Source: Fragilariopsis cylindrus CCMP1102
Lineage: Eukaryota > Bacillariophyta > Bacillariophyceae > Bacillariales > Bacillariaceae
Reading direction: 5' to 3'
Assembly (NCBI GenBank): GCA_900095095.1
Contig: FMBT01000404.1
Location: 1-64,000 of the forward strand
Length of the DNA: 64,000 bases
In this document: positions 1 through 64,000 of the stretch, one piece after another
How positions within the stretch are numbered: position 1 is the stretch's first letter
How the letters are laid out: every line of letters starts with the position of its first letter
Notes under the pieces: model-generated
The model's database searches: none
Seen by the model: only the letters and a program-made list of their open reading frames with translations
Told to the model about the DNA's origin: nothing
Program-made: the position numbers and the translations under genes

Positions 1-1666
1 GAGTATTCCTTTATGATATGATACTATATGTTGTGTAAAAAATGTTCAACTTCTTGACGAGTTTTTAATGCAACTTCTTATGCACGAATATGACAATCCT
101 TACTAATTTTACTATATTCATTGGCGATAGCTTGATCGTCATAATAATGAGACAATGATGATTTCCCACAGTTACATTTGTAGTCATCTTCTTGTCTTTC
201 TTGTTCAATGAAAACTTCTTGATAACTTGCTAGTTTATAGAATTCCTTCAAAAGGTAATCCATTTTATAAATTAAAAGATATTCACACTGTCGACTATTT
301 TGAAATTCATCATACTGTAGAAATGTATTGTACTTCTCTTCTTATATATAAGGCTATTATTATGTTGTGTAGGCTTCAACTCTTGTTTATGTGCTTCCTT
401 CACTTCAGATAAAAACTGCAATACTGACCTCAAGTTGAGATCATAATACTATATTATTGTATATCTCTCCTTTCCCAACTTCCTCAATTAAATGCAGCAT
501 AGAATACCATACATATAGACCACTGGTTTCCACAACAGTATGGGCTTCAGTTTCTGCTCACTATTATGTGTCATGTGAGCTCTGCTATTAGATTATGTTA
601 GAATTACACGGCAGCTAAAACATTTAGTCACTCTTGCATGATTAGGAGGAAGAACGCGTACTACTAAGGAACTAGTGTCATTGTAAATAACTTGGTTTCA
701 TTCAGAGAAATTTCAGAAGTTGGGGTGGACAAGCAAAATAAGGCACATGAACAAACTTCCAGTGGTAATAGTCTCCAGTTCAAAAAGTATGAGAGGACAA
801 CAGATTAACTTTCATTGTGAGTTTATAAGATAGATGCACATAGAATATTAGCAGCATGAAGAGAAAAGTAGCGACACTAGATAGATAGATGTTACGCATC
901 ATAATTAGAATAGTCTATATAGACATATACCTCTTGAGATACGTCAATATTTATTATTTTCTCCTCCTTCCTATTGTACCTTTACATATGTGGTCATTCA
1001 TATCGTAGGGTGATTGTAATTTTTGTTGGAAGGAGAAAGCAAAAAAAGAAGGGTTATTAAAAAGAGAAAGTATCAATTGGTGTATTATAGTCTGCTCTTA
1101 TTCCTATGGCATGGTTGATTGCTAGGTCATAAAAGGACCCAACTATCCCTATTTTGTGGGATTTGACTCCATATCATTGTTCTTATATGAATACTACCGT
1201 AAAATGCTTCCTCCTCCACAAACAAATCTATATCCTTTAGGTGGGGGTACGTACATGCCCATTGCAGTTTTCCGTAAATGCCTAACATGGGTGTGTTAGC
1301 CCTGGCCCAGGTTAGAGGTGAATTAGTGGAAAGCTACTACAAGTACATTAGTCAGGGATGCATTTGTGTGTAGAAAGAAAATAACCTGTGCTGGAATCAA
1401 TGAATCTACTGTACAGTATTATGTTTTGCTCAATTTTTATTTTTTCGCAAACCAGCCAGTTGATGTTTAACAGTACATATAGGATTCAGGATGGCCCTGT
1501 CGCCATTCAAAAAAATAAAAAAATAATCAAACATCGTCATCAAAAACAAATTCATAGTTCATTTTACAACTCTCTTCATAGCCTGTAATTGTATTTGTTC
1601 GAGTGCGAACAAAAAAACGCTACAATCAACTTTCAAACAAACAAATAAAAAAGATCGAATATATTG
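1..1666. other. Intergenic, no gene seen
   Basis: AT-rich DNA. The open frames here are at most 66 codons long, overlap on both strands and show no recognisable domain. I see no RNA gene or mobile element. The last stretch before 1667 would be the promoter and 5' UTR of the following gene. Confidence 0.6.
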
Positions 1667-2644
1667 ATGATGATGAGGATGATGATTCACAACAAAGTAC
1701 GACGATATCATCAGTATGACCATCCTATAATTTTTGTTGTTGTTGTCGTCGTCGCGGTCGTCGTCGCAACGATTTCTTTATCCTCTCCATCCACAACAAC
1801 AGCCGTTGTTCATGTTCATGGATTTCAGCAGCACCAAGAAATAATATCAAGAAGAAAAGTTGTTACTCCATATCAGCAGAGGCAGAGACGACGATACTCT
1901 GTCGAACCACCTTTTCAACAACAACAGCAACAACAACAACAACAGCACGATCATCGACCGTCTTCTACTTCTTTTTCTACGATATTATATGCCAGTAATA
2001 ATAACAGCAATACTAAGCAACTCAAAGAGTTTGTTAAAACAATTGAATTACAAGCAATCACAGCCTCCGAATCATGGATTGTAGATTCTACGAAATTTTT
2101 ATCTTCCGATCAATCCAATGCGGTGCAAGAATGTTTAGAGGGACGAGCTGATATTGCCTCTTTTCGGGTCGGTGGAGTTCCAAAAAATACTCAGTCCTCG
2201 TCAGACGACGACGATCAGAAGAAGTCGCAACAGCAACAACAATTCAAATTCGGCAACAACCGAGTCCGATACGTCTTTACCAATCCTGATTTAGGGTATG
2301 AGAATGAGACAGCTCAATCGGAATATAGTTGCCTATTACGAATTGATAATATTAATATTAATGATTGTCATCCATGGCCGAATATCATGACTTCCATTGG
2401 TATACCATTAGATGATGTGGGTGATATACTAATTGTCGAAATGAAAAAATCTGTCTATATAGTAGTGAATCCCACAACTGTGAAGACATGTATCAGACTA
2501 TTACCGAAAGAAGTACCAGGTTCCGGTGTGACCGTCACACAATTAGATTATAATGACATGGAAAGTATGATGAGCATACCAATCGACGAGGGTGAAGTGG
2601 TAGAAGATATGGAATTGAAACGATTAGATAAACGAGCTCGATAA
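1667..2644 (+). CDS. Plastid-targeted YlmH / PSII-S4-like RNA-binding protein, S4 domain absent
   Basis: About 325 residues in a single exon. The ATG at 1667 is the first of a run of Met codons. Residues about 22-40 are a Val-rich hydrophobic core, followed by a short stretch ending HVHG-F, which looks like a signal peptide plus Phe-type transit peptide for a diatom plastid. A low-complexity linker with a poly-Gln run follows. From about residue 120 the protein resembles the non-S4 part of the YlmH/photosystem II S4 family: RVGGVP, RVRYVFTNPDLGYE, then the GIPLDDVGDILI core, a beta-rich stretch and finally ELKRLD, where family members enter the S4 domain. Here the frame stops four codons after RLD, so the RNA-binding S4 domain appears to be missing. 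Either it lies in an exon I could not find in the next 200 bases or the protein is truncated. The family assignment is from memory of the motifs. Confidence 0.6.
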   Translation: MMMRMMIHNKVRRYHQYDHPIIFVVVVVVAVVVATISLSSPSTTTAVVHVHGFQQHQEIISRRKVVTPYQQRQRRRYSVEPPFQQQQQQQQQQHDHRPSSTSFSTILYASNNNSNTKQLKEFVKTIELQAITASESWIVDSTKFLSSDQSNAVQECLEGRADIASFRVGGVPKNTQSSSDDDDQKKSQQQQQFKFGNNRVRYVFTNPDLGYENETAQSEYSCLLRIDNININDCHPWPNIMTSIGIPLDDVGDILIVEMKKSVYIVVNPTTVKTCIRLLPKEVPGSGVTVTQLDYNDMESMMSIPIDEGEVVEDMELKRLDKRAR

Positions 2645-2872
2645 AAGAATAAACGAACTTGAAAAACAAATTAGATATAAGTAATACAAACTTTTTCTAC
2701 TTTCCTTGTAGACGCATTTATTTTTATACTCTATTGAATAATGAGTGAGTAAGCTAGTAAACATTTTTAAGAAAACTAGAATTATTTGTTGTTACATTTA
2801 AAATTATTTCATACAGTACATCCTACATAATATACACAACCACAACCTCAAAACGACGTACACGTACAAATT

Positions 2873-4939
2873 CTAAAAGAAATCTGAAAGATCTGCTACA
2901 AATCCTTCAACTGAATCGGAAATACTTTGTTCTAATTTCATATTTGAAGCCACCATACCGACTGCTAAACCAGTAAAAATGTGGTCACCACCAGCAGAAG
3001 TTTCCTCCGAAATACTACTACCAATCAAATTACTTTCCGAACACTTGTTACTGTTATTATTACTAGTACCTGCTGCGCTACTGCCATTATTATTATTGGC
3101 AACGTCATCTCCTTTTCCTAATCTCCTTCTTTCACTGTTATTAGCATTGTTATTTCTGGGGGATCCATTATTTCGACGACGAAGATGACGACGACGATTA
3201 TTATTATTATTATTATTATTATTATCATTTTTCTGTAACGGAATGTTTCTACCTTTATTATAATCTTCGTTACTATGCTTTGGTTCGACTTCATCAAAAC
3301 CAGATGGAAATGGTGATGCATCCTCTTGAACCTGTGATTCCATCCCATCCTCTTCTTCTGGGAGTTCTTCAAAACCAGATGGAAATGGTGATGCATCCTC
3401 TTCAACCTGTTGCTCCTTCCCATCCTCTTTTGCTTCTGGGAGTTCTTCAAAACCCGGCGGAAATGGTGATGCATCCTCTTGAAACTGTTGCTCCTTCCCA
3501 TCCTGTTCTTTTAGGATTTCTGGAATAGATTCAAGAAAACTCGTAATGGGTTCGAATAGTACCATCACGTTACCATTTGCTTTGATTTCACTTAAAAAGT
3601 CCAGTAAATAATCCTGTATTTGCATTGCATCCTTAAATTTCATTCCACTCTTGGATTCGTTTGGACTGATAGATAAAAGTAGTTCACTTGGCAAAATATT
3701 AGATCCCGCCTTCACAATTAAAGTTTCAAGTACATTGATTACACCATTAAATAATTCTTCTATCAATCCTGCAAGATTAGGGAGAAACGATTCAAGATCC
3801 TTCAGAAAATCAAGCAATGAATCCAATAGATCTTGCGCATCTTCGGCGGTGAAATCACCTGCAGTAATAATACCATTCTGTCGAACAACATCACCCTTTT
3901 TTGAATATGCATTATTATTCCCCTTTAATGCATTCGTAAAATCTGCTACACCATTCTGACGTCTAACATCACCATCTATAGAAGTGGCACCATTATTATT
4001 ATACAATGCATTACTCATATTATTCTCAACATCAATTTTAGGTGTAACGATTAATCCATTTTGTTTGTTCGTAGTAAATGTATTATTGATAATCCTATTA
4101 ATGATAATAATACTGTCTTCATCATCATTATTACTATCGGTTGCCACAGTCGCAACCGTTGACGTAAAAGCGGTGTCATCTCCTACAACTGATCCTGCTG
4201 CTAATCCTCCATCAAAATTCCCTGATGGTGTTGCTGCTGTGTCACTACTGGTATCATCATCACCAGTCCCACCACTAATCACGCCGTTCTGTCTCAGCAC
4301 ATCTCCATCTGTAGAGAATGCATTATTATTATCTTGTAGTGCACCCGTGAAGTCAGCAACACCATTTTGACGAAAGACGTTGCCTTTATCACTGTGTGCT
4401 TTATTGTTATCGTGTAACGAATCATGCATATCATTTGTTACGGTAATTACCGGAGAAAAGTTTAGTCCATTGATATTTGTATTTGCGAATGTATTACCAA
4501 TGATATCATTTTCGATTCTGATTTTCATGTGTTGACCTTCTTTTCCTCCTCCCATTTTTGACAAAGCAGCAGTGATTGTTTCGGCGATTAAGGTTGCGAT
4601 GGGATCGGTTTCTTTTTGTGAGGTTGGATTTGATGATGAAGATGGGTTCTTGATGGTCCCTAAATCGACTGATTTTTCGTATGCATCCAATAGTTTGTTT
4701 CCAAGCGTTACATCTTGTTGAGGAGGATTATCACCTTTCTGGGGGTATTTCGCCTTTTTGACAGAGTACTCACTCTCCAGCCTCCTTTTCGTTTCTTTCT
4801 GAGCATTCGGTATCTGACGGCTATCGTCACCCCGATCAATTTTGTTGTGACCCCGCAGTAAAGACGCGTTTGTCGTAGGCGCGGATGCGACAAGTAGTAG
4901 TGTTATCACTACTACAAAAATGAAACTATGACGATGCAT
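2873..4939 (-). CDS. Secreted low-complexity protein with two kinds of internal repeat
   Basis: About 688 residues if started at the ATG at 4939. The frame is open further up to 5161, but the start at 4939 gives a clean signal peptide (MHRHSFIFVVV...ASAPTTNAS), so I prefer it. The body holds four copies of a motif around RQNGV, arranged as two long half-repeats: IIGNTF/IINNTF, then NNNxA, then GDVxRQNGVADFT. This NNNxxS-xxGDVxRQNG pattern suggests short beta-helix-like turns. A hydrophobic, Leu-rich helical segment follows at about residues 390-440. Near the C-terminus three tandem copies of an acidic unit (EDASPFPxGFEELPE) appear, followed by poly-Asn and Arg-rich stretches. I do not recognise the family. 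It is probably a secreted or wall-associated protein. The intergenic region upstream (4940-5510) is shared with the convergent end of its neighbour on the same strand. Confidence 0.65.
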   Translation of the reverse strand: MHRHSFIFVVVITLLLVASAPTTNASLLRGHNKIDRGDDSRQIPNAQKETKRRLESEYSVKKAKYPQKGDNPPQQDVTLGNKLLDAYEKSVDLGTIKNPSSSSNPTSQKETDPIATLIAETITAALSKMGGGKEGQHMKIRIENDIIGNTFANTNINGLNFSPVITVTNDMHDSLHDNNKAHSDKGNVFRQNGVADFTGALQDNNNAFSTDGDVLRQNGVISGGTGDDDTSSDTAATPSGNFDGGLAAGSVVGDDTAFTSTVATVATDSNNDDEDSIIIINRIINNTFTTNKQNGLIVTPKIDVENNMSNALYNNNGATSIDGDVRRQNGVADFTNALKGNNNAYSKKGDVVRQNGIITAGDFTAEDAQDLLDSLLDFLKDLESFLPNLAGLIEELFNGVINVLETLIVKAGSNILPSELLLSISPNESKSGMKFKDAMQIQDYLLDFLSEIKANGNVMVLFEPITSFLESIPEILKEQDGKEQQFQEDASPFPPGFEELPEAKEDGKEQQVEEDASPFPSGFEELPEEEDGMESQVQEDASPFPSGFDEVEPKHSNEDYNKGRNIPLQKNDNNNNNNNNNRRRHLRRRNNGSPRNNNANNSERRRLGKGDDVANNNNGSSAAGTSNNNSNKCSESNLIGSSISEETSAGGDHIFTGLAVGMVASNMKLEQSISDSVEGFVADLSDFF

Positions 4940-5510
4940 GCTTTTTAATTTATCTGATATTTCATCGATATAGCTATTTATGTACTGTACTCTGAAAGTT
5001 TTGGAGATGATGCTAGCGTCGCGATTTTCTTTCTTTGTTCGGATTTCAAAAAGGATATGCCGATGGGTCGCGACATCGCTAAAGGAACATGAAGAATAGC
5101 CATGAAAAAAAATGAAAAAAATATGAGCGATCGAATGAAAAAAGAAAATTCTTTTCATCATGTGCTAACGTTGTGAATTTATTTTTGATTTTTTGATTAC
5201 AACATAAACTGCGCGAAGCACGTGCGCTCCAACGTGGATCTAAATTACAGTATTGTACCGTACTTAAGCGTTATGATTTACTAAAACGCATTACAGTAAA
5301 TGGCAGTATCGAATAGTTAGGATTAAATAGTAAAGCTACGATTATTTCTACAGTATCATAGTATTTTTGCGTGTAAAAATTTACGCGATAAAATGCGCGA
5401 GAGTGATATAATGTAATCATTTTAGAGAAGAATGAATGAATCATCCTCACAGAGAGGTATAAATTGAATTGGAGTGACTTATTGACGATCTAAAAGAAAG
5501 ATCTATATTA

Positions 5511-7297
5511 TTAATATAATTCAAATTTAATCCGAGATAGTAATTCAGGATGTGTCCAATTACCATGTTGCTTCAAATGTTCGGTTAGACCACTATCTGA
5601 TTTTGAACTTTGGAAGGTAGTATACTGATACAGTCTTGTTAGTTTAATTGATGGTCCACCTAAATAGGAGGCTAATTTTACAAATGATGATTTGTATGTT
5701 CCAACCAGTTCTTTTTTAGCACGTTTTAAGAAACAAAAATCTTCTACGGGACTTTTTCCAGGAGCAAATCGAACAGTTAAATTCCGTCCCTCCAACTCTT
5801 GAACGAGTCTATACACATCAGTATTATTATTTTTAAAATCTTGAGGTATATTCCGTCCAGCTATAGCTATTTTATCTCCTGCATTTAAATTTCCAAATAA
5901 TTCATATGCAATCCTTTTTGGATCCAATTCTTCAAATCCTAACGATTTCCTCCTACTTAATTTCATTTCAGTTGCAAAATTACGATAATGCTATAGATAA
6001 TAATATACAGTATTCACCAAATCGAAAAACAAGGACAGGGTAAGATAAAACCAACAGGGTGCAATACTAATATGAACGAATTATATTGCATTGCATTTTA
6101 TTGCATTGTATCAAACAAATATAGTCCTAATGATATGTAAGCAGCTACTATACGTACCAGTACAGATTCGTCTTCATATGGATAATTTGTATCATCACCA
6201 CAACATTCTTCATCATTGAAAACAAATGTTTTTAACATCGAATCATAATATTCATTCACAAATATATATTCTTTTAAACTTCCTACTGGAACCATACCTT
6301 TAGGTATACCTGGAAGTGGACTTGAACTGACCGTCCAATCGAATCCATTATAATTTTCTTTTTCGTATATAGTTTCATTTAAATTTTGTTGTTCCAGTAG
6401 TACTTGTGGATTCTTTTTTATATAATTGGATAGTATAGATAAATTATTACGTATATCATCAGTACTTTGATAAGCGTCGGATACAGTAAATGATATTGTG
6501 TTACGTTTTATTATTTCATTAAAATAATTTGGTTGTACATTAATTATATCATTCCCTAATTGGAAATTAGCATTCTTAAAATTAGGTTTAATAAAACATT
6601 TTTGTATCATTTCTGTTGTTTTTTTTGCTTTAAGTATTACTGAACCTGGCTTCCTTCCCTGTTGTTCTTTATAGACAATATGACTCTTGATACCAAATTC
6701 TTCATAAGCAAGTTTAGCAACCCCCCAACCACGAATAATTTTTTGTAAATTATTACCAAATTCACCACTTAATTGAACCAGGAATGTAATAGTAGCGTTT
6801 TGAGATGATACATTTTTCTCACTAGCTATCGCCGCCGTCGCCGCCATCGTTGTCGTTGTCGTCACGGTCGTTGTTGTTGTAGTTGTTGCGATGGCAACGG
6901 TACCATTTTTAGTTGTAATAGTTTTATTGGTAATTGTTGTTATTGGCTTGTTGTTTGCTGATAATACTTTACCAGTACTACCAGTTCTATTATTATTATT
7001 ATTATTATCATCTGTCGTATTTGTTGTTGTCTTCCAAACAGTACTTGCTATCATACCACGAGTATCGTCACCGATTGTTGAAAGATCAACGAGTGCCCAT
7101 TCATCCAATGTAACCATGTGTATACCAGTTGCGATCAAAGCGATAACAATAGCTGTATAGTACAGTGTAGTTCTCATACGATGCTTGCTACCCAACGACG
7201 ATCCTGATCCTGATCCTGTTGATGACGTAGTATTCTTGTTACTACTACTACTAGTAGTAGTGGTAGTACCATCGTCTGCCATGATTACGATGGGCAT
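5511..7297 (-). CDS. Two-exon type II membrane protein, glycosyltransferase-like
   Basis: Exon 1 is 7297-6158 and exon 2 is 5990-5511. The 167-bp intron (6157-5991) starts GTACGT and ends TATAG, joins in phase 0 and gives about 539 residues. The join reads ...DESVL-HYRNFATEM..., which continues the conserved part smoothly. Residues about 44-62 form one membrane segment after a Ser/Thr-rich cytosolic tail, and a long Thr/Asn-rich stem follows, so it is a Golgi-type type II protein. The lumenal domain begins FLVQLSGEFGNNLQKI, a GEFGN(N/H)L motif seen in fucosyltransferase-like proteins. The second exon carries GDKIAIAGR and DFCFLKRAKKELVG, resembling the nucleotide-sugar binding half. The protein probably transfers a sugar to glycans in the secretory pathway, but donor and acceptor cannot be read. 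Start alternatives are the ATG at 7297 or 7282. Confidence 0.7.
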
Positions 7298-8328
7298 CAA
7301 ACTCAGTAGTTGCTGTCCGTCCCGTCTCTTGTGTTCAACGAAAAGTCACGCTGTGTAGGTAAGTTTCACCGTAGTATCGCGTCGGTTACAATCACAAACT
7401 TTTTTTCCTAGTCTCTACCTTTCCCAATGCTGATGATGGTAATGTCTGACGGAATTTGCTGATCATGAATGGACAATGTGACATACTTTTTACACGCGAA
7501 TGTACTGTACTGTTTTATTGCGCACCTCCGAAATACATACAGTACAAGTACACAATTAAATATTATATCCGTTAGTTCCCTTGTTTTGACGCGCAAAACC
7601 TCTTGCTTTTTTTTAAACTGACGGAAGGCCCTGAGGATCAGCGCGTGCGCTGAAAATCGCGCGACCTAATGAAAATGCAAATTTAGTACAGATACCAGCT
7701 ACTGTATGGGATTTTGAGGTGCGCGGATTGTTTTTTTCTCTTACTTGCTAATTTTCCAATAAAAAATAAATTGAAATATGTGCAGTAAGTTACTCTCTTA
7801 AATATGGTAGTAAGGACTATCTCAGTAAATCTAATCGTTAATTGAATAGAAAAACTGAGCAGTCATTATTTTTAAATTAGGCGAATAATATATCAATAGT
7901 CATTAGTCCTAATGAGTTTTTATGTGACAAGATCGAATCATTCATTTATTTTGAATTCACATACCGTACAACATACTCGAATACCGTATAGTAATGCCAT
8001 CATCACAAAGGAAGCAACTGTATTTGGCATTTGATCATAATATTATAAAGTATTAGCTATTCAGTGTTACAGTGTCAGCTACTCGAGACAAGACTTAACA
8101 TACAGTACTTGGACTTTACTACTTTACTGAAAATACCGTAGCTGCATTTTTTGAAAGTGAAGACAACACCTTCCGTTCAAAGAATATAATAAGCAAATAA
8201 ACAACACAGAATCGATTCTTCCTTTACCACCGTAGAAGTTGGTCATTATCTTATCTTTTTTGTTTCAGTCTGATTGATTTCAAAGACTAACACTATTCTA
8301 TTGTATACTAAATACATTTATTTTTACG
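7298..8328. other. Intergenic region with a dispersed repeat
   Basis: No gene recognised. The piece at about 7577-7690 matches two separate pieces near 28335-28385 and 28574-28635 and is listed separately as a repeat. The rest is AT-rich and holds several GTACTGTA-like motifs. It should contain the promoters of the two divergent neighbours. Confidence 0.5.
7577..7690. repeat. Dispersed repeat, compact copy
   Basis: It holds the blocks CCTTGTTTTGACGCGCAAAA, AACTGACGGAAGGCCC, GCTGAAAATCGCGC and GAAAATGCAAATTTA in that order. The same blocks recur with few changes between about 28335 and 28640, where about 190 extra bases separate the second and third blocks. It is probably a non-autonomous element or its remnant. 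Confidence 0.6.
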
Positions 8329-8391
8329 ATGGGTATGTTCAGTCGTTCTTCTCGTTCCAAGTCTTCTTCGTCACCGACTGATGCTATTGAC

Positions 8392-8425
<34 letters not shown>

Positions 8426-11040
8426 GAGAACAAAGCAACAATCGTGTTGTTGTAATCGATAAAGAGAACCAAAAAAAGGATAAGCACTTATCATCATCAT
8501 CATCATCACCATCGCAGCAGTTGTCACCATCATTGGCACCTCCCGTCTTTCACAGACATGAAAAGCAAGACTTACATATGGGTCACAAACCACCAACACC
8601 GACAAGAACGACGACGACGACCAGCAGCAGAATTAATAATAGTGGCAGCAGCAGAAATAATAGTAGCAAAAGTAGTAGCAACAGCAACAGCAGTAGAAGC
8701 ATCAGTAGTAGACAGAAGAAGAATACTCAGAACAATAGTAAGAATTCACCAATAACTACATCAAACAAATACAAAAACTCCACTCCGGTCCATAACGGTC
8801 CTGATCGTCCATCAGTAGGTTTAATAGTGACGAAGAAACAACAACAACTACAACAATTAGAAAAGCAACAACAACAACGACGACAACAACAAGAACAAAA
8901 GAAGAAGAATCAGCAACAACAACAATCGATCAATAATAATATCACAACCTCTAGTACAGCATTATGGACCGCAACTGCCATTAATAATAGTCAACACTCA
9001 GTGGCTGCCTCCTCTACTGGAGAATACTATGAAGAAGTACTAGTAACAGATAATGAGAATGAGAATGAGAGTGATGAAGAAGATGAATACGATGATGATT
9101 TTTTTGAATTTGTGGAAGAAGTAGTTGGTGTTGTTGGTGGTAATGGATTACAAGGAGGAGGAGAACAAGAACAAGGCAGTGATACTAATCATGATCATCT
9201 TCAACAACAACAACAACAACAACAACAACAGCAGGAAGTAATAGTAGAAGAAGAAATGTTACCAAACGTCGATAATATGCAACTATCGGATCGAAAAATT
9301 ACAATCCGATTTGATGAATAGTAAGTAGTATAGAGTAATTATTTTATTTGCTTTTTTCAACATTCTCTTTATATTTGTAATCATTATCCATCCTTACATT
9401 ATTTCTTTTGTTCTCTTTTTTCCTTGCTTTTCTTTCTTTTCACCACAAAATTGAAAACAATTGAACCAATAATTATCAATGATACTATTACTATTACTTA
9501 TTACTTATTACTATTATTTATAGTGATGAGATGCAAACGTGTTTACATATCAATGATTATACCAAACATGAGATTAGTCGTTCCTGGTACAAACGTGACG
9601 ATTATGATAAGATGGTGGGTCTTGCAAGGAAAACAGCATCAAAAGCTGTACAACGTGAAAAGGAATTACAAAATGAACTTGAAAATATGTTACTGACTAC
9701 TAATGACAATAATGATGCTGACATCCTTGATGATGATGATAATCATAGTAAAAAAGAAAACAGTAATAGTAACAAAAGAAGTAGTAGTAAACAGAGTAGG
9801 AAAAAACCAATCGAATATCGTGGTTTGGAGGCATGGACACCCGATGGATCAGCTAAAGTACGTACGTTAAAGGAATCTGCTATTGAATTAGTTTGGAATG
9901 AACAATCCCGTCAATGGGAGGAGGGTACATTTGATGATGTTCGGATTCGGAATGTGTATATCACGGTATCAGAAATGGCAGTATTAATATCCTATAATCG
10001 TGGTATGAATGATGCGGATATAGTGCAAAAATTACTAGTACAGGAAGAAATTCGACGTGAAAAGAAAAAGAATCGTAATCGATATAGTAAATCGAAATCA
10101 GTCATACGTAAAACAGCAAAATCTACCGGTATGGGATTAGTTTCTGGTACCAACAAGATTGTTTCCAAGACTGGTAAAGTTGGGAAGAGACTGGGTAAGC
10201 GTGGTGTAAAAGCTGGTGTTGCCACTGCAACACTGGATCCAAGAATGATGAAGGAGGCATTAAAAGTTCGTATCAATATGAAACGTCGTGAATGTCAAAG
10301 AGAAACTATAGTAACACAATCAAGATCGTCATCCGAACAACAACACCAACGTGAAGTTGAGGACAGCGCCAAGAGGATCGTTAGTAATACTCCACGGCCC
10401 GTTGTCGTTGGAAAACAACAAGATCGTGGTCATTACGAAAGTGCTACCAGTACAGGTAAGTTCACTTATAATATCCATTATACACATGTGTTTTACCACA
10501 TCGTATCCATTGAATAAAAAAACATTTTGTTGCTTAGATTTGGTTCTGAACACGGTTGTTCCATTTTTTTTTTTCTTACATCTCCTTGACTTTATATTTA
10601 TTTGAAACGTAGGGCGTCAACAACAAAGGAATCAACAAGAACCGGAAGGGGAACTCATAAACGATGACTTATCTTCGGCGACCGGGGAACATCTCGATTA
10701 TGGATACGGATACGACGACGACGTCGTGACCGAAAACGACGATAAGAGTGCTGGAGTTGGTTCGTTCCGATCTACCACTTCGAAAGGGTCGAAATCCCAT
10801 TCGCATACATCTGGTGGCGCATCATATGTAACTTCGGCGACCATTCAGAACAGCAAATCGTCGTCGAATAGTGTTGGTAAAAAGAAAAAGTCAAAACTTA
10901 AATTGTTAGGTGTCGTTCCGATTCCAGGAACGAAAAAGGTTTACAAAGAAGAACGACGCGAAAAGAGAGCAGAAAAGAGACAACAAAGGATGTCCCGTCG
11001 ACCATCGTGGGAGACTGGTATTTCTTCCGGCAAGTATTAA
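8329..11040 (+). CDS. Three-exon protein of unknown function with conserved central domain and low-complexity N-terminus
   Basis: Exons are 8329-9320, 9524-10455 and 10613-11040. Introns are 9321-9523 (GTAAGT...ATAG, 203 bp) and 10456-10612 (GTAAGT...GTAG, 157 bp). The phases match and give 783 residues. The first 310 residues are low complexity: Asn, Ser, Gln and Arg runs and an acidic stretch. The first splice joins ITIRFDE to YDEMQTCLHINDYT, making a continuous conserved block that runs through SWYKRDDYDKMVGLARKTA. A second block (EYRGLEAWTPDG ... ELVWNEQSRQWEEG ... MNDADIVQKLL) follows within exon 2. A Lys-rich segment and a Lys/Arg-rich C-terminus (VVPIPGTKKVYKEERREKRAEKR) may direct it to the nucleus or to nucleic acid. 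I know this type of block only as a conserved protein of diatoms, with no function. Confidence 0.8.
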
Positions 11041-11644
11041 AATACCTTTGGTAAATTGTGATCGTTGGTGCCATATATACATATGTATATATATATATGT
11101 ATTTATATACACATACTAAGGTTTGTCGCGTGATACTTCTCTTGGTATTTTTACGGGGAAACAAAAAAAATGCTTTTCAAACAGAATAGTTAACGAGACT
11201 CGGGGGAGGGAAAAGTAGATGTAAGATATGATCTAGTCGATCAAAGTAACTATCACATTCATCTTCACAACTCAGTTTGATCTGGTTTATTTATGCCAAA
11301 TCTGGGTAATACTTGTAGCTACTGCCAATTTTTTCATACTAGTTTCCCAAGTAGAGAAATCACGCTGTTAAACGTCGCTGAAATACGCGCTGCGTGTACA
11401 ACTTTCCTTGATTTCAGTCAGTGTACCATCCGATATGCTATCTGTGAGTCCATTAGAGCAATTTTCCTTGATTCCAAGTAATGTACCATCCATTGTGTCA
11501 TCTGCAAGCCCATCGTGAAGATTATCTTGACATTTCCAGTATTTAATTTTCCATTGCGGTAGGTACTACAAAAAAAATACGCACGGACTGTTAAGAGAAG
11601 TAAGCAAAAAAAGAAAGAACTATCCTACAGTTAATTATTTTACA
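11041..11644. other. Intergenic region with a two-unit repeat
   Basis: The interval between convergent gene ends. Bases about 11400-11520 contain two diverged ~60-bp units. On the minus strand they would read GLxDxxxDGTLxxIKExC twice, preceded by a T-rich tract ending in TAG that looks like a 3' splice site. No complete gene can be assembled from it. It may be a decayed exon. Confidence 0.35.
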
Positions 11645-13378
11645 TCATTGATTTATTTGATTGTGATAAATTTTGTAGGCAATATCTTGACTAATAGCTT
11701 CGGCTGGTCCTGCACCTTTTCCTTGACACGCTGAGATGGCAATTATCCCATCCTCGATATGATCGTCATCGACGACAATTCCATTCGATTGCGGTGAGGA
11801 GTTCGAGTCCACAGTCGTAACACAAGCCATACTTTCAACACTGTCAAACTGTATAGTAGGCATGAGTGACCTTACAATATCCTCCAATCTGGATACTGAT
11901 AGTGTAGTATTACCATCATCATCCTCATCATCATCATCATCATTACCCGACTTGTTATTATTGAAGAGCCAGTCATCTATTTCGTTCTTAGTATCGATCC
12001 ATTTATTATCACCCCCACCAATTTTAATAAACCATTTTCCTTTTTCTCCTTCCCGTTCTCCTGGATACCATACTGGAGGGAGAATATAGACACTTCCAGC
12101 CTCTACACGACTCTGTTCTCCAGCAGTAGGAGTAGCAGCATCAGCTCGTTCAGGGATTGGCATCATTTTTTCGTCGTTCGGATTCGTATTCAAGTCCAAA
12201 TCCAAATCAAAGGCGTATTTAATTGATGGCATATCCTTGAGTATCCCCTGAACAAAATCAGCACTAACTTCTAATAATGCCACTATTCTTTTCGAAGATC
12301 GAATTGTTTCCCATTTTGACGAGGAACTATTCTTCTTCTTCTCGCAACAATAATAGCCACTATTTTTTAATAATGGTTTTGTGTAGGAACCACCACACAC
12401 AATCACTGTATCCGCACATAGTATTTTTCTTGTGGATGATGCCAATTCCACCCTGTTCCGTCCAACTTTTAGGACTTCATCGGAGATAATTCCAAACTCA
12501 ACAGTATTAGGAGGAACAGTAGTAGCTTCCTGATAATTCTTATTATTATTATCATTATCATCATCGATAGTTGTGACATTTCTGCTGTTAGTTCCAGCTG
12601 CTGCTGCTATTGCTGTTGTGATTGTATTCTGTGCTTCAATGAATGCATTCGGGTCGATGATACCCCCCGAGGAATCAAACAAAGCCATGTCACATCCTAC
12701 TTTCGGTTTCAGAAAGGGCCATTTTTGTTGACATTCGATGGGTGACATCCTAATTGGTGTTGCTACTGTGGATGTGGACGATGATGACGTTTTATTTGTC
12801 GTCGTTGGTGGTAGTTTTCCTGCCGCCGCTGCTGACGACGACGACAACGACGACGACGACAGCATCATTGTTGCCTTATCGGCGGCATTCTTCGATCGTC
12901 GAACGAATTCTTCATCACCCATCAATAATGCACCACATTGTGTAAAAAAGGATTTATTTTTGTTTGTTGATTCCTCCAATAATGACGACTTGTGCCACAT
13001 TTTTTCAATAGCTGGAAAGGATTGTAAGGAACGTATATTCCATGTTGTCCATTCCTCATCACCTTCGGCATCAAAAGTACGAATCAATCTTGCTTTATCC
13101 GCATGACTGGATCCTACTCCTACACCTTTACCATCTATTATGGTAACCTTGGGTGTTGTCTTATTATTATTATTCGCCGACGCCAATAATTGGACTAAGT
13201 GTTTTGCTATCGAGGAACCTATTGGGCCATTTCCAACAACGATGTACGAGGATGATGAAGCAGATGGAACAGCAGATGTAACAGCAGATGTCGTATACAG
13301 TACATCACCACCATGAAGGCGGCGGACAATGGAGTAGTGATAATTGTAGTGGGATCGAAAAAGTGGTAACCTATGCAT
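11645..13378 (-). CDS. FAD-dependent oxidoreductase, DAO / sarcosine-oxidase-like family
   Basis: About 577 residues from the ATG at 13378, single exon. After an N-terminal stretch rich in Arg, His and Tyr (possibly a mitochondrial presequence) comes the Rossmann FAD-binding motif YIVVGNGPIGSSIAKHL (GxGxxG at about residues 49-54), with the acidic end of beta-2 in VTIIDG. A sarcosine-oxidase-like SSHADKARLIR segment follows, then FFTQCGALLMG, DSSGGIIDPNAF, the second FAD-contacting strand with TVIVCGGSYTKPLL, and a C-terminal IIAISACQGKGAGPAEAISQDIA helix. Family members oxidise amines or N-methylated amino acids with O2 to imines and H2O2. The substrate is not readable. Low-complexity Ser, Asn and Asp inserts lengthen it beyond the usual ~400 residues. 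In several members a Cys near the C-terminus binds FAD covalently, and the Cys in SACQGKG sits in that neighbourhood, but this is only a suggestion. Confidence 0.85.
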   Translation of the reverse strand: MHRLPLFRSHYNYHYSIVRRLHGGDVLYTTSAVTSAVPSASSSSYIVVGNGPIGSSIAKHLVQLLASANNNNKTTPKVTIIDGKGVGVGSSHADKARLIRTFDAEGDEEWTTWNIRSLQSFPAIEKMWHKSSLLEESTNKNKSFFTQCGALLMGDEEFVRRSKNAADKATMMLSSSSLSSSSAAAAGKLPPTTTNKTSSSSTSTVATPIRMSPIECQQKWPFLKPKVGCDMALFDSSGGIIDPNAFIEAQNTITTAIAAAAGTNSRNVTTIDDDNDNNNKNYQEATTVPPNTVEFGIISDEVLKVGRNRVELASSTRKILCADTVIVCGGSYTKPLLKNSGYYCCEKKKNSSSSKWETIRSSKRIVALLEVSADFVQGILKDMPSIKYAFDLDLDLNTNPNDEKMMPIPERADAATPTAGEQSRVEAGSVYILPPVWYPGEREGEKGKWFIKIGGGDNKWIDTKNEIDDWLFNNNKSGNDDDDDEDDDGNTTLSVSRLEDIVRSLMPTIQFDSVESMACVTTVDSNSSPQSNGIVVDDDHIEDGIIAISACQGKGAGPAEAISQDIAYKIYHNQINQ

Positions 13379-13799
13379 TATCACTACTTCTTGTTGTCTT
13401 TCATCGTCGTCATCATCGTCACTCGCTGTCGTTTTTTGTTGTTGGATTTGTTTTCAAATTTCTATTTTGAAGGAACGTTTCAAAAATTGAAGCAAAAAAG
13501 AAAACGAGAAAAATCGTCTTCCCCCACAATTAATGTTGAAATACGGTACTAAAAATTAACGAAAGAATAAATTTCCTCGATCCTCCAATTTATTCGAAAT
13601 TCGAAATGCTCCTCCATCCTTATCTACATCACAATTGATTTGGTCTGCCATACTGTATTCCTGCACTTCTTTGTGATACTATTAGTCATGTTCTGCATCA
13701 TTATTCCCACACTTTTAATTTTATTTTATGTACTGGTATCGGTAGTTAATCAAAAACTACTGTTCTACAGGAATACTCTCTCTCTCTCTCTCTCTCTGC

Positions 13800-13836
<37 letters not shown>

Positions 13837-14298
13837 TTTATCATCACGGTCAAACATACATGTCAACAAATAAAACTGTAAATGTGGAATAATATTATGA
13901 TGTATCATAACACATTTTGCACTTTGGTTCCCACTATTTAATGCTACATATGCTAGAGAAGCTGCCCCAAGGAATGTGGGGGGTTGCTTGAGAACTTGGA
14001 AGTTCAAATGTAGGAAGCACTGCTGCACTGAGGTATTTTTGGGTGGGCTGTTGGTCCAAAAAAAACCTAGATAACCAGAATAAGATTCTCTATTAACCAT
14101 GGTACCCTATTTTTGCTTATGTGCTCTTGTATAGTATACAGGCCTTTATTGATTGAGCTTAGTCAATAACAAAGCAATAATAACAACAGCAGATAGAAGC
14201 TGGTGATACTAAGATTCTTGTGCTCTCTGTCTTCTTCTGTTTTCACTGATTCTACAGAAAGAGATCCTTGAAAAACATAGAAAGTTTCACATAGGAGT
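13379..14298. other. Intergenic region with CT/CA microsatellite
   Basis: No gene recognised. A (CT)n run at about 13780-13798 is joined directly to a (CA)n run at about 13802-13835. The remainder is AT-rich. Confidence 0.6.
13780..13835. repeat. Compound (CT)n(CA)n microsatellite
   Basis: A run of nine to ten CT units is followed by about 17 CA units. Simple-sequence repeat, likely length-variable. Confidence 0.95.
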
Positions 14299-14571
14299 GT
14301 GGAAGTAGGCACTCAAGCAAGAGAAGTTGTCCTATTAACAAACACTCAAGAAAGAAGAAATAGTAGACCAGGTGAACCAGGTAGTACAGGCCGAGGCCGT
14401 GAAGGTCGAAGCGGTAGAAATACCAATTCATTGGATCAAGTAGTAGAAGTCAAAGTCAATGATGAATTCAAGGAAGAAGACATCATAGAGGTGTTTAATA
14501 AAAATGGAAGTGTGGAATGGGAAACAGAATATAAATATAATAGTGAATATGTGTTAATAACAAATGAATAA
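14299..14571 (+). CDS. Doubtful short open frame
   Basis: A 90-codon open frame that begins with GTG, not ATG. It starts with polar and Arg/Gly-rich sequence and ends with an acidic, beta-like stretch (EVKVNDEFKEEDIIEVF). A second open stretch follows at 14596-14825 in another frame. It could be a leftover exon of a gene or of a mobile element. I see no homologue and no convincing splice partners. Confidence 0.2.
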   Translation: MEVGTQAREVVLLTNTQERRNSRPGEPGSTGRGREGRSGRNTNSLDQVVEVKVNDEFKEEDIIEVFNKNGSVEWETEYKYNSEYVLITNE

Positions 14572-14906
14572 TTATCATTTCCATCATCAACAAAGTTGCT
14601 ATTGCAGGATTCAATAGCCGCTGCTGATACAGGTAGTACCACAAATCTATCTGGTAGTAAAAGTGGAGCAACAAATGTGATCCAAACAACTTATGGTAGT
14701 AATAAACAATGTACACATGATGCAAGTGGTAGAGATCTACAGGTTATAATGATATATGATCTAAACTGTACGTTTATGTTTGTTTACGAAAAGATGTCGA
14801 CGATGCTATGTGTTAGTAATGGATAATTAAATTATCTTGAACTATATTATTGTAGTACTGCCTTTTCGCAGGTAAGCTAGATGGGAATAGAGATTAGTTA
14901 ACAAGT

Positions 14907-16079
14907 TTATTTAATAGGAGACATGGGAGTTGGGAGATGGAAGATCGGAGCAGGGATCATAGACTCCGACGGCTGTGCCAAGGATGTCGATGCTGGCAAA
15001 AAACGAATGTAACCATAGCTTGTATTATTATGTGTCTCTTCTTTGACGAATTCAAGCCCATAACCCTTCCGTTGTTGCATCAGAGGTGATATGTCAATGA
15101 TACTTTCCTCCATCAACATAACTGATCTCGCTCGGTTCGAGCGGCGCAAGAGAATAAATACGATAACAGCAACAAACAGCGGGGACAAGAAAATTGCCAA
15201 ATATACAGAGTCCTTGAGTTCCCAGGTCATTTCTCTCTCCTGGTCGTCGTTATCATCATCATCATCATCATCGTCGTCGAATGCAAACGTGAAGATGAGC
15301 CAGTAAACAAAATATGTGCACAGCTCGAGCCTAGTAATCATCTTGTCATACTGGGCTCTCAAAGGATACTGGTGAGCAGCAACTGTCTCGGTGATGGCAC
15401 CTTTCACAGACGCATCCAATTCCTCCAGGGCAATTGGAAAGATGATTTTGCTGCCGTTTGTCACGTAAATGCGCTGTTCCATCATATATTGTGTCATGAA
15501 AAGTGCCTGCTCAACTGGATGTTGAGAGTATCCTGTTTCCTGCCGTGTCATCGCTCTGAGACGAATCAGTCCAGCTGTGATGGCACCGCACAATAAAGGT
15601 TCTCTCACATATGTAATATCATATCCAATCGCTTGGAATTTCGGTGCAAGCTTGTCCTCAACTACTTTTTGTATACGTGTATGCGTCTTCTCGTAAGCTT
15701 TAGAGCGACACCAGAGCATTGGCGCCAGTAACAAAAAAGATGTAACCGTTACAACAATTGTAACCCAAATTGCGTCAACCTCACCATCCACATCCGTAAA
15801 AAGTTCAGTTGAGATGAGAAAAAAGAAAACGATATTAAAGCTGATAAAAGCAGCCATCACTATGAACACGCTTCGGTGCAAGATACGACGATCTTTTTGG
15901 AGAACCAAGAAGACCAGTTCGCCCCAGAGAAATATATCAATAACTTCGGGTAAGGCATCTGGCCGACCTTGCTGAAGAGATAGATATTGTCGGAATCTCG
16001 CGTCCTCGTACATCAACTTATTGTAGTCAAAGACGCCGATGAGCCACTCATTATCGTTCATAGGAGCGTAGTCAGCCAT
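14907..16079 (-). CDS. Multi-pass membrane protein of unknown function
   Basis: About 390 residues if started at the ATG at 16079, which sits in a good ACCATGG context. Another ATG at 16094 adds five residues. Membrane segments are visible at roughly residues 80-100 (FIVMAAFISFNIVFFFLI), 110-132 (WVTIVVTVTSFLLLAPML), about 255-268 (YFVYWLIFTFAF) and about 292-312 (YLAIFLSPLFVAVIVFILL). Between the second and third lie a basic helix (THTRIQKVVEDKL) and a soluble stretch of about 100 residues. A poly-Asp run follows the third. The tail is Ser/Pro-rich. Codon use is more balanced, with more C and G at third positions, than in the surrounding AT-rich genes. No family recognised. Confidence 0.7.
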   Translation of the reverse strand: MADYAPMNDNEWLIGVFDYNKLMYEDARFRQYLSLQQGRPDALPEVIDIFLWGELVFLVLQKDRRILHRSVFIVMAAFISFNIVFFFLISTELFTDVDGEVDAIWVTIVVTVTSFLLLAPMLWCRSKAYEKTHTRIQKVVEDKLAPKFQAIGYDITYVREPLLCGAITAGLIRLRAMTRQETGYSQHPVEQALFMTQYMMEQRIYVTNGSKIIFPIALEELDASVKGAITETVAAHQYPLRAQYDKMITRLELCTYFVYWLIFTFAFDDDDDDDDDNDDQEREMTWELKDSVYLAIFLSPLFVAVIVFILLRRSNRARSVMLMEESIIDISPLMQQRKGYGLEFVKEETHNNTSYGYIRFLPASTSLAQPSESMIPAPIFHLPTPMSPIK

Positions 16080-16584
16080 GGTGACGAGGTTCATATACCT
16101 AGAGTCTCGCAAAATAAGAACAAGGTGTAAAGGTTGTCATGAGTGGGGTAGAGAATAAATTGGTTTGTCTTTGCCTTGATGGCACACAAACACGAATGAA
16201 ATTCCGAATCGAATCCGTTATCATCCGCGACGGGGTCAAAATGTTGTGCACAAGCCAGCTCTATTTAGAGTAACGGTTGGGTCCCGAAAAATTGGACGTA
16301 CTAGTACAATAGACCCCAACTAAAACCGTAGATCCCAATCTCGGAGGCAATCTCGGAGGTCAAACGTTGAGATCGGGTACCTACACTTGTTTTCGTTGAT
16401 TGTCGCGTCGTCGTATCATACGAATATTAATCAAAAACCAAGATGGTTGTGATCCCGACGTGGAGTATCTACTTAGAGTTGACTCCGCTGGACGGAAGTT
16501 TATGACATAAAAAGGTGTTAAAGAAGAAGGAGGAGGAGGAGAGACAGATGAGATCAGCAGCACTTCACGTTTACTTAACTTCAT
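16080..16584. other. Intergenic
   Basis: No gene seen. Near 16230-16380 there are tandem-like stretches with GGTCCCGA and GATCCCAATCTCGGAGG/GGCAATCTCGGAGG pairs. It contains the promoter of the preceding minus-strand gene. Confidence 0.4.
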
Positions 16585-17661
16585 CTAATTAAATTTAATT
16601 TGTTGTAATTTATTTATTATTGAATTGAGATAGGTATTATTATGTGTTTCTAAATACGATTCACATTTATGACACCAGATACTTAAATCAGCTAATCCAA
16701 CCATAACACAATGCGAAGAATCAATATTAGTCTTTGTACTTTTTGTTGTCTCATCATTAGTATTAGTATTAGTATCCTCATAATGGTTTAATCCATGTCC
16801 ATTGACATATCTACTACAATAGATATTACCACAATATAAACAACACCAATTTTCACCCTTTGGACAAGTTGCAATACTACCCTCTTTATTATCGTCATCT
16901 GCGTACTCAATTTCATTTTTAAATTTTCCCACAATAGCAGGCTTTTCTGTTTGTTTCTCCTTCTTTTTTTTGTTATCGTTATTGTTATTGTTGTTGCTAT
17001 TATTATCACCATAATATTGACAAGATAATTCAAATATATTATTTGGAATATCATTTGGGGTTATTAAAACACAACAACACATCTTGTTTGTCTTAGTCTT
17101 ATCAATATCATCATTCTCAGATATAATTTTGTTTACGACGTGTGGACAATTATTGATCGGTGTTATTGCACCACCATCATCCATACCTAATCCATTATCT
17201 AATATATAATCACAACATAATGATAGTATCGTATCAATACTATCATTGTGGTTGTTGCTCTCTTTACTATTTCCATTCTTCAATACAATATTATTCATGG
17301 CATCATTTGCTGCCTCCGATGAAAATCCATATAATGACGTTAAGGATTCTATGACATGCATTGCGCGTGCTATTGTCAAATCATTCTTATTATTATTATT
17401 GTTGTCCTTCTTTTCCTCACCACTACCACATGCACGTGCACACGATGAGCAGCCATCGTACTCATCATCGATTGTGAGAGTAGTAGTAGATGCAGCAATA
17501 GCAGCTGCAGCAGTCGCAGTAGATGTGTTGGCAGTCGCAGTCGCGGTCGCAGTCGCATCAGTATCAGTATCAGTATTACCAATACTGTTCTTGTTTTTTT
17601 CGCATTTGGTTTCTGCTGCTGCTGCTGCTGCTGACGACGACGACGACGACGACGATGACAT
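16585..17661 (-). CDS. zf-UBP (ubiquitin-binding zinc finger) protein
   Basis: 358 residues, single exon, ATG at 17661. The N-terminus is poly-Ser, poly-Ala and Asp/Thr/Ala repeats. Residues about 95-160 (ARAMHVIESLTSLYGFSSEAANDAM ... SLCCDYIL) resemble one or two UBA-like helical bundles. The zf-UBP domain starts at CPHV (Cys172, His174) and continues after a long Asn/Lys-rich insert with NWCCLYCGNIYCSRYVNGHGLNHYE (about residues 271-295), then HCVMVGLADLSIWCHKCESYL (317-337). The Cys/His ligands and the GRYxNGH-like loop match the HDAC6/USP-type finger, which binds the free C-terminal Gly-Gly of ubiquitin. There is no protease or deacetylase domain here, so it is likely a stand-alone ubiquitin reader. 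The zinc-finger family is clear; the pathway is not. Confidence 0.85.
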   Translation of the reverse strand: MSSSSSSSSSAAAAAAETKCEKNKNSIGNTDTDTDATATATATANTSTATAAAAIAASTTTLTIDDEYDGCSSCARACGSGEEKKDNNNNNKNDLTIARAMHVIESLTSLYGFSSEAANDAMNNIVLKNGNSKESNNHNDSIDTILSLCCDYILDNGLGMDDGGAITPINNCPHVVNKIISENDDIDKTKTNKMCCCVLITPNDIPNNIFELSCQYYGDNNSNNNNNNDNKKKKEKQTEKPAIVGKFKNEIEYADDDNKEGSIATCPKGENWCCLYCGNIYCSRYVNGHGLNHYEDTNTNTNDETTKSTKTNIDSSHCVMVGLADLSIWCHKCESYLETHNNTYLNSIINKLQQIKFN

Positions 17662-17831
17662 GATTTAAAGATATATAGATAAAGAATAGATATTGATTGG
17701 AGATATCACTTGACGAAAGTTAGTGTTATAGATAGAGTGTTCTGTATTGCGTTTGTGATAGATCGCGCTGCCTACTGACGAAAGTCAAACTTTTGTTTTG
17801 TTTTGTTTTGTTTCCTTTTCTCGTTCGTTCG

Positions 17832-17863
<32 letters not shown>

Positions 17864-18164
17864 CCTAACCGGCTGGTTATGACTGTTCAATCTAGCTAGT
17901 GATATTGGTCTTAAACGCCTTGAACAAAAGCAAAATTGGATTACTGTATGATTTTTTCTTGTTTGAATGTCGTCGATTTCGTTTTCGATATTGCCTGTTG
18001 ATTGTTGAATGCTTGACTAGTTCGATTAAAAAGTTTAAATTTAGTAGCCGAACATGAAAATAAAAATTGAACAACAACAAATCATGATATTTTTCGCTTC
18101 CCCCCCCTTCAAATAGAAATTTGTAAACAAACACCAAGCAAGCAAAACGACGAAATTGAAATCC
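17662..18164. other. Intergenic region with (TTGA)n
   Basis: Upstream of the zf-UBP gene and left flank of the transposon. It holds a short TTTTG-type repeat (about 17790-17812) and a (TTGA)n microsatellite at 17832-17858. No gene is recognised on either strand. Confidence 0.5.
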
Positions 18165-18166
18165 TA

Positions 18167-18194
18167 CAGGAGCATCCGGTAATGAAATTTCATT
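18167..18194 (+). repeat. Left terminal inverted repeat
   Basis: Begins CAGGAGCATCCGG and ends in AATGAAATTTCATT. It is the reverse complement of 22533-22560 apart from the second base. Confidence 0.95.
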
Positions 18195-18279
18195 GGTTAG
18201 AAAACGTCTTTTTAGTCGCGCGCGTTCAAAAGGGGGCGTTCTTTCTCTCTTTAATGTATTTTCAGTCCCCAAAAACTTT

Positions 18280-18364
18280 CATTCGTGCGAATTTTTTTCG
18301 CACGAATGATCAATCGTGCGAAAATTTGAGAAAAAATTTCGCACGAATGATCATTCGTGCGAAA
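18280..18364. repeat. Left subterminal palindrome cluster
   Basis: Three overlapping or adjacent inverted repeats built from TTCGCACGAATG. The one at 18337-18364 is a perfect 28-bp palindrome centred on GATC and is identical to the one at 22371-22398. Such subterminal repeats are typical binding sites for transposase or accessory protein (inference). Confidence 0.9.
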
Positions 18365-18918
18365 TTTTGCGAAATTGTTTTGCACAAATGCAAAAAATAA
18401 ATAAATATTTCTAGTTATTTAAATTACCTAATACCCTAGAAAAATGTTATTCTATGTGTCTGTCTGTGGTCGGTCAATATTCGACTAGCTCGATCACTTT
18501 TTTAATTATATTTTTGATTCAAATTTTGTCTCAAATCGAAAATATTATCAAATTCCACGTAGAATTCTACAGACACGTGCAGTACTGAAACTGATTTCAT
18601 AGGGGGTAGTCCACAAAATTTGAAGAATAATTTTATTTCAACAGGGTTGTACCATTTAGATCTTTTATAGTTTTTTTATTTTCAAATGAATGGCGAAGAA
18701 GGGTTGACAAGTGATTAAATCCGGGTTACTATTAGATGTTATAAAAATGTACGAAGTTATGTTTGGAGTTTGAAAATCGAAGATGTAAAGAAAAGACGCG
18801 TATTTTACACGGGATTGCACTTTTTTAAAAACCACAGCAAACATTTTTTCTAACACGGTATCAACATTGCCCTGTTGTTATCGCTAACCAAGCTTCACAA
18901 AATAATATTATAGTTACA

Positions 18919-19869
18919 ATGGTGTTGTTTTCCCCTACAAAAAAAGACATTAAATCGATTGAGGATACCGCTCGAGCGGTTCTTGGTTTCCCGACAAGTC
19001 GCAAATGGGAATCAAAAGATAAACAAGCTCGTTTTAAATCATTGTTTGGTGCTAACAGTACAGTCGTAACAGCTATTTGGAATGAAATTCAAAATCATAT
19101 TGACGAAGATGTTTTTCGTAAGCACTTGTTATATGGCCTTCTTTTTATGAAAGTTTATTCAACAGAAGAAGTGCACTGTGCTATTGTTGGCTGGCCAAGT
19201 GTTAAAACGTTCAGGGAGAAGGCTTGGCACATAGTAGAATGCATAGCAGAATTGAAACCAAAATTAATTTTAATAGAAAATAGATTTATAAATGCGCCTC
19301 CTGAAACAAGAGTTGGGTTTAAACGATCCTTTTTGACTGATGATGCATGCGATTTCGGGATCAATGAGCCATATCCCTGGGACAGAAAATGGTATGCTGT
19401 GAAATTCAATGGACCTGGTGTGAAATATAATGTTGCAATTGCAATTCATTCCGATAATATTTGTTATGCGTCTGGTCCCCATTTCTCAGGAGAAAGTGAA
19501 ACAACAATATTTAAAGAGAATCTAGGAACTGCTATTCCAGAAGACGAACCTGTTGAAATTGATGGTTGCACTGGTGGCGATCAAAGACAAATGAAACCAC
19601 AGGCTGGTGACAATCGAAAAGTTAGAAAGCAAAAAAGTATCTTTAGAGGAAGACAAGAAACAATATTCAGTAGAATGAAACAATTCAACGTACTGAATAG
19701 CCATTTTCGTCATAACGAGACAAGTGAGGAGCATACGTTGTACAAACATCAGGTTTGTTTTGATGCAATATTAGTTATCACTCAACTGAAATTTATGATT
19801 GGAGGTGATCAATTGTTTGATGGTGGTGAGTTTGATGTTGAATATTATATGGGTCACCTTACTATTTAG
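18919..19869 (+). CDS. DDE transposase, IS5/Harbinger superclan
   Basis: 316 residues, single exon. The N-terminal third is helical and probably binds DNA. The catalytic region starts at about residue 134 with FLTDDACDFGINEP (first Asp), followed by RKWYAVKFNGPGVKYNVAIAI, a segment very like the KFxGPGLRYE block of eukaryotic IS5-type transposases, and SGPHFSGE. The second Asp is in VEIDGCTGGD (about residue 214) and the third acidic residue is the Glu in RGRQETIFSRMKQF (about 249). The C-terminal HQVCFDAILVITQLKFMIGG helix closes the RNase H-like fold. It would cut and join the element's ends. The frame is complete, so it may be recently active. Confidence 0.85.
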   Translation: MVLFSPTKKDIKSIEDTARAVLGFPTSRKWESKDKQARFKSLFGANSTVVTAIWNEIQNHIDEDVFRKHLLYGLLFMKVYSTEEVHCAIVGWPSVKTFREKAWHIVECIAELKPKLILIENRFINAPPETRVGFKRSFLTDDACDFGINEPYPWDRKWYAVKFNGPGVKYNVAIAIHSDNICYASGPHFSGESETTIFKENLGTAIPEDEPVEIDGCTGGDQRQMKPQAGDNRKVRKQKSIFRGRQETIFSRMKQFNVLNSHFRHNETSEEHTLYKHQVCFDAILVITQLKFMIGGDQLFDGGEFDVEYYMGHLTI

Positions 19870-20403
19870 GTCACAAGCGGGTGGAAGGGGAGGTATAGTA
19901 GAATGTGCAGACTGTTACAATCATTCCTATATATTTAGTTTTATCTACAATTGAGTAGAACTTTCAATATTTTTAGCATGTTTTTAATTTTATTTTTTAT
20001 TTTCAAACATACCTGTAGCCTCATCAAAACAGCAATGTGTGACTACAGCAGAGGAAACGTACTAAAGGACATTAAAAAAAATCTATTGATACTACTATTT
20101 TGTACTACAACTACTACTTAAGCTGCTACTAGAGGTGCAAAAAACGTGAAATATAAAATCGTTCTATTTTAGTGCTTATAATACGATTTTTTTTTCATTT
20201 TTTTCTATGATTAATATTACAAGTAACTCCCCTAGGGATTTCTTTTTATTTAAAAGAGTTACAATATTATCATTCCCAATCCCCATTTACGTATAGTTGT
20301 TTATTTCCCTTTCAATTTCATCTAAACCTTCTTGTAATGTAGCAAGAGGATCTACGTCCAAAGAATCGATAGTACTGACAGATGAATTTCCCTCTTCCAA
20401 TAG
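19870..20403. other. Gap between the two transposon genes
   Basis: AT-rich non-coding DNA between the convergent ends of the transposase and the accessory gene. It probably holds both polyadenylation regions. Nothing else is seen. Confidence 0.5.
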
Positions 20404-21952
20404 TCAATATCCTTCAGGTAAATCTTTGTTATCATCAACTTCTTCTTCTCCGTCCGGAAGTCCATCGATTTCTTCTTTCTTCCAATCCTTGGCTGCTACT
20501 TGAAGACTAGAAACTGGTTTTTGTTCATCCACTTGAATGGAATCATTAGACCAATCACCATCAGAATTAGAATTAGAAACATCTGAATCTGATACAGTTT
20601 CCTTGGCTTCGTTAGCAGCAAGTTGAGAGTTAGCCTGTGGATCAGGAATAGGCAAAGGTGGAGCAGGTGGTTGAGAGGGCGCGGGTGGTTTAACATATTG
20701 TTTAGTGGGTGGTCGTACTTCCTCTGCCTCGCCACCTGTAACACCCATATCATCATCCTTATCTTCATCATCATCTCAATAGTAGCAGCAGCATCAGCAG
20801 AACTCTTTGCCTTTCGAGGTGTGCTCTCTTCTTCAGCCTTGCTATCAGGAGCAACTCGAACTTTGATAACAATATACATTCCATCGATGCCTTTATGTGT
20901 GATTGTTTTTGGCATGATACTTGTATCATCTTCTTCTTTGATAGACATAGGTTCTCCAAAAGTAAAGTAGCCACTATTCCCTGTACGCTTTGCATCTTGC
21001 CCTGGTACTTTTTCCTTCCTTTCTTCTTGAAAATCAATCATACTTTCAATTAGATTACTCTCTTTACCATGTTCAGCATCGAATGCTGCTTGATACTCAG
21101 GGTCAGACCACCAAATCGGATCATAGATGACCACTTTCAAAGTATGCTTGTCCTTCCATTCAAACATAATGTCTTCAGCTGCCACATAGTTGTTCCAGAG
21201 AATTCGAATATGATAATGATTGAATCTCTTTCTAGTCCGGCGACATCTTGACAAGAATTCACCTTGAACAATAGGAGCTGCAATGCCATTTGCAATCGGT
21301 GCTCCTATTGCACCAGTGATGTCATCAAGTTTCTTTTTTGCAGGAGCTTTCTTCATTGAGCTGGCTTGTGGAGAGCCAATAGGAGGCTTTTTCGTTGGCA
21401 TGGTTGCGAAAGAAACTTCTTGTTGTATCGATTCAGTTTCAGATTCGATCTCGCTGTTGTAGTCTTCTTCTATATCTTCTTGTACTTGTCCTTCCGATTC
21501 GTATTCTGATTCCGATTCGTCTTCTTTTGATGCTCCTTTTCTTTTCTTTGGTGGAAGATCAGGTTCTACAATCTCACTTCCTTGTTCGTGAAGCTGTGAT
21601 GAAAGTGCAGCAGCTTTCTATAAAATAAAATTTAATATAATAAAACAAGATAGGATGAGAAAAGAAAACATACATACCTAATAATTAGGCAAAGACGGAT
21701 TGTTATTAAATATTGTGTACTCACTTTAGCCCAGTATCGAAAGGTAGATTTTACGATGTAGTCTTTTATTGTACCACAAGATAAAAAGTCAGTCGCACTA
21801 CCAGGAACGTCGTAACCGTTCAATCCTTCTCTATTGTGTGTCTCTTCTCCTCTGTAATAGAGCCAAGTTAGTCTCTTACGAAAATCAGGTAACCGACTGT
21901 ACTCCTCTAATGCTGTAAGGGTTTGTTTGTTTGTAGCCGCTGTTCTTGCCAT
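20404..21952 (-). CDS. Transposon accessory gene, spliced, with a frameshift
   Basis: Exon 1 is 21952-21725 (76 codons, ATG at 21952). A 107-bp intron (21724-21618, GTGAGT...ATAG) joins it in phase 0 to exon 2 from 21617. The first part (SRLPDFRKRLTWLYYRGEE ... YDVPGSATDFLSCGTI ... FRYWAK) is a compact domain I do not recognise. A Lys/Arg patch (PPKKRKG) and an acidic stretch follow, which looks like a nuclear signal. The next part contains RRTRKRFNHYHIRILWNNYV, which may contact DNA, and a segment rich in Trp and Asp. At about 20777, in a GAT/ATG-rich stretch, the frame changes: the remaining 115 codons (MGVTGGEAEEVRPPTK ... DLPEGY) lie in another frame and keep a coding look with Pro-rich and acidic sequence. 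A single-base change in the repeat would explain it. The protein may be the partner that brings the transposase to DNA, as in other Harbinger-like elements (inference). Confidence 0.6.
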
Positions 21953-22370
21953 TGTCAATGGACAAAAATGGAATTAAAAAAACAAGTTTAATAAAACAAG
22001 TGTGGTTTTTGTCAGCCTGTCAACTATACAGTATTAGTGCGTTTGAAGTGCTTTTTTGCTTTTTCAGGCGATACACCGTGTTGTAAGAAAAGTCATTTTT
22101 TTGTAAGCGTTAGAACCGTGTTGTAAGAAAAGAAATGACTAAGAGACAACTCCGTCGGTTATTTGACCCGGGAATAAGGTAACGTCATTTCACCAGCAAT
22201 GCCAGCGCTTTTGTGTTATACAACGGCTTTCTAATCCCGTGTGAATTCTATTTAAAATTAGATGTGACACATGCGACACAATAATTCTAGGGGGGGCATA
22301 GTAATTTGATCGCTTAGAAATATTTTAATTATACTAAAATAAATTTCACTTTTGTATTTTCGCGAAAAAA

Positions 22371-22439
22371 TTTCGCACGAATGATCATTCGTGCGAAAAA
22401 ACGCGAAAAAATTTCGCACGAATGATCAATCGTGCGAAA
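22371..22439. repeat. Right subterminal palindrome cluster
   Basis: Two 28-base inverted repeats, 22371-22398 (perfect, identical to the left one) and 22412-22439 (one central mismatch), joined by an ACGCGAAAAA spacer. Confidence 0.9.
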
Positions 22440-22532
22440 AAAACATGCTTATGAGAGGGGGCGTTATATTATCTGTTTTTTCAAACCACTGCCCCCCTTT
22501 GGTCGCGCGCGATGAAAATTAATAGTTTAACG

Positions 22533-22560
22533 AATGAAATTTCATTACCGGATGCTCCAG
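22533..22560 (-). repeat. Right terminal inverted repeat
   Basis: Ends in CCGGATGCTCCAG and mirrors 18167-18194, followed by TA at 22561. Confidence 0.95.
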
Positions 22561-22562
22561 TA

Positions 22563-23127
22563 CTTCCTCCATGCACCGGAAGTTGTCTGTAAGATACAGT
22601 TTTTTTGTCGTCCTCGAAAATCTTCTCACCAAGAACTGAGAGTCAAATCAAGTGGCAGAACAATTGTGCTTGTACCTTGAACATACACCAGACGAAGATC
22701 TTAGATTTGATTCGTGCCTTTCTCACGGACAAATAACGTTTTTTTGTTCCTTTTGTAAAGAAACTGAGTCCCACCTAACGAAAAATGCTCAGAAGCGACA
22801 TCTACGACAGCGACATCTACGACGTAGTAGACTACAGTAGTTAAATAAACATCTGCATTACCGTGTTGAAGAAAAAAAATGAAAAGTTAATTTTGAGTTC
22901 TATTGTATTCCGACCTCTCAAAATCTTTGAAACTTTCGTACACGCAATCAAAAAATGCACAGTAGATATACAGTACGATTTATCATATCAGGTATCGTAA
23001 TAGTACAGTAGCTAACATGGTATCAGTAAATAATCTCCCGATACTGAGATCGAACTATTCTCAACCATCTTAAAGTCTAAAATTCTCATTTACATCAATT
23101 AATTTTAAATAAAGAAAAATTATAATC
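22563..23127. other. Intergenic
   Basis: No convincing gene. A 62-codon open frame at 22652-22840 starts with GTG and holds a CSFC...H...H pattern (FCSFCKETESHLTKNAQKRH) that could be a decayed zinc finger, but this is too little to call. Confidence 0.35.
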
Positions 23128-23397
23128 ATGGAAATTGTAGTAATTATTGGTATCGTACTCATTTCTGCCTGTGTTTTATTTGCCATCTGTCATACGATTT
23201 GGATAAATAGAGGAGCAGGAGCAAGTAGAGCAGGAGGAAGTAGAGGAGGAGGAGCAGGAGCAGGAGCAGGAACAGGAGTAGTACATGGGGACGGTGGCGG
23301 CGGTTTTTTCGGTGGTGGTGGAGGTGGTGATTGCGGCGGTGGTGGGGGTGGTTTTGGAGGTGGAGGTGGTTGCGATGGAGGTGGTGGTTGCGATTGA
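23128..23397 (+). CDS. Small Gly-rich single-pass membrane protein
   Basis: 89 residues. Residues 2-27 are a hydrophobic segment (EIVVIIGIVLISACVLFAI) that would act as a signal peptide or membrane anchor. It is followed by a short Arg/Gly/Ala stretch and then a Gly-rich tail with three Cys, arranged as GGGDCGGG, GGGCDGGG and GGCD. The composition is like small Gly/Cys-rich membrane proteins found in many eukaryotes. No function is known to me. The Gly-rich part uses GGA/GGT triplets and could have grown by slippage. Confidence 0.55.
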   Translation: MEIVVIIGIVLISACVLFAICHTIWINRGAGASRAGGSRGGGAGAGAGTGVVHGDGGGGFFGGGGGGDCGGGGGGFGGGGGCDGGGGCD

Positions 23398-23749
23398 TAC
23401 TGTATGTATGGTGTTGTTCAACACAACATTCCAAAAGACATCTTCATAATATATCTGCATCTTCATAACTGGATTCGGAAATGGAATCAATCATCAGGTC
23501 AATCATAAAAGCACACAAGCACAGAACCAAGAAAGAAAAATAGAAGCTTGACTTCCACCCACTACATGTATTTAATCAATTTATATTATTGTAATGGGTT
23601 TTCTAATTATTATTATACTATGCATCATCATCATCATCATCATCATCGTCATTGCCATTGGGGATTCCTAAGTCTTCGTTTTTTTGTGTGTGTTTGTGTG
23701 TGTCGTCATTTAACTTTCTCTGTTTTCCCTCATTATTTATTTAGTCTCG
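23398..23749. other. Intergenic with (CAT)n run
   Basis: Holds a (CAT)n microsatellite at about 23624-23648. No gene. Its right edge borders the possible readthrough extension of the TAF11 gene. Confidence 0.5.
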
Positions 23750-23893
23750 TCATTTTTTTATACTAGTAGACGACGAAGCGGGAGGAGGAACAACATCATT
23801 ATTATTCCTGACGGGAGAAGACGTTATTCTTTTTACTGCTGATGCTGTACTCATCGCTACATCATCATTCATCTGTTTTTGCTTTTGTTGGTG
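23750..23893 (-). other. Open in-frame extension beyond the TAF11 stop
   Basis: After the TAG at 23894-23896 the same frame stays open for 47 codons to a TGA at 23750-23752. It reads HQQKQKQMNDDVAMSTASAV ... VVPPPASSSTSIKK and has the Ser/Pro/Asn bias of real coding sequence in this genome. Explanations are stop readthrough, a recent nonsense change, an unseen splice that skips the stop, or chance. Confidence 0.4.
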
Positions 23894-25913
23894 CTATTCT
23901 GCATTGTCATCCTCACTTTTTGTATCGATGGTGGTGGTGTTAGTAGTCGCTAATGTAGTAGTAGTATCCTCCGTACTATCATTGTTGATGGTAATAGTAG
24001 TAGTATTAGTAGTGGTAGTACCATCAGACGAAGTATCAATAGGAACTGCAACTAATTCTGTAGCAGTGGCATTGTTAGTAGTATTAATGTTGCTGATACC
24101 TTTTTTCTTGTCATTTTTATTTTCGTCGACAATTACGCCTTCTTTTTCTAATTCATTTTTATTCCCGTCTAGCTTATTGCTCTTATTACTGTCCGCGATG
24201 ATATCACTGCCAATGCCAATGCTATTGTCGTTGTCACTACTACTTAGTGCAGTTACTGTAATTCCGCCATTTTGTCTTGCGTTTATTTGATTCACGAGTA
24301 ATGAAAACAGTTTTACCGATTCATCGACGGGATCATCATCATCATCATCATCGTCGTCGTCATTGTTGTTGTTTTCATCGTTGCCTCCTTTGTCTTTATC
24401 AGCAACAACATTATTGTCATTTGTGGTATCTACATTATTACTATTATGCTCATCATCAACATCTATTTCCATATTGTCGTTATCGTTATCGTTATCGTTA
24501 TCATTGTTACCATTGTTACTATCATTACCATCGTTATCGTTTTCATTTTTCATATTGTTATAATAGTCATCTTGTGCAGACAAAACAACTGATCTATTTA
24601 AAGTGTATCGTTGATCATTTTCAGTTAATAACAAATTAACATTGGTACAACCACTATTACTACTACCGCTATTATTCTTTGTACCTCTTGCCTGTAAGAA
24701 AAATCCTGGATCTAATCCACGCACTTCTCTATCAGCGTATGCTTTTAATATATCTTCTGGTGATATAGCAATATCTTCTTCCTCCTCCTCATCATCATCA
24801 TCATTATCATCATGATTGCTGTTCTCGTCGTGGACTGAAATCTTGTGTCTATTTCGTCGTTCGATGGAATATTTCCTGGCTGCTAATACTAATCGTTGTG
24901 CGTATGCTTTTGCTAACGTAGAAACAACAACAGTAATATCTCCCGATTGTCCCGTTGCAACAACATCTGATAATATTGGTTTCTGTTTCCTTCTTGTACT
25001 TGTAGCAGCTGTTGTTGTTGTAGTTGCAGTTGTTGTTGTTGGACGCAAATAACGTAGACGAGTACTATGACTGACGATACTTGCAGTACTAGTATTGGCA
25101 GTCGCTACTGTTGCTGCTGCTCCCTCATCATTTCCTCCTCCTCGTTCGGATGATGATGTAGATTTATGATCACCAGTGGATATCGAACGATGCTGTTCAT
25201 GAATTAAACAATGTGCCACGTAGGTACCAATCGCATCACCAGGGAATGATGCTTTTCGAAATGCTTCAAATCGTGATTGTTCTAATTTTGAAAATGTACT
25301 TAATACTTGTTTCATTTCCGTTCCTTCTACAGTTGCCGTTCTATTATCAATACAAAAAAAGTACAAAGTAGAGAATAACATTATAGGAAGATGAATATGA
25401 GTGGAGAGAGAGGAAGAGCGAGAGAGATACAAATATTTAAGATTAAATAGAAAAAGAAAAAGAACAAAAAACAAGAACGAAAACATACAAAAAGGCATGC
25501 ATATTTTATTTCCATGCCAACAGTACATTGATTACAGTGGTGCAATTTGCTATTCATTTTTTGTTTTTTTGCATTTCCTTTACTTACGTTTCTAATGATG
25601 ACGATCCATCTTTATTTGTATTAGTATTATTATTATTATTATTACTGTTGTTATTGATTTTATCTTTACCAGTACCACTTCCACTATTCTTTTGCTTTTT
25701 TCCTTTTCTATTTTTCTTCTTATCTTTCTTTCTACCACTACCACTTGTACTTGTACTTGTAACACCACCGGTATCGTTGTTGCTGTTGTTGTTGTTATTC
25801 GATGTACCACCGCCACCGCCATCCCCACCATCCTCGCCCGTCATCATTGTTGATGGATCATTATTATTATTACTATTATTTGCTGGACGTTTTATTCCCC
25901 TACTTGTTCCCAT
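23894..25913 (-). CDS. TAF11: TAF11 (TFIID subunit, histone fold)
   Basis: Exon 1 is 25913-25588 and exon 2 is 25340-23894. The 247-bp intron starts GTAAGT and ends AATAG, and the split codon (AC|A) restores the frame to give 590 residues. Residues 1-108 are Asn, Gly and Lys-rich. The TAFII28-type histone fold is visible in three pieces: KLEQSRFEAFRKASFPGDAI (about 127-146, matching the RYExxRRxxFPKxAI helix), SDVVATGQSGDITVVVSTLAKAYAQRLVLAARKY (233-266) and ISPEDILKAYADREVRGLDPGFFL (301-324). A poly-Thr/Ser insert of about 85 residues splits the first and second helices. The long C-terminal half is Asp, Asn and Thr-rich low complexity. In other eukaryotes TAF11 pairs with TAF13 in TFIID for RNA polymerase II initiation. 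A (TTGA)n repeat directly precedes the start. Confidence 0.75.
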
Positions 25914-25918
25914 GATTA

Positions 25919-25949
<31 letters not shown>

Positions 25950-25956
25950 AATTGAT
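25914..25956. repeat. (TTGA)n microsatellite next to the TAF11 start
   Basis: About ten TTGA units abut the start codon on the minus strand, so the repeat would be in the 5' UTR. Similar arrays lie at 17832-17858 and 49705-49724 near two other starts. Confidence 0.9.
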
Positions 25957-27152
25957 GTGATGCACTTGATGTAAAAGTAAATTCACCACGCAAATCAATG
26001 TTTTTTAAAATTATTAGCAACACACGGCTTTTGTTCGGAAGACAGAGGAAGGATAAAAAACGAGTGCACTTGCTCTTGATTGCCACTTGAGATATAGATC
26101 GTAACTTTTATCTTTATTCTATCATACAATAGCTTCGAAATATGTTTTTCTAACAAAATTCAAAAACAAAACAAAAGTCAAATTATCCTATCATGGTCTA
26201 CTGTCGTATGTTCAATGTGTCTCTATGTGCGTGATTTCTCGTTATTGGTTCGTTGTTTTCTATCGATTGTTGATTTTTGGTTTAATCCCGCATGACTTGA
26301 TGGTCTGGTCCTGGTTCTATTTCTGTTGAGAACGAGGTATACTTACTACTACTAGGACCTATGCAGACTTACATACCTACCGTATGATAATATACTCGAC
26401 TCTCGACACTCCAAGAGAAGTGCCGATCTGTCGAGTCAGTCTCCATTTATAGATACACAGTAGTATGTTTCTTAACTATTTAACCACCCCCTTTGGCACA
26501 GCATATCCTACCGGTAGGCTAGTCGTATCTGCTGTAGTAAGACAAGTTACTCTATAATATGCATTCTATAATTTTGATTTTGTGACAATTGAAAAAAAAA
26601 GTACGTACTGTACTGTTGGCCCATAAAATAAGTAGGGCAACAGCTGTAGTTTTCTAGAACATCTGATCCATCTAGTAGATTCAGGGTACAGCTGATGATA
26701 TCTCACTAATCCTAGCCTGACACCTCTTATCACATTACACACAAATGGGGGTAATAGCTATTAGTTAGGACTAGGACTAATATATATACATATATGAGGA
26801 TTTTTTTGTAACATATATAATTTTTTTAACATCGTGTTATACGGTACAATAAAATAGTATCATACTGTACTTTTTTTTTCTTCTTTCCTTTAAACTCTTC
26901 CCATTACATTGCCTTTTGTTATTGTTCTTCTTCTTTTTCTGTTTCTATTGTAGACGATTTCCTTTTCTTTTCTTCCTTGACATGTATGAATTCATACTAT
27001 TATACTAGTTTAGTATCTTTTACTTAATTATATCGTTCATTCGTTCGTTTCTGTCGTTTCCTTTTTTATTATGGGGTAACATATATCATTATTTCACATC
27101 TTTTCTTCTTCTTTTGCCTTGGGGGATGGATGCATGTGCCGTATAATACCAT
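25957..27152. other. Intergenic
   Basis: No gene recognised in about 1.2 kb. It contains a poly-A/T-rich tract, ATATAT runs near 26780-26830 and the 3' end region of the next minus-strand gene. Confidence 0.5.
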
Positions 27153-28029
27153 TTAACGTTCCATTTCATTCGCACTTGGTGCAATGGTACTATTATTTGG
27201 GTCACGATATTTACATTCATTGTATGCTTGTGCTAACATACACCCGCTGGTACAACAAAAGACGATATCCGATGTTATATTTGCACAATGTGCCGCGCAA
27301 TCTAATGTATCACTTTGTATACAAATTGTTAAACAACTTAGTAGACAACTAACCATGAAGATACAATTGTTACAACGTATTAATCGTACATCATCCTTGT
27401 CTAATCCTAAATGATATTGTCGTCGCATTACCATTGATGTTGCAGACACTGCCGGTCCAGCACAACAACAAACTTCAAGACATAGACATGGTACCGGACA
27501 TGCTTTTTCACCACATTTGCCTTTTTGTATATTATATAATCGATGAATTGTTGAAAAGAGAGTAACAGAGAGGATGAATAGAATGAGCCAGAACCACAAA
27601 AAGACAGACAATATAGTGAGCGAATACATATCAGGAGCGAACGGAAGGAACCGTAACTCACAAAGAAAAACAAAACACATTGTGACGTATAAAAAACGTA
27701 ACGTATTACTTATATTAGCAAAATCAAGAAACCGTACCAGGTTGTAAGCAACAACAACCACCATAAAATCCTTGACAACATTTGTAGTCAGACCAACCTG
27801 AGCCAGGATTAACATTATTTAATACCTTATGACGCATAATCATTTGTGAACAACAACAACATATCATAGATGTGCACCAACATCCAGGTGCTGCACATGG
27901 TGCTTTACATAATGTTGTTTGAAATTTACTATCTGTTTCAGAGATAAATTGTCCATACGCATTACCATATTTTCCTTTATTTAATTCATCTTGACGTAAT
28001 GGTTCCGTTGAAAAACATAGTAAGCACAT
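27153..28029 (-). CDS. Cys-rich protein of a conserved eukaryotic family, two exons
   Basis: Exon 1 is 28029-27738 and exon 2 is 27520-27153, with a 217-bp intron (GTACGG...AAAAG). The join reads CCLQPG-KCGEKACPVPC and gives 219 residues. The protein is Cys-dense, with paired Cys motifs APCAAPGCWCTSMICCCCSQ, YKCCQGFYGGCCC and CPVPCLCLEVCCCAGPAVSAT. A conserved middle follows (RLIRCNNCIFMVSCLLSCL, probably membrane-associated), then DIVFCCTSGCMLAQAYNE near the C-terminus. I know this arrangement as a family conserved in diverse protists and fungi, without a firm function. The Cys clusters next to hydrophobic stretches suggest membrane attachment or palmitoylation (inference). Confidence 0.75.
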
Positions 28030-28759
28030 ATTGATATTTTGATAATAATGGAATAATTATATTTTTCTCTTGTTCTTATTCTTGTTCTTGTTGTTGGTAT
28101 AGATATTAAAGAATACGAAATGGATGGATTGGATTACTTTCGTTGATCTTGATAATACAGGACGGTGATGTACAGTGTGTAGTAAATAAAGAGTTGTTGT
28201 GTCAAAGATGTGATCGAGTACTGTGTATGTTATGTCAGTACCATGAGGCGGGAAAGTTCAAGATCAACTTTTTGAACACTTAAATTTGGTACGGCACGAT
28301 ACCGGCATGCTGTTGTATCAAAGTATCTACTGGGGCCTTGTTTTAACGCTCAAAACCTCGTGCTATTTTTTAAACTAACGGAAGGCCCATAGTATGGCGA
28401 AAAAGATCTTTTGTTCTTTAGCTGCTACTAACTTACCGGTACGTAATTAAAAATGGATCCTGTCATTTTATCCATTCAAAAAAAATCAGTCGTGGGTGCA
28501 CTTTTTTAAAATTGATAGTAAATAAATAAATATGAGCATGTACGCAATAGTTGGTGGATAAGATTAGTGGTATCATCAGCGTGCGCCGAAAATCGCGCTA
28601 CAACACGTAAAAGAACGAGGAAAATGCAAATTTAACTACAGTACCTTGTTCCGTGGACCTAGTGCTCAGTGAGAAAAACAAGTTAAGCTATAAACTGGTT
28701 ACCAGTAGCTTCATCTATTTATAAGGTACTGTAGATGGCATAGAGGTGTGGCTATTTAG
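28030..28759. other. Intergenic with split dispersed repeat
   Basis: Holds the second copy of the dispersed repeat in two pieces (about 28335-28385 and 28574-28635). No gene is seen. Confidence 0.5.
28335..28640. repeat. Dispersed repeat, split copy
   Basis: Left piece: CCTTGTTTTAACGCTCAAAA through AACTAACGGAAGGCCC. Right piece: ATCAGCGTGCGCCGAAAATC through GAAAATGCAAATTTA. The compact copy at 7577-7690 has the same blocks without the intervening ~190 bases. Confidence 0.6.
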
Positions 28760-29258
28760 TTGGAGTCCATTCTACAAAGAAGAATGATTTTATTCTTTTC
28801 TGAAAATACACGTTCAACATACCCGTTGATAATGGGTCCTCTTTTAATAAACCAATGACAATATAAATTAACGCATTTACTGACATAATGCATTTTAATT
28901 TTCAAATAATTTTCCGTAAGGCGAGGTATCGCACGCGCGATCGAAAATGTCAGGAACATTCTTACCTAGGATTGGACCCTGTCAGCTCCAAATACAGAGT
29001 TTTGACTCTAGTATGTTCTTTGCTAAACCACTGGATTGGTGCTTCATTTAGGAACGCAAAGAATCCAGTGCAAGATCTTTGACTATTGCCATTTCCGGCA
29101 AAGTCTGAGTTGCAGAATAACCGTAGTATCACCTCCTCTCCTAATGATTTTGGCATAAGAGGTGGTATTTCTTCTTTCACTCCTCCATATAAATAATTCC
29201 AGTCTCTTTTTGGAAAGTTATCTTGATCGATTTCAGGATATGAGGGATTGAATATCAT
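28760..29258 (-). mobile_element. Ty1/copia retroelement fossil (RNase H region)
   Basis: A remnant of the pol gene of a Ty1/copia-type LTR element on the minus strand. It covers part of the RNase H region (the stretch around KEEIPPLMPKSLGE and GFFAFLNEAPIQWFSK) and some degraded downstream sequence. No LTRs, integrase or capsid region are seen next to it. It is short, clearly broken (a few breaks) and looks old. Confidence 0.65.
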
Positions 29259-29295
29259 GACACTGTTAGTACATACAAATACTAGTACTAGTACT

Positions 29296-29711
29296 AATAC
29301 AAATACGAGCAGTAGAAAAGTTGCGAATGGTCCATTTATACGTTCTTTTTCTATACATGCAATGAAGAATTATAGTGAAAATGAATGGGGAACAGTAGGA
29401 CCTGGTCTTATAACAAAATTACCACTGCAACAACTAGTACCAAGTAATAACGTTCGTAGCAATATGGATGATATAACAACCATGTCACAGTATTTTTTTA
29501 TCCATAGAAGTACCAACATACACCGAATTGTTTTCGTGAATTGGGAAGTGATGATCCAACAACAAAATATAGTTCATATATAGCACATTTAAATAGTAAA
29601 ATAACATCACAAATAAAAAGAAAAGCTGGTAGTGTCTGTTTTGAATTATTATCACAATATTGTATATCTTGTAATGATACCGAATGCTGGAATGATATAC
29701 TGTATATCTGA
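29296..29711 (+). pseudogene. Gb3-synthase-like glycosyltransferase fragment
   Basis: One frame gives NGPFIRSFSIHAMKNYS then NEWGTVGPGLITK, which resembles the WGxxGPxLxTR block of alpha-1,4-galactosyltransferase (Gb3 synthase C-terminal) proteins. After a frame change near 29490 another frame gives FFYP, then ELGSDDPTTKYSSYIAHLNS and a Cys-containing tail ending at 29711. The FYP and SYxxHLxN elements are in the order expected for that domain. No start or DxD half is present upstream, where the copia fossil lies. So this looks like a broken 3' part of a host gene. An intron between the two parts cannot be excluded. Confidence 0.4.
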
Positions 29712-30598
29712 ATCCTAATTATCAGCCAAAAAAATGATACTATACTGTGCAGCGTGAGCAAAGAATATAATTAGTCGCGCATCGCTTCAGTAAGTCGATA
29801 TGAACGAATCCAACCGAAGCTACCCCCACCCCTTGTTGGAGACAAAAGAAGACGAATCTCCAAATTTTACGAACTAGTAGAATCGAGAAACAGCACTAAT
29901 CGAAGTCGGGAAAGGAAAATAACATATAAGATGAGGTCAAAAAGAGGTATTATTAGCTACGTTTTTCTTCTCTTCTTTTTCATGCCATAGCAACATAATT
30001 ATAGGAAATATTATAAATTGTCTTACTAGATACAACTAAGTAGGCTAGGCCAGGCCCCAAAGGGAATGGTAGAACCGTTAACCAGAGTATCTAAAAAGGG
30101 AAATATGAGACTTGTTAGATTGTCGAAAGTCGAATATTTAGCTTACCTACTGGAAAAGGACTATGTATGGCTCGTATGTAGTAGACTTTCTAGAATGATG
30201 GGGAGCAATACTACAGCTACTAAAGTAAGTAACAAGTTATATACGCTATCTCTATCGCTGTTATGGTTAATTCTTATGCTGTTACTGTTGGGCACGCTGT
30301 TGCTGGCTGGAGATGCTATTCATCAAGTTGTTGTTAGCAACTACTGTCATTTGTTGCTGATAACCTAGCGGTAATGACAACGGGAGCAGCAACGAGCTGG
30401 CGCAGGAAAAAGAAATATGCACGACGATGGACGATGGATGTTTATTTGCTAGAAAGGAAGAGACAATAATGTAAATAAAATACATCTCAATTTTCATTAT
30501 CGTTAACGCTATGATATTATTGTTGTGTCGAATCGTTTATGCCGTCATGTCATCATTGACGTGTTATCCACACATAGGCGTCATTCGAGGCGTGCTTA
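29712..30598. other. Intergenic downstream of the giant gene
   Basis: About 0.9 kb with no recognised gene. An open frame at 30066-30368 has no clear coding features. It includes the 3' UTR region of the ice-adhesin gene. Confidence 0.4.
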
Positions 30599-33500
30599 CT
30601 ACGGTGGCTGAGTGATAGTCGCTGTCGTGAGGGTGACTTTGGTTTGCGAAAAGATACGACCGTTCAAGGAAGAATCAGTATCAAATGTAACAAAAGTCTT
30701 GACAAAGAGGAGGCCCACCAACTGTGAACGTGCGCCAACTGTAAACTCTTCAGCAACCGACCAGAATATGTTCTTTGCTAGCGCACCACCAGTGAGAACC
30801 ACATTGGTATCCGCGGATTGCAAAACTCTCTTCGATGTCTGAATGATGAAGACGTCTTCTGAGGTGCCGCTGAAGGTGAGGTCACCATTGATAAAAATGT
30901 CACCGCCAAATGTGTAGACACCGGGCCCCAACGTTTTACCGCCAATAAAGCCTCCAGTTCCGACATTAAGGAAATCTGCAGAAGTGGTACCACGTGAGGC
31001 TAGATCGTTATATGCTTCCTCCATGTCGGTAATTGCGTCGGACATTTCAACGGAAGTAGAAGGAGCGTAATCAGCCGCTTTGGCGATACCCGAAACCTGG
31101 GTACTAGTCGCAAACTTACGCGAGTTATCCAAGGCCAAATTGAATCCAAAAATAAAACCTGAATCAATCGGCGAGACGCCAATATCACCAGTAATAGTCG
31201 ATATGGAGTTAGTAGTAATACCAGCCTTTGCGAGAATGGCAAAGTCACCAGCAGTTCCAAGTTGGACATTCGGAGGTAAAGTTGGTTCTGAGCTAAAACT
31301 AGGGAAAAAGCTCGGAACGCCACTTGGTGTAAGACTGGGAATGGAACTAGAAACAGCACTTGGTCCGGAAGAAGGCACATTCGGCGGTAGAGTTGGTTCA
31401 ACGCTGGAACTAGGAGAAGAGCTGGGAACACCACTTGGTGTAAGACTTGGTAAAGAACTTGGAACAGCACTGGGTGCAAGACTTGGCCCAAAACTAGGCA
31501 AACCACTAGGAACCTCACTTGGGATGGAACTGGGTGCGCCACTCGGATCAAAACTAGGAGAAGAGCTGGGAACACCACTTGGTGTAAGACTTGGTAAAGA
31601 ACTTGGAACAGCACTGGGTGCAAGACTTGGCCCAAAACTAGGCAAACCACTAGGAACCTCACTTGGGATGGAACTGGGTGCGCCACTCGGATCAAAACTA
31701 GGAGAAGAGCTGGGAACACCACTTGGTGTAAGACTTGGTAAAGAACTTGGAACAACACTGGGTGCAAGACTTGGCCCAAAACTAGGCAAACCACTAGGAA
31801 CCTCACTTGGGATGGAACTGGGTGCGCCACTCGGATCAAAACTAGGAGAAGAGCTGGGAACACCACTTGGTGTAAGACTTGGTAAAGAACTTGGAACAGC
31901 ACTGGGTGCAAGACTTGGCCCAAAACTAGGCAAACCACTAGGAACCTCACTTGGGATGGAACTGGGTGCGCCACTCGGATCAAAACTAGGAGAAGAGCTG
32001 GGAACACCACTTGGTGTAAGACTTGGTAAAGAACTTGGAACAGCACTGGGTGTAAGACTTGGCCCAAAACTAGGCAAACCACTAGGAACATCACTTGGGA
32101 TGGAACTGGGTGCGCCACTCGGATCAAAACTAGGAGAAGAGCTGGGAACACCACTTGGTGTAAGACTTGGTAAAGAACTTGGAACAGCACTGGGTGTAAG
32201 ACTTGGCCCAAAACTAGGCAAACCACTAGGAACCTCACTTGGGATGGAACTGGGTGCGCCACTCGGATCAAAACTAGGAGAAGAGCTGGGAACACCACTT
32301 GGTGTAAGACTTGGTAAAGAACTTGGAACAGCACTGGGTGTAAGACTTGGCCCAAAACTAGGCAAACCACTAGGAACCTCACTTGGGATGGAACTGGGTG
32401 CGCCACTCGGATCAAAACTAGGAGAAGAGCTGGGAACACCACTTGGTGTAAGACTTGGTAAAGAACTTGGAACAGCACTGGGTGTAAGACTTGGCCCAAA
32501 ACTAGGCAAACCACTAGGAACCTCACTTGGGATGGAACTGGGTGCGCCACTCGGATCAAAACTAGGAGAAGAGCTGGGAACACCGCTTGGTGTAAGACTT
32601 GGTAAAGAACTTGGAACAGCACTGGGTGTAAGACTTGGCCCAAAACTAGGCAAACCACTAGGAACCTCACTTGGGATGGAACTGGGTGCGCCACTCGGAT
32701 CAAAACTAGGAGAAGAGCTGGGAACACCACTTGGTGTAAGACTTGGTAAAGAACTTGGAACAGCACTGGGTGTAAGACTTGGCCCAAAACTAGGCAAACC
32801 ACTAGGAACCTCACTTGGGATGGAACTGGGTGCGCCACTCGGATCAAAACTAGGAGAAAAGCTGGGAACACCACTTGGTGTAAGACTTGGTAAAGAACTT
32901 GGAACAGCACTGGGTGTAAGACTTGGCCCAAAACTAGGCAAACCACTAGGAACCTCACTTGGGATGGAACTGGGTGCGCCACTCGGATCAAAACTAGGAG
33001 AAGAGCTGGGAACACCACTTGGTGTAAGACTTGGTAAAGAACTTGGAACAGCACTGGGTGTAAGACTTGGCCCAAAACTAGGCAAACCACTAGGAACCTC
33101 ACTTGGGATGGAACTGGGTGCGCCACTCGGATCAAAACTAGGAGAAGAGCTGGGAACACCACTTGGTGTAAGACTTGGTAAAGAACTTGGAACAGCACTG
33201 GGTGTAAGACTTGGCCCAAAACTAGGCAAACCACTAGGAACCTCACTTGGGATGGAACTGGGTGCGCCACTCGGATCAAAACTAGGAGAAGAGCTGGGAA
33301 CACCACTTGGTGTAAGACTTGGTAAAGAACTTGGAACAGCACTGGGTGTAAGACTTGGCCCAAAACTAGGCAAACCACTAGGAACCTCACTTGGGATGGA
33401 ACTGGGTGCGCCACTCGGATCAAAACTAGGAGAAGAGCTGGGAACACCACTTGGTGTAAGACTTGGTAAAGAACTTGGAACAGCACTGGGTGTAAGACTT

Positions 33501-36500
33501 GGCCCAAAACTAGGCAAACCACTAGGAACCTCACTTGGGATGGAACTGGGTGCGCCACTCGGATCAAAACTAGGAGAAGAGCTGGGAACACCACTTGGTG
33601 TAAGACTTGGTAAAGAACTTGGAACAGCACTGGGTGTATTACTTGGCCCAAAACTAGGCAAACCACTAGGAACCTCACTTGGGATGGAACTGGGTGCGCC
33701 ACTCGGATCAAAACTAGGAGAAGAGCTGGGAACACCACTTGGTGTAAGACTTGGTAAAGAACTTGGAACAGCACTGGGTGTAAGACTTGGCCCAAAACTA
33801 GGCAAACCACTAGGAACCTCACTTGGGATGGAACTGGGTGCGCCACTCGGATCAAAACTAGGAGAAGAGCTGGGAACACCACTTGGTGTAAGACTTGGTA
33901 AAGAACTTGGAACAGCACTGGGTGTAAGACTTGGCCCAAAACTAGGCAAACCACTAGGAACCTCACTTGGGATGGAACTGGGTGCGCCACTCAGATCAAA
34001 ACTAGGAGAAGAGCTGGGAACACCACTTGGTGTAAGACTTGGTAAAGAACTTGGAACAGCACTGGGTGTAAGACTTGGCCTAAAACTCTGATTAGAGCTC
34101 AAACTTGGGTCAGTACTTGAACAGATGAGAGACTAGGAGCAGAGCTAATACTTGGTTCTTCACTTGAGTTAGCACTTGGTGTAAGACTTGGTCTAATACT
34201 TGGTACAGAAGATGTACTTGGAGCTAAGCTGACACTTGGTTCAAGACTTGGATTAGCGCTGAGCATCTGTACACCACTCGGAATCGAAGATGTGCTGGGA
34301 GCAGAACTGAGACTTGGTGCACCACTCGGATTAGAGCTCAAACTTGGATCAGTACTTGGAACAGATGAGAGACTAGGAGCAGAGCTAATACTTGGTTCTT
34401 CACTTGAGTTAGCACTTGGTGTAAGACTTGGTCTAATACTTGGTACAGAAGATGTACTTGGAGCTAAGCTGACACTTGGTTCAAGACTTGGATTAGCGCT
34501 GAGCATCTGTACACCACTCGGAATCGAAGATGTGCTGGGAGCAGAACTGAGACTTGGTGCACCACTCGGATTAGAGCTCAAACTTGGATCAGTACTTGGA
34601 ACAGATGAGAGACTAGGAGCAGAGCTAATACTTGGTTCTTCACTTGAGTTAGCACTTGGTGTAAGACTTGGTCTAATACTTGGTACAGAAGATGTACTTG
34701 GAGCTAAGCTGACACTTGGTTCAAGACTTGGATTAGCGCTGAGCATCTGTACACCACTCGGAATCGAAGATGTGCTGGGAGCAGAACTGAGACTTGGTGC
34801 ACCACTCGGATTAGAGCTCAAACTTGGATCAGTACTTGGAACAGATGAGAGACTAGGAGCAGAGCTAATACTTGGTTCTTCACTTGAGTTAGCACTTGGT
34901 GTAAGACTTGGTCTAATACTTGGTACAGAAGATGTACTTGGAGCTAAGCTGACACTTGGTTCAAGACTTGGATTAGCGCTGAGCATCTGTACACCACTCG
35001 GAATCGAAGATGTGCTGGGAGCAGAACTGAGACTTGGTGCACCACTCGGATTAGAGCTCAAACTTGGATCAGTACTTGGAACAGATGAGAGACTAGGAGC
35101 AGAGCTAATACTTGGTTCTTCACTTGAGTTAGCACTTGGTGTAAGACTTGGTCTAATACTTGGTACAGAAGATGTACTTGGAGCTAAGCTGACACTTGGT
35201 TCAAGACTTGGATTAGCGCTGAGCATCTGTACACCACTCGGAATCGAAGATGTGCTGGGAGCAGAACTGAGACTTGGTGCACCACTCGGATTAGAGCTCA
35301 AACTTGGATCAGTACTTGGAACAGATGAGAGACTAGGAGCAGAGCTAATACTTGGTTCTTCACTTGAGTTAGCACTTGGTGTAAGACTTGGTCTAATACT
35401 TGGTACAGAAGATGTACTTGGAGCTAAGCTGACACTTGGTTCAAGACTTGGATTAGCGCTGAGCATCTGTACACCACTCGGAATCGAAGATGTGCTGGGA
35501 GCAGAACTGAGACTTGGTGCACCACTCGGATTAGAGCTCAAACTTGGATCAGTACTTGGAACAGATGAGAGACTAGGAGCAGAGCTAATACTTGGTTCTT
35601 CACTTGAGTTAGCACTTGGTGTAAGACTTGGTCTAATACTTGGTACAGAAGATGTACTTGGAGCTAAGCTGACACTTGGTTCAAGACTTGGATTAGCGCT
35701 GAGCATCTGTACACCACTCGGAATCGAAGATGTGCTGGGAGCAGAACTGAGACTTGGTGCACCACTCGGATTAGAGCTCAAACTTGGATCAGTACTTGGA
35801 ACAGATGAGAGACTAGGAGCAGAGCTAATACTTGGTTCTTCACTTGAGTTAGCACTTGGTGTAAGACTTGGTCTAATACTTGGTACAGAAGATGTACTTG
35901 GAGCTAAGCTGACACTTGGTTCAAGACTTGGATTAGCGCTGAGCATCTGTACACCACTCGGAATCGAAGATGTGCTGGGAGCAGAACTGAGACTTGGTGC
36001 ACCACTCGGATTAGAGCTCAAACTTGGATCAGTACTTGGAACAGATGAGAGACTAGGAGCAGAGCTAATACTTGGTTCTTCACTTGAGTTAGCACTTGGT
36101 GTAAGACTTGGTCTAATACTTGGTACAGAAGATGTACTTGGAGCTAAGCTGACACTTGGTTCAAGACTTGGATTAGCGCTGAGCATCTGTACACCACTCG
36201 GAATCGAAGATGTGCTGGGAGCAGAACTGAGACTTGGTGCACCACTCGGATTAGAGCTCAAACTTGGATCAGTACTTGGAACAGATGAGAGACTAGGAGC
36301 AGAGCTAATACTTGGTTCTTCACTTGAGTTAGCACTTGGTGTAAGACTTGGTCTAATACTTGGTACAGAAGATGTACTTGGAGCTAAGCTGACACTTGGT
36401 TCAAGACTTGGATTAGCGCTGAGCATCTGTACACCACTCGGAATCGAAGATGTGCTGGGAGCAGAACTGAGACTTGGTGCACCACTCGGATTAGAGCTCA

Positions 36501-39500
36501 AACTTGGATCAGTACTTGGAACAGATGAGAGACTAGGAGCAGAGCTAATACTTGGTTCTTCACTTGAGTTAGCACTTGGTGTAAGACTTGGTCTAATACT
36601 TGGTACAGAAGATGTACTTGGAGCTAAGCTGACACTTGGTTCAAGACTTGGATTAGCGCTGAGCATCTGTACACCACTCGGAATCGAAGATGTGCTGGGA
36701 GCAGAACTGAGACTTGGTGCACCACTCGGATTAGAGCTCAAACTTGGATCAGTACTTGGAACAGATGAGAGACTAGGAGCAGAGCTAATACTTGGTTCTT
36801 CACTTGAGTTAGCACTTGGTGTAAGACTTGGTCTAATACTTGGTACAGAAGATGTACTTGGAGCTAAGCTGACACTTGGTTCAAGACTTGGATTAGCGCT
36901 GAGCATCTGTACACCACTCGGAATCGAAGATGTGCTGGGAGCAGAACTGAGACTTGGTGCACCACTCGGATTAGAGCTCAAACTTGGATCAGTACTTGGA
37001 ACAGATGAGAGACTAGGAGCAGAGCTAATACTTGGTTCTTCACTTGAGTTAGCACTTGGTGTAAGACTTGGTCTAATACTTGGTACAGAAGATGTACTTG
37101 GAGCTAAGCTGACACTTGGTTCAAGACTTGGATTAGCGCTGAGCATCTGTACACCACTCGGAATCGAAGATGTGCTGGGAGCAGAACTGAGACTTGGTGC
37201 ACCACTCGGATTAGAGCTCAAACTTGGATCAGTACTTGGAACAGATGAGAGACTAGGAGCAGAGCTAATACTTGGTTCTTCACTTGAGTTAGCACTTGGT
37301 GTAAGACTTTGAATCGAACTTGAAGCAGCCCTTTGCACAGAACTTGGCCCAAAACTAGGCAAAGCACTTGGAACCTCACTTTGGATGGAACTTGGTGTGC
37401 CACTCGGATCAAAAGTAGGAGTAGAGCTAGGAACACCACTTGGAACTTCACTTGGAAGTGAGCTGGGCAAATTACTTGGCCTTCCACTTGGATTAGCATC
37501 TGGAATAGAATTCGGAATGGAAGTTGGAATGGAGCTGGGTTTCAAAATAGGTTCATAACTCGGTGCACCACCGGGATCAGTACTAGGTGAAAGACTAGGA
37601 ACAAAACTTGGTGAAAGACTGGGATCTACACTCTGGTCAAGACTTGGAACAGAACTCTTAAGAGAACTTGGTGAAAGACTTGGCCCGATACTTGGTCTGG
37701 AACTAGGAGCAGTACTTGGGGCAGCACTTGGGACAGCACTTAGGATATCACTCGGTGCGCCGCTCGGATCAAGACTAGGAATAGAGCTAGGTACCATACT
37801 TGGCAAAAGACTTGGTTTTTGACTTGGAGGAGAACTTGGCAATGAACTTGGTACAGTACTAGGCAATAGACTTGGTTTCGAACTCGGGACAAAGCTTGGT
37901 GCGCCGCTCGGATCAAGACTAGGAATAGAGCTAGGTATCACACTCGGCAAAAGACTTGGTTTTTGACTTAAAGGAGAACTTGGCAATGAACTTGGTACAG
38001 TACTTGGTAATGAACTTGGTACAGTACTAGGTAATGAACTTGGTACAGTACTAGGTAATGAACTTGGTTTCGAACTCGGGACAAAACTTGGTGCTCCGCT
38101 CGGATCAAGGCTAGGGATAGAGCTAGGTACCATACTTGGCAAAAGACTTGGTTTTTGACTTGGAGGAGAACTTGGCAATGAACTTGGTACAGTACTAGGC
38201 AATGAACTTGGTTTCGAACTCGGGACAAAACTTGGTGCGCCGCTCGGATCAAGACTAGGAACAGAGCTAGGTACCATACTTGGCAAAAGACTTGGTTTTT
38301 GACTTGGAATAGAACTTGGCAATGAACTTGGTACAGTACTAGGCAATAGACTTGGTTTCGAACTCGGGACAAAGCTTGGTGCGCCGCTCGGATCAAGACT
38401 AGGAATAGAGCTAGGTACCATACTTGGCAAAAGACTTGGTTTTTGACTTGGAGGAGAACTTGGCAATGAACTTGGTACAGTACTAGGCAATGAACTTGGT
38501 TTCGAACTCGGGACAAAACTTGGTGCGCTGCTCGGATCAAGACTAGGAACAGAGCTAGGTACCGTACTTGGCAAAAGACTTGGTTTTTGACTTGGAAGAG
38601 AACTTGGCAATGAACTTGGTACAGTACTAGGAAATAGACTTGGTTTCGAACTCGGAACAAAACTTGGTACTATACTCGGCAAAAGACTTGGCAATGAACT
38701 TGGTAGAACACTAGGAACTGAACTTGGTTTCGAACTTGGAACATGACTTGGAGCGCCGCTCGGATCCAGACTAGGAATGGAACTAGGAGTAGCACTCGGT
38801 GAAAGACTTGGAAGGGAACTAGGAGTAGCACTCGGTGATTGACTCGGAAGGGAACTAGGAGCAGCACTTGGTGAAAGACTTGGAAGAGAACTGGGTGCAA
38901 GGCTGTCACTTGGTTCTGAAGATTTGGTTGGTACAGAACTAGGTGCAGCACTTGTAGTTGGCGCATTACTTAAGCTGGGTAGATTACTAGGCAAAGAACT
39001 CGGTGCCAAACTAGGGTTGGAACTAGGAAAGGAACTAGGGAAGGAACTAGGGATGGAACTTGGTTCATCACTAGGAGTGGAGCTAGGAACACCACTGGGA
39101 GCAAAGCTAGGAACAGCGCTCGGATCAAGACTTGGGATGGAACTGGGTGCAGTACTCGGCGATAAACTTGGTTCCAAACTGGGCAAGCTACTTGGTGAAA
39201 GACTGGGACCTACACTTGGGTCAAGACTTGGAATAGAACTTGGAAGAGCACTTGGAGCAGAACTAGGACCACCACTTGGAAGACCGCTTGGATCAGAACT
39301 AGGACCATCACTTGGAACTACACTTGGAAGACCGCTCGGATCAGAACTAGGACCACCACTTGGAACTACACTTGGAATAGAGCTGGGCAAATTACTTGGC
39401 TTCCCGCTCGGATTTGCACTCGGAATGGAACTTGGAATGGAACTTGGAATGGAACTGGGTTCCAAACTAGGGTCGTAACTCGGTGCACCACTCGGATCAG

Positions 39501-42500
39501 AGCTAGGGGAAAGACTAGGAACAGAACTTGGTGGAAGACTGGGACCTGCACTTGGGTCAAGACTTGGAACAGAACTCGGAAGAGAACTTGGTGAAAGACT
39601 TGGCCCGAAACTCGGTCTGGAACTAGGAGCAGTACTTGGGGCAGCACTTGGGACAGAACTCGGTGCGCCGCTTGGATCCAGACTAGGAGCAGAGCTAGGA
39701 GAAGCACTCGGATCAACACTCGGTACTGCGCTTGGATCCGCACTAGGATCCGAACTAAGAACCTCACTGGGAGCAAGACTTGGGATGGAACTGGGTGCAG
39801 CACTCGGCGATAAACTTGGTTCCAAACTGGGCAAGCTACTTGGTGAAAGACTGGAACCTGCGCTTGGGTCAAGACTTAGAGCAGAACTGGGGTCAAGACT
39901 TGGAGCACTACTAGAACCACCAGTTGGCACAGAAGTAGAACTAGAAGTCGGCGGAGAAGTTGTTGAGGAGAGATCGCTTCCACTGGAACTAGAAACTGCA
40001 CTTCCACCAAAACTCCCAGAAAAGCTGGGAACATCACTTGGTGTAAGACTTGGAATGGAACTTGGAATGGAACTTGGAATGGAACTTGGAACGGCACTTG
40101 GTACAGAACTTTGCACAAACTTCGGATCAGTACTTGGAATAGATGAGATACTAGGAGTAGAGCTAATACTTGGTCCTTCACTTGAGTTAGCGGTCAAACT
40201 TGGTCCAGTTCTTGGTATAGAAGTGGTGCTTGGAGCATAGCTTACACTTGGTTCAACACTTGGATTAGCGCTTAGCATCTGTACACCACTCGGAATCGAA
40301 GATGTGCTGGGAGCAGAACTGAGACTTGGTGCACTACTCGGATTAGAGCTAGAACTGGATGAACTACTCGGAACGGATGATGTACTGAGAGCAAAGCTGA
40401 GACTTGGTTCACCACTCGGACTAGCGCTCAAACTTGGTTTTATACTTGAAATAGAAGAGGTAATTGGAGCTGGACTGACACTTGGTTCACCATTAGGATT
40501 TTTGCTCAGTATCTGTACATCACTTGGAACAGAAGATGTACTTGGAGCTGAGCTGAGACTTGGTACAGTACTCGGATTAGAGCTAAAACTGGGTGCACAA
40601 CTTGGATCAGATGAAATGCTAGGAGTTGCACTAATTCTTGGTGCACTACGCGGTACAGGACTTGTACTTGGAACTGAACTGAGACTGGGTCCACCACTCG
40701 GAAGAGAAGATGTAGTAGGAGGAGAGCCAAGACTTGGGGCATTAGTTCTAACAGAAAATTCGGTAGGAGCCATGCTAAGACTTGCGACACCAGTGGGAAC
40801 AGAAGATCTACTAGCAGGAGACCTTAGACTTGGTTGAACACTCGGAATATACGATCTACTAGGAGTAGAGCTAAGACTTTTCTCGGTTGGTCCATCATGC
40901 GGTGATTGTGTGAAACATTTTTCCTTACATGTCGCAGGACAAAAGAATTTTATTTTCTTTCTAGTACCCGGTTGTTGCTTATTGCATCTCGTATTGGGGT
41001 TTTCTGCAACATATGCATCACATGTCTTAGTGGCATCGCCTTCAAAACGAAAAAGTTGAGAATTTTCACATTCACCACGTTCTATGAATGTAGGAGAATC
41101 GGTTTCTAATACTACCGGTGAGTCAGTAGGAGAATCGTTCGGTGCATTAGCCGTTGATGGCAACTGACATTTTCCTTTACATGTCGCGGGACAAAAGAAT
41201 TTAACTTTCTTTCCGGTACCAGATTGATACTTTCTACATCTCCTGATTGGTCTTTTTGCAACGTATTTATCACAGGTTTTAGCGGCATCACCTTTAAAAC
41301 GAAAGAGTAGAGAGTTGTCGCATTTACCACGTGGAAATTGACATTTTCCACTACATGTCGCGGGACAAAAGAATCTGACTTTCTTTCCGGTACCAGGTTG
41401 ATACTTTTTACATCTCTTGATTGGTTTCTTTGCGACGTATGTACCACAGGTTTTAGTAGGATTACCTTCGAAACGAAAGAGGAGAGAATTTTCACATCTA
41501 CGACGTTTTTGGAATGTAGGAGAATCAGTCTGTGATATTGTGAGAGAACTCGGTGTAGAACTTGGTAAAATGCTGGGCCTGTAGATTGGATTTGAACTTG
41601 GAATGCTGTGATCCAACGAAGAGGGTAATGCAGCTTTACATTTAGTTTTACAAATCGCTGGACAAAAGAATTTGACATTTATTCCTGTAAAAGGATCACT
41701 ATGCTTGCATCGCTTAGTAGCTTTTGCCGAGACCCATGTAGAACAATCCTTGTCTTGTGCATTATTGAAACGAAAAGTATCGCTATCTTCACATTCTCCT
41801 CGTTCATCAGTTGGTAAGGATACTATAGTCGGCAATATAGTAGGCGATATTGTCGGTGATATTGTCGGCGATATTGTCGGCGATATAGTAGGCGATGCAT
41901 TCGCGCCTTTTCCTGACGATTTAGTTGAAACATTCGAACCTTTTCCTGATGATGACTTAGTTGACAAATTCGAACCTTTTCCTGACGATGATTTACTTGA
42001 CAAATTCGAACCTTTTCCTGACGACGATTTACTTGACAAATTCGAACCTTTTCCTGACGATGATTTAGTTGATTTCGTTTGAGATACATCATTCAATTTT
42101 CCATTTCCTTTACCAGTACCGGTACCCTTTGTGGCTGTTTTTGATTTCTTTGATTGTATTGGTTTGAATCCTTTTGACGTGCTAGACTTTCCAGTATTCT
42201 TCAGTGAAACTTCAGATCCTTTCGACAATGACGATGACGACTTCTTTCGTTTTCCTTTTCCTTTTGAAGTTTCTTTTCTTGACGATGATTTAGTTGACGA
42301 ATTCGAACCTTTTCCTGACGATGATTTAGTTGATTTCGTTTGAGATACATCATTCGATTTTCCATTTCCTTTACTAGTACCGGTACCCTTTGTGGCTGTT
42401 TTTGATTCCTTTGATTGTATTGGTTTGGATCCCTTTGACGTGCTAGACTTTCCAGTATTCTTCGATGAAACTTCAGATCCTTTCGACAATGACGATGACG

Positions 42501-43044
42501 ACTTCTTTCGTTTTCCTTTTCCTTTTGAAGTTTCAGTTAGTTCACGTCCTAAAGCTTCGTCTACATTGGAATTTTCGTTCCTATAGTTGCCATTAGCATA
42601 GACACTGTTGTATACATATTCATGAACACTGCCTTCAACAGTAGATTGTCGTAAAAAATCAATGTAGGTATCCTTGACGAACAATACAGATTCTTTTGTG
42701 GGGGTGGTGGTAATGGACAAGATCTCACCGCTATCGTTGCTGCTGTTGCTGCTGCTGTTCGTAGTGTTGGTGGTACCAATTATTATAATTGGAAGAGCAA
42801 TTTCACTTGAACGAAAAATGTTACCAGTACGAAAGATGATGGCAAAAAAGAACCCTGATACAACAACTAATAATATTGATAACAGCAATGAAAGTAACAA
42901 CAAAGAATTACTTCTTCCAGAACAACGCGATTGATGTCCCTGGTGTTGATCATCATCACCATCGTCATCCTCGTCGTCGTCATCCTCGCAACCATGGCGT
43001 TGTTGTGGTTGTTTTCTGTCGTATTCATCCCGGTGGTGTCTCAT
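30599..43044 (-). CDS. Giant membrane-anchored protein with Cys modules, PSxx stalk and C-terminal ice-binding domain
   Basis: One intronless gene of about 4,148 residues, read here as two open frames (43044-34099 and 34102-30599) because one base is missing at about 34114. The total length, 12,446 bases, is one short of a multiple of three. Order of parts: acidic cytosolic tail (1-46); membrane anchor (47-71); Asn/Ser/Thr linker; Lys/Ser/Gly-rich segment with a long direct duplication (172-380); four six-Cys modules (418-469, 517-568, 575-626, 659-710); a PSxx tetrapeptide stalk of about 3,200 residues with three tandem arrays; and a 222-residue DUF3494-type ice-binding domain (30602-31267). 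That domain shows LGTAGDFAILAKAGI, ITGDIGVSP, LGPGVYTF, GGALAKNIFWSV and GRIFSQTKVTL. A type II topology would place the ice-binding domain at the far outer end of the stalk. The role as ice adhesin is inference; DUF3494 proteins in polar diatoms bind ice. Confidence 0.85.
30602..31267 (-). other. DUF3494-type ice-binding domain of the giant protein
   Basis: 222 codons at the C-terminus. The family forms a right-handed beta-helix with an alpha-helix alongside. The pattern of conserved Gly, the TGDIGVSP motif and the AKNIFW motif match diatom, fungal and bacterial members. The domain has no signal peptide of its own, unlike stand-alone diatom ice-binding proteins, because the anchor at the far N-terminus serves the whole protein. 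Confidence 0.85.
31431..34075 (-). repeat. Tandem array, 144-bp unit, about 18 copies
   Basis: The unit encodes 48 residues, twelve PSxx tetrapeptides in fixed order: PSLT, PSAV, PSSL, PSLT, PSGV, PSSS, PSFD, PSGA, PSSI, PSEV, PSGL, PSFG. Copies differ by few bases. Adjacent copies share variants: LAPS instead of LTPS is restricted to the copies at the ice-binding-domain end, as expected from local duplication. Confidence 0.95.
34089..37309 (-). repeat. Tandem array, 240-bp unit, about 13.4 copies, virtually identical
   Basis: The unit encodes 80 residues with Ser/Pro/Asn/Glu-rich sequence (LSSAPSTSSIPSGVQMLSAN ... SANSSEEPSISSAPSLSSV). Internal copies appear identical base for base through the whole array. 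The only differences I find are in the partial copy at the 34.1-kb end, where a base is missing, and at the 37.3-kb edge. Confidence 0.95.
37755..38690 (-). repeat. Tandem array, 144-bp unit, about six copies
   Basis: A second 48-residue unit of twelve PSxx tetrapeptides (PSLD, PSGA, PSFV, PSSK, PSSL, PSTV, PSSL, PSSP, PSQK, PSLL, PSMV, PSSI), less uniform than the other arrays. One copy has three extra short PSTV-PSSL pairs. Confidence 0.85.
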
Positions 43045-45315
43045 AATAAGTTGGGATAGGGATCTCTCCTTTATATAGTCTCTATCTACTCTTGTTGAGA
43101 CTGAGTGTGTATGAAATACCCGATGATCGGGGTGTTTGTGGTCGTGATTCTAGTCAATATTAACGTGGGAACACTTATTTGCTTCTTTGCCACTGGAGAA
43201 TTGATTTTCTGTTGCAGTTGAAGACCTCTCTTTATCATTACCAGCGCGCAAAGTTCTCTGGAGCATTGAGGTTGGTTGCTTTGAAGAAAAAGGTCGATAT
43301 CTCTTTCTTTTATCCATATTTGCATTCGAAATCGTAGTCGTCTTGTACCGTGTGATAAACGTGAAGTGAAAATTACCATGTAATGGTAGTTTGAAATTTC
43401 ATAAAACTCAACGGTTCCCATGGGGGAGGAGTACAGTATATGACTTACGCAGTCTTATACATATTATATATATGCGTCCTAGCATATATTACAAGACATA
43501 TCATACTATATTATGCCTTCATTGTGTATTTTTCATTTCTGATGACTACAAAAACTGGCTGTTACGACACGGAAGGTGCACTCTTCGACTCATTCTTCGC
43601 GTCGTATCACAAATGGCTTCAACAGAGCGTTGTTTCCCTCAAAAACCGTGCTTTTAGATTCAACATGAGATAAAAGAAAATGTGTTCTCCTGGGGCAAAG
43701 GTGCAAAAGGTGGGAAGTTGGACGAATCATCGGAATCGTGGTAGTCGCGTCGTCGTATCACAAATATCAGTCAAATTAAATAACCTACTTTCAATTTTAA
43801 CAGCCTAATTAGAAAAGGAAAATCGGGTACGGTTTTTGATTGATATTTCACGACGACTACCACATGAGCACGAGTACACGAAGCGAAGTTTAACTTCCCC
43901 TTCTTTTTCCGGAAGTTAAACTTCGCTTCGTGTACTCACGTAGTCGCGTGAAATATTCTGTTGAAAAAAGAAAATGGGGGTTTTCAGGGGCAATTGTAAC
44001 TGGAAAAAGAAGCGGAAATTAAACTTCGCTCGTGATGCTCTTCGTATAACGAAAAATCACTAAAAACGCAGGTCATTTTCAAAAACCAAAATAGTCAAAA
44101 ATATTATAACCAGTTAAAAACATCAGCCTGATACAATTATTATTTAATAATTGTCATGGCGAAGAATAATTTTAGATAGGTCGTACCATTGTAAGTAAAA
44201 CTGTAGTATAAGATGCATTTGTTATCATTCCATGTACGAATATAAAAACTAAATCATGCCCAAATTGTACTAGTATTTGTTAGTCTAGTATATAAGAACA
44301 ACTTAAGCATCAACTATATACACCTAAAAAGTCATTTTTTTGGAAAAAAAACATGAATTTTACAATTGACCTATTGGATGGAGAGCTATTATATTCCTTA
44401 TTCTCCTAAGCTTACTGGTATCTCATAATGTAGGCTCATACATAGCACACATCATCTTTTTATGAGATATCTTGTTCAGGACACAAAGCAGGGTAGAACT
44501 TCCAGGAAAATGTTTTTTTTGGTCAGCGAGAGTTCGTCTACCTTATCACATGTGTAATAAATAATGGTTCCAAAATATGTGGTATGCACTCCTTCAGTTC
44601 ATGCACACATTCCTGCACTATGACGAGCCTTTAACGCACCATGTTACTAGTTAATTTGTTGCAGCTATTATTGTTGCTAGAGGAACTTTTTTTCGGAAAA
44701 TAAAGTGATGGAACCCATTATATGCTTAATATTTATATGCATGCAAGTCAATGGGTTTGACCAGGGGTTCACTTTCTTCGCCAAGGGCCAAACACCAATT
44801 TCTTCCCTATATTAGCTAAACTCCACTCAACATAATTTTGTACGAGGTGTAGCATGTGAACCAGAGGCCCTAATAGTTCCAGCTTTAGGTGGGGTAGGTA
44901 ACTATATGAGTATTTGTGTGGAAATAACTGTCAAAATTTGTTTTGGAGCATAAATCAGCCCACAGTGATTATTTTAAGTACGGTCCTTGACTGCATTTTT
45001 TATGATATATTCTTGAAAACAGGGATGAACTGCAATTACATCCAAAATAATGGTGGTTTGGGATGATGATGCTTTCCATTCACAAGTCATGTGTCCTAGT
45101 GAGGACAGTGAATCAATTTTGTGTTCTAATCTACCTGATGGTATGTGTAAATAAAGATAACGAAGAGCTGTGTTTTGGGCTATAATCTTACTGTGTAGTG
45201 CTAGTGTGGGATGGTGTGTTTATTTCTTATTTTAATATATAGAAATGACAGTAACAAATACAAGCTGTATTTATTTATCTTAACAAAAGTAGTATGAAGA
45301 TGGTTGGTTGGTGTT
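43045..45315. other. Intergenic region with long hairpin
   Basis: About 2.3 kb without a recognised gene. The hairpin at 43872-43937 is listed separately. The rest is AT-rich. A 111-codon minus-strand frame (43086-43421) has no coding features. Confidence 0.5.
43846..43957. repeat. Long inverted repeat (foldback)
   Basis: The core arms 43872-43898 and 43911-43937 are perfect reverse complements over 27 bases with a 12-base loop. The similarity extends outward, with gaps, through ATTTCACG...ACTAC on both sides, making about 50-bp imperfect arms. Shorter related pieces occur at about 44012 (GAAATTAAACTTCGCT) and 43744 (GTCGCGTCGTCGTATCA). A foldback MITE or small-RNA-type hairpin is possible. 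Confidence 0.85.
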
Positions 45316-46265
45316 TCAATGCAGCAGACACCAACTGGTAGATATGGGTATGTTTTGAAATTCATTTCGCAGTTGTGCAAGATTTTGATCAGGAATGAAC
45401 AACAAAATATATCTTATATGAAGGGGATGCAGAGGACAACACCATGGGTTGGGTGCACTAGCACCCACATAGAGTAATGGAGCATTGTGTTTGCCTCCTA
45501 CAACTTTTCTCTTCTTGTGGCTGCACAATGAAATTCATTTCACTGTTGTGGAAGGCACAAAAACAACAGGATGATTTTTGATCAGAAATGAACACAAAAT
45601 TTCTCATTTGAAAGGGATGCAGAGGACAACAGCAGCTGAGTCAGGTGCACAAACATTCACATAGTGTACTAGAACATTGTGTTTGCCTCCCACCCCTTTT
45701 CTATTCCTGTGGTTGAGGAATAAAATTTGTTTCACTGCTGTTGCATGCACAAAAATAACAAGATTTTTGACCAGAAATGAACAACAAAATATCTCATTTG
45801 AAAGGGTTGCAGAGGATAGCACCAAATAGGTTGGGTGCACTAATATCCACATAGTGTACTAGAACATTGTGTTTGCCTCCTACATCTTTTCTATTCCTGT
45901 GGTTGAGGAATAAAATACGTTTTGCTGTTGTTCCACCCACAAAATAACAAGATATTCAATCAAAATGAACCACAAAACATCTCATTTGAAAGGGTTCCAT
46001 AAGACAACACCAGCTGAGTCAGGTGCACAAACATTCACATAGTGTACTAGAACATTAGGTTTGCCTCGCCTCCCACCCCTTTCCTATTCCTGTGGTTGAG
46101 GAATAAAATTTGTTTCACTGCTGTTGCATGCACAAAAATAACAAGATTTTTGACCAGAAATGAACAACAAAATATCTCATTTGAAAGGGTTGCAGAGGAC
46201 AGCACCAAATAGGTTGGGTGCACTAATATCCACATAGTGTACTAGAACATTGTGTTTGCCTCCTA
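45316..46265. repeat. Tandem repeat array, about 190-bp units, five copies
   Basis: Units begin at about 45316, 45506, 45698, 45886 and 46079. Shared landmarks are TGTGGTTGAGGAATAAAAT, ATGAACAACAAAATATCTC and ACATAGTGTACTAGAACATT. Units three and five are almost identical, as are parts of two and four, so the array also has a higher-order unit of about 381 bases. Short open frames within it repeat and are not genes. Confidence 0.85.
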
Positions 46266-47699
46266 CCATCCTCGGTGGTTCATCATCACTTGACTAAACT
46301 AATTCTGATTGGTATCATTCTTATCTCACAAATTCACCAGTGGAGAGTTTGGTTATTGGAATATTAAACAACTCTGAATGATAAGATGAATAACTTCCTC
46401 TTAGGTTCTAGAACCAGCATGGTGCACAAAAATACCACCCAGTCATCCATCTCATACCCATAGGGGATGAACCAAGGGTCATAACCCCTCATATATACCT
46501 TATTCTTGCCTCCAGAACACAAACATTGCATTTTGGCCAATATGTCATATTTCCATGCCCAAAAGTATCATTCAGAAATAGGCTGCCACAACATCAAAAA
46601 AAGGAATTGGACCATGGTTTGAACACCCAGATACCTTCCATATATGCGTATGGTCAAAATACACCAACAATACTTGGAAAATTTGCCATATTGGTGGTGT
46701 GGTGGGGTGGGGAACAATAGAATAGACATAAATAGCCCAAAATGCACACATTGCAAAAATATTTGAGATGCTTTTGCGCCCATATCAGGTATGCTGAGTC
46801 CCAAATGAAATAGCTAGGCATCAACCTAACTCATTAAAGTTTGGGATTTAGGTAACCATACATATATTTGGGGTGTCACAGGTCAACACACAATTTCTCT
46901 GAGTGCCAAGTGTGCGCATAATCAAGGCCGTGATGCACCATCAATACAGACCTAATAACCTTGAAAGATTATATGGAGCTCAACATTATACATATGGGTA
47001 CAAGGTACAACTATTGCTTAGGGCTGTAGGGAGATTAGGAAGTTTCAAAAAGGGTCATTTAGGCCCAAAAACAGGTTTCCCCCTTTAGCGCCCACATCAG
47101 CATGGTCCTGCCTGATAACACTGCCCATAGCTTGCCAAGTTTATACTCCCTTTGGTGTATATGGTCAACACTATGTGCTTACTTTGGGGTACTTCATCTT
47201 TTTGAGTGTGTACTAGGTTACATACCCCCTCAAATGGGCCAGTTTCCCATGTCCTAGGCTGCATCACACACTCTACCACCTTCCAGTGTGAGGAACACAT
47301 ACCTAGCGCCCCAAAGTCCCGTCCAGGTATCCACCCTATGCATATTAAGCTCAGATTATACCATCTGATTGGGACTTTATACATGCTAGGATGGGTTAGA
47401 ATGCCAGACAGTGGAGTGGTACAGGTAGCAAGTACCACAGGACATGATTTAGTTTTTTTGCGTTATTTAAGGTAAAACCTAAATAAATACAAGCCTGTCC
47501 TTTGACTAGAGACTAAAGTGTTACTGAATAATTACTTTTTTTGGCTTAAAAGTCACAGTGTTTGCAATTAATTAAGAAGCCTGAGAAAGTTAAAGTGTGT
47601 TCAAAAACGTGTAAAGTTAAAATGTTTTGCCTGTAGTTTTCCATACTGGATCTTCTGATATATTTACTTGTTCCTTGTTCTGTTCCTAAGAACAGATAC
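46266..47699. other. Repeat-like non-coding DNA
   Basis: No gene. The composition (CA- and CCC-rich with few long frames) differs from the surrounding AT-rich DNA and could be decayed mobile-element sequence, but I find no protein motif. Confidence 0.35.
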
Positions 47700-48180
47700 A
47701 TTTTGTATGGTGAAATTGGTTCTAACGTCATGCATTAGATCTGCATCGCAATTTGCTTTCCCAATGGACACAGAGTTTCCCAACCATAGTCTTGCATCTT
47801 TGGGATACCGGAGTAGTCTGGTTCATCAACAAGAAATTGTAGTTTGAAGTGTCTGAATCTGCATAGGAAGCCATAGATATGTTTGTCCTTGTCTTGGCTG
47901 TGCTCTAAAACTTGGTAAGCTCATTACTGCAGATTGGATATCCCATTGGCCTATCGAAATTGCCCATTGCATAGCTCCTCCTACCAATAATTGATAATAT
48001 ATATCAATGCTATCTTGATCAAGGAATTTAGACGTATCAAGTTCTGGATGATCTCCTTTTACCAGAGGTGATCTATGCTTTCTGGTTCGGTTTCTTCCTG
48101 AAGAATTGCCTGTAGTTGTCTTCCATCAAGTCAACATATCAAGCCATTCCTTGAATAAGGAAGCACCATTAATGATGCAA
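47700..48180 (-). mobile_element. Ty1/copia retroelement fossil (RT to RNase H region)
   Basis: On the minus strand the stretch resembles the end of reverse transcriptase and the start of RNase H of diatom Ty1/copia elements (GDHPELDTSKFLDQD, QWAISIGQWDIQSAVM, YGFLCRFRHFKL-like, LMHD). No LTRs are visible. It is broken at several places and looks old. A second, separate fossil of the same family lies at 28760-29258. Confidence 0.65.
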
Positions 48181-49704
48181 TCACAAAATCAAAATCAATC
48201 TATTTACCAATGGTGGAGATGTGCCATCTCTAAGAGTGTTAGGAGCTGATACAACAACACCTAGGGTGCATTATAATGGCATATCAACTAGAAGGGTGCT
48301 CAATAGAACAACAAACTAATTGAGAAGTATTCTGGAAGACAATGAAATATAATATCCAAATGGAGCTGAAATAATAATGGTAAAATATCCGCGCACCTAT
48401 AGCTTAAATCCTGTTGGAGCAAAACTGAGTGACATAGGTTCACTCATCTGTGATGGTAATCATTGATTTGATACTGCATCTTGTTTTGAGTTGCAGTTGC
48501 ACAAAGGAATGAATACAACTACAAAAGTACTTGCATATAATATAACTTTCTTTCTAATGTGTCTAGGTGCGTGTTGTTTTGCCGATGGCTGATTTTCTAG
48601 GAAATCCAATGCACCACACACCTAAACCCTACCAATGCACCACACACCTACCCCCTATAAATCACCTCTACTTGTAGACTACTTGTGTGGCCAAGGTGGT
48701 GTAGGAGGTTTACGAGCTCTAACTTTTTTAGCTCTCTATGGAGCTCACTTATCATTGCTTGAAAAAAGATATCATCATCTTGGGATTCCACATGCTTTCT
48801 TGTGGCGTTGAAATAGGTGCATGGCCAGGCTGCTCATGACAAAGATGCATGGATCTGGTCCTTCCCTGATAGTAGCAGCAGACCCAGTGAAGATAAACAT
48901 GGGTTAAATTGATTGTAGGATGTCTTGAGCAATTCCCTCTCTGCTGAATGGAATATAATGAATGGATGGATGAATGGATATATAGCAGATTAAGGGTATA
49001 ATAAATAATGAGATTGAAATTAGTAACTCCAGTTTTCTTCCACAGTTGTTACTTGCTCTATACCGAAATTTATGATTATCTAATCATTCTTGACAATACA
49101 TCATGAATGGTGAAGAATGGTAGGCTTCATCAGCAGTATTATTGGTGCGTACTGCATTATTATTTGAGTTGAAGCAATACTGTACACACGCACTGTAAGC
49201 AGAATTATTTAAATAAACACTATTTTTTGTGACTTTCGTTTTTTACAACAACCACGCCCTTTGATGACGATTTTGAAATTTTGATTTTGCTTTGTTTTTA
49301 ACCAAGAACCGCACTTCAATAATGATGACGATTTCAGTTATAATTCTCATTTTGGCCATGCATTGCCCCTCTCGTTGAAAATTAAAAGATGTCGAAATGT
49401 ACGGGTATATGCCGACTTTTCGGGGAAGGAAGACATGCCTACATAGAGCTTTTTAAAATAAAATAGGAGGGTGGCGATACTAAAGAGAGGTCGTCGATAG
49501 GCGTGTAGGAACAGTACCAAGTACCACACCACTATTTTTATTGTTTGGGCGTTCCACATCAAAAGTGATAGTAGAGCACATAGAGATAGATAGATAGAGA
49601 GAGAAAGAAAGAGAGAGGAAGAGAAAGAAAGAAAGAGAGAGAGAGCGATATCTTCGCCGCACTGATCTCTCTTTTTCACTTATTGATAGATTGGATAGAT
49701 AGAT
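48181..49704. other. Intergenic
   Basis: No gene. A 25-base direct duplication (CAATGCACCACACACCTA unit) lies at about 48608-48655. The stretch from 49575 to 49660 is a GA-rich (GAGA/GATA) tract upstream of the kinesin gene. Confidence 0.45.
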
Positions 49705-49764
49705 TGACTGATTGATTGATTGATCACCATCACCATCATCATCATCATCATCATCATCGTCGTC
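49705..49764. repeat. (TTGA)n and (CAT)n runs in the kinesin 5' region
   Basis: A (TTGA)n run at 49705-49724 is followed by a (CAT)n run up to about 49759, ending just before the ATG at 49769. Confidence 0.9.
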
Positions 49765-49768
49765 TAAA

Positions 49769-51276
49769 ATGGGCAGCCCTCAAAAAAAGAAAGTGCAGCA
49801 GCAGACTAATGTACGAGTTGTGGCTCGGATCCGTCCTCTTGCTAAGTATGAAATAGAAAATGGGAGTAAACAAATCGTTACGTTGTTGCCTGGCGCTACT
49901 GGCAATATTAATAATAATAGCAAGGACGGCGACGGCGACGGCGAACAACATAATGATATAATAAAAATAAAAATTCCAACGGAACCAGAAGTATTACAAG
50001 TCCAAACAACGGAAAAACGTTGGTTTGAATTGGATGCGGTATTAGATGGAAAATCAACACAAAATGAAACCTATATAAAAAGTGGTGCTCAGCAGGCTGT
50101 CACAAAAGATATCTTTAAAGGATTTAATTGTACAATATTAGCCTATGGTCAAACTGGATCAGGGAAAACATTTACAATGGGATCTGCTGCATCAGCAGGA
50201 ATCGACGACCATGACGACGATGACGACGATGACGACGACGACGCATCCGATACTACTACAAGTAATGAAATAGGTGATCTGGATGGTATTATACCACGTG
50301 CATGTGCTGATTTATTCAATCATATACGTACACGTTGTGATGGTAATGCACAAGTTGAATTGTCATATTTAGAAATTTATAATGAAGAAATGAGAGATTT
50401 GTTAGTTTCATCATCTACTTCTACTTCTTCTGCTTCTGATAGTAATAATAAACCAGATAATAGCAGTAACAAGGTTGTTGAATTAAAAATTCGTGAAACA
50501 TTAAATGGTGAAGTTTATGTTGGTGGATTATCATCACGGCCTGTTAGTTCACCAAAGGAGATTGGTAAATTTATGGAAGAGGCAAGTAAGCGTCGTGTTA
50601 CTGCATCCACTAAGATGAATGCTGAATCGAGTCGGTCACATGCAATCTGCGTCTTACAGATCAAGGGTGTTTTAGAAGATTCGACAAAATTTCAAGCGAA
50701 GTTAACACTTGTCGATTTAGCAGGTAGTGAACGGATTAAAAAAACTGGTGCCGAAGGTGGTCGGCGACAAGAAGGGATTAATATCAATAAAGGATTATTT
50801 GTATTAGGACAGGTTGTGAGTGCATTATCCGAAACACGTCCCAAGTATAAAAGAAAACCACCCTATCGTGATTCGAAATTAACAAGGTTATTACAAGATT
50901 CGTTAGGTGGTAATTCTAGAACAATTATGGTAGCCTGTGTCAGTCCAGCTGATTTTAATTTAGATGAAACAATCACCACATTACGATACGCCACCAATGC
51001 CAGAAATATTAAAAATACAGCCACACGGAATGTTATTAAAAGTTTATCACCCGATGAGGCAGCGAAATTACAACGTGAAAATCAACTTCTATTAGCACAA
51101 GTGAAGGAATTACAAGAAACTATTCGTAAAATGTCTATTCCTGTTCCTGCTCCTGCTGACGAGGGTGATACTACTAATACTAGTAGTGGTGGTGGTGGCG
51201 GCGGCAAACAATCGACAGCAATAACATCATCGTCGTCTTCCACTTTGTTCCCGTCAGAAGAAGACGATGGCGATGG

Positions 51277-51312
<36 letters not shown>

Positions 51313-52999
51313 TGGTGATGAAATATCAATGAGTAAACGGAAAGAACGTATTAAGGAACTCGACGAGGAAGTTCGGCAACACAATTTGAAGTTGTCATCG
51401 TTGTCGAAAGTACCGTCTCAACGAATAATAACAGAAAGTATGGCACAGGATGCAATTGATTTACCTGATTTGCATAAACAAATTGCTACGCTAGAAGAAG
51501 AGGTTGCTGCTAAGGAGGAGGTGGAAATAGAAAATATGGAACTACAAGAAGAGATGCAAAATCTAAAAGCGGATGCAGATTCAGCACGGTTGGCTGCAAA
51601 TAAAATGTCTCAAATCTTAGAACAATTACAAGACTTGAAAGGAGATGAAATTGATAAGAAGAAAATGGAACATGATCATATTAAGAAAGAAGAGGCGTGG
51701 GTATCATTCGTCTTTCAAGTGTTACAAACGAATAACGAACAACTACAAAAATTACAAGATGAATATGGTGCAGTTTCACGTCTATTCGAATCTCCTGATT
51801 TCATAGGTGTAGTAGAAGAACAAAGGACAGGTTTCATGTCAAAGATGTTTAGGCGGAGAGGAGGAAACCGTCCAACTAACGTAGCGGTACGATCACCTAA
51901 CAACAGTAATCATGAACAAAAACAACAACAGCAGCAGAGTACGAATCAGTCGAATAATGAATCCGACGCACAATCGCATCGGGAAGGCAATGCACAAAAT
52001 AATAGTGTACAACGACCCAATCATAGTAGTAGTAGTAGTGATACTACTGCTGCCACCGATGAGACTAAACAGCAGCAGGAGCAGGAGCAAGAACAAGATG
52101 ATCCAAGAAATATTATGAAGGTAATTGTTAATTTGAAAGACGAATTGAAGGCTGCTCACGAAGTAATCCGACAACAGCGTGTTCAAGTAGAATGCGCGAT
52201 GCAGCAAAAGGAGGATGAGCAGAATAACGGTTCAACTACTACTACTACTGGTACGACTACTGATGCTACCACCACCAGTGATGAAACAACAAGTCATAAC
52301 AGCACAAGCACAGGCATAGACACAACACCTGTAGTGCCGATACTACGACCAGCAGATTCTCTAACTATTCCAACATCAGAATATCAAAATCTGAAAGCGA
52401 AATATACACAATTGGAAATAGATCGATGTTGGGGTGAATTTCAATTGAGAGATCGTATCACGAATGATTCATTAAAATTCCATCGACGTGTACGTGCTGT
52501 GATACAAAAAGCCAATGCCAACAATGCCAATGTCAAAACCAGTAATACCGTTGGTGGAAGTGGTGGAAGTGACACTAGTCCTGCTGTGAACAACGGTGGT
52601 AGTGGTTCAATTGAAGAAGAAATTAAAACCAAAGTTGATATGGAATTAAAACAACGATTAAAAACTGTGGAAGAACATTTACGATACTTTGAAGAACGAT
52701 TAATATCGATGGAAAATCATGTTAGTGATGAGATGAATTCATTGAAATCAATTCGTAATTCATTACGGATACAACGTGATGGATTAGAACTTGAAATTGG
52801 TACATCTGAAATTGAACGTCATATGATGCTTGCTGATGCTGATGATAAGGGCTGTGATGATGATGATGATAATGATCTATTAAAACAATTAACATCATTA
52901 TTAGTCGGTCCAGTGAAGAATCTTGGTAGTTATAACAACAATTCGTCACCAGATAATAATGACAATGCTTCTACTACTGATAATATCGACATATTATAA
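49769..52999 (+). CDS. Kinesin motor protein, kinesin-4-like
   Basis: 1,076 residues, single exon. The N-terminal motor domain spans about residues 14-416, with the VRVVARIRPL start, P-loop GQTGSGKTFTMG (about 128-139), switch I NAESSRSHAI (about 284), switch II LVDLAGSERIKKTG (about 313) and the YRDSKLTRLLQDSLGGNS helix, ending TLRYATNARNIKN. A short Asp run is inserted after the P-loop. Next come Gly/Ser/Asp-rich linkers, then heptad-rich coiled coils at about 560-670 and 860-980, interrupted by Gln/Asn/Ser-rich segments. The motor sequence around INKGLFVLGQVVSALSE and SLGGNSRTIMVACVSPADFNLDET most resembles kinesin-4 (KIF4/KIF21). Such motors act on microtubule plus ends in spindle midzones or flagella. 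The family call within kinesins is moderate. Confidence 0.85.
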
Positions 53000-53537
53000 T
53001 AGAATACATTTTTTTTAGATTTGTGATTTTATCATGATTTTTGTTAATAGTCCCTTGTCCGTGGGATCTTGAGGACTTACTTAGCTCGCCCTGTTGTTTA
53101 GACAGTTGCATTGTTAGAAGAAGAAGAATGGTCATTGAATGCACACTGATCCACTGGTTCAATGTATATTTGTATTCTACAAATGCTAGCTATAAGAAAG
53201 TATAAGTGAATGCAAAAACTATGGACCTACTAGTGTGTCTAGGATAGCCAGATCAACTCCAATTCTTGATTGGTTCTGGGCTTGCTTCCTGGCTCCAAGT
53301 CCATCCGGGAATTAGGGTGGGTGGGACTCAAAGCTTATCTACTACTACAAACTACGTTCTTCGTCATCTTGGTGTTTCAAGTTATGAAGAAAGGAAAAGT
53401 GAGAGAAGAAGATGTGAAACAAGATTTGAACATCTGGTTGGTATCTGGCCGTCCTATGCTCATACTATAGGAATCCATGCTGCCAGGCAGGCTGTTGTTG
53501 GAAAAAGGTCCTATGCAACCTATTTAGATTTATTATT
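53000..53537. other. Intergenic between convergent genes
   Basis: No gene. The piece at 53266-53540 has an open frame without recognisable motif and may be old mobile-element sequence. Confidence 0.4.
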
Positions 53538-54575
53538 TTATTGATATTTTGTTCTATCATAGGTTAATCCATAATCAATATATAATTCTTCCCCAGCAAT
53601 TACATCACGTTCTAATGTAAATATAACTTTCCGATTAATTAAATCTTCTTCTGTTATAACATTTACATCATATCCTTTGGATGGTTCATTTATACGACAT
53701 AATGCTGTCGAGCATGAATAAATAGATAATGGAGGAAGTATATTATTAAATAATAGACAGGAGAATAATTGACTCGGATTTCCACCAGCACAATAATCAT
53801 CTAATTCACCAGTTTGATGATTGGTGGGATCAATGATATATTGATTATCCGTAAATCTCCAAATATATTCAGTACATTCTGGAAATAATGTTTTTACTTT
53901 ATTGGATTCGGAATGTTGTTGTAATGGTATCACCACACCCGGATACGACCCTAATATTGTTCCCTTTGGTAATGATTGGGTGACAAATAAACCTAATCCA
54001 GCAGTTTTCGATGGTCCAACACGTAAATAATAATTATCATTCGATTTACTATTCGAATCTGTTGTGGTTGTTGTTGGTTCTAGTAATGGTAATTCTAATT
54101 TTCCTCTTGGACGATCAGTGGATATAACAAATCCAAAATAGGTCACAACACCAGAGAGTAGTCGTATTGTCCATAATTCTAAATCCTTGTTATTATTACT
54201 ATTATCATCGAATAATGACGATGAGGATGTTAACAGTGACGAAAATGATGAAATGAGTTGTTGTTGTTGCTGTTGTACCTGTTCTAAAATTGGTGATAAT
54301 AATATTGTATTCGAAGTAGTAGTAGATGTAGCCATCATCGTCGTCGTCGTCGCTGCTGCTGCCGCTGAAGTTGTTGACGTTGTTATTGCAGCAGCAACAG
54401 CATCAGTGATTATGTTTATACTACCACTAACATCTCCTCCAATAATAACAAAACCATGTACACCAGTACTACTACTATCACTGCTAATATTTGCAACAAC
54501 AATAATGATGAATATCCATAACAACACGGTAACAATGATGTTCTTGTTACCAACGAGACAACGACGACTCACCAT
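53538..54575 (-). CDS. SET-domain protein with plastid-type presequence
   Basis: 345 residues, single exon. Residues 12-30 form a hydrophobic core, with a possible cleavage in GVHG-F (about 38-42). The Phe after a signal peptide is the hallmark of diatom plastid targeting. A Thr/Ala/Ser/Gln-rich linker follows. The SET domain covers about 183-336: YLRVGPSKTAGLGLFV (substrate and cofactor entry), KGTILGSYPG, a middle insert with Asp/Asn, then CRINEPSKGYDVNV in place of the usual NHS-type pseudoknot motif, and GEELYIDYG at the C-terminal end. SET proteins methylate lysines; plastid ones modify Rubisco or aldolase. Both the plastid location and the substrate are inference. The missing NHS consensus may mean altered activity. 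Confidence 0.75.
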   Translation of the reverse strand: MVSRRCLVGNKNIIVTVLLWIFIIIVVANISSDSSSTGVHGFVIIGGDVSGSINIITDAVAAAITTSTTSAAAAATTTTMMATSTTTSNTILLSPILEQVQQQQQQLISSFSSLLTSSSSLFDDNSNNNKDLELWTIRLLSGVVTYFGFVISTDRPRGKLELPLLEPTTTTTDSNSKSNDNYYLRVGPSKTAGLGLFVTQSLPKGTILGSYPGVVIPLQQHSESNKVKTLFPECTEYIWRFTDNQYIIDPTNHQTGELDDYCAGGNPSQLFSCLLFNNILPPLSIYSCSTALCRINEPSKGYDVNVITEEDLINRKVIFTLERDVIAGEELYIDYGLTYDRTKYQ

Positions 54576-55389
54576 TATAATAATCGTCGATGGTTGTTTT
54601 TGTATTATTATTACTATTATGGTTTTTCGTTCGTTCTGTTCTATTAGTTAGATGACGATCCTCTGATATCCGCCCCTTGTGCTTCGTGTTGATAGCTGTC
54701 GATCGATTCTTGCTTGGTGCTGTCGTCCGCGTGAGTGTAGTAAACAAAAGAAGTGTAAATCCATCAGATTCAAGATCGGAGGACGACAGCGATCTTTTTT
54801 TTAGAACACCGACCCGCCCCCGAATTAACGAAAGCCACAAATCGATCCCCTTAAATCCAGTCAAATCGTTTCCGATCTTACTTAACCACCGGTAGCAGTA
54901 ATAGGACCTCGGAAATATAATAACGACGCTTTTTTCGTGTGAGTTGACAAAACAGTTAGTGTTACTTAATGTAAAAACAGAAGAAAGAGAGATAAAAAAA
55001 AAACCAAAAACCCTTTTTTATCGCACAATCGAAAACCCCCACGGGAGTCGATCCCTAACAGTTGATTTTGCTTTGAATTGGTTCACCCTTAACCCACCAC
55101 CCAACCTGACCTCCTCCCTTATGGTGCGCTTTTAATATAGGCGGATCAAATCGCAAAAAGACGCGATTTGAGGGACCTAAGAGGTCGTATTTGGAAAATG
55201 TCAACTGATTCATTCTTCCAATCGTCACAACGCCAATTGAACACATCAAAGAATCGAATCCACTTAACTTACTGTCTGTACACAATCGTTGTCTCAGATC
55301 GTCGGCACAGCCACAAACAAACAAACAAAGCAAGAAAGCATATTGCATTAGCGCAGTAATCAACGATATCCCCAGAAGAATAATCAGCC
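54576..55389. other. Divergent promoter region
   Basis: Shared upstream region of the SET gene (minus) and the LRR-kinase gene (plus). There is no further gene. Short GGATCGAAT/GATCGTC motifs occur, but no clear TATA box is visible. Confidence 0.4.
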
Positions 55390-57003
55390 ATGTCGACACC
55401 ACCATCATCGTCACCATCATCGTCAACCGTTGTAGGTGAAGACATCATCACACATACACAAAAGAAGAAACAAAAACTGGAAGATGAACAAGAGCTGGCA
55501 GAAGATCTAAATCAACAACGTCAATGGTTGTCAGATACGATGTTAAAGATTAGTTTAAATAGTAATATTAAACAAAAAGAAGTTGATTTATCATTATTAT
55601 TAAAATTAGAGTTACCGAATTGTGGAATTCAAACATTACCAGACTGTTTACCAAAATTATGTCCAAATTTAAGTATCTTATTTTGTCCGAAAAATAAATT
55701 TGTCGAAGTACCAGCAATCATTGGTCAATGTTTAAAATTACAAATGATCTCATTCAAAGAATGTTATACCATTAAAACAATCCATCCAAATTCCTTACAA
55801 AAACAATTACGATGGTTAATCTTAACCGGTAATAAAATTAAAGTCATACCAAAAACAATATCACGTTGTATTAAATTACAAAAATTAATGTTGTCGGGTA
55901 ATTTATTGGAAGAGTTACCAGAACAGGAGATGATCAATCTGCAAAAGTTAGAATTAATACGATTGGCATGTAATCAATTACAACAACCACCTATTCTATT
56001 ATTGACACAATTAAAAAATTTAAAATGGTGTGCCTTTGCTGGTAATCCATTTTTAATTACTATGAAAATGAGAATGAATAATATGAAAACCGTTGTAACA
56101 ACAACATCAACGACAACATCAAAAGAAGAAGAACAACAATATCTTCCCTCTCTTCCTGTCTTGGAGGATCCAATATTAGATGATGATTCATGGCCTATAC
56201 TTGGTAGGGGTGCTGGTGGTGTTACTCGTAAAGTTACATGGAAGAATAATACTGTTGTTGCAGTGAAAACATTTGCTGGTGAATTAACATCCGATGGATC
56301 ACCACAAGATGAAAAAGATATATCGATATTAGTTAGTGCAAGTAGTGCAAGTAGTAGTAGCACAAAAAATGGAAATGAAAAAGAATCAGCATTAATTGAA
56401 ATATTAGGTGAAACGAAAATGAATGGTGCATTAGTGATGGAATATTTAGATAATTATATAGCATTAGCTGGACCACCAAATTTTGAGACATGTTCACGTG
56501 ATGTATATAGTGATATTGCAAATAATAATAATAGTATGAATAATAATAAAACATTCGCATGGAAGATTGTGATTGATACATTACGTGTATTGTCGAAGTT
56601 GCATAATTTAGGAATATGTCATGCTGATTTTTATGCACATAATATATTAATACAATTAGAAACGAATCAAGTAAAATTATCTGATTTTGGTGCAGCATTC
56701 CGGTATCGATATAATGATGCAAATGATGGAAATGATGATACAAATGACAATGATAATGAGAATGGAAAAGAGTTTGGACAATTAGTAGAAATCATTGAAT
56801 TACGTGCATATGGTGTATTAGTAACAGAATTGTACCATCTAACAATGATTGGCGATAACGGTAACGATAACGATAACGATACCAGCAATAATCACTCGCC
56901 ACAGTGGAAAGAACTTCTGGAAGAACTTCAAAAACCTAACACCACAACTTTTGATATATTAGTTGAAAAATTTATCGTCAACGTCAACGTCAAGCAAAAT
57001 TAA
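55390..57003 (+). CDS. Leucine-rich-repeat protein kinase
   Basis: 537 residues, single exon. Residues about 65-220 hold about six leucine-rich repeats of LxxLxxLxLxxNxLxxLP type (LRWLILTGNKIKVIP, LQKLMLSGNLLEELP). The protein kinase domain starts at LGRGAGGVTRKVTW (Gly loop 271-276) with the Lys in VAVK (293) and a probable helix-C Glu in QDEKD (308). A low-complexity insert follows. The catalytic loop is HADFYAHNIL (His411, Asp413, Asn418) and the DFG motif is at 432-434. The activation segment and the C-lobe contain Asn/Asp-rich inserts, and the motif usually written APE is not evident. The kinase is probably active, as all main catalytic residues are present. There is no membrane segment, so it is a soluble kinase. 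It shares a divergent promoter with the SET gene. Confidence 0.85.
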   Translation: MSTPPSSSPSSSTVVGEDIITHTQKKKQKLEDEQELAEDLNQQRQWLSDTMLKISLNSNIKQKEVDLSLLLKLELPNCGIQTLPDCLPKLCPNLSILFCPKNKFVEVPAIIGQCLKLQMISFKECYTIKTIHPNSLQKQLRWLILTGNKIKVIPKTISRCIKLQKLMLSGNLLEELPEQEMINLQKLELIRLACNQLQQPPILLLTQLKNLKWCAFAGNPFLITMKMRMNNMKTVVTTTSTTTSKEEEQQYLPSLPVLEDPILDDDSWPILGRGAGGVTRKVTWKNNTVVAVKTFAGELTSDGSPQDEKDISILVSASSASSSSTKNGNEKESALIEILGETKMNGALVMEYLDNYIALAGPPNFETCSRDVYSDIANNNNSMNNNKTFAWKIVIDTLRVLSKLHNLGICHADFYAHNILIQLETNQVKLSDFGAAFRYRYNDANDGNDDTNDNDNENGKEFGQLVEIIELRAYGVLVTELYHLTMIGDNGNDNDNDTSNNHSPQWKELLEELQKPNTTTFDILVEKFIVNVNVKQN

Positions 57004-57598
57004 AAAGATATACAACCAACCAAAAAAATATAATAAGGCCAGTAAGTGAAGTGAAGTAAAGTAAAGTAAAGTTAAGGAATCTAAGTGATTGTAACTACGA
57101 ACCAAATATATAAGTGTATACCGAACGAACATCAAAAATAAAATAAATGAAACCACTATTATCTATATATTATTTTAATTGAAAACTAGTGTAGGCTAGA
57201 CTAAGACTAAGACTAAGACTAGACTACTGAAGACGACGATAAGATAGTATTCATCCATGTGTAATGTCAGCTGTAGGAAGACCAGCATAACTGATTGTAT
57301 CCCCAAGAAAAAGACAGTACTTGCTTTCCTCTCGCGATTCAAAAAAGTAGCTTGAAAAAAAGAAAACGAAGAAAAAAAGGTTACTTGTTATTTGGGGATT
57401 GATTTGTGGCTTACGTTAATTCGGGGGCGTACGGGGTGTTCTAATTTCTTCAAAAAGATCGCTCCGATCTAGTCGATTGCTTAAATGTACTTACCGGTAA
57501 GGCTATATTTTTTTCTAATGAGAATTATATAGTTTCAAAAATCACATGGATGATGATACTCTTGTAAAGTAGCGTAGTAAATTTCGTTTTATTATATT
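57004..57598. other. Intergenic between convergent genes
   Basis: No gene. A GACTAA repeat (about 57195-57222) and AT-rich UTR-like sequence. Confidence 0.45.
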
Positions 57599-59954
57599 TT
57601 ACTGCTGCTTTCTTTTTAAAACTATTTTTTTATTGACATTAGCATGCCCCCAGCATGCATCATCATTTTTCTTGTCATCCTCAAAATTATTATTATTACT
57701 ATTGGAAGGTGACGATGATGGCGGTCGTTGAAACATATCATATAAAACTGATGAGGAACTATCATTGTCATACAATTCTAATTCAATTAGTTTATGACTT
57801 GGATATAATTCAACATATTTACGAATATGTTTCACATGTCCACACCACCATCGTGCTAGTTGGATATCATTAACAGGTTCCGGGCGTGGTGGTCTTGGTA
57901 TAGGAAATTTCAATTTATCGGCGCCTATATCTTCTCCTTTAGCGTTCTTCTTCCCCTTTGATGATTTCAGATTTCTTCTTTTTGATACTACTGGTAATAA
58001 GTCGGAGGCGGATGATGGATTTTTCTTATAATAGTTTTCATGGAATTTTTCCCTTGATGGTTTTGATAATTTTGCATATTCATTAAGATCTAAGTGCCAC
58101 TTACGCTGGATTTTTACAGCCTTATGCTGTTCTTCTGTCAATATAAATCCTGGCATCTCAAAAAGACTCATTCGATATTTCATCCCATCCCATTTTGACA
58201 CAGAGTGTAGCCAATCTTTGATAGGACGAAAATTCAAAACAAATGTTGAATTGGGACTTTCCTTGTGAAGTTCATCTAATAATTTAATCTGTGGATACCA
58301 TCCTTCTACCTGCTCAAAAGGAAAGAAAGAAAAAGAAAAAAAGGACGAATACGAAGATTAGTGGTGGGGATGAAATAAAAAAGACGAAAACAATAATATG
58401 CATAAGCATTATCGAATTATCTGGTGTTGGAAAGATGATGATACGGTAAAATAACAATCAAACTAACTTACACGATTCGTATCCATTTGACAATGTGCAT
58501 CAATTGGTTCTTTAACGCGAATTCTATTATAGTCTAACATAGTTTTCCCTTGTCGAGCACGTCGAAATATTTCAACACCCTCATGGACATCACCTTTGTT
58601 GGGTCCCTTGTTTTCTGTTCTAATATAATTTTGATCGTTACCTAGAAATTTGTTACCAACTTTATCGTGGGTTGCATAATATCCAGCACAATCGAAAAAG
58701 TCTGCCTGCAAAAAATATGCATCGAAGTAGAGGAGGATATAAAGATAGAAAGACGACCAAGCTGTGTTAGAGATAGATAAATAGATAGGTAGAGCAGTGC
58801 AATTATTAGCAGCGAAATATATGGGTATCATTATAACTCACGAGTGTTGTTGTTCCCATCTTGGGCATACCAACATTCAATACGGGTAAACTTGGTTTTT
58901 TATTCTGCAGTACAAATTCATTAGCAAGTTCACGTGTCGCTATTTTATTTGGAATTAAACATTGTGGAATTGTATTTGTAGTTGTTGGTAACGAATAATT
59001 CGTTTGGATATATTCTTCTACAGCTAAATATTCATTTTCATTTTCTTCGCCATGCAATACAGATTGAAGTATTTCAAGACTAGTCAATTTGAATGTTGCT
59101 GTTGTGGTTTCAGTGTCAGGACTACCACCAACGAAGCTGAAGGGGGGACGTAATTCATTTGGTATGTCGATTGTACTTGTGGTATGATTCCATAGCTCGT
59201 ACATGAGTTTGATTTCTTCTTCTTTTTCTTCTTCATCTTCTTTACCACTGTCTTCATCTTCATCTTCGGTGGTACCACCAACGAAGCTGAAGGGGGGACG
59301 TAATTCATTTGGTATGTCGATTGTACTTGTGGTATGATTCCATAGCTCGTACATGAGTTTGATTTCTTCTTCTTTTTCTTCTTCATCTTCTTTACCACTG
59401 TCTTCATCTTCATCTTCGGTGGTATCATTTGCTTGTTCTGCTTCTGCTTCTGCTTCTTCTGCTTCTACTTCGTTGTTATTGTCCAGTATTGTTTGCTTTT
59501 CTTCCCTTGATTCTTGGGTATATTTAGATTTAGATTTGTATCTATCATCGATATTATTGTTGATATGGTTGTTATTTTGATCTTGATTCGCTTGAAGAGC
59601 AGGTGGTGGTTCAAAAGAATAATCCTCTAACTTTGTTGTTCCTTGTTGTTGGTGCTCTCCTTGTTCTGGATGAAGTATAAAACTAATCGTAATTGTGCAA
59701 CACGGAAGAAAAAGTAATAATAATACTATATATGATTTCCTAGTATTGAACATTTTATTAGTCGTCCTTTTCTTCTTCTCGCTGTTGCCGCCTCCACTTT
59801 TCTTCTTTCCTACTCCGCCATCTCCTCCACCTCCACCACCACCTCCAGCATGCTGTTGTTGTGCTTCTGATATTCCTTGTTTGTTGTTGTTGCTGCTGTC
59901 GCTGTTGCCGCCGCTGCCCATCATCATCGTCATCATCATGTATGCCATTCGCAT
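57599..59954 (-). CDS. Three-exon Golgi-type sulfotransferase
   Basis: Exons are 59954-58842, 58705-58472 and 58309-57599. Introns are 136 bp (GTGAGT...GCAG) and 162 bp (GTAAGT...GCAG), both in phase 0, giving 685 residues. Residues about 74-94 form one membrane anchor after a Gly-rich, Lys-rich cytosolic tail, so it is a type II protein. A long acidic stem follows. The catalytic domain begins with VLNVGMPKMGTTTL-ADFF at the first splice junction, the 5' PAPS-binding P-loop (PKxGTTxL). The 3' phosphate-binding segment STFVLNFRPIKDWLHSVSKW lies in exon 3. It would transfer sulfate from PAPS to a glycan or protein Tyr in the Golgi. The acceptor is unknown. A 50-residue piece of the stem is perfectly duplicated. 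Confidence 0.85.
59125..59424 (-). repeat. Perfect 150-bp tandem duplication in the sulfotransferase stem
   Basis: Two adjacent copies of a 150-base unit encode the same 50 residues (TTEDEDEDSGKEDEEEKEEE ... NELRPPFSFVGG). The copies look identical, so the event is recent. The length keeps the frame. Confidence 0.9.
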
Positions 59955-60914
59955 CTATCCATGGCTAATAAATACAAATAAATAATAGAATGAATCATAC
60001 TAATGCGGTTATTGTCGATTGATCTGTATTTCTTGTGGTGAACTGTTTCTTCCTGCCTGTGCTATTTTTTGACCGTTGAATACAAGTACTGTACAATTGT
60101 GAAAAGCATTAGGGATACAATTTAAGCGGGACTGAATTAAGATTTGTGTCATGAAATTATCTCTTACGACTAGAGTACGATAGAGCGATATAAAGACGAT
60201 GGCTATATGATGTATTAAAGTTGTTAATCAGATATTTTTATCGGTAAACTTTTTATTGATTTATTGTTCATTTTGTTCAGTCATAGACAGTACAAGTAGT
60301 ACACCATCGTTGAATTCGTATGATCTTTACCATCACTCATAATATTTTAGTTTTAGCCAACAATTTAATATGTAGAGACTTGATAAAAAAAGTTATCTTA
60401 ATGGAACCAGCTCGTTCGATTTATTCTGTCTTCCATTCTTTCTTATCTTGGTCCAGTTCAAATTATGAGTGGAAAAATGAACGGTTCTATCTGGTGACAA
60501 TTGAAGAGGTATGTATAGTACTAGACCTTAGTGGTTCCTACCTATTCTTTGTATTTTTGTTGCTCTTTTTCTTCTTCCCCTTGTCGCTGCTGTTTTCCTT
60601 CTTTCGTTTTACTATTATATTAGATCCCGATTCCCCTGAACTTGTTTCTTTCTCCTTTGTTCTCTCGCTCTCTCTCCCCCCCCCCCCCTCCCCTGATTTT
60701 CGTCATTGTCCCTGCTGTTGCTTCTGGATGTAACCATCAACAGCCCCGGAGATTCGAAACTACCTGATGCCACTTTTTGTGGTACCGTTTTTTTTCATCG
60801 TCCTCGTCGTTTTGCACTAACACTCTTCGACCTACTACGGGTAGAATCGTATGCATTATTGTTCATAGCAGAGGACGACGACACCGGTGTAGTAGTAGTA
60901 GTTTCTAATTCCAA
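59955..60914. other. Intergenic region, partly coding-like on the minus strand
   Basis: The right half (60730-60914) continues the frame of the next minus-strand gene past its stop (see that gene). A plus-strand open frame at 60320-60733 begins with ATG and has a possible donor (GTATGT at about 60510), but no recognisable domain. Confidence 0.35.
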
Positions 60915-62858
60915 TCACGAAGACTTGGTACTGCTACTACCACCACCACCTTCCAAAAGACCTTCCATAAGTGCTGCTTTTACCTTTATTCGTCGTGCTT
61001 TCGCGCTATCACTCAAACTTTTCGATGACGAGTGAGAACGGTACTTTGGACGATATTTACTACTACTACTACTGGGGTTCAACGTCGTACCGGTAGTTTC
61101 TAATTCCAATCCTTGAGACTTGATGGTACTACTACTGCTACTACTACCTTCCACCGACAGACCTTCCAAAAGAGCTGCTTTTACTTTCTTTCGTCGTGCT
61201 TTTGCGCTATCAGTCAAACTTTTCGTACGTCCTGATGATGAGTGAAGACGGTACTTTGAAGAAAAGTGCTTTGGACGATATTTATTACTAGTGGGACTAG
61301 CGGTTAATTTATGTGTGGAAGAAGGAGATTTCATATGAGTAGTATCACCACTACTCGCGAGTGATATAGGAGAAATACTTGACAACGATGGTGATTTAAG
61401 TGGTCCTGTAGCTGTTGTTCTTGTTCTTCTTGTTGAATCATTATTGGACACTACTACTACCGGAGCTTTTTCTTCTTTTTCTTTTTCGCGATCATCATCG
61501 TGGCCGATCAAGGTCAATGGCATTCCGATACTACCATCTGAAGGAAGAAGATTATCTCCCATCGCCTCTCTTTCCTTATCATCGGAAGAACTCGAAGAGG
61601 AGCTGCTGGAACTACTACTTGAGCTCGAACTTCCGCTGCTGCTATCCGAGTCATTGCCGCCTCCGTCACCGGCTAAATCCACATTATCATCATCATTATT
61701 GTCGTCGTCAGGGTTTTTAATCTGACCTATCTTCATTCTATTCGATGTAGGTGTTCTTTTTTGTGGTTCGATAGTGGGTGTTTCTTTATAAGGCGACGAT
61801 GATGACGATGATACAACACCATCAATATCTAATAACTGATTCTTTGATTGGAACGTTGGTTCAACAAATCCTGCTGCTGCTGTTGCTACTGCTACTCCTC
61901 CTTGTCGTTCTTTTACTTCTAATTGAGCTTGTTGTCCTATCCGAATCACGTCATTAATTAATTTTTTATCGTTATTATTACTTTGAATAAATTCAATACT
62001 ACTCAATAATCTCCGTTCGAGATCCATCCGTTGTTCGTGTATAGTAGTAAATTCAATGGATGACGATGACGTAGAAGAAAATAATTCAATAAGTTGTTTT
62101 TTAGTATTATTTGTTTTTTGTATTGTATCCTCATACAATAGTAAGGATTGTTTAGTTTGTAATCGGACTAATTCATTCTTTGTATGAATATCATGGAATT
62201 CATTTTTTAATTGTTCATTTTCTTTGATGAAGGAATTCAAATTTTTCTGTAATGGTTGTAATACACCATCTAATATCTTATTTTGAGTATTCAGACTACG
62301 ATATTCCGCTTGAAGACTTTCAATACCAAAAAATGAATATTTTTGTGGTACTTTCCTCCGACGATTTTTGTTTTGATCCATGATGTGGTAGTTTCTATTG
62401 TTGTCGTCGTCGTCTTCACGTCGTTCAATATTAATGTCAGAAATCTGTTTCTTCAACGCATTAATGTTTCGACGTAAAACGAGACATTCTTTTCTTCGAT
62501 TTTTACTTTTATCATCATCATCCTCTTTCTTGTGTTGTGGAAGTATTTGTTGACGACGACGACAACAACAACGACGAATGATTAGATACATTCGAATATT
62601 TTTTTGGATTATTATTGCACAATCATGAAGTCTTCGTGTATTTTTCTCTTTTTGACGTATCTTCTTTAATACCTTTGCCTGAGATTTGATATGTCGTATG
62701 TACAATTCATCTCGTTTGTTTCTTGACACAAAAATTCGTATAGCACACTGGATTTTTATTACTGCAGCAATAGTTGTAGCAGTAGCAGTAGAAGTAGCAG
62801 CAGAAGTAGCAGAGTCCTGCTGCTTCACGAGAGCAGTTGGAGTCGTCGCTGTCGTCAT
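60915..62858 (-). CDS. IQ-motif coiled-coil protein with C-terminal repeats
   Basis: 647 residues, single exon. Two IQ-type calmodulin-binding motifs lie near the N-terminus: VIKIQCAIRIFVSRNKRDEL (about 34-53) and AIIIQKNIRMYLIIRR (about 81-96). A coiled-coil follows at about 120-330, then Ser/Asp-rich low complexity. The C-terminus has two copies of a ~50-residue unit (SSKYRPK...SHSSS...KSLxDSAKARRxKVKAALxEGL, then LELETT). The stop TGA at 60915 replaces the codon before a third LELETT, and the frame stays open and repeat-like for a further 39 codons after it. It probably binds calmodulin and may sit on the cytoskeleton or centrosome (inference). Confidence 0.7.
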   Translation of the reverse strand: MTTATTPTALVKQQDSATSAATSTATATTIAAVIKIQCAIRIFVSRNKRDELYIRHIKSQAKVLKKIRQKEKNTRRLHDCAIIIQKNIRMYLIIRRCCCRRRQQILPQHKKEDDDDKSKNRRKECLVLRRNINALKKQISDINIERREDDDDNNRNYHIMDQNKNRRRKVPQKYSFFGIESLQAEYRSLNTQNKILDGVLQPLQKNLNSFIKENEQLKNEFHDIHTKNELVRLQTKQSLLLYEDTIQKTNNTKKQLIELFSSTSSSSIEFTTIHEQRMDLERRLLSSIEFIQSNNNDKKLINDVIRIGQQAQLEVKERQGGVAVATAAAGFVEPTFQSKNQLLDIDGVVSSSSSSPYKETPTIEPQKRTPTSNRMKIGQIKNPDDDNNDDDNVDLAGDGGGNDSDSSSGSSSSSSSSSSSSSSSSDDKEREAMGDNLLPSDGSIGMPLTLIGHDDDREKEKEEKAPVVVVSNNDSTRRTRTTATGPLKSPSLSSISPISLASSGDTTHMKSPSSTHKLTASPTSNKYRPKHFSSKYRLHSSSGRTKSLTDSAKARRKKVKAALLEGLSVEGSSSSSSTIKSQGLELETTGTTLNPSSSSSKYRPKYRSHSSSKSLSDSAKARRIKVKAALMEGLLEGGGGSSSTKSS

Positions 62859-63633
62859 AACGTAATTCGTCTTGAACCCTTATAATCATTTGTTATTTAT
62901 TTATTTATTTATTTATTTATTTGTTATCCTGTATTCTACATTTCATCCTGCCTCGACCCATCGCGGATAGGAGTTTTCCGAAATAAGAAAAAAACAATTA
63001 GTTCATCATACACTACGACTAAACACTGCCTAAATACGGTATATGCTGTATATTAAGATTAGAAAGGTTCATTTTTCTTGATGTGTTGTTGTTGGGAGTC
63101 ACAAGAATGGAGGAATGAAAAAGAAGTGACTACGAAGTAGTATCCGAAGGCTACGTAGTAGCAAGAATAATGACCTGAAAGTGATTAAATCTAAGCAAGA
63201 GATACTTATGAACATATAATTTGATCGCGTTCGCTCAACTAAAGCGAATTAGGCGTTTTTTTTTAACGTCAGTATTTGGATTAATTGCACAATTAACTCG
63301 TGATGAAAAATATACACATCATGTTAATAAGAAAAGAATGTAAACAGGCAATATAATATTTAATCGATCACGAGACAAAAATGTGCTGTTGATCAAAGTT
63401 TTTGGAAAAAAGCGAATAAACGCACTTTATTCTGCTAGTGGCTGCCTAAATACGACTAGGTACTAAGTGTAGTAGGGTACAGTAGGGCTGGGGGGGGGGG
63501 GGGGCTCTGGTAAGGCGTTAACACTATATATTCTAAAAGAGGAAACTGTACAGGAGGAATTATTTTTTAACGTGGTTTAATTAAGTTGTCTATTCTCCTA
63601 AATTCTGATAATGATGATTCAATTACGATTGAT
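62859..63633. other. Intergenic with (TTTA)n and poly-G
   Basis: A (TTTA)n run at about 62893-62921 and a 15-base G run at 63490-63504. No gene. It lies upstream of the IQ gene and downstream of the last gene. Confidence 0.6.
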
Positions 63634-64000
63634 TCAATTTTCAATGTTGTTGTTGTTGCTGCTGCTGCTTTGTTTTGCACGGTCTCTTCTTTTTTTACTA
63701 CTACTAATTTTACCACTACTACTACTACTACCACCATTATTACCACCATCTGATGATGGTCGTTTCCTTTTACAACTTAATGGATTCGGTTCTTTTGGTC
63801 CATGTATTTTACGTGGTTGTTTTTGTTTCGTACTACCAGCAGTAGCGGAATCATTGTTACTATTGTCGTTACCGCCACCACCACCTCTTGCACTGCTACT
63901 ACCACCACCACCACCTCTTTTTTTAGTGGTCACAATGGGCGTTGTCATTTTTTGAATTGATTTCTTAGCAGCATCCACTAATGCCTGTTCTGTTTCTTCT
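63634..64000 (-). CDS. UTP23: C-terminal part of a UTP23-like rRNA-processing factor (runs off the window)
   Basis: Only the C-terminal 121 codons are inside the window; the frame is open to base 64000. The recognisable part is KIHGPKEPNPLSCKRKR, which matches the conserved (K)GPNPLSxKKK tail of UTP23, a PIN-domain-like component of the small-subunit processome in the nucleolus that helps release the snR30 RNA. Around it are Gly-, Ser- and Lys-rich stretches. The PIN domain itself would lie beyond the window, so the name rests on this tail alone. Confidence 0.55.
   Translation of the reverse strand, partial: EETEQALVDAAKKSIQKMTTPIVTTKKRGGGGGSSSARGGGGGNDNSNNDSATAGSTKQKQPRKIHGPKEPNPLSCKRKRPSSDGGNNGGSSSSSGKISSSKKRRDRAKQSSSSNNNNIEN

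What the first reader, a model, noticed from the sequence alone, without database searches (positions are those of the whole stretch)
30599..43044. A giant, membrane-tethered ice adhesin in a eukaryote
One gene joins a type II membrane anchor, a Lys/Ser/Gly-rich segment, four six-Cys modules, about 3,200 residues of Ser-Pro stalk and a DUF3494-type ice-binding domain at the far end. Known diatom ice-binding proteins of this family are small and secreted. This layout instead resembles in principle, though not in sequence, the giant bacterial ice adhesin of Marinomonas primoryensis, which holds cells to ice on a long repeat stalk. If fully extended (about 0.3 nm per residue) the stalk could be close to 1 micrometre. 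It would let the cell stick to or sense sea ice. The domains are seen in the sequence; the adhesin role is inference.
Basis: partly seen in the sequence, partly recalled or inferred. Interest (0 to 1): 0.93.

Follow-up and report, generated by a model that had tools for sequence, protein, structure and literature searches.

The report
Giant stalked ice-binding diatom surface protein
A sea-ice diatom genome encodes a huge predicted surface protein in which an ice-binding-type domain lies beyond a roughly 3,200-residue Ser-Pro stalk, on a base shared with at least two relatives that carry other end domains; it would likely hold the cell to ice, but one base is missing between the two halves in this assembly, so the joining is inferred.

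Summary
The layout is real, with one correction. On the minus strand a 2,981-codon frame (43044-34099) encodes a predicted type II anchor, a Lys/Ser/Gly segment, four six-Cys modules and a Ser-Pro stalk. A second frame (34102-30599) encodes 944 more stalk residues and a clear DUF3494 ice-binding domain. The frames are offset by one base at about 34119, where the last repeat copy lacks a base that 13 sister copies have. A second copy of the locus, on contig C631, joins the same two arrays in frame but ends before the head. The head frame has no ATG before the domain. An assembly error is likely, not proven.

The genome is very likely Fragilariopsis cylindrus CCMP1102. The anchor region recurs at 14 loci (alleles counted apart): five are followed by a Thr/Ala-rich head, two by a chitin-binding head, one by DUF3494, six by none identified. 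An RXL motif, described as the likely processing site of silica-wall precursors, lies beside the Lys-rich segment, so the final anchor may be the silica wall. I read this as a giant surface ice adhesin made by fitting an ice-binding head to a wall-protein chassis. Short transmembrane ice-binding proteins of this species are in print; I found no report of the giant form.

The parts
42907..43044 (-). Predicted cytoplasmic N-terminus, aa 1-46, with an acidic stretch; in-frame stop upstream at 43150-43152
   Evidence: similar in paralogues at C303 and C587
42832..42906 (-). Predicted type II signal-anchor / transmembrane segment, aa 47-71
   Evidence: Kyte-Doolittle window maximum 2.95, the only window group over 1.6 in the 2,981-aa frame; no dedicated predictor was available
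42538..42546 (-). RXL motif (aa 167-169), the only one in the first 720 residues, 3 residues before the Lys-rich segment
   Evidence: aligned in 5 of 5 N-termini examined: C425, C631, C303, C614, C587; role of RXL from PMC4557024 passages
41890..42528 (-). Lys/Ser/Gly-rich segment, aa 173-385, silaffin-like in composition
   Evidence: the KXXK sub-motif is not enriched here
41638..41793 (-). Six-Cys module 1 (aa 418-469)
41341..41496 (-). Six-Cys module 2 (aa 517-568)
41167..41322 (-). Six-Cys module 3 (aa 575-626)
40915..41070 (-). Six-Cys module 4 (aa 659-710)
   Evidence: no Pfam family above cut-off in the module region
34102..40911 (-). Ser-Pro stalk, first part (2,270 residues), including the 240-bp tandem array 34085-37309 (13.4 copies)
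34099..34101 (-). Premature TGA caused by a one-base shift at about 34119 in the last partial 240-bp copy
31271..34102 (-). Ser-Pro stalk, second part (944 residues, other frame), including the 144-bp tandem array 31408-34087 (18.6 copies)
30602..31270 (-). DUF3494 (PF11999) ice-binding head, C-terminal; stop codon at 30599-30601

Best explanation
This is a giant diatom protein, predicted to sit at the cell surface, that likely works as an ice adhesin: a DUF3494 (ice-binding family) head that is likely joined, across a one-base shift in this assembly, to a Ser-Pro stalk of about 3,200 residues on a wall-protein-type base, predicted to be held first by a membrane anchor and then in the silica wall. 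Proposed steps: the type II anchor inserts the protein into the secretory membranes with the stalk on the outer side (predicted). A protease cuts at the RXL site between anchor and Lys-rich segment (inferred). The Lys/Ser-rich segment binds forming silica and the six-Cys modules lock the base into the wall (inferred). The Ser-Pro stalk, probably stiff and glycosylated, reaches up to about 1 micrometre out past the frustule (arithmetic, 0.3 nm per residue), and the DUF3494 head binds ice there (fold predicted with high confidence, binding not tested). The gene would have arisen from a chassis family with exchangeable heads, one copy of which received a DUF3494 head.
For: Head: PF11999 E 7e-53; model pLDDT 96.7; nearest fold 6a8k, 'Ice-binding Protein from a Sea-Ice Microalga', TM 0.96. 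Head joined in frame to at least 944 stalk residues without any ATG. Second copy C631 joins the two arrays in frame. Chassis family: anchor region matched at 14 loci with E <= 1.1e-5, self and alleles included, of 17 listed. Same-strand heads downstream: Thr/Ala-rich at 5 of 14 (C337, C680, C129, C131, C587), CBM_14 at 2 of 14 (C303, C614), DUF3494 at 1 of 14 (C425), none identified at 6. C303 is an intact 1,618-aa frame with anchor, RXL, K/G blocks alternating with W/Y, two six-Cys modules, Ser-Pro stalk and a CBM_14 head; in C337 anchor and head matches report the same 2,248-aa frame. RXL aligned before the Lys-rich segment in 5 of 5 N-termini compared. RXL, KXXK, K/W-Y alternation and chitin-binding domains are described for silica-wall proteins in PMC4557024 passages and RXL/KXXK in PMC5501833 passages.
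Against: One-base shift between the stalk halves in the only copy found that carries the head. No transcript, protein, localisation or ice-binding data. K[SG][SG]K occurs once in the window's Lys-rich segment, shuffled mean 2.2, and windows with five lysines are fewer than in shuffles (21 against 34.5), so silica targeting rests on composition and position. Allele comparisons give no sign of purifying selection (N/S changes 11.8/1.2 in the anchor region, 18/4 in the neighbour's head). The six-Cys modules have no Pfam match above cut-off, and their model is poor (pLDDT 48). Six of 14 chassis loci have no identified head, and alleles inflate the 14.
Confidence: 0.45

Rival explanations
1. One reading: the protein stays in the plasma membrane as a permanent type II tether and holds the cell to ice, shields the membrane, or senses ice.
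For: Clear hydrophobic anchor and no second one. At least four short F. cylindrus DUF3494 proteins also have a hydrophobic segment before the domain, and a review gives membrane protection or ice sensing as suggested roles of transmembrane IBPs (PMC8991070).
Against: RXL aligned beside the anchor in 5 of 5 N-termini. A membrane tether must pass the silica wall. Paralogue C303 with the same base carries wall-type features. The one short membrane IBP compared shares no N-terminal similarity with this one.
Confidence: 0.25
2. The frameshift is real: this allele makes a headless stalk protein, and the DUF3494 part is not translated, or only from an unfound upstream exon.
For: The shift is in the sequence at the boundary of two arrays, a place where recombination can break frames. 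The other copy ends before the head.
Against: C631 joins the arrays in frame. The head and 944 stalk codons are open with no decay. One indel in 12.4 kb is within the fosmid comparison of a published F. cylindrus PacBio assembly, 622 indels in 420,988 aligned bases, 0 to 4.6 per kb (PMC5634323 Table 3; these may include haplotype differences), if G000 is of that kind. A near-identical environmental head exists (P0003, 99% over 63% of the query).
Confidence: 0.17
3. It is the ice-specific adhesive strand of the raphe: the anchored stalk is coupled to myosin inside and to ice outside, and drives ice gliding.
For: Current model: myosin coupled through a transmembrane complex to adhesive EPS strands (PMC13056149 passages). 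Ice-gliding diatoms are reported (Zhang 2025, seen only as a reference title). A type II protein with a long stalk and an ice head would fit.
Against: No raphe localisation; motor binding was not tested; silica-wall features in the paralogues point elsewhere.
Confidence: 0.08
4. After RXL cleavage the whole stalk and head are released as mucilage or brine-channel IBP and do not tether the cell.
For: RXL lies outside the anchor; small DUF3494 proteins with secretion-type N-termini are present in this genome.
Against: The Lys-rich segment and Cys modules stay with the stalk after cleavage and look like a base for retention (inference).
Confidence: 0.05

Closest known systems
DUF3494 (PF11999) ice-binding proteins of F. 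cylindrus, PDB 6a8k (Ice binding protein 1)
   Same: Head domain: same family and fold
   Different: 6a8k is a single domain; here the domain sits on a giant stalk and base
F. cylindrus IBPs with transmembrane domains (FcIBP-1 and similar; PMC8991070 section 7)
   Same: Membrane segment ahead of DUF3494
   Different: Those seen here have open frames of 486-530 codons and no giant Ser-Pro stalk; the one compared has an unrelated N-terminus
Marinomonas primoryensis ice adhesin MpIBP (PMC5014055 abstract and passages)
   Same: Works like it in principle: ice-binding part on a very long repetitive protein at the cell surface
   Different: No domain of that protein was detected here; the stalk is Ser-Pro, the head DUF3494, the host a eukaryote
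Shewanella frigidimarina SfIBP_1 (6bg8), proposed DUF3494 ice adhesin (title seen in reference lists)
   Same: DUF3494 head proposed to tether cells; same fold
   Different: Bacterial; different extension
Diatom silaffins, cingulins and chitin-binding p150-type wall proteins (PMC4557024 passages)
   Same: RXL site, Lys/Ser-rich segment; paralogue C303 has K blocks alternating with W/Y and a CBM_14 domain
   Different: Apparent signal anchor instead of a plain signal peptide; KXXK not enriched in the window gene; ice-binding head
Type II-anchored stalk proteins of the same genome (C303, C587, C337 and others)
   Same: Anchor region; where read (C303 whole, C587 in part) also RXL, six-Cys modules and Ser-Pro stalk
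   Different: Heads are CBM_14 or Thr/Ala-rich instead of DUF3494

Membership tests
DUF3494 ice-binding domain (PF11999) | Match above the Pfam gathering score over the full profile | tested here: met
   179.8 bits against 28.7, positions 1-208 of 208
DUF3494 ice-binding domain (PF11999) | Beta-solenoid fold of solved ice-binding proteins | tested here: met
DUF3494 ice-binding domain (PF11999) | Binds ice | not testable with these tools
   needs purified protein
Bacterial RTX ice adhesin (MpIBP type) | Ca2+-binding beta-sandwich extender repeats and RTX repeats (partly recalled; RTX and extender wording also in PMC5014055 passages) | tested here: not met
   No such Pfam family at E <= 1 in the 2,981-aa part; stalk is 35% Ser, 21% Pro
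F. cylindrus short membrane-anchored IBPs | Hydrophobic membrane-type segment ahead of DUF3494 | tested here: met
   joining of the two across the frameshift is inferred
F. cylindrus short membrane-anchored IBPs | Homologous N-terminal part | tested here: not met
   One of the short ones compared (C456); no alignment better than E 12
Silaffin/cingulin-type silica-wall precursor | RXL processing site ahead of the Lys-rich part | tested here: met
   motif present; cleavage not tested
Silaffin/cingulin-type silica-wall precursor | Lys/Ser-rich composition (K >= 10%, S >= 18% in 100-200 aa; threshold recalled, Scheffel 2011) | tested here: met
   232 of 2,882 100-aa windows of the first frame pass, between aa 100 and 450; the first 1.9-kb piece of C303 passes in none
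Silaffin/cingulin-type silica-wall precursor | Clustered KXXK (X = S or G) | tested here: not met
   1 in the window segment, shuffled mean 2.2; C303 13 (whole protein) and C587 7 (N part)
Silaffin/cingulin-type silica-wall precursor | Cleavable ER signal peptide | tested here: inconclusive
   Hydrophobic stretch is long and preceded by 46 residues, more like a signal anchor; no predictor available
Diatom adhesive-trail proteins (vWD/GDPH) | vWD or GDPH domain (domains named in PMC7335047 passages) | tested here: inconclusive
   No vWD in the Pfam scans of the parts given; the second stalk part was not scanned; I know of no Pfam model for GDPH and did not test it

The most novel reading that the evidence does not exclude
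Sea-ice diatoms own a family of micrometre-long wall-anchored stalks with exchangeable heads, and one member has taken a DUF3494 head to become the first ice adhesin of a eukaryote, fixed in biosilica and fastening living cells, or their gliding strands, to ice.
Probability: 0.3. Interest if true: 0.93.

Novelty: new variant of a known kind. Interest (0 to 1): 0.72.

Why it matters
How sea-ice diatoms stay at the ice is an open question (my judgement), and the diatom ice-binding proteins that I saw described are discussed as secreted brine modifiers, membrane protectors or sensors. A stalked, surface-held head would turn attachment into a gene-level question. The head-swap family gives a natural experiment: same base with an ice, a chitin or a Thr/Ala-rich head. 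It would also link the silica-wall protein toolkit to cold adaptation.

Tried and rejected

Literature: searches showed no report of a giant stalked diatom ice-binding protein; some listings were capped (20 of 23, 15 of 42, 10 of 15 papers) and I saw mostly titles and abstract starts. Mock 2017, Zhang 2025 and Lachnit 2019 are not held, so absence from print is not shown.

Full report
What was checked. The finding lies on the minus strand. One search gives two long frames: 43044-34099 (2,981 codons) and 34102-30599 (1,167 codons). They are in different frames. The first holds the anchor, Lys/Ser/Gly segment, four six-Cys modules and 2,270 stalk residues; the second holds 944 stalk residues and the ice-binding domain. 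Total stalk is 3,214 residues, 35% Ser and 21% Pro with 646 PS pairs. At 0.3 nm per residue this is about 0.96 micrometre, an upper figure. The two tandem arrays (240 bp, 13.4 copies; 144 bp, 18.6 copies) make the stalk length variable: a 240-bp unit marker is counted 13 times here and 4 times in the second copy on C631, while a 144-bp unit marker is counted 17 times in each, although C631 ends inside that array.

The break. In 13 of 14 copies of the place in the 240-bp unit the sequence has two C's; in the last, partial copy one is missing, at about 34119, giving TGA at 34101-34099. Contig C631 carries a second copy of this neighbourhood: 91% identity over 3 kb from the Cys modules to upstream of the anchor (with 169 gap positions) and about 88% over 11 kb further along. 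It reads like the other haplotype; F. cylindrus is reported to have highly diverged haplotypes (PMC5634323, first and last parts of the text read). There the two arrays are joined in one frame, at another point of the repeat. That contig end is full of indels and stops inside the 144-bp array, so it does not reach the head. A published PacBio assembly of this species had 622 indels in 420,988 aligned fosmid bases (PMC5634323 Table 3, 13 of 13 fosmids summed), from 0 to 4.6 per kb; some may be haplotype differences. I cannot show that G000 (67.9 Mb, 818 contigs) is that assembly, which had 59.7 + 9.1 Mb. The head frame contains no ATG before the domain, so it cannot be an independent secreted protein without an unseen exon. 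I conclude that an assembly error is more likely than a true break.

The organism. P0045 (246 aa), named antifreeze protein, partial, of Fragilariopsis cylindrus CCMP1102, is encoded letter for letter by the neighbouring gene at C425:69k, so the window is very likely F. cylindrus. The best named F. cylindrus protein in the list for the window's own head is only 60% identical (P0004); a 148-aa environmental protein is 99% identical over 63% of the query (P0003).

Architectures in the same genome. One search lists 53 DUF3494 matches in G000, counting fragments and alleles; I read flanks for part of them. From the regions compared: small proteins with a secretion-type N-terminus; at least four short proteins (C456, two on C297, one on C520) with a hydrophobic segment ahead of DUF3494; proteins with a Lys- and Cys-rich part ahead of DUF3494 (C447, C674); and proteins with repeats of the 'MFxxAxxFNQ' kind (BspA-like, label recalled) and a short Ser-Pro linker. 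Giant stalked ones are this one, C425:75186-69241 (1,982-codon frame, 1,477-residue stalk), its second copy on C631 and C19 (both with frame breaks). Transmembrane IBPs are already in print for this species (PMC8991070 section 7).

The chassis. The anchor region (aa 45-172) matches 17 places with E <= 0.1, of which 14 (self and alleles included) have E <= 1.1e-5. Looking downstream on the same strand: a Thr/Ala-rich head lies at five of the 14 (C337, C680, C129, C131, C587), a CBM_14 chitin-binding domain at two (C303, C614, which look like alleles over the 100 codons compared), DUF3494 at one (C425), and at six I identified no head (C631, C439, C770, C459, C108, C807). Two chassis genes appear unbroken: C303, read completely, 1,618 aa, and C337, where anchor and head matches report the same 2,248-codon frame (not read). 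C587 was read in two pieces with a gap and has a frame change between anchor and Cys modules, so frame breaks are not peculiar to the window gene. A type II anchor, Cys modules and Ser-Pro stalk in one frame with a C-terminal head is thus a real design in this genome (C303), and the window gene is that design with an ice-binding head.

Wall or membrane. An RXL triplet, seen once in the first 720 residues of the window protein, lies three residues before the Lys-rich segment and is aligned in five of five N-termini compared, three of them independent; I did not check the other loci. A review suggests RXL as a general cleavage signal of silica-protein precursors (silaffins, frustulins, cingulins, silacidins), and describes cingulins as KXXK stretches alternating with W/Y-rich parts and chitin-binding domains in p130/p150 (PMC4557024 passages). 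C303 has K/G blocks alternating with SWGGYY-type blocks and a CBM_14 head. In the window gene the composition fits but KXXK is not enriched and five-lysine windows are fewer than in shuffles. I therefore favour a silica-wall anchor but hold the membrane tether as a serious rival.

Verdict. The corrected description is a chassis-and-head protein with a frame break that is probably an assembly error, and probably a surface ice adhesin. Adhesion, cleavage, silica binding and ice binding are all inferred.

Noticed in passing
G000 C425:75186-69241 (minus), about 5 kb beyond the window end (L009, L010): A second giant stalked DUF3494 protein: one 1,982-codon open frame with 1,477 stalk residues; its N-terminal exons appear to be several and differ from the window gene.
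   Followed up: partly
G000 C587:17235-17699 and seven other places: A Thr/Ala-rich C-terminal head of about 155 residues without a Pfam family above cut-off, the commonest head found on this chassis (5 of the 8 loci with an identified head).
   Followed up: partly
L052 (C303:217901-219900), downstream of the CBM_14 stop: A Ser-Pro fragment resembling the window's 144-bp repeat unit lies after the stop in another frame, perhaps a trace of head exchange.
   Followed up: no
G000 C456, C297, C520 (L018, L019, L020): Short DUF3494 proteins with a membrane-type segment and a coil- or EF-hand-like N-terminal part (label by eye), probably the transmembrane IBPs already in print.
   Followed up: partly
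G000 C674:243466-245442 (L017) and C513, C640, C202 (L014-L016): A gene with three divergent DUF3494 copies, and genes joining BspA-like repeats (label recalled) to a divergent DUF3494 domain.
   Followed up: no
window 45378-46267: A roughly 190-bp tandem array (4.7 copies) upstream of the gene.
   Followed up: no
window 18296-18374 and 22361-22442: Two related 41-bp direct duplications built on a palindrome-like unit (TTTCGCACGAATGATCAATCGTGCGAAA).
   Followed up: no
window 59123-59424: A perfect 150-bp tandem duplication inside an open frame.
   Followed up: no
window 49769-52999 (+): A kinesin motor protein gene (PF00225, E 2e-95).
   Followed up: no
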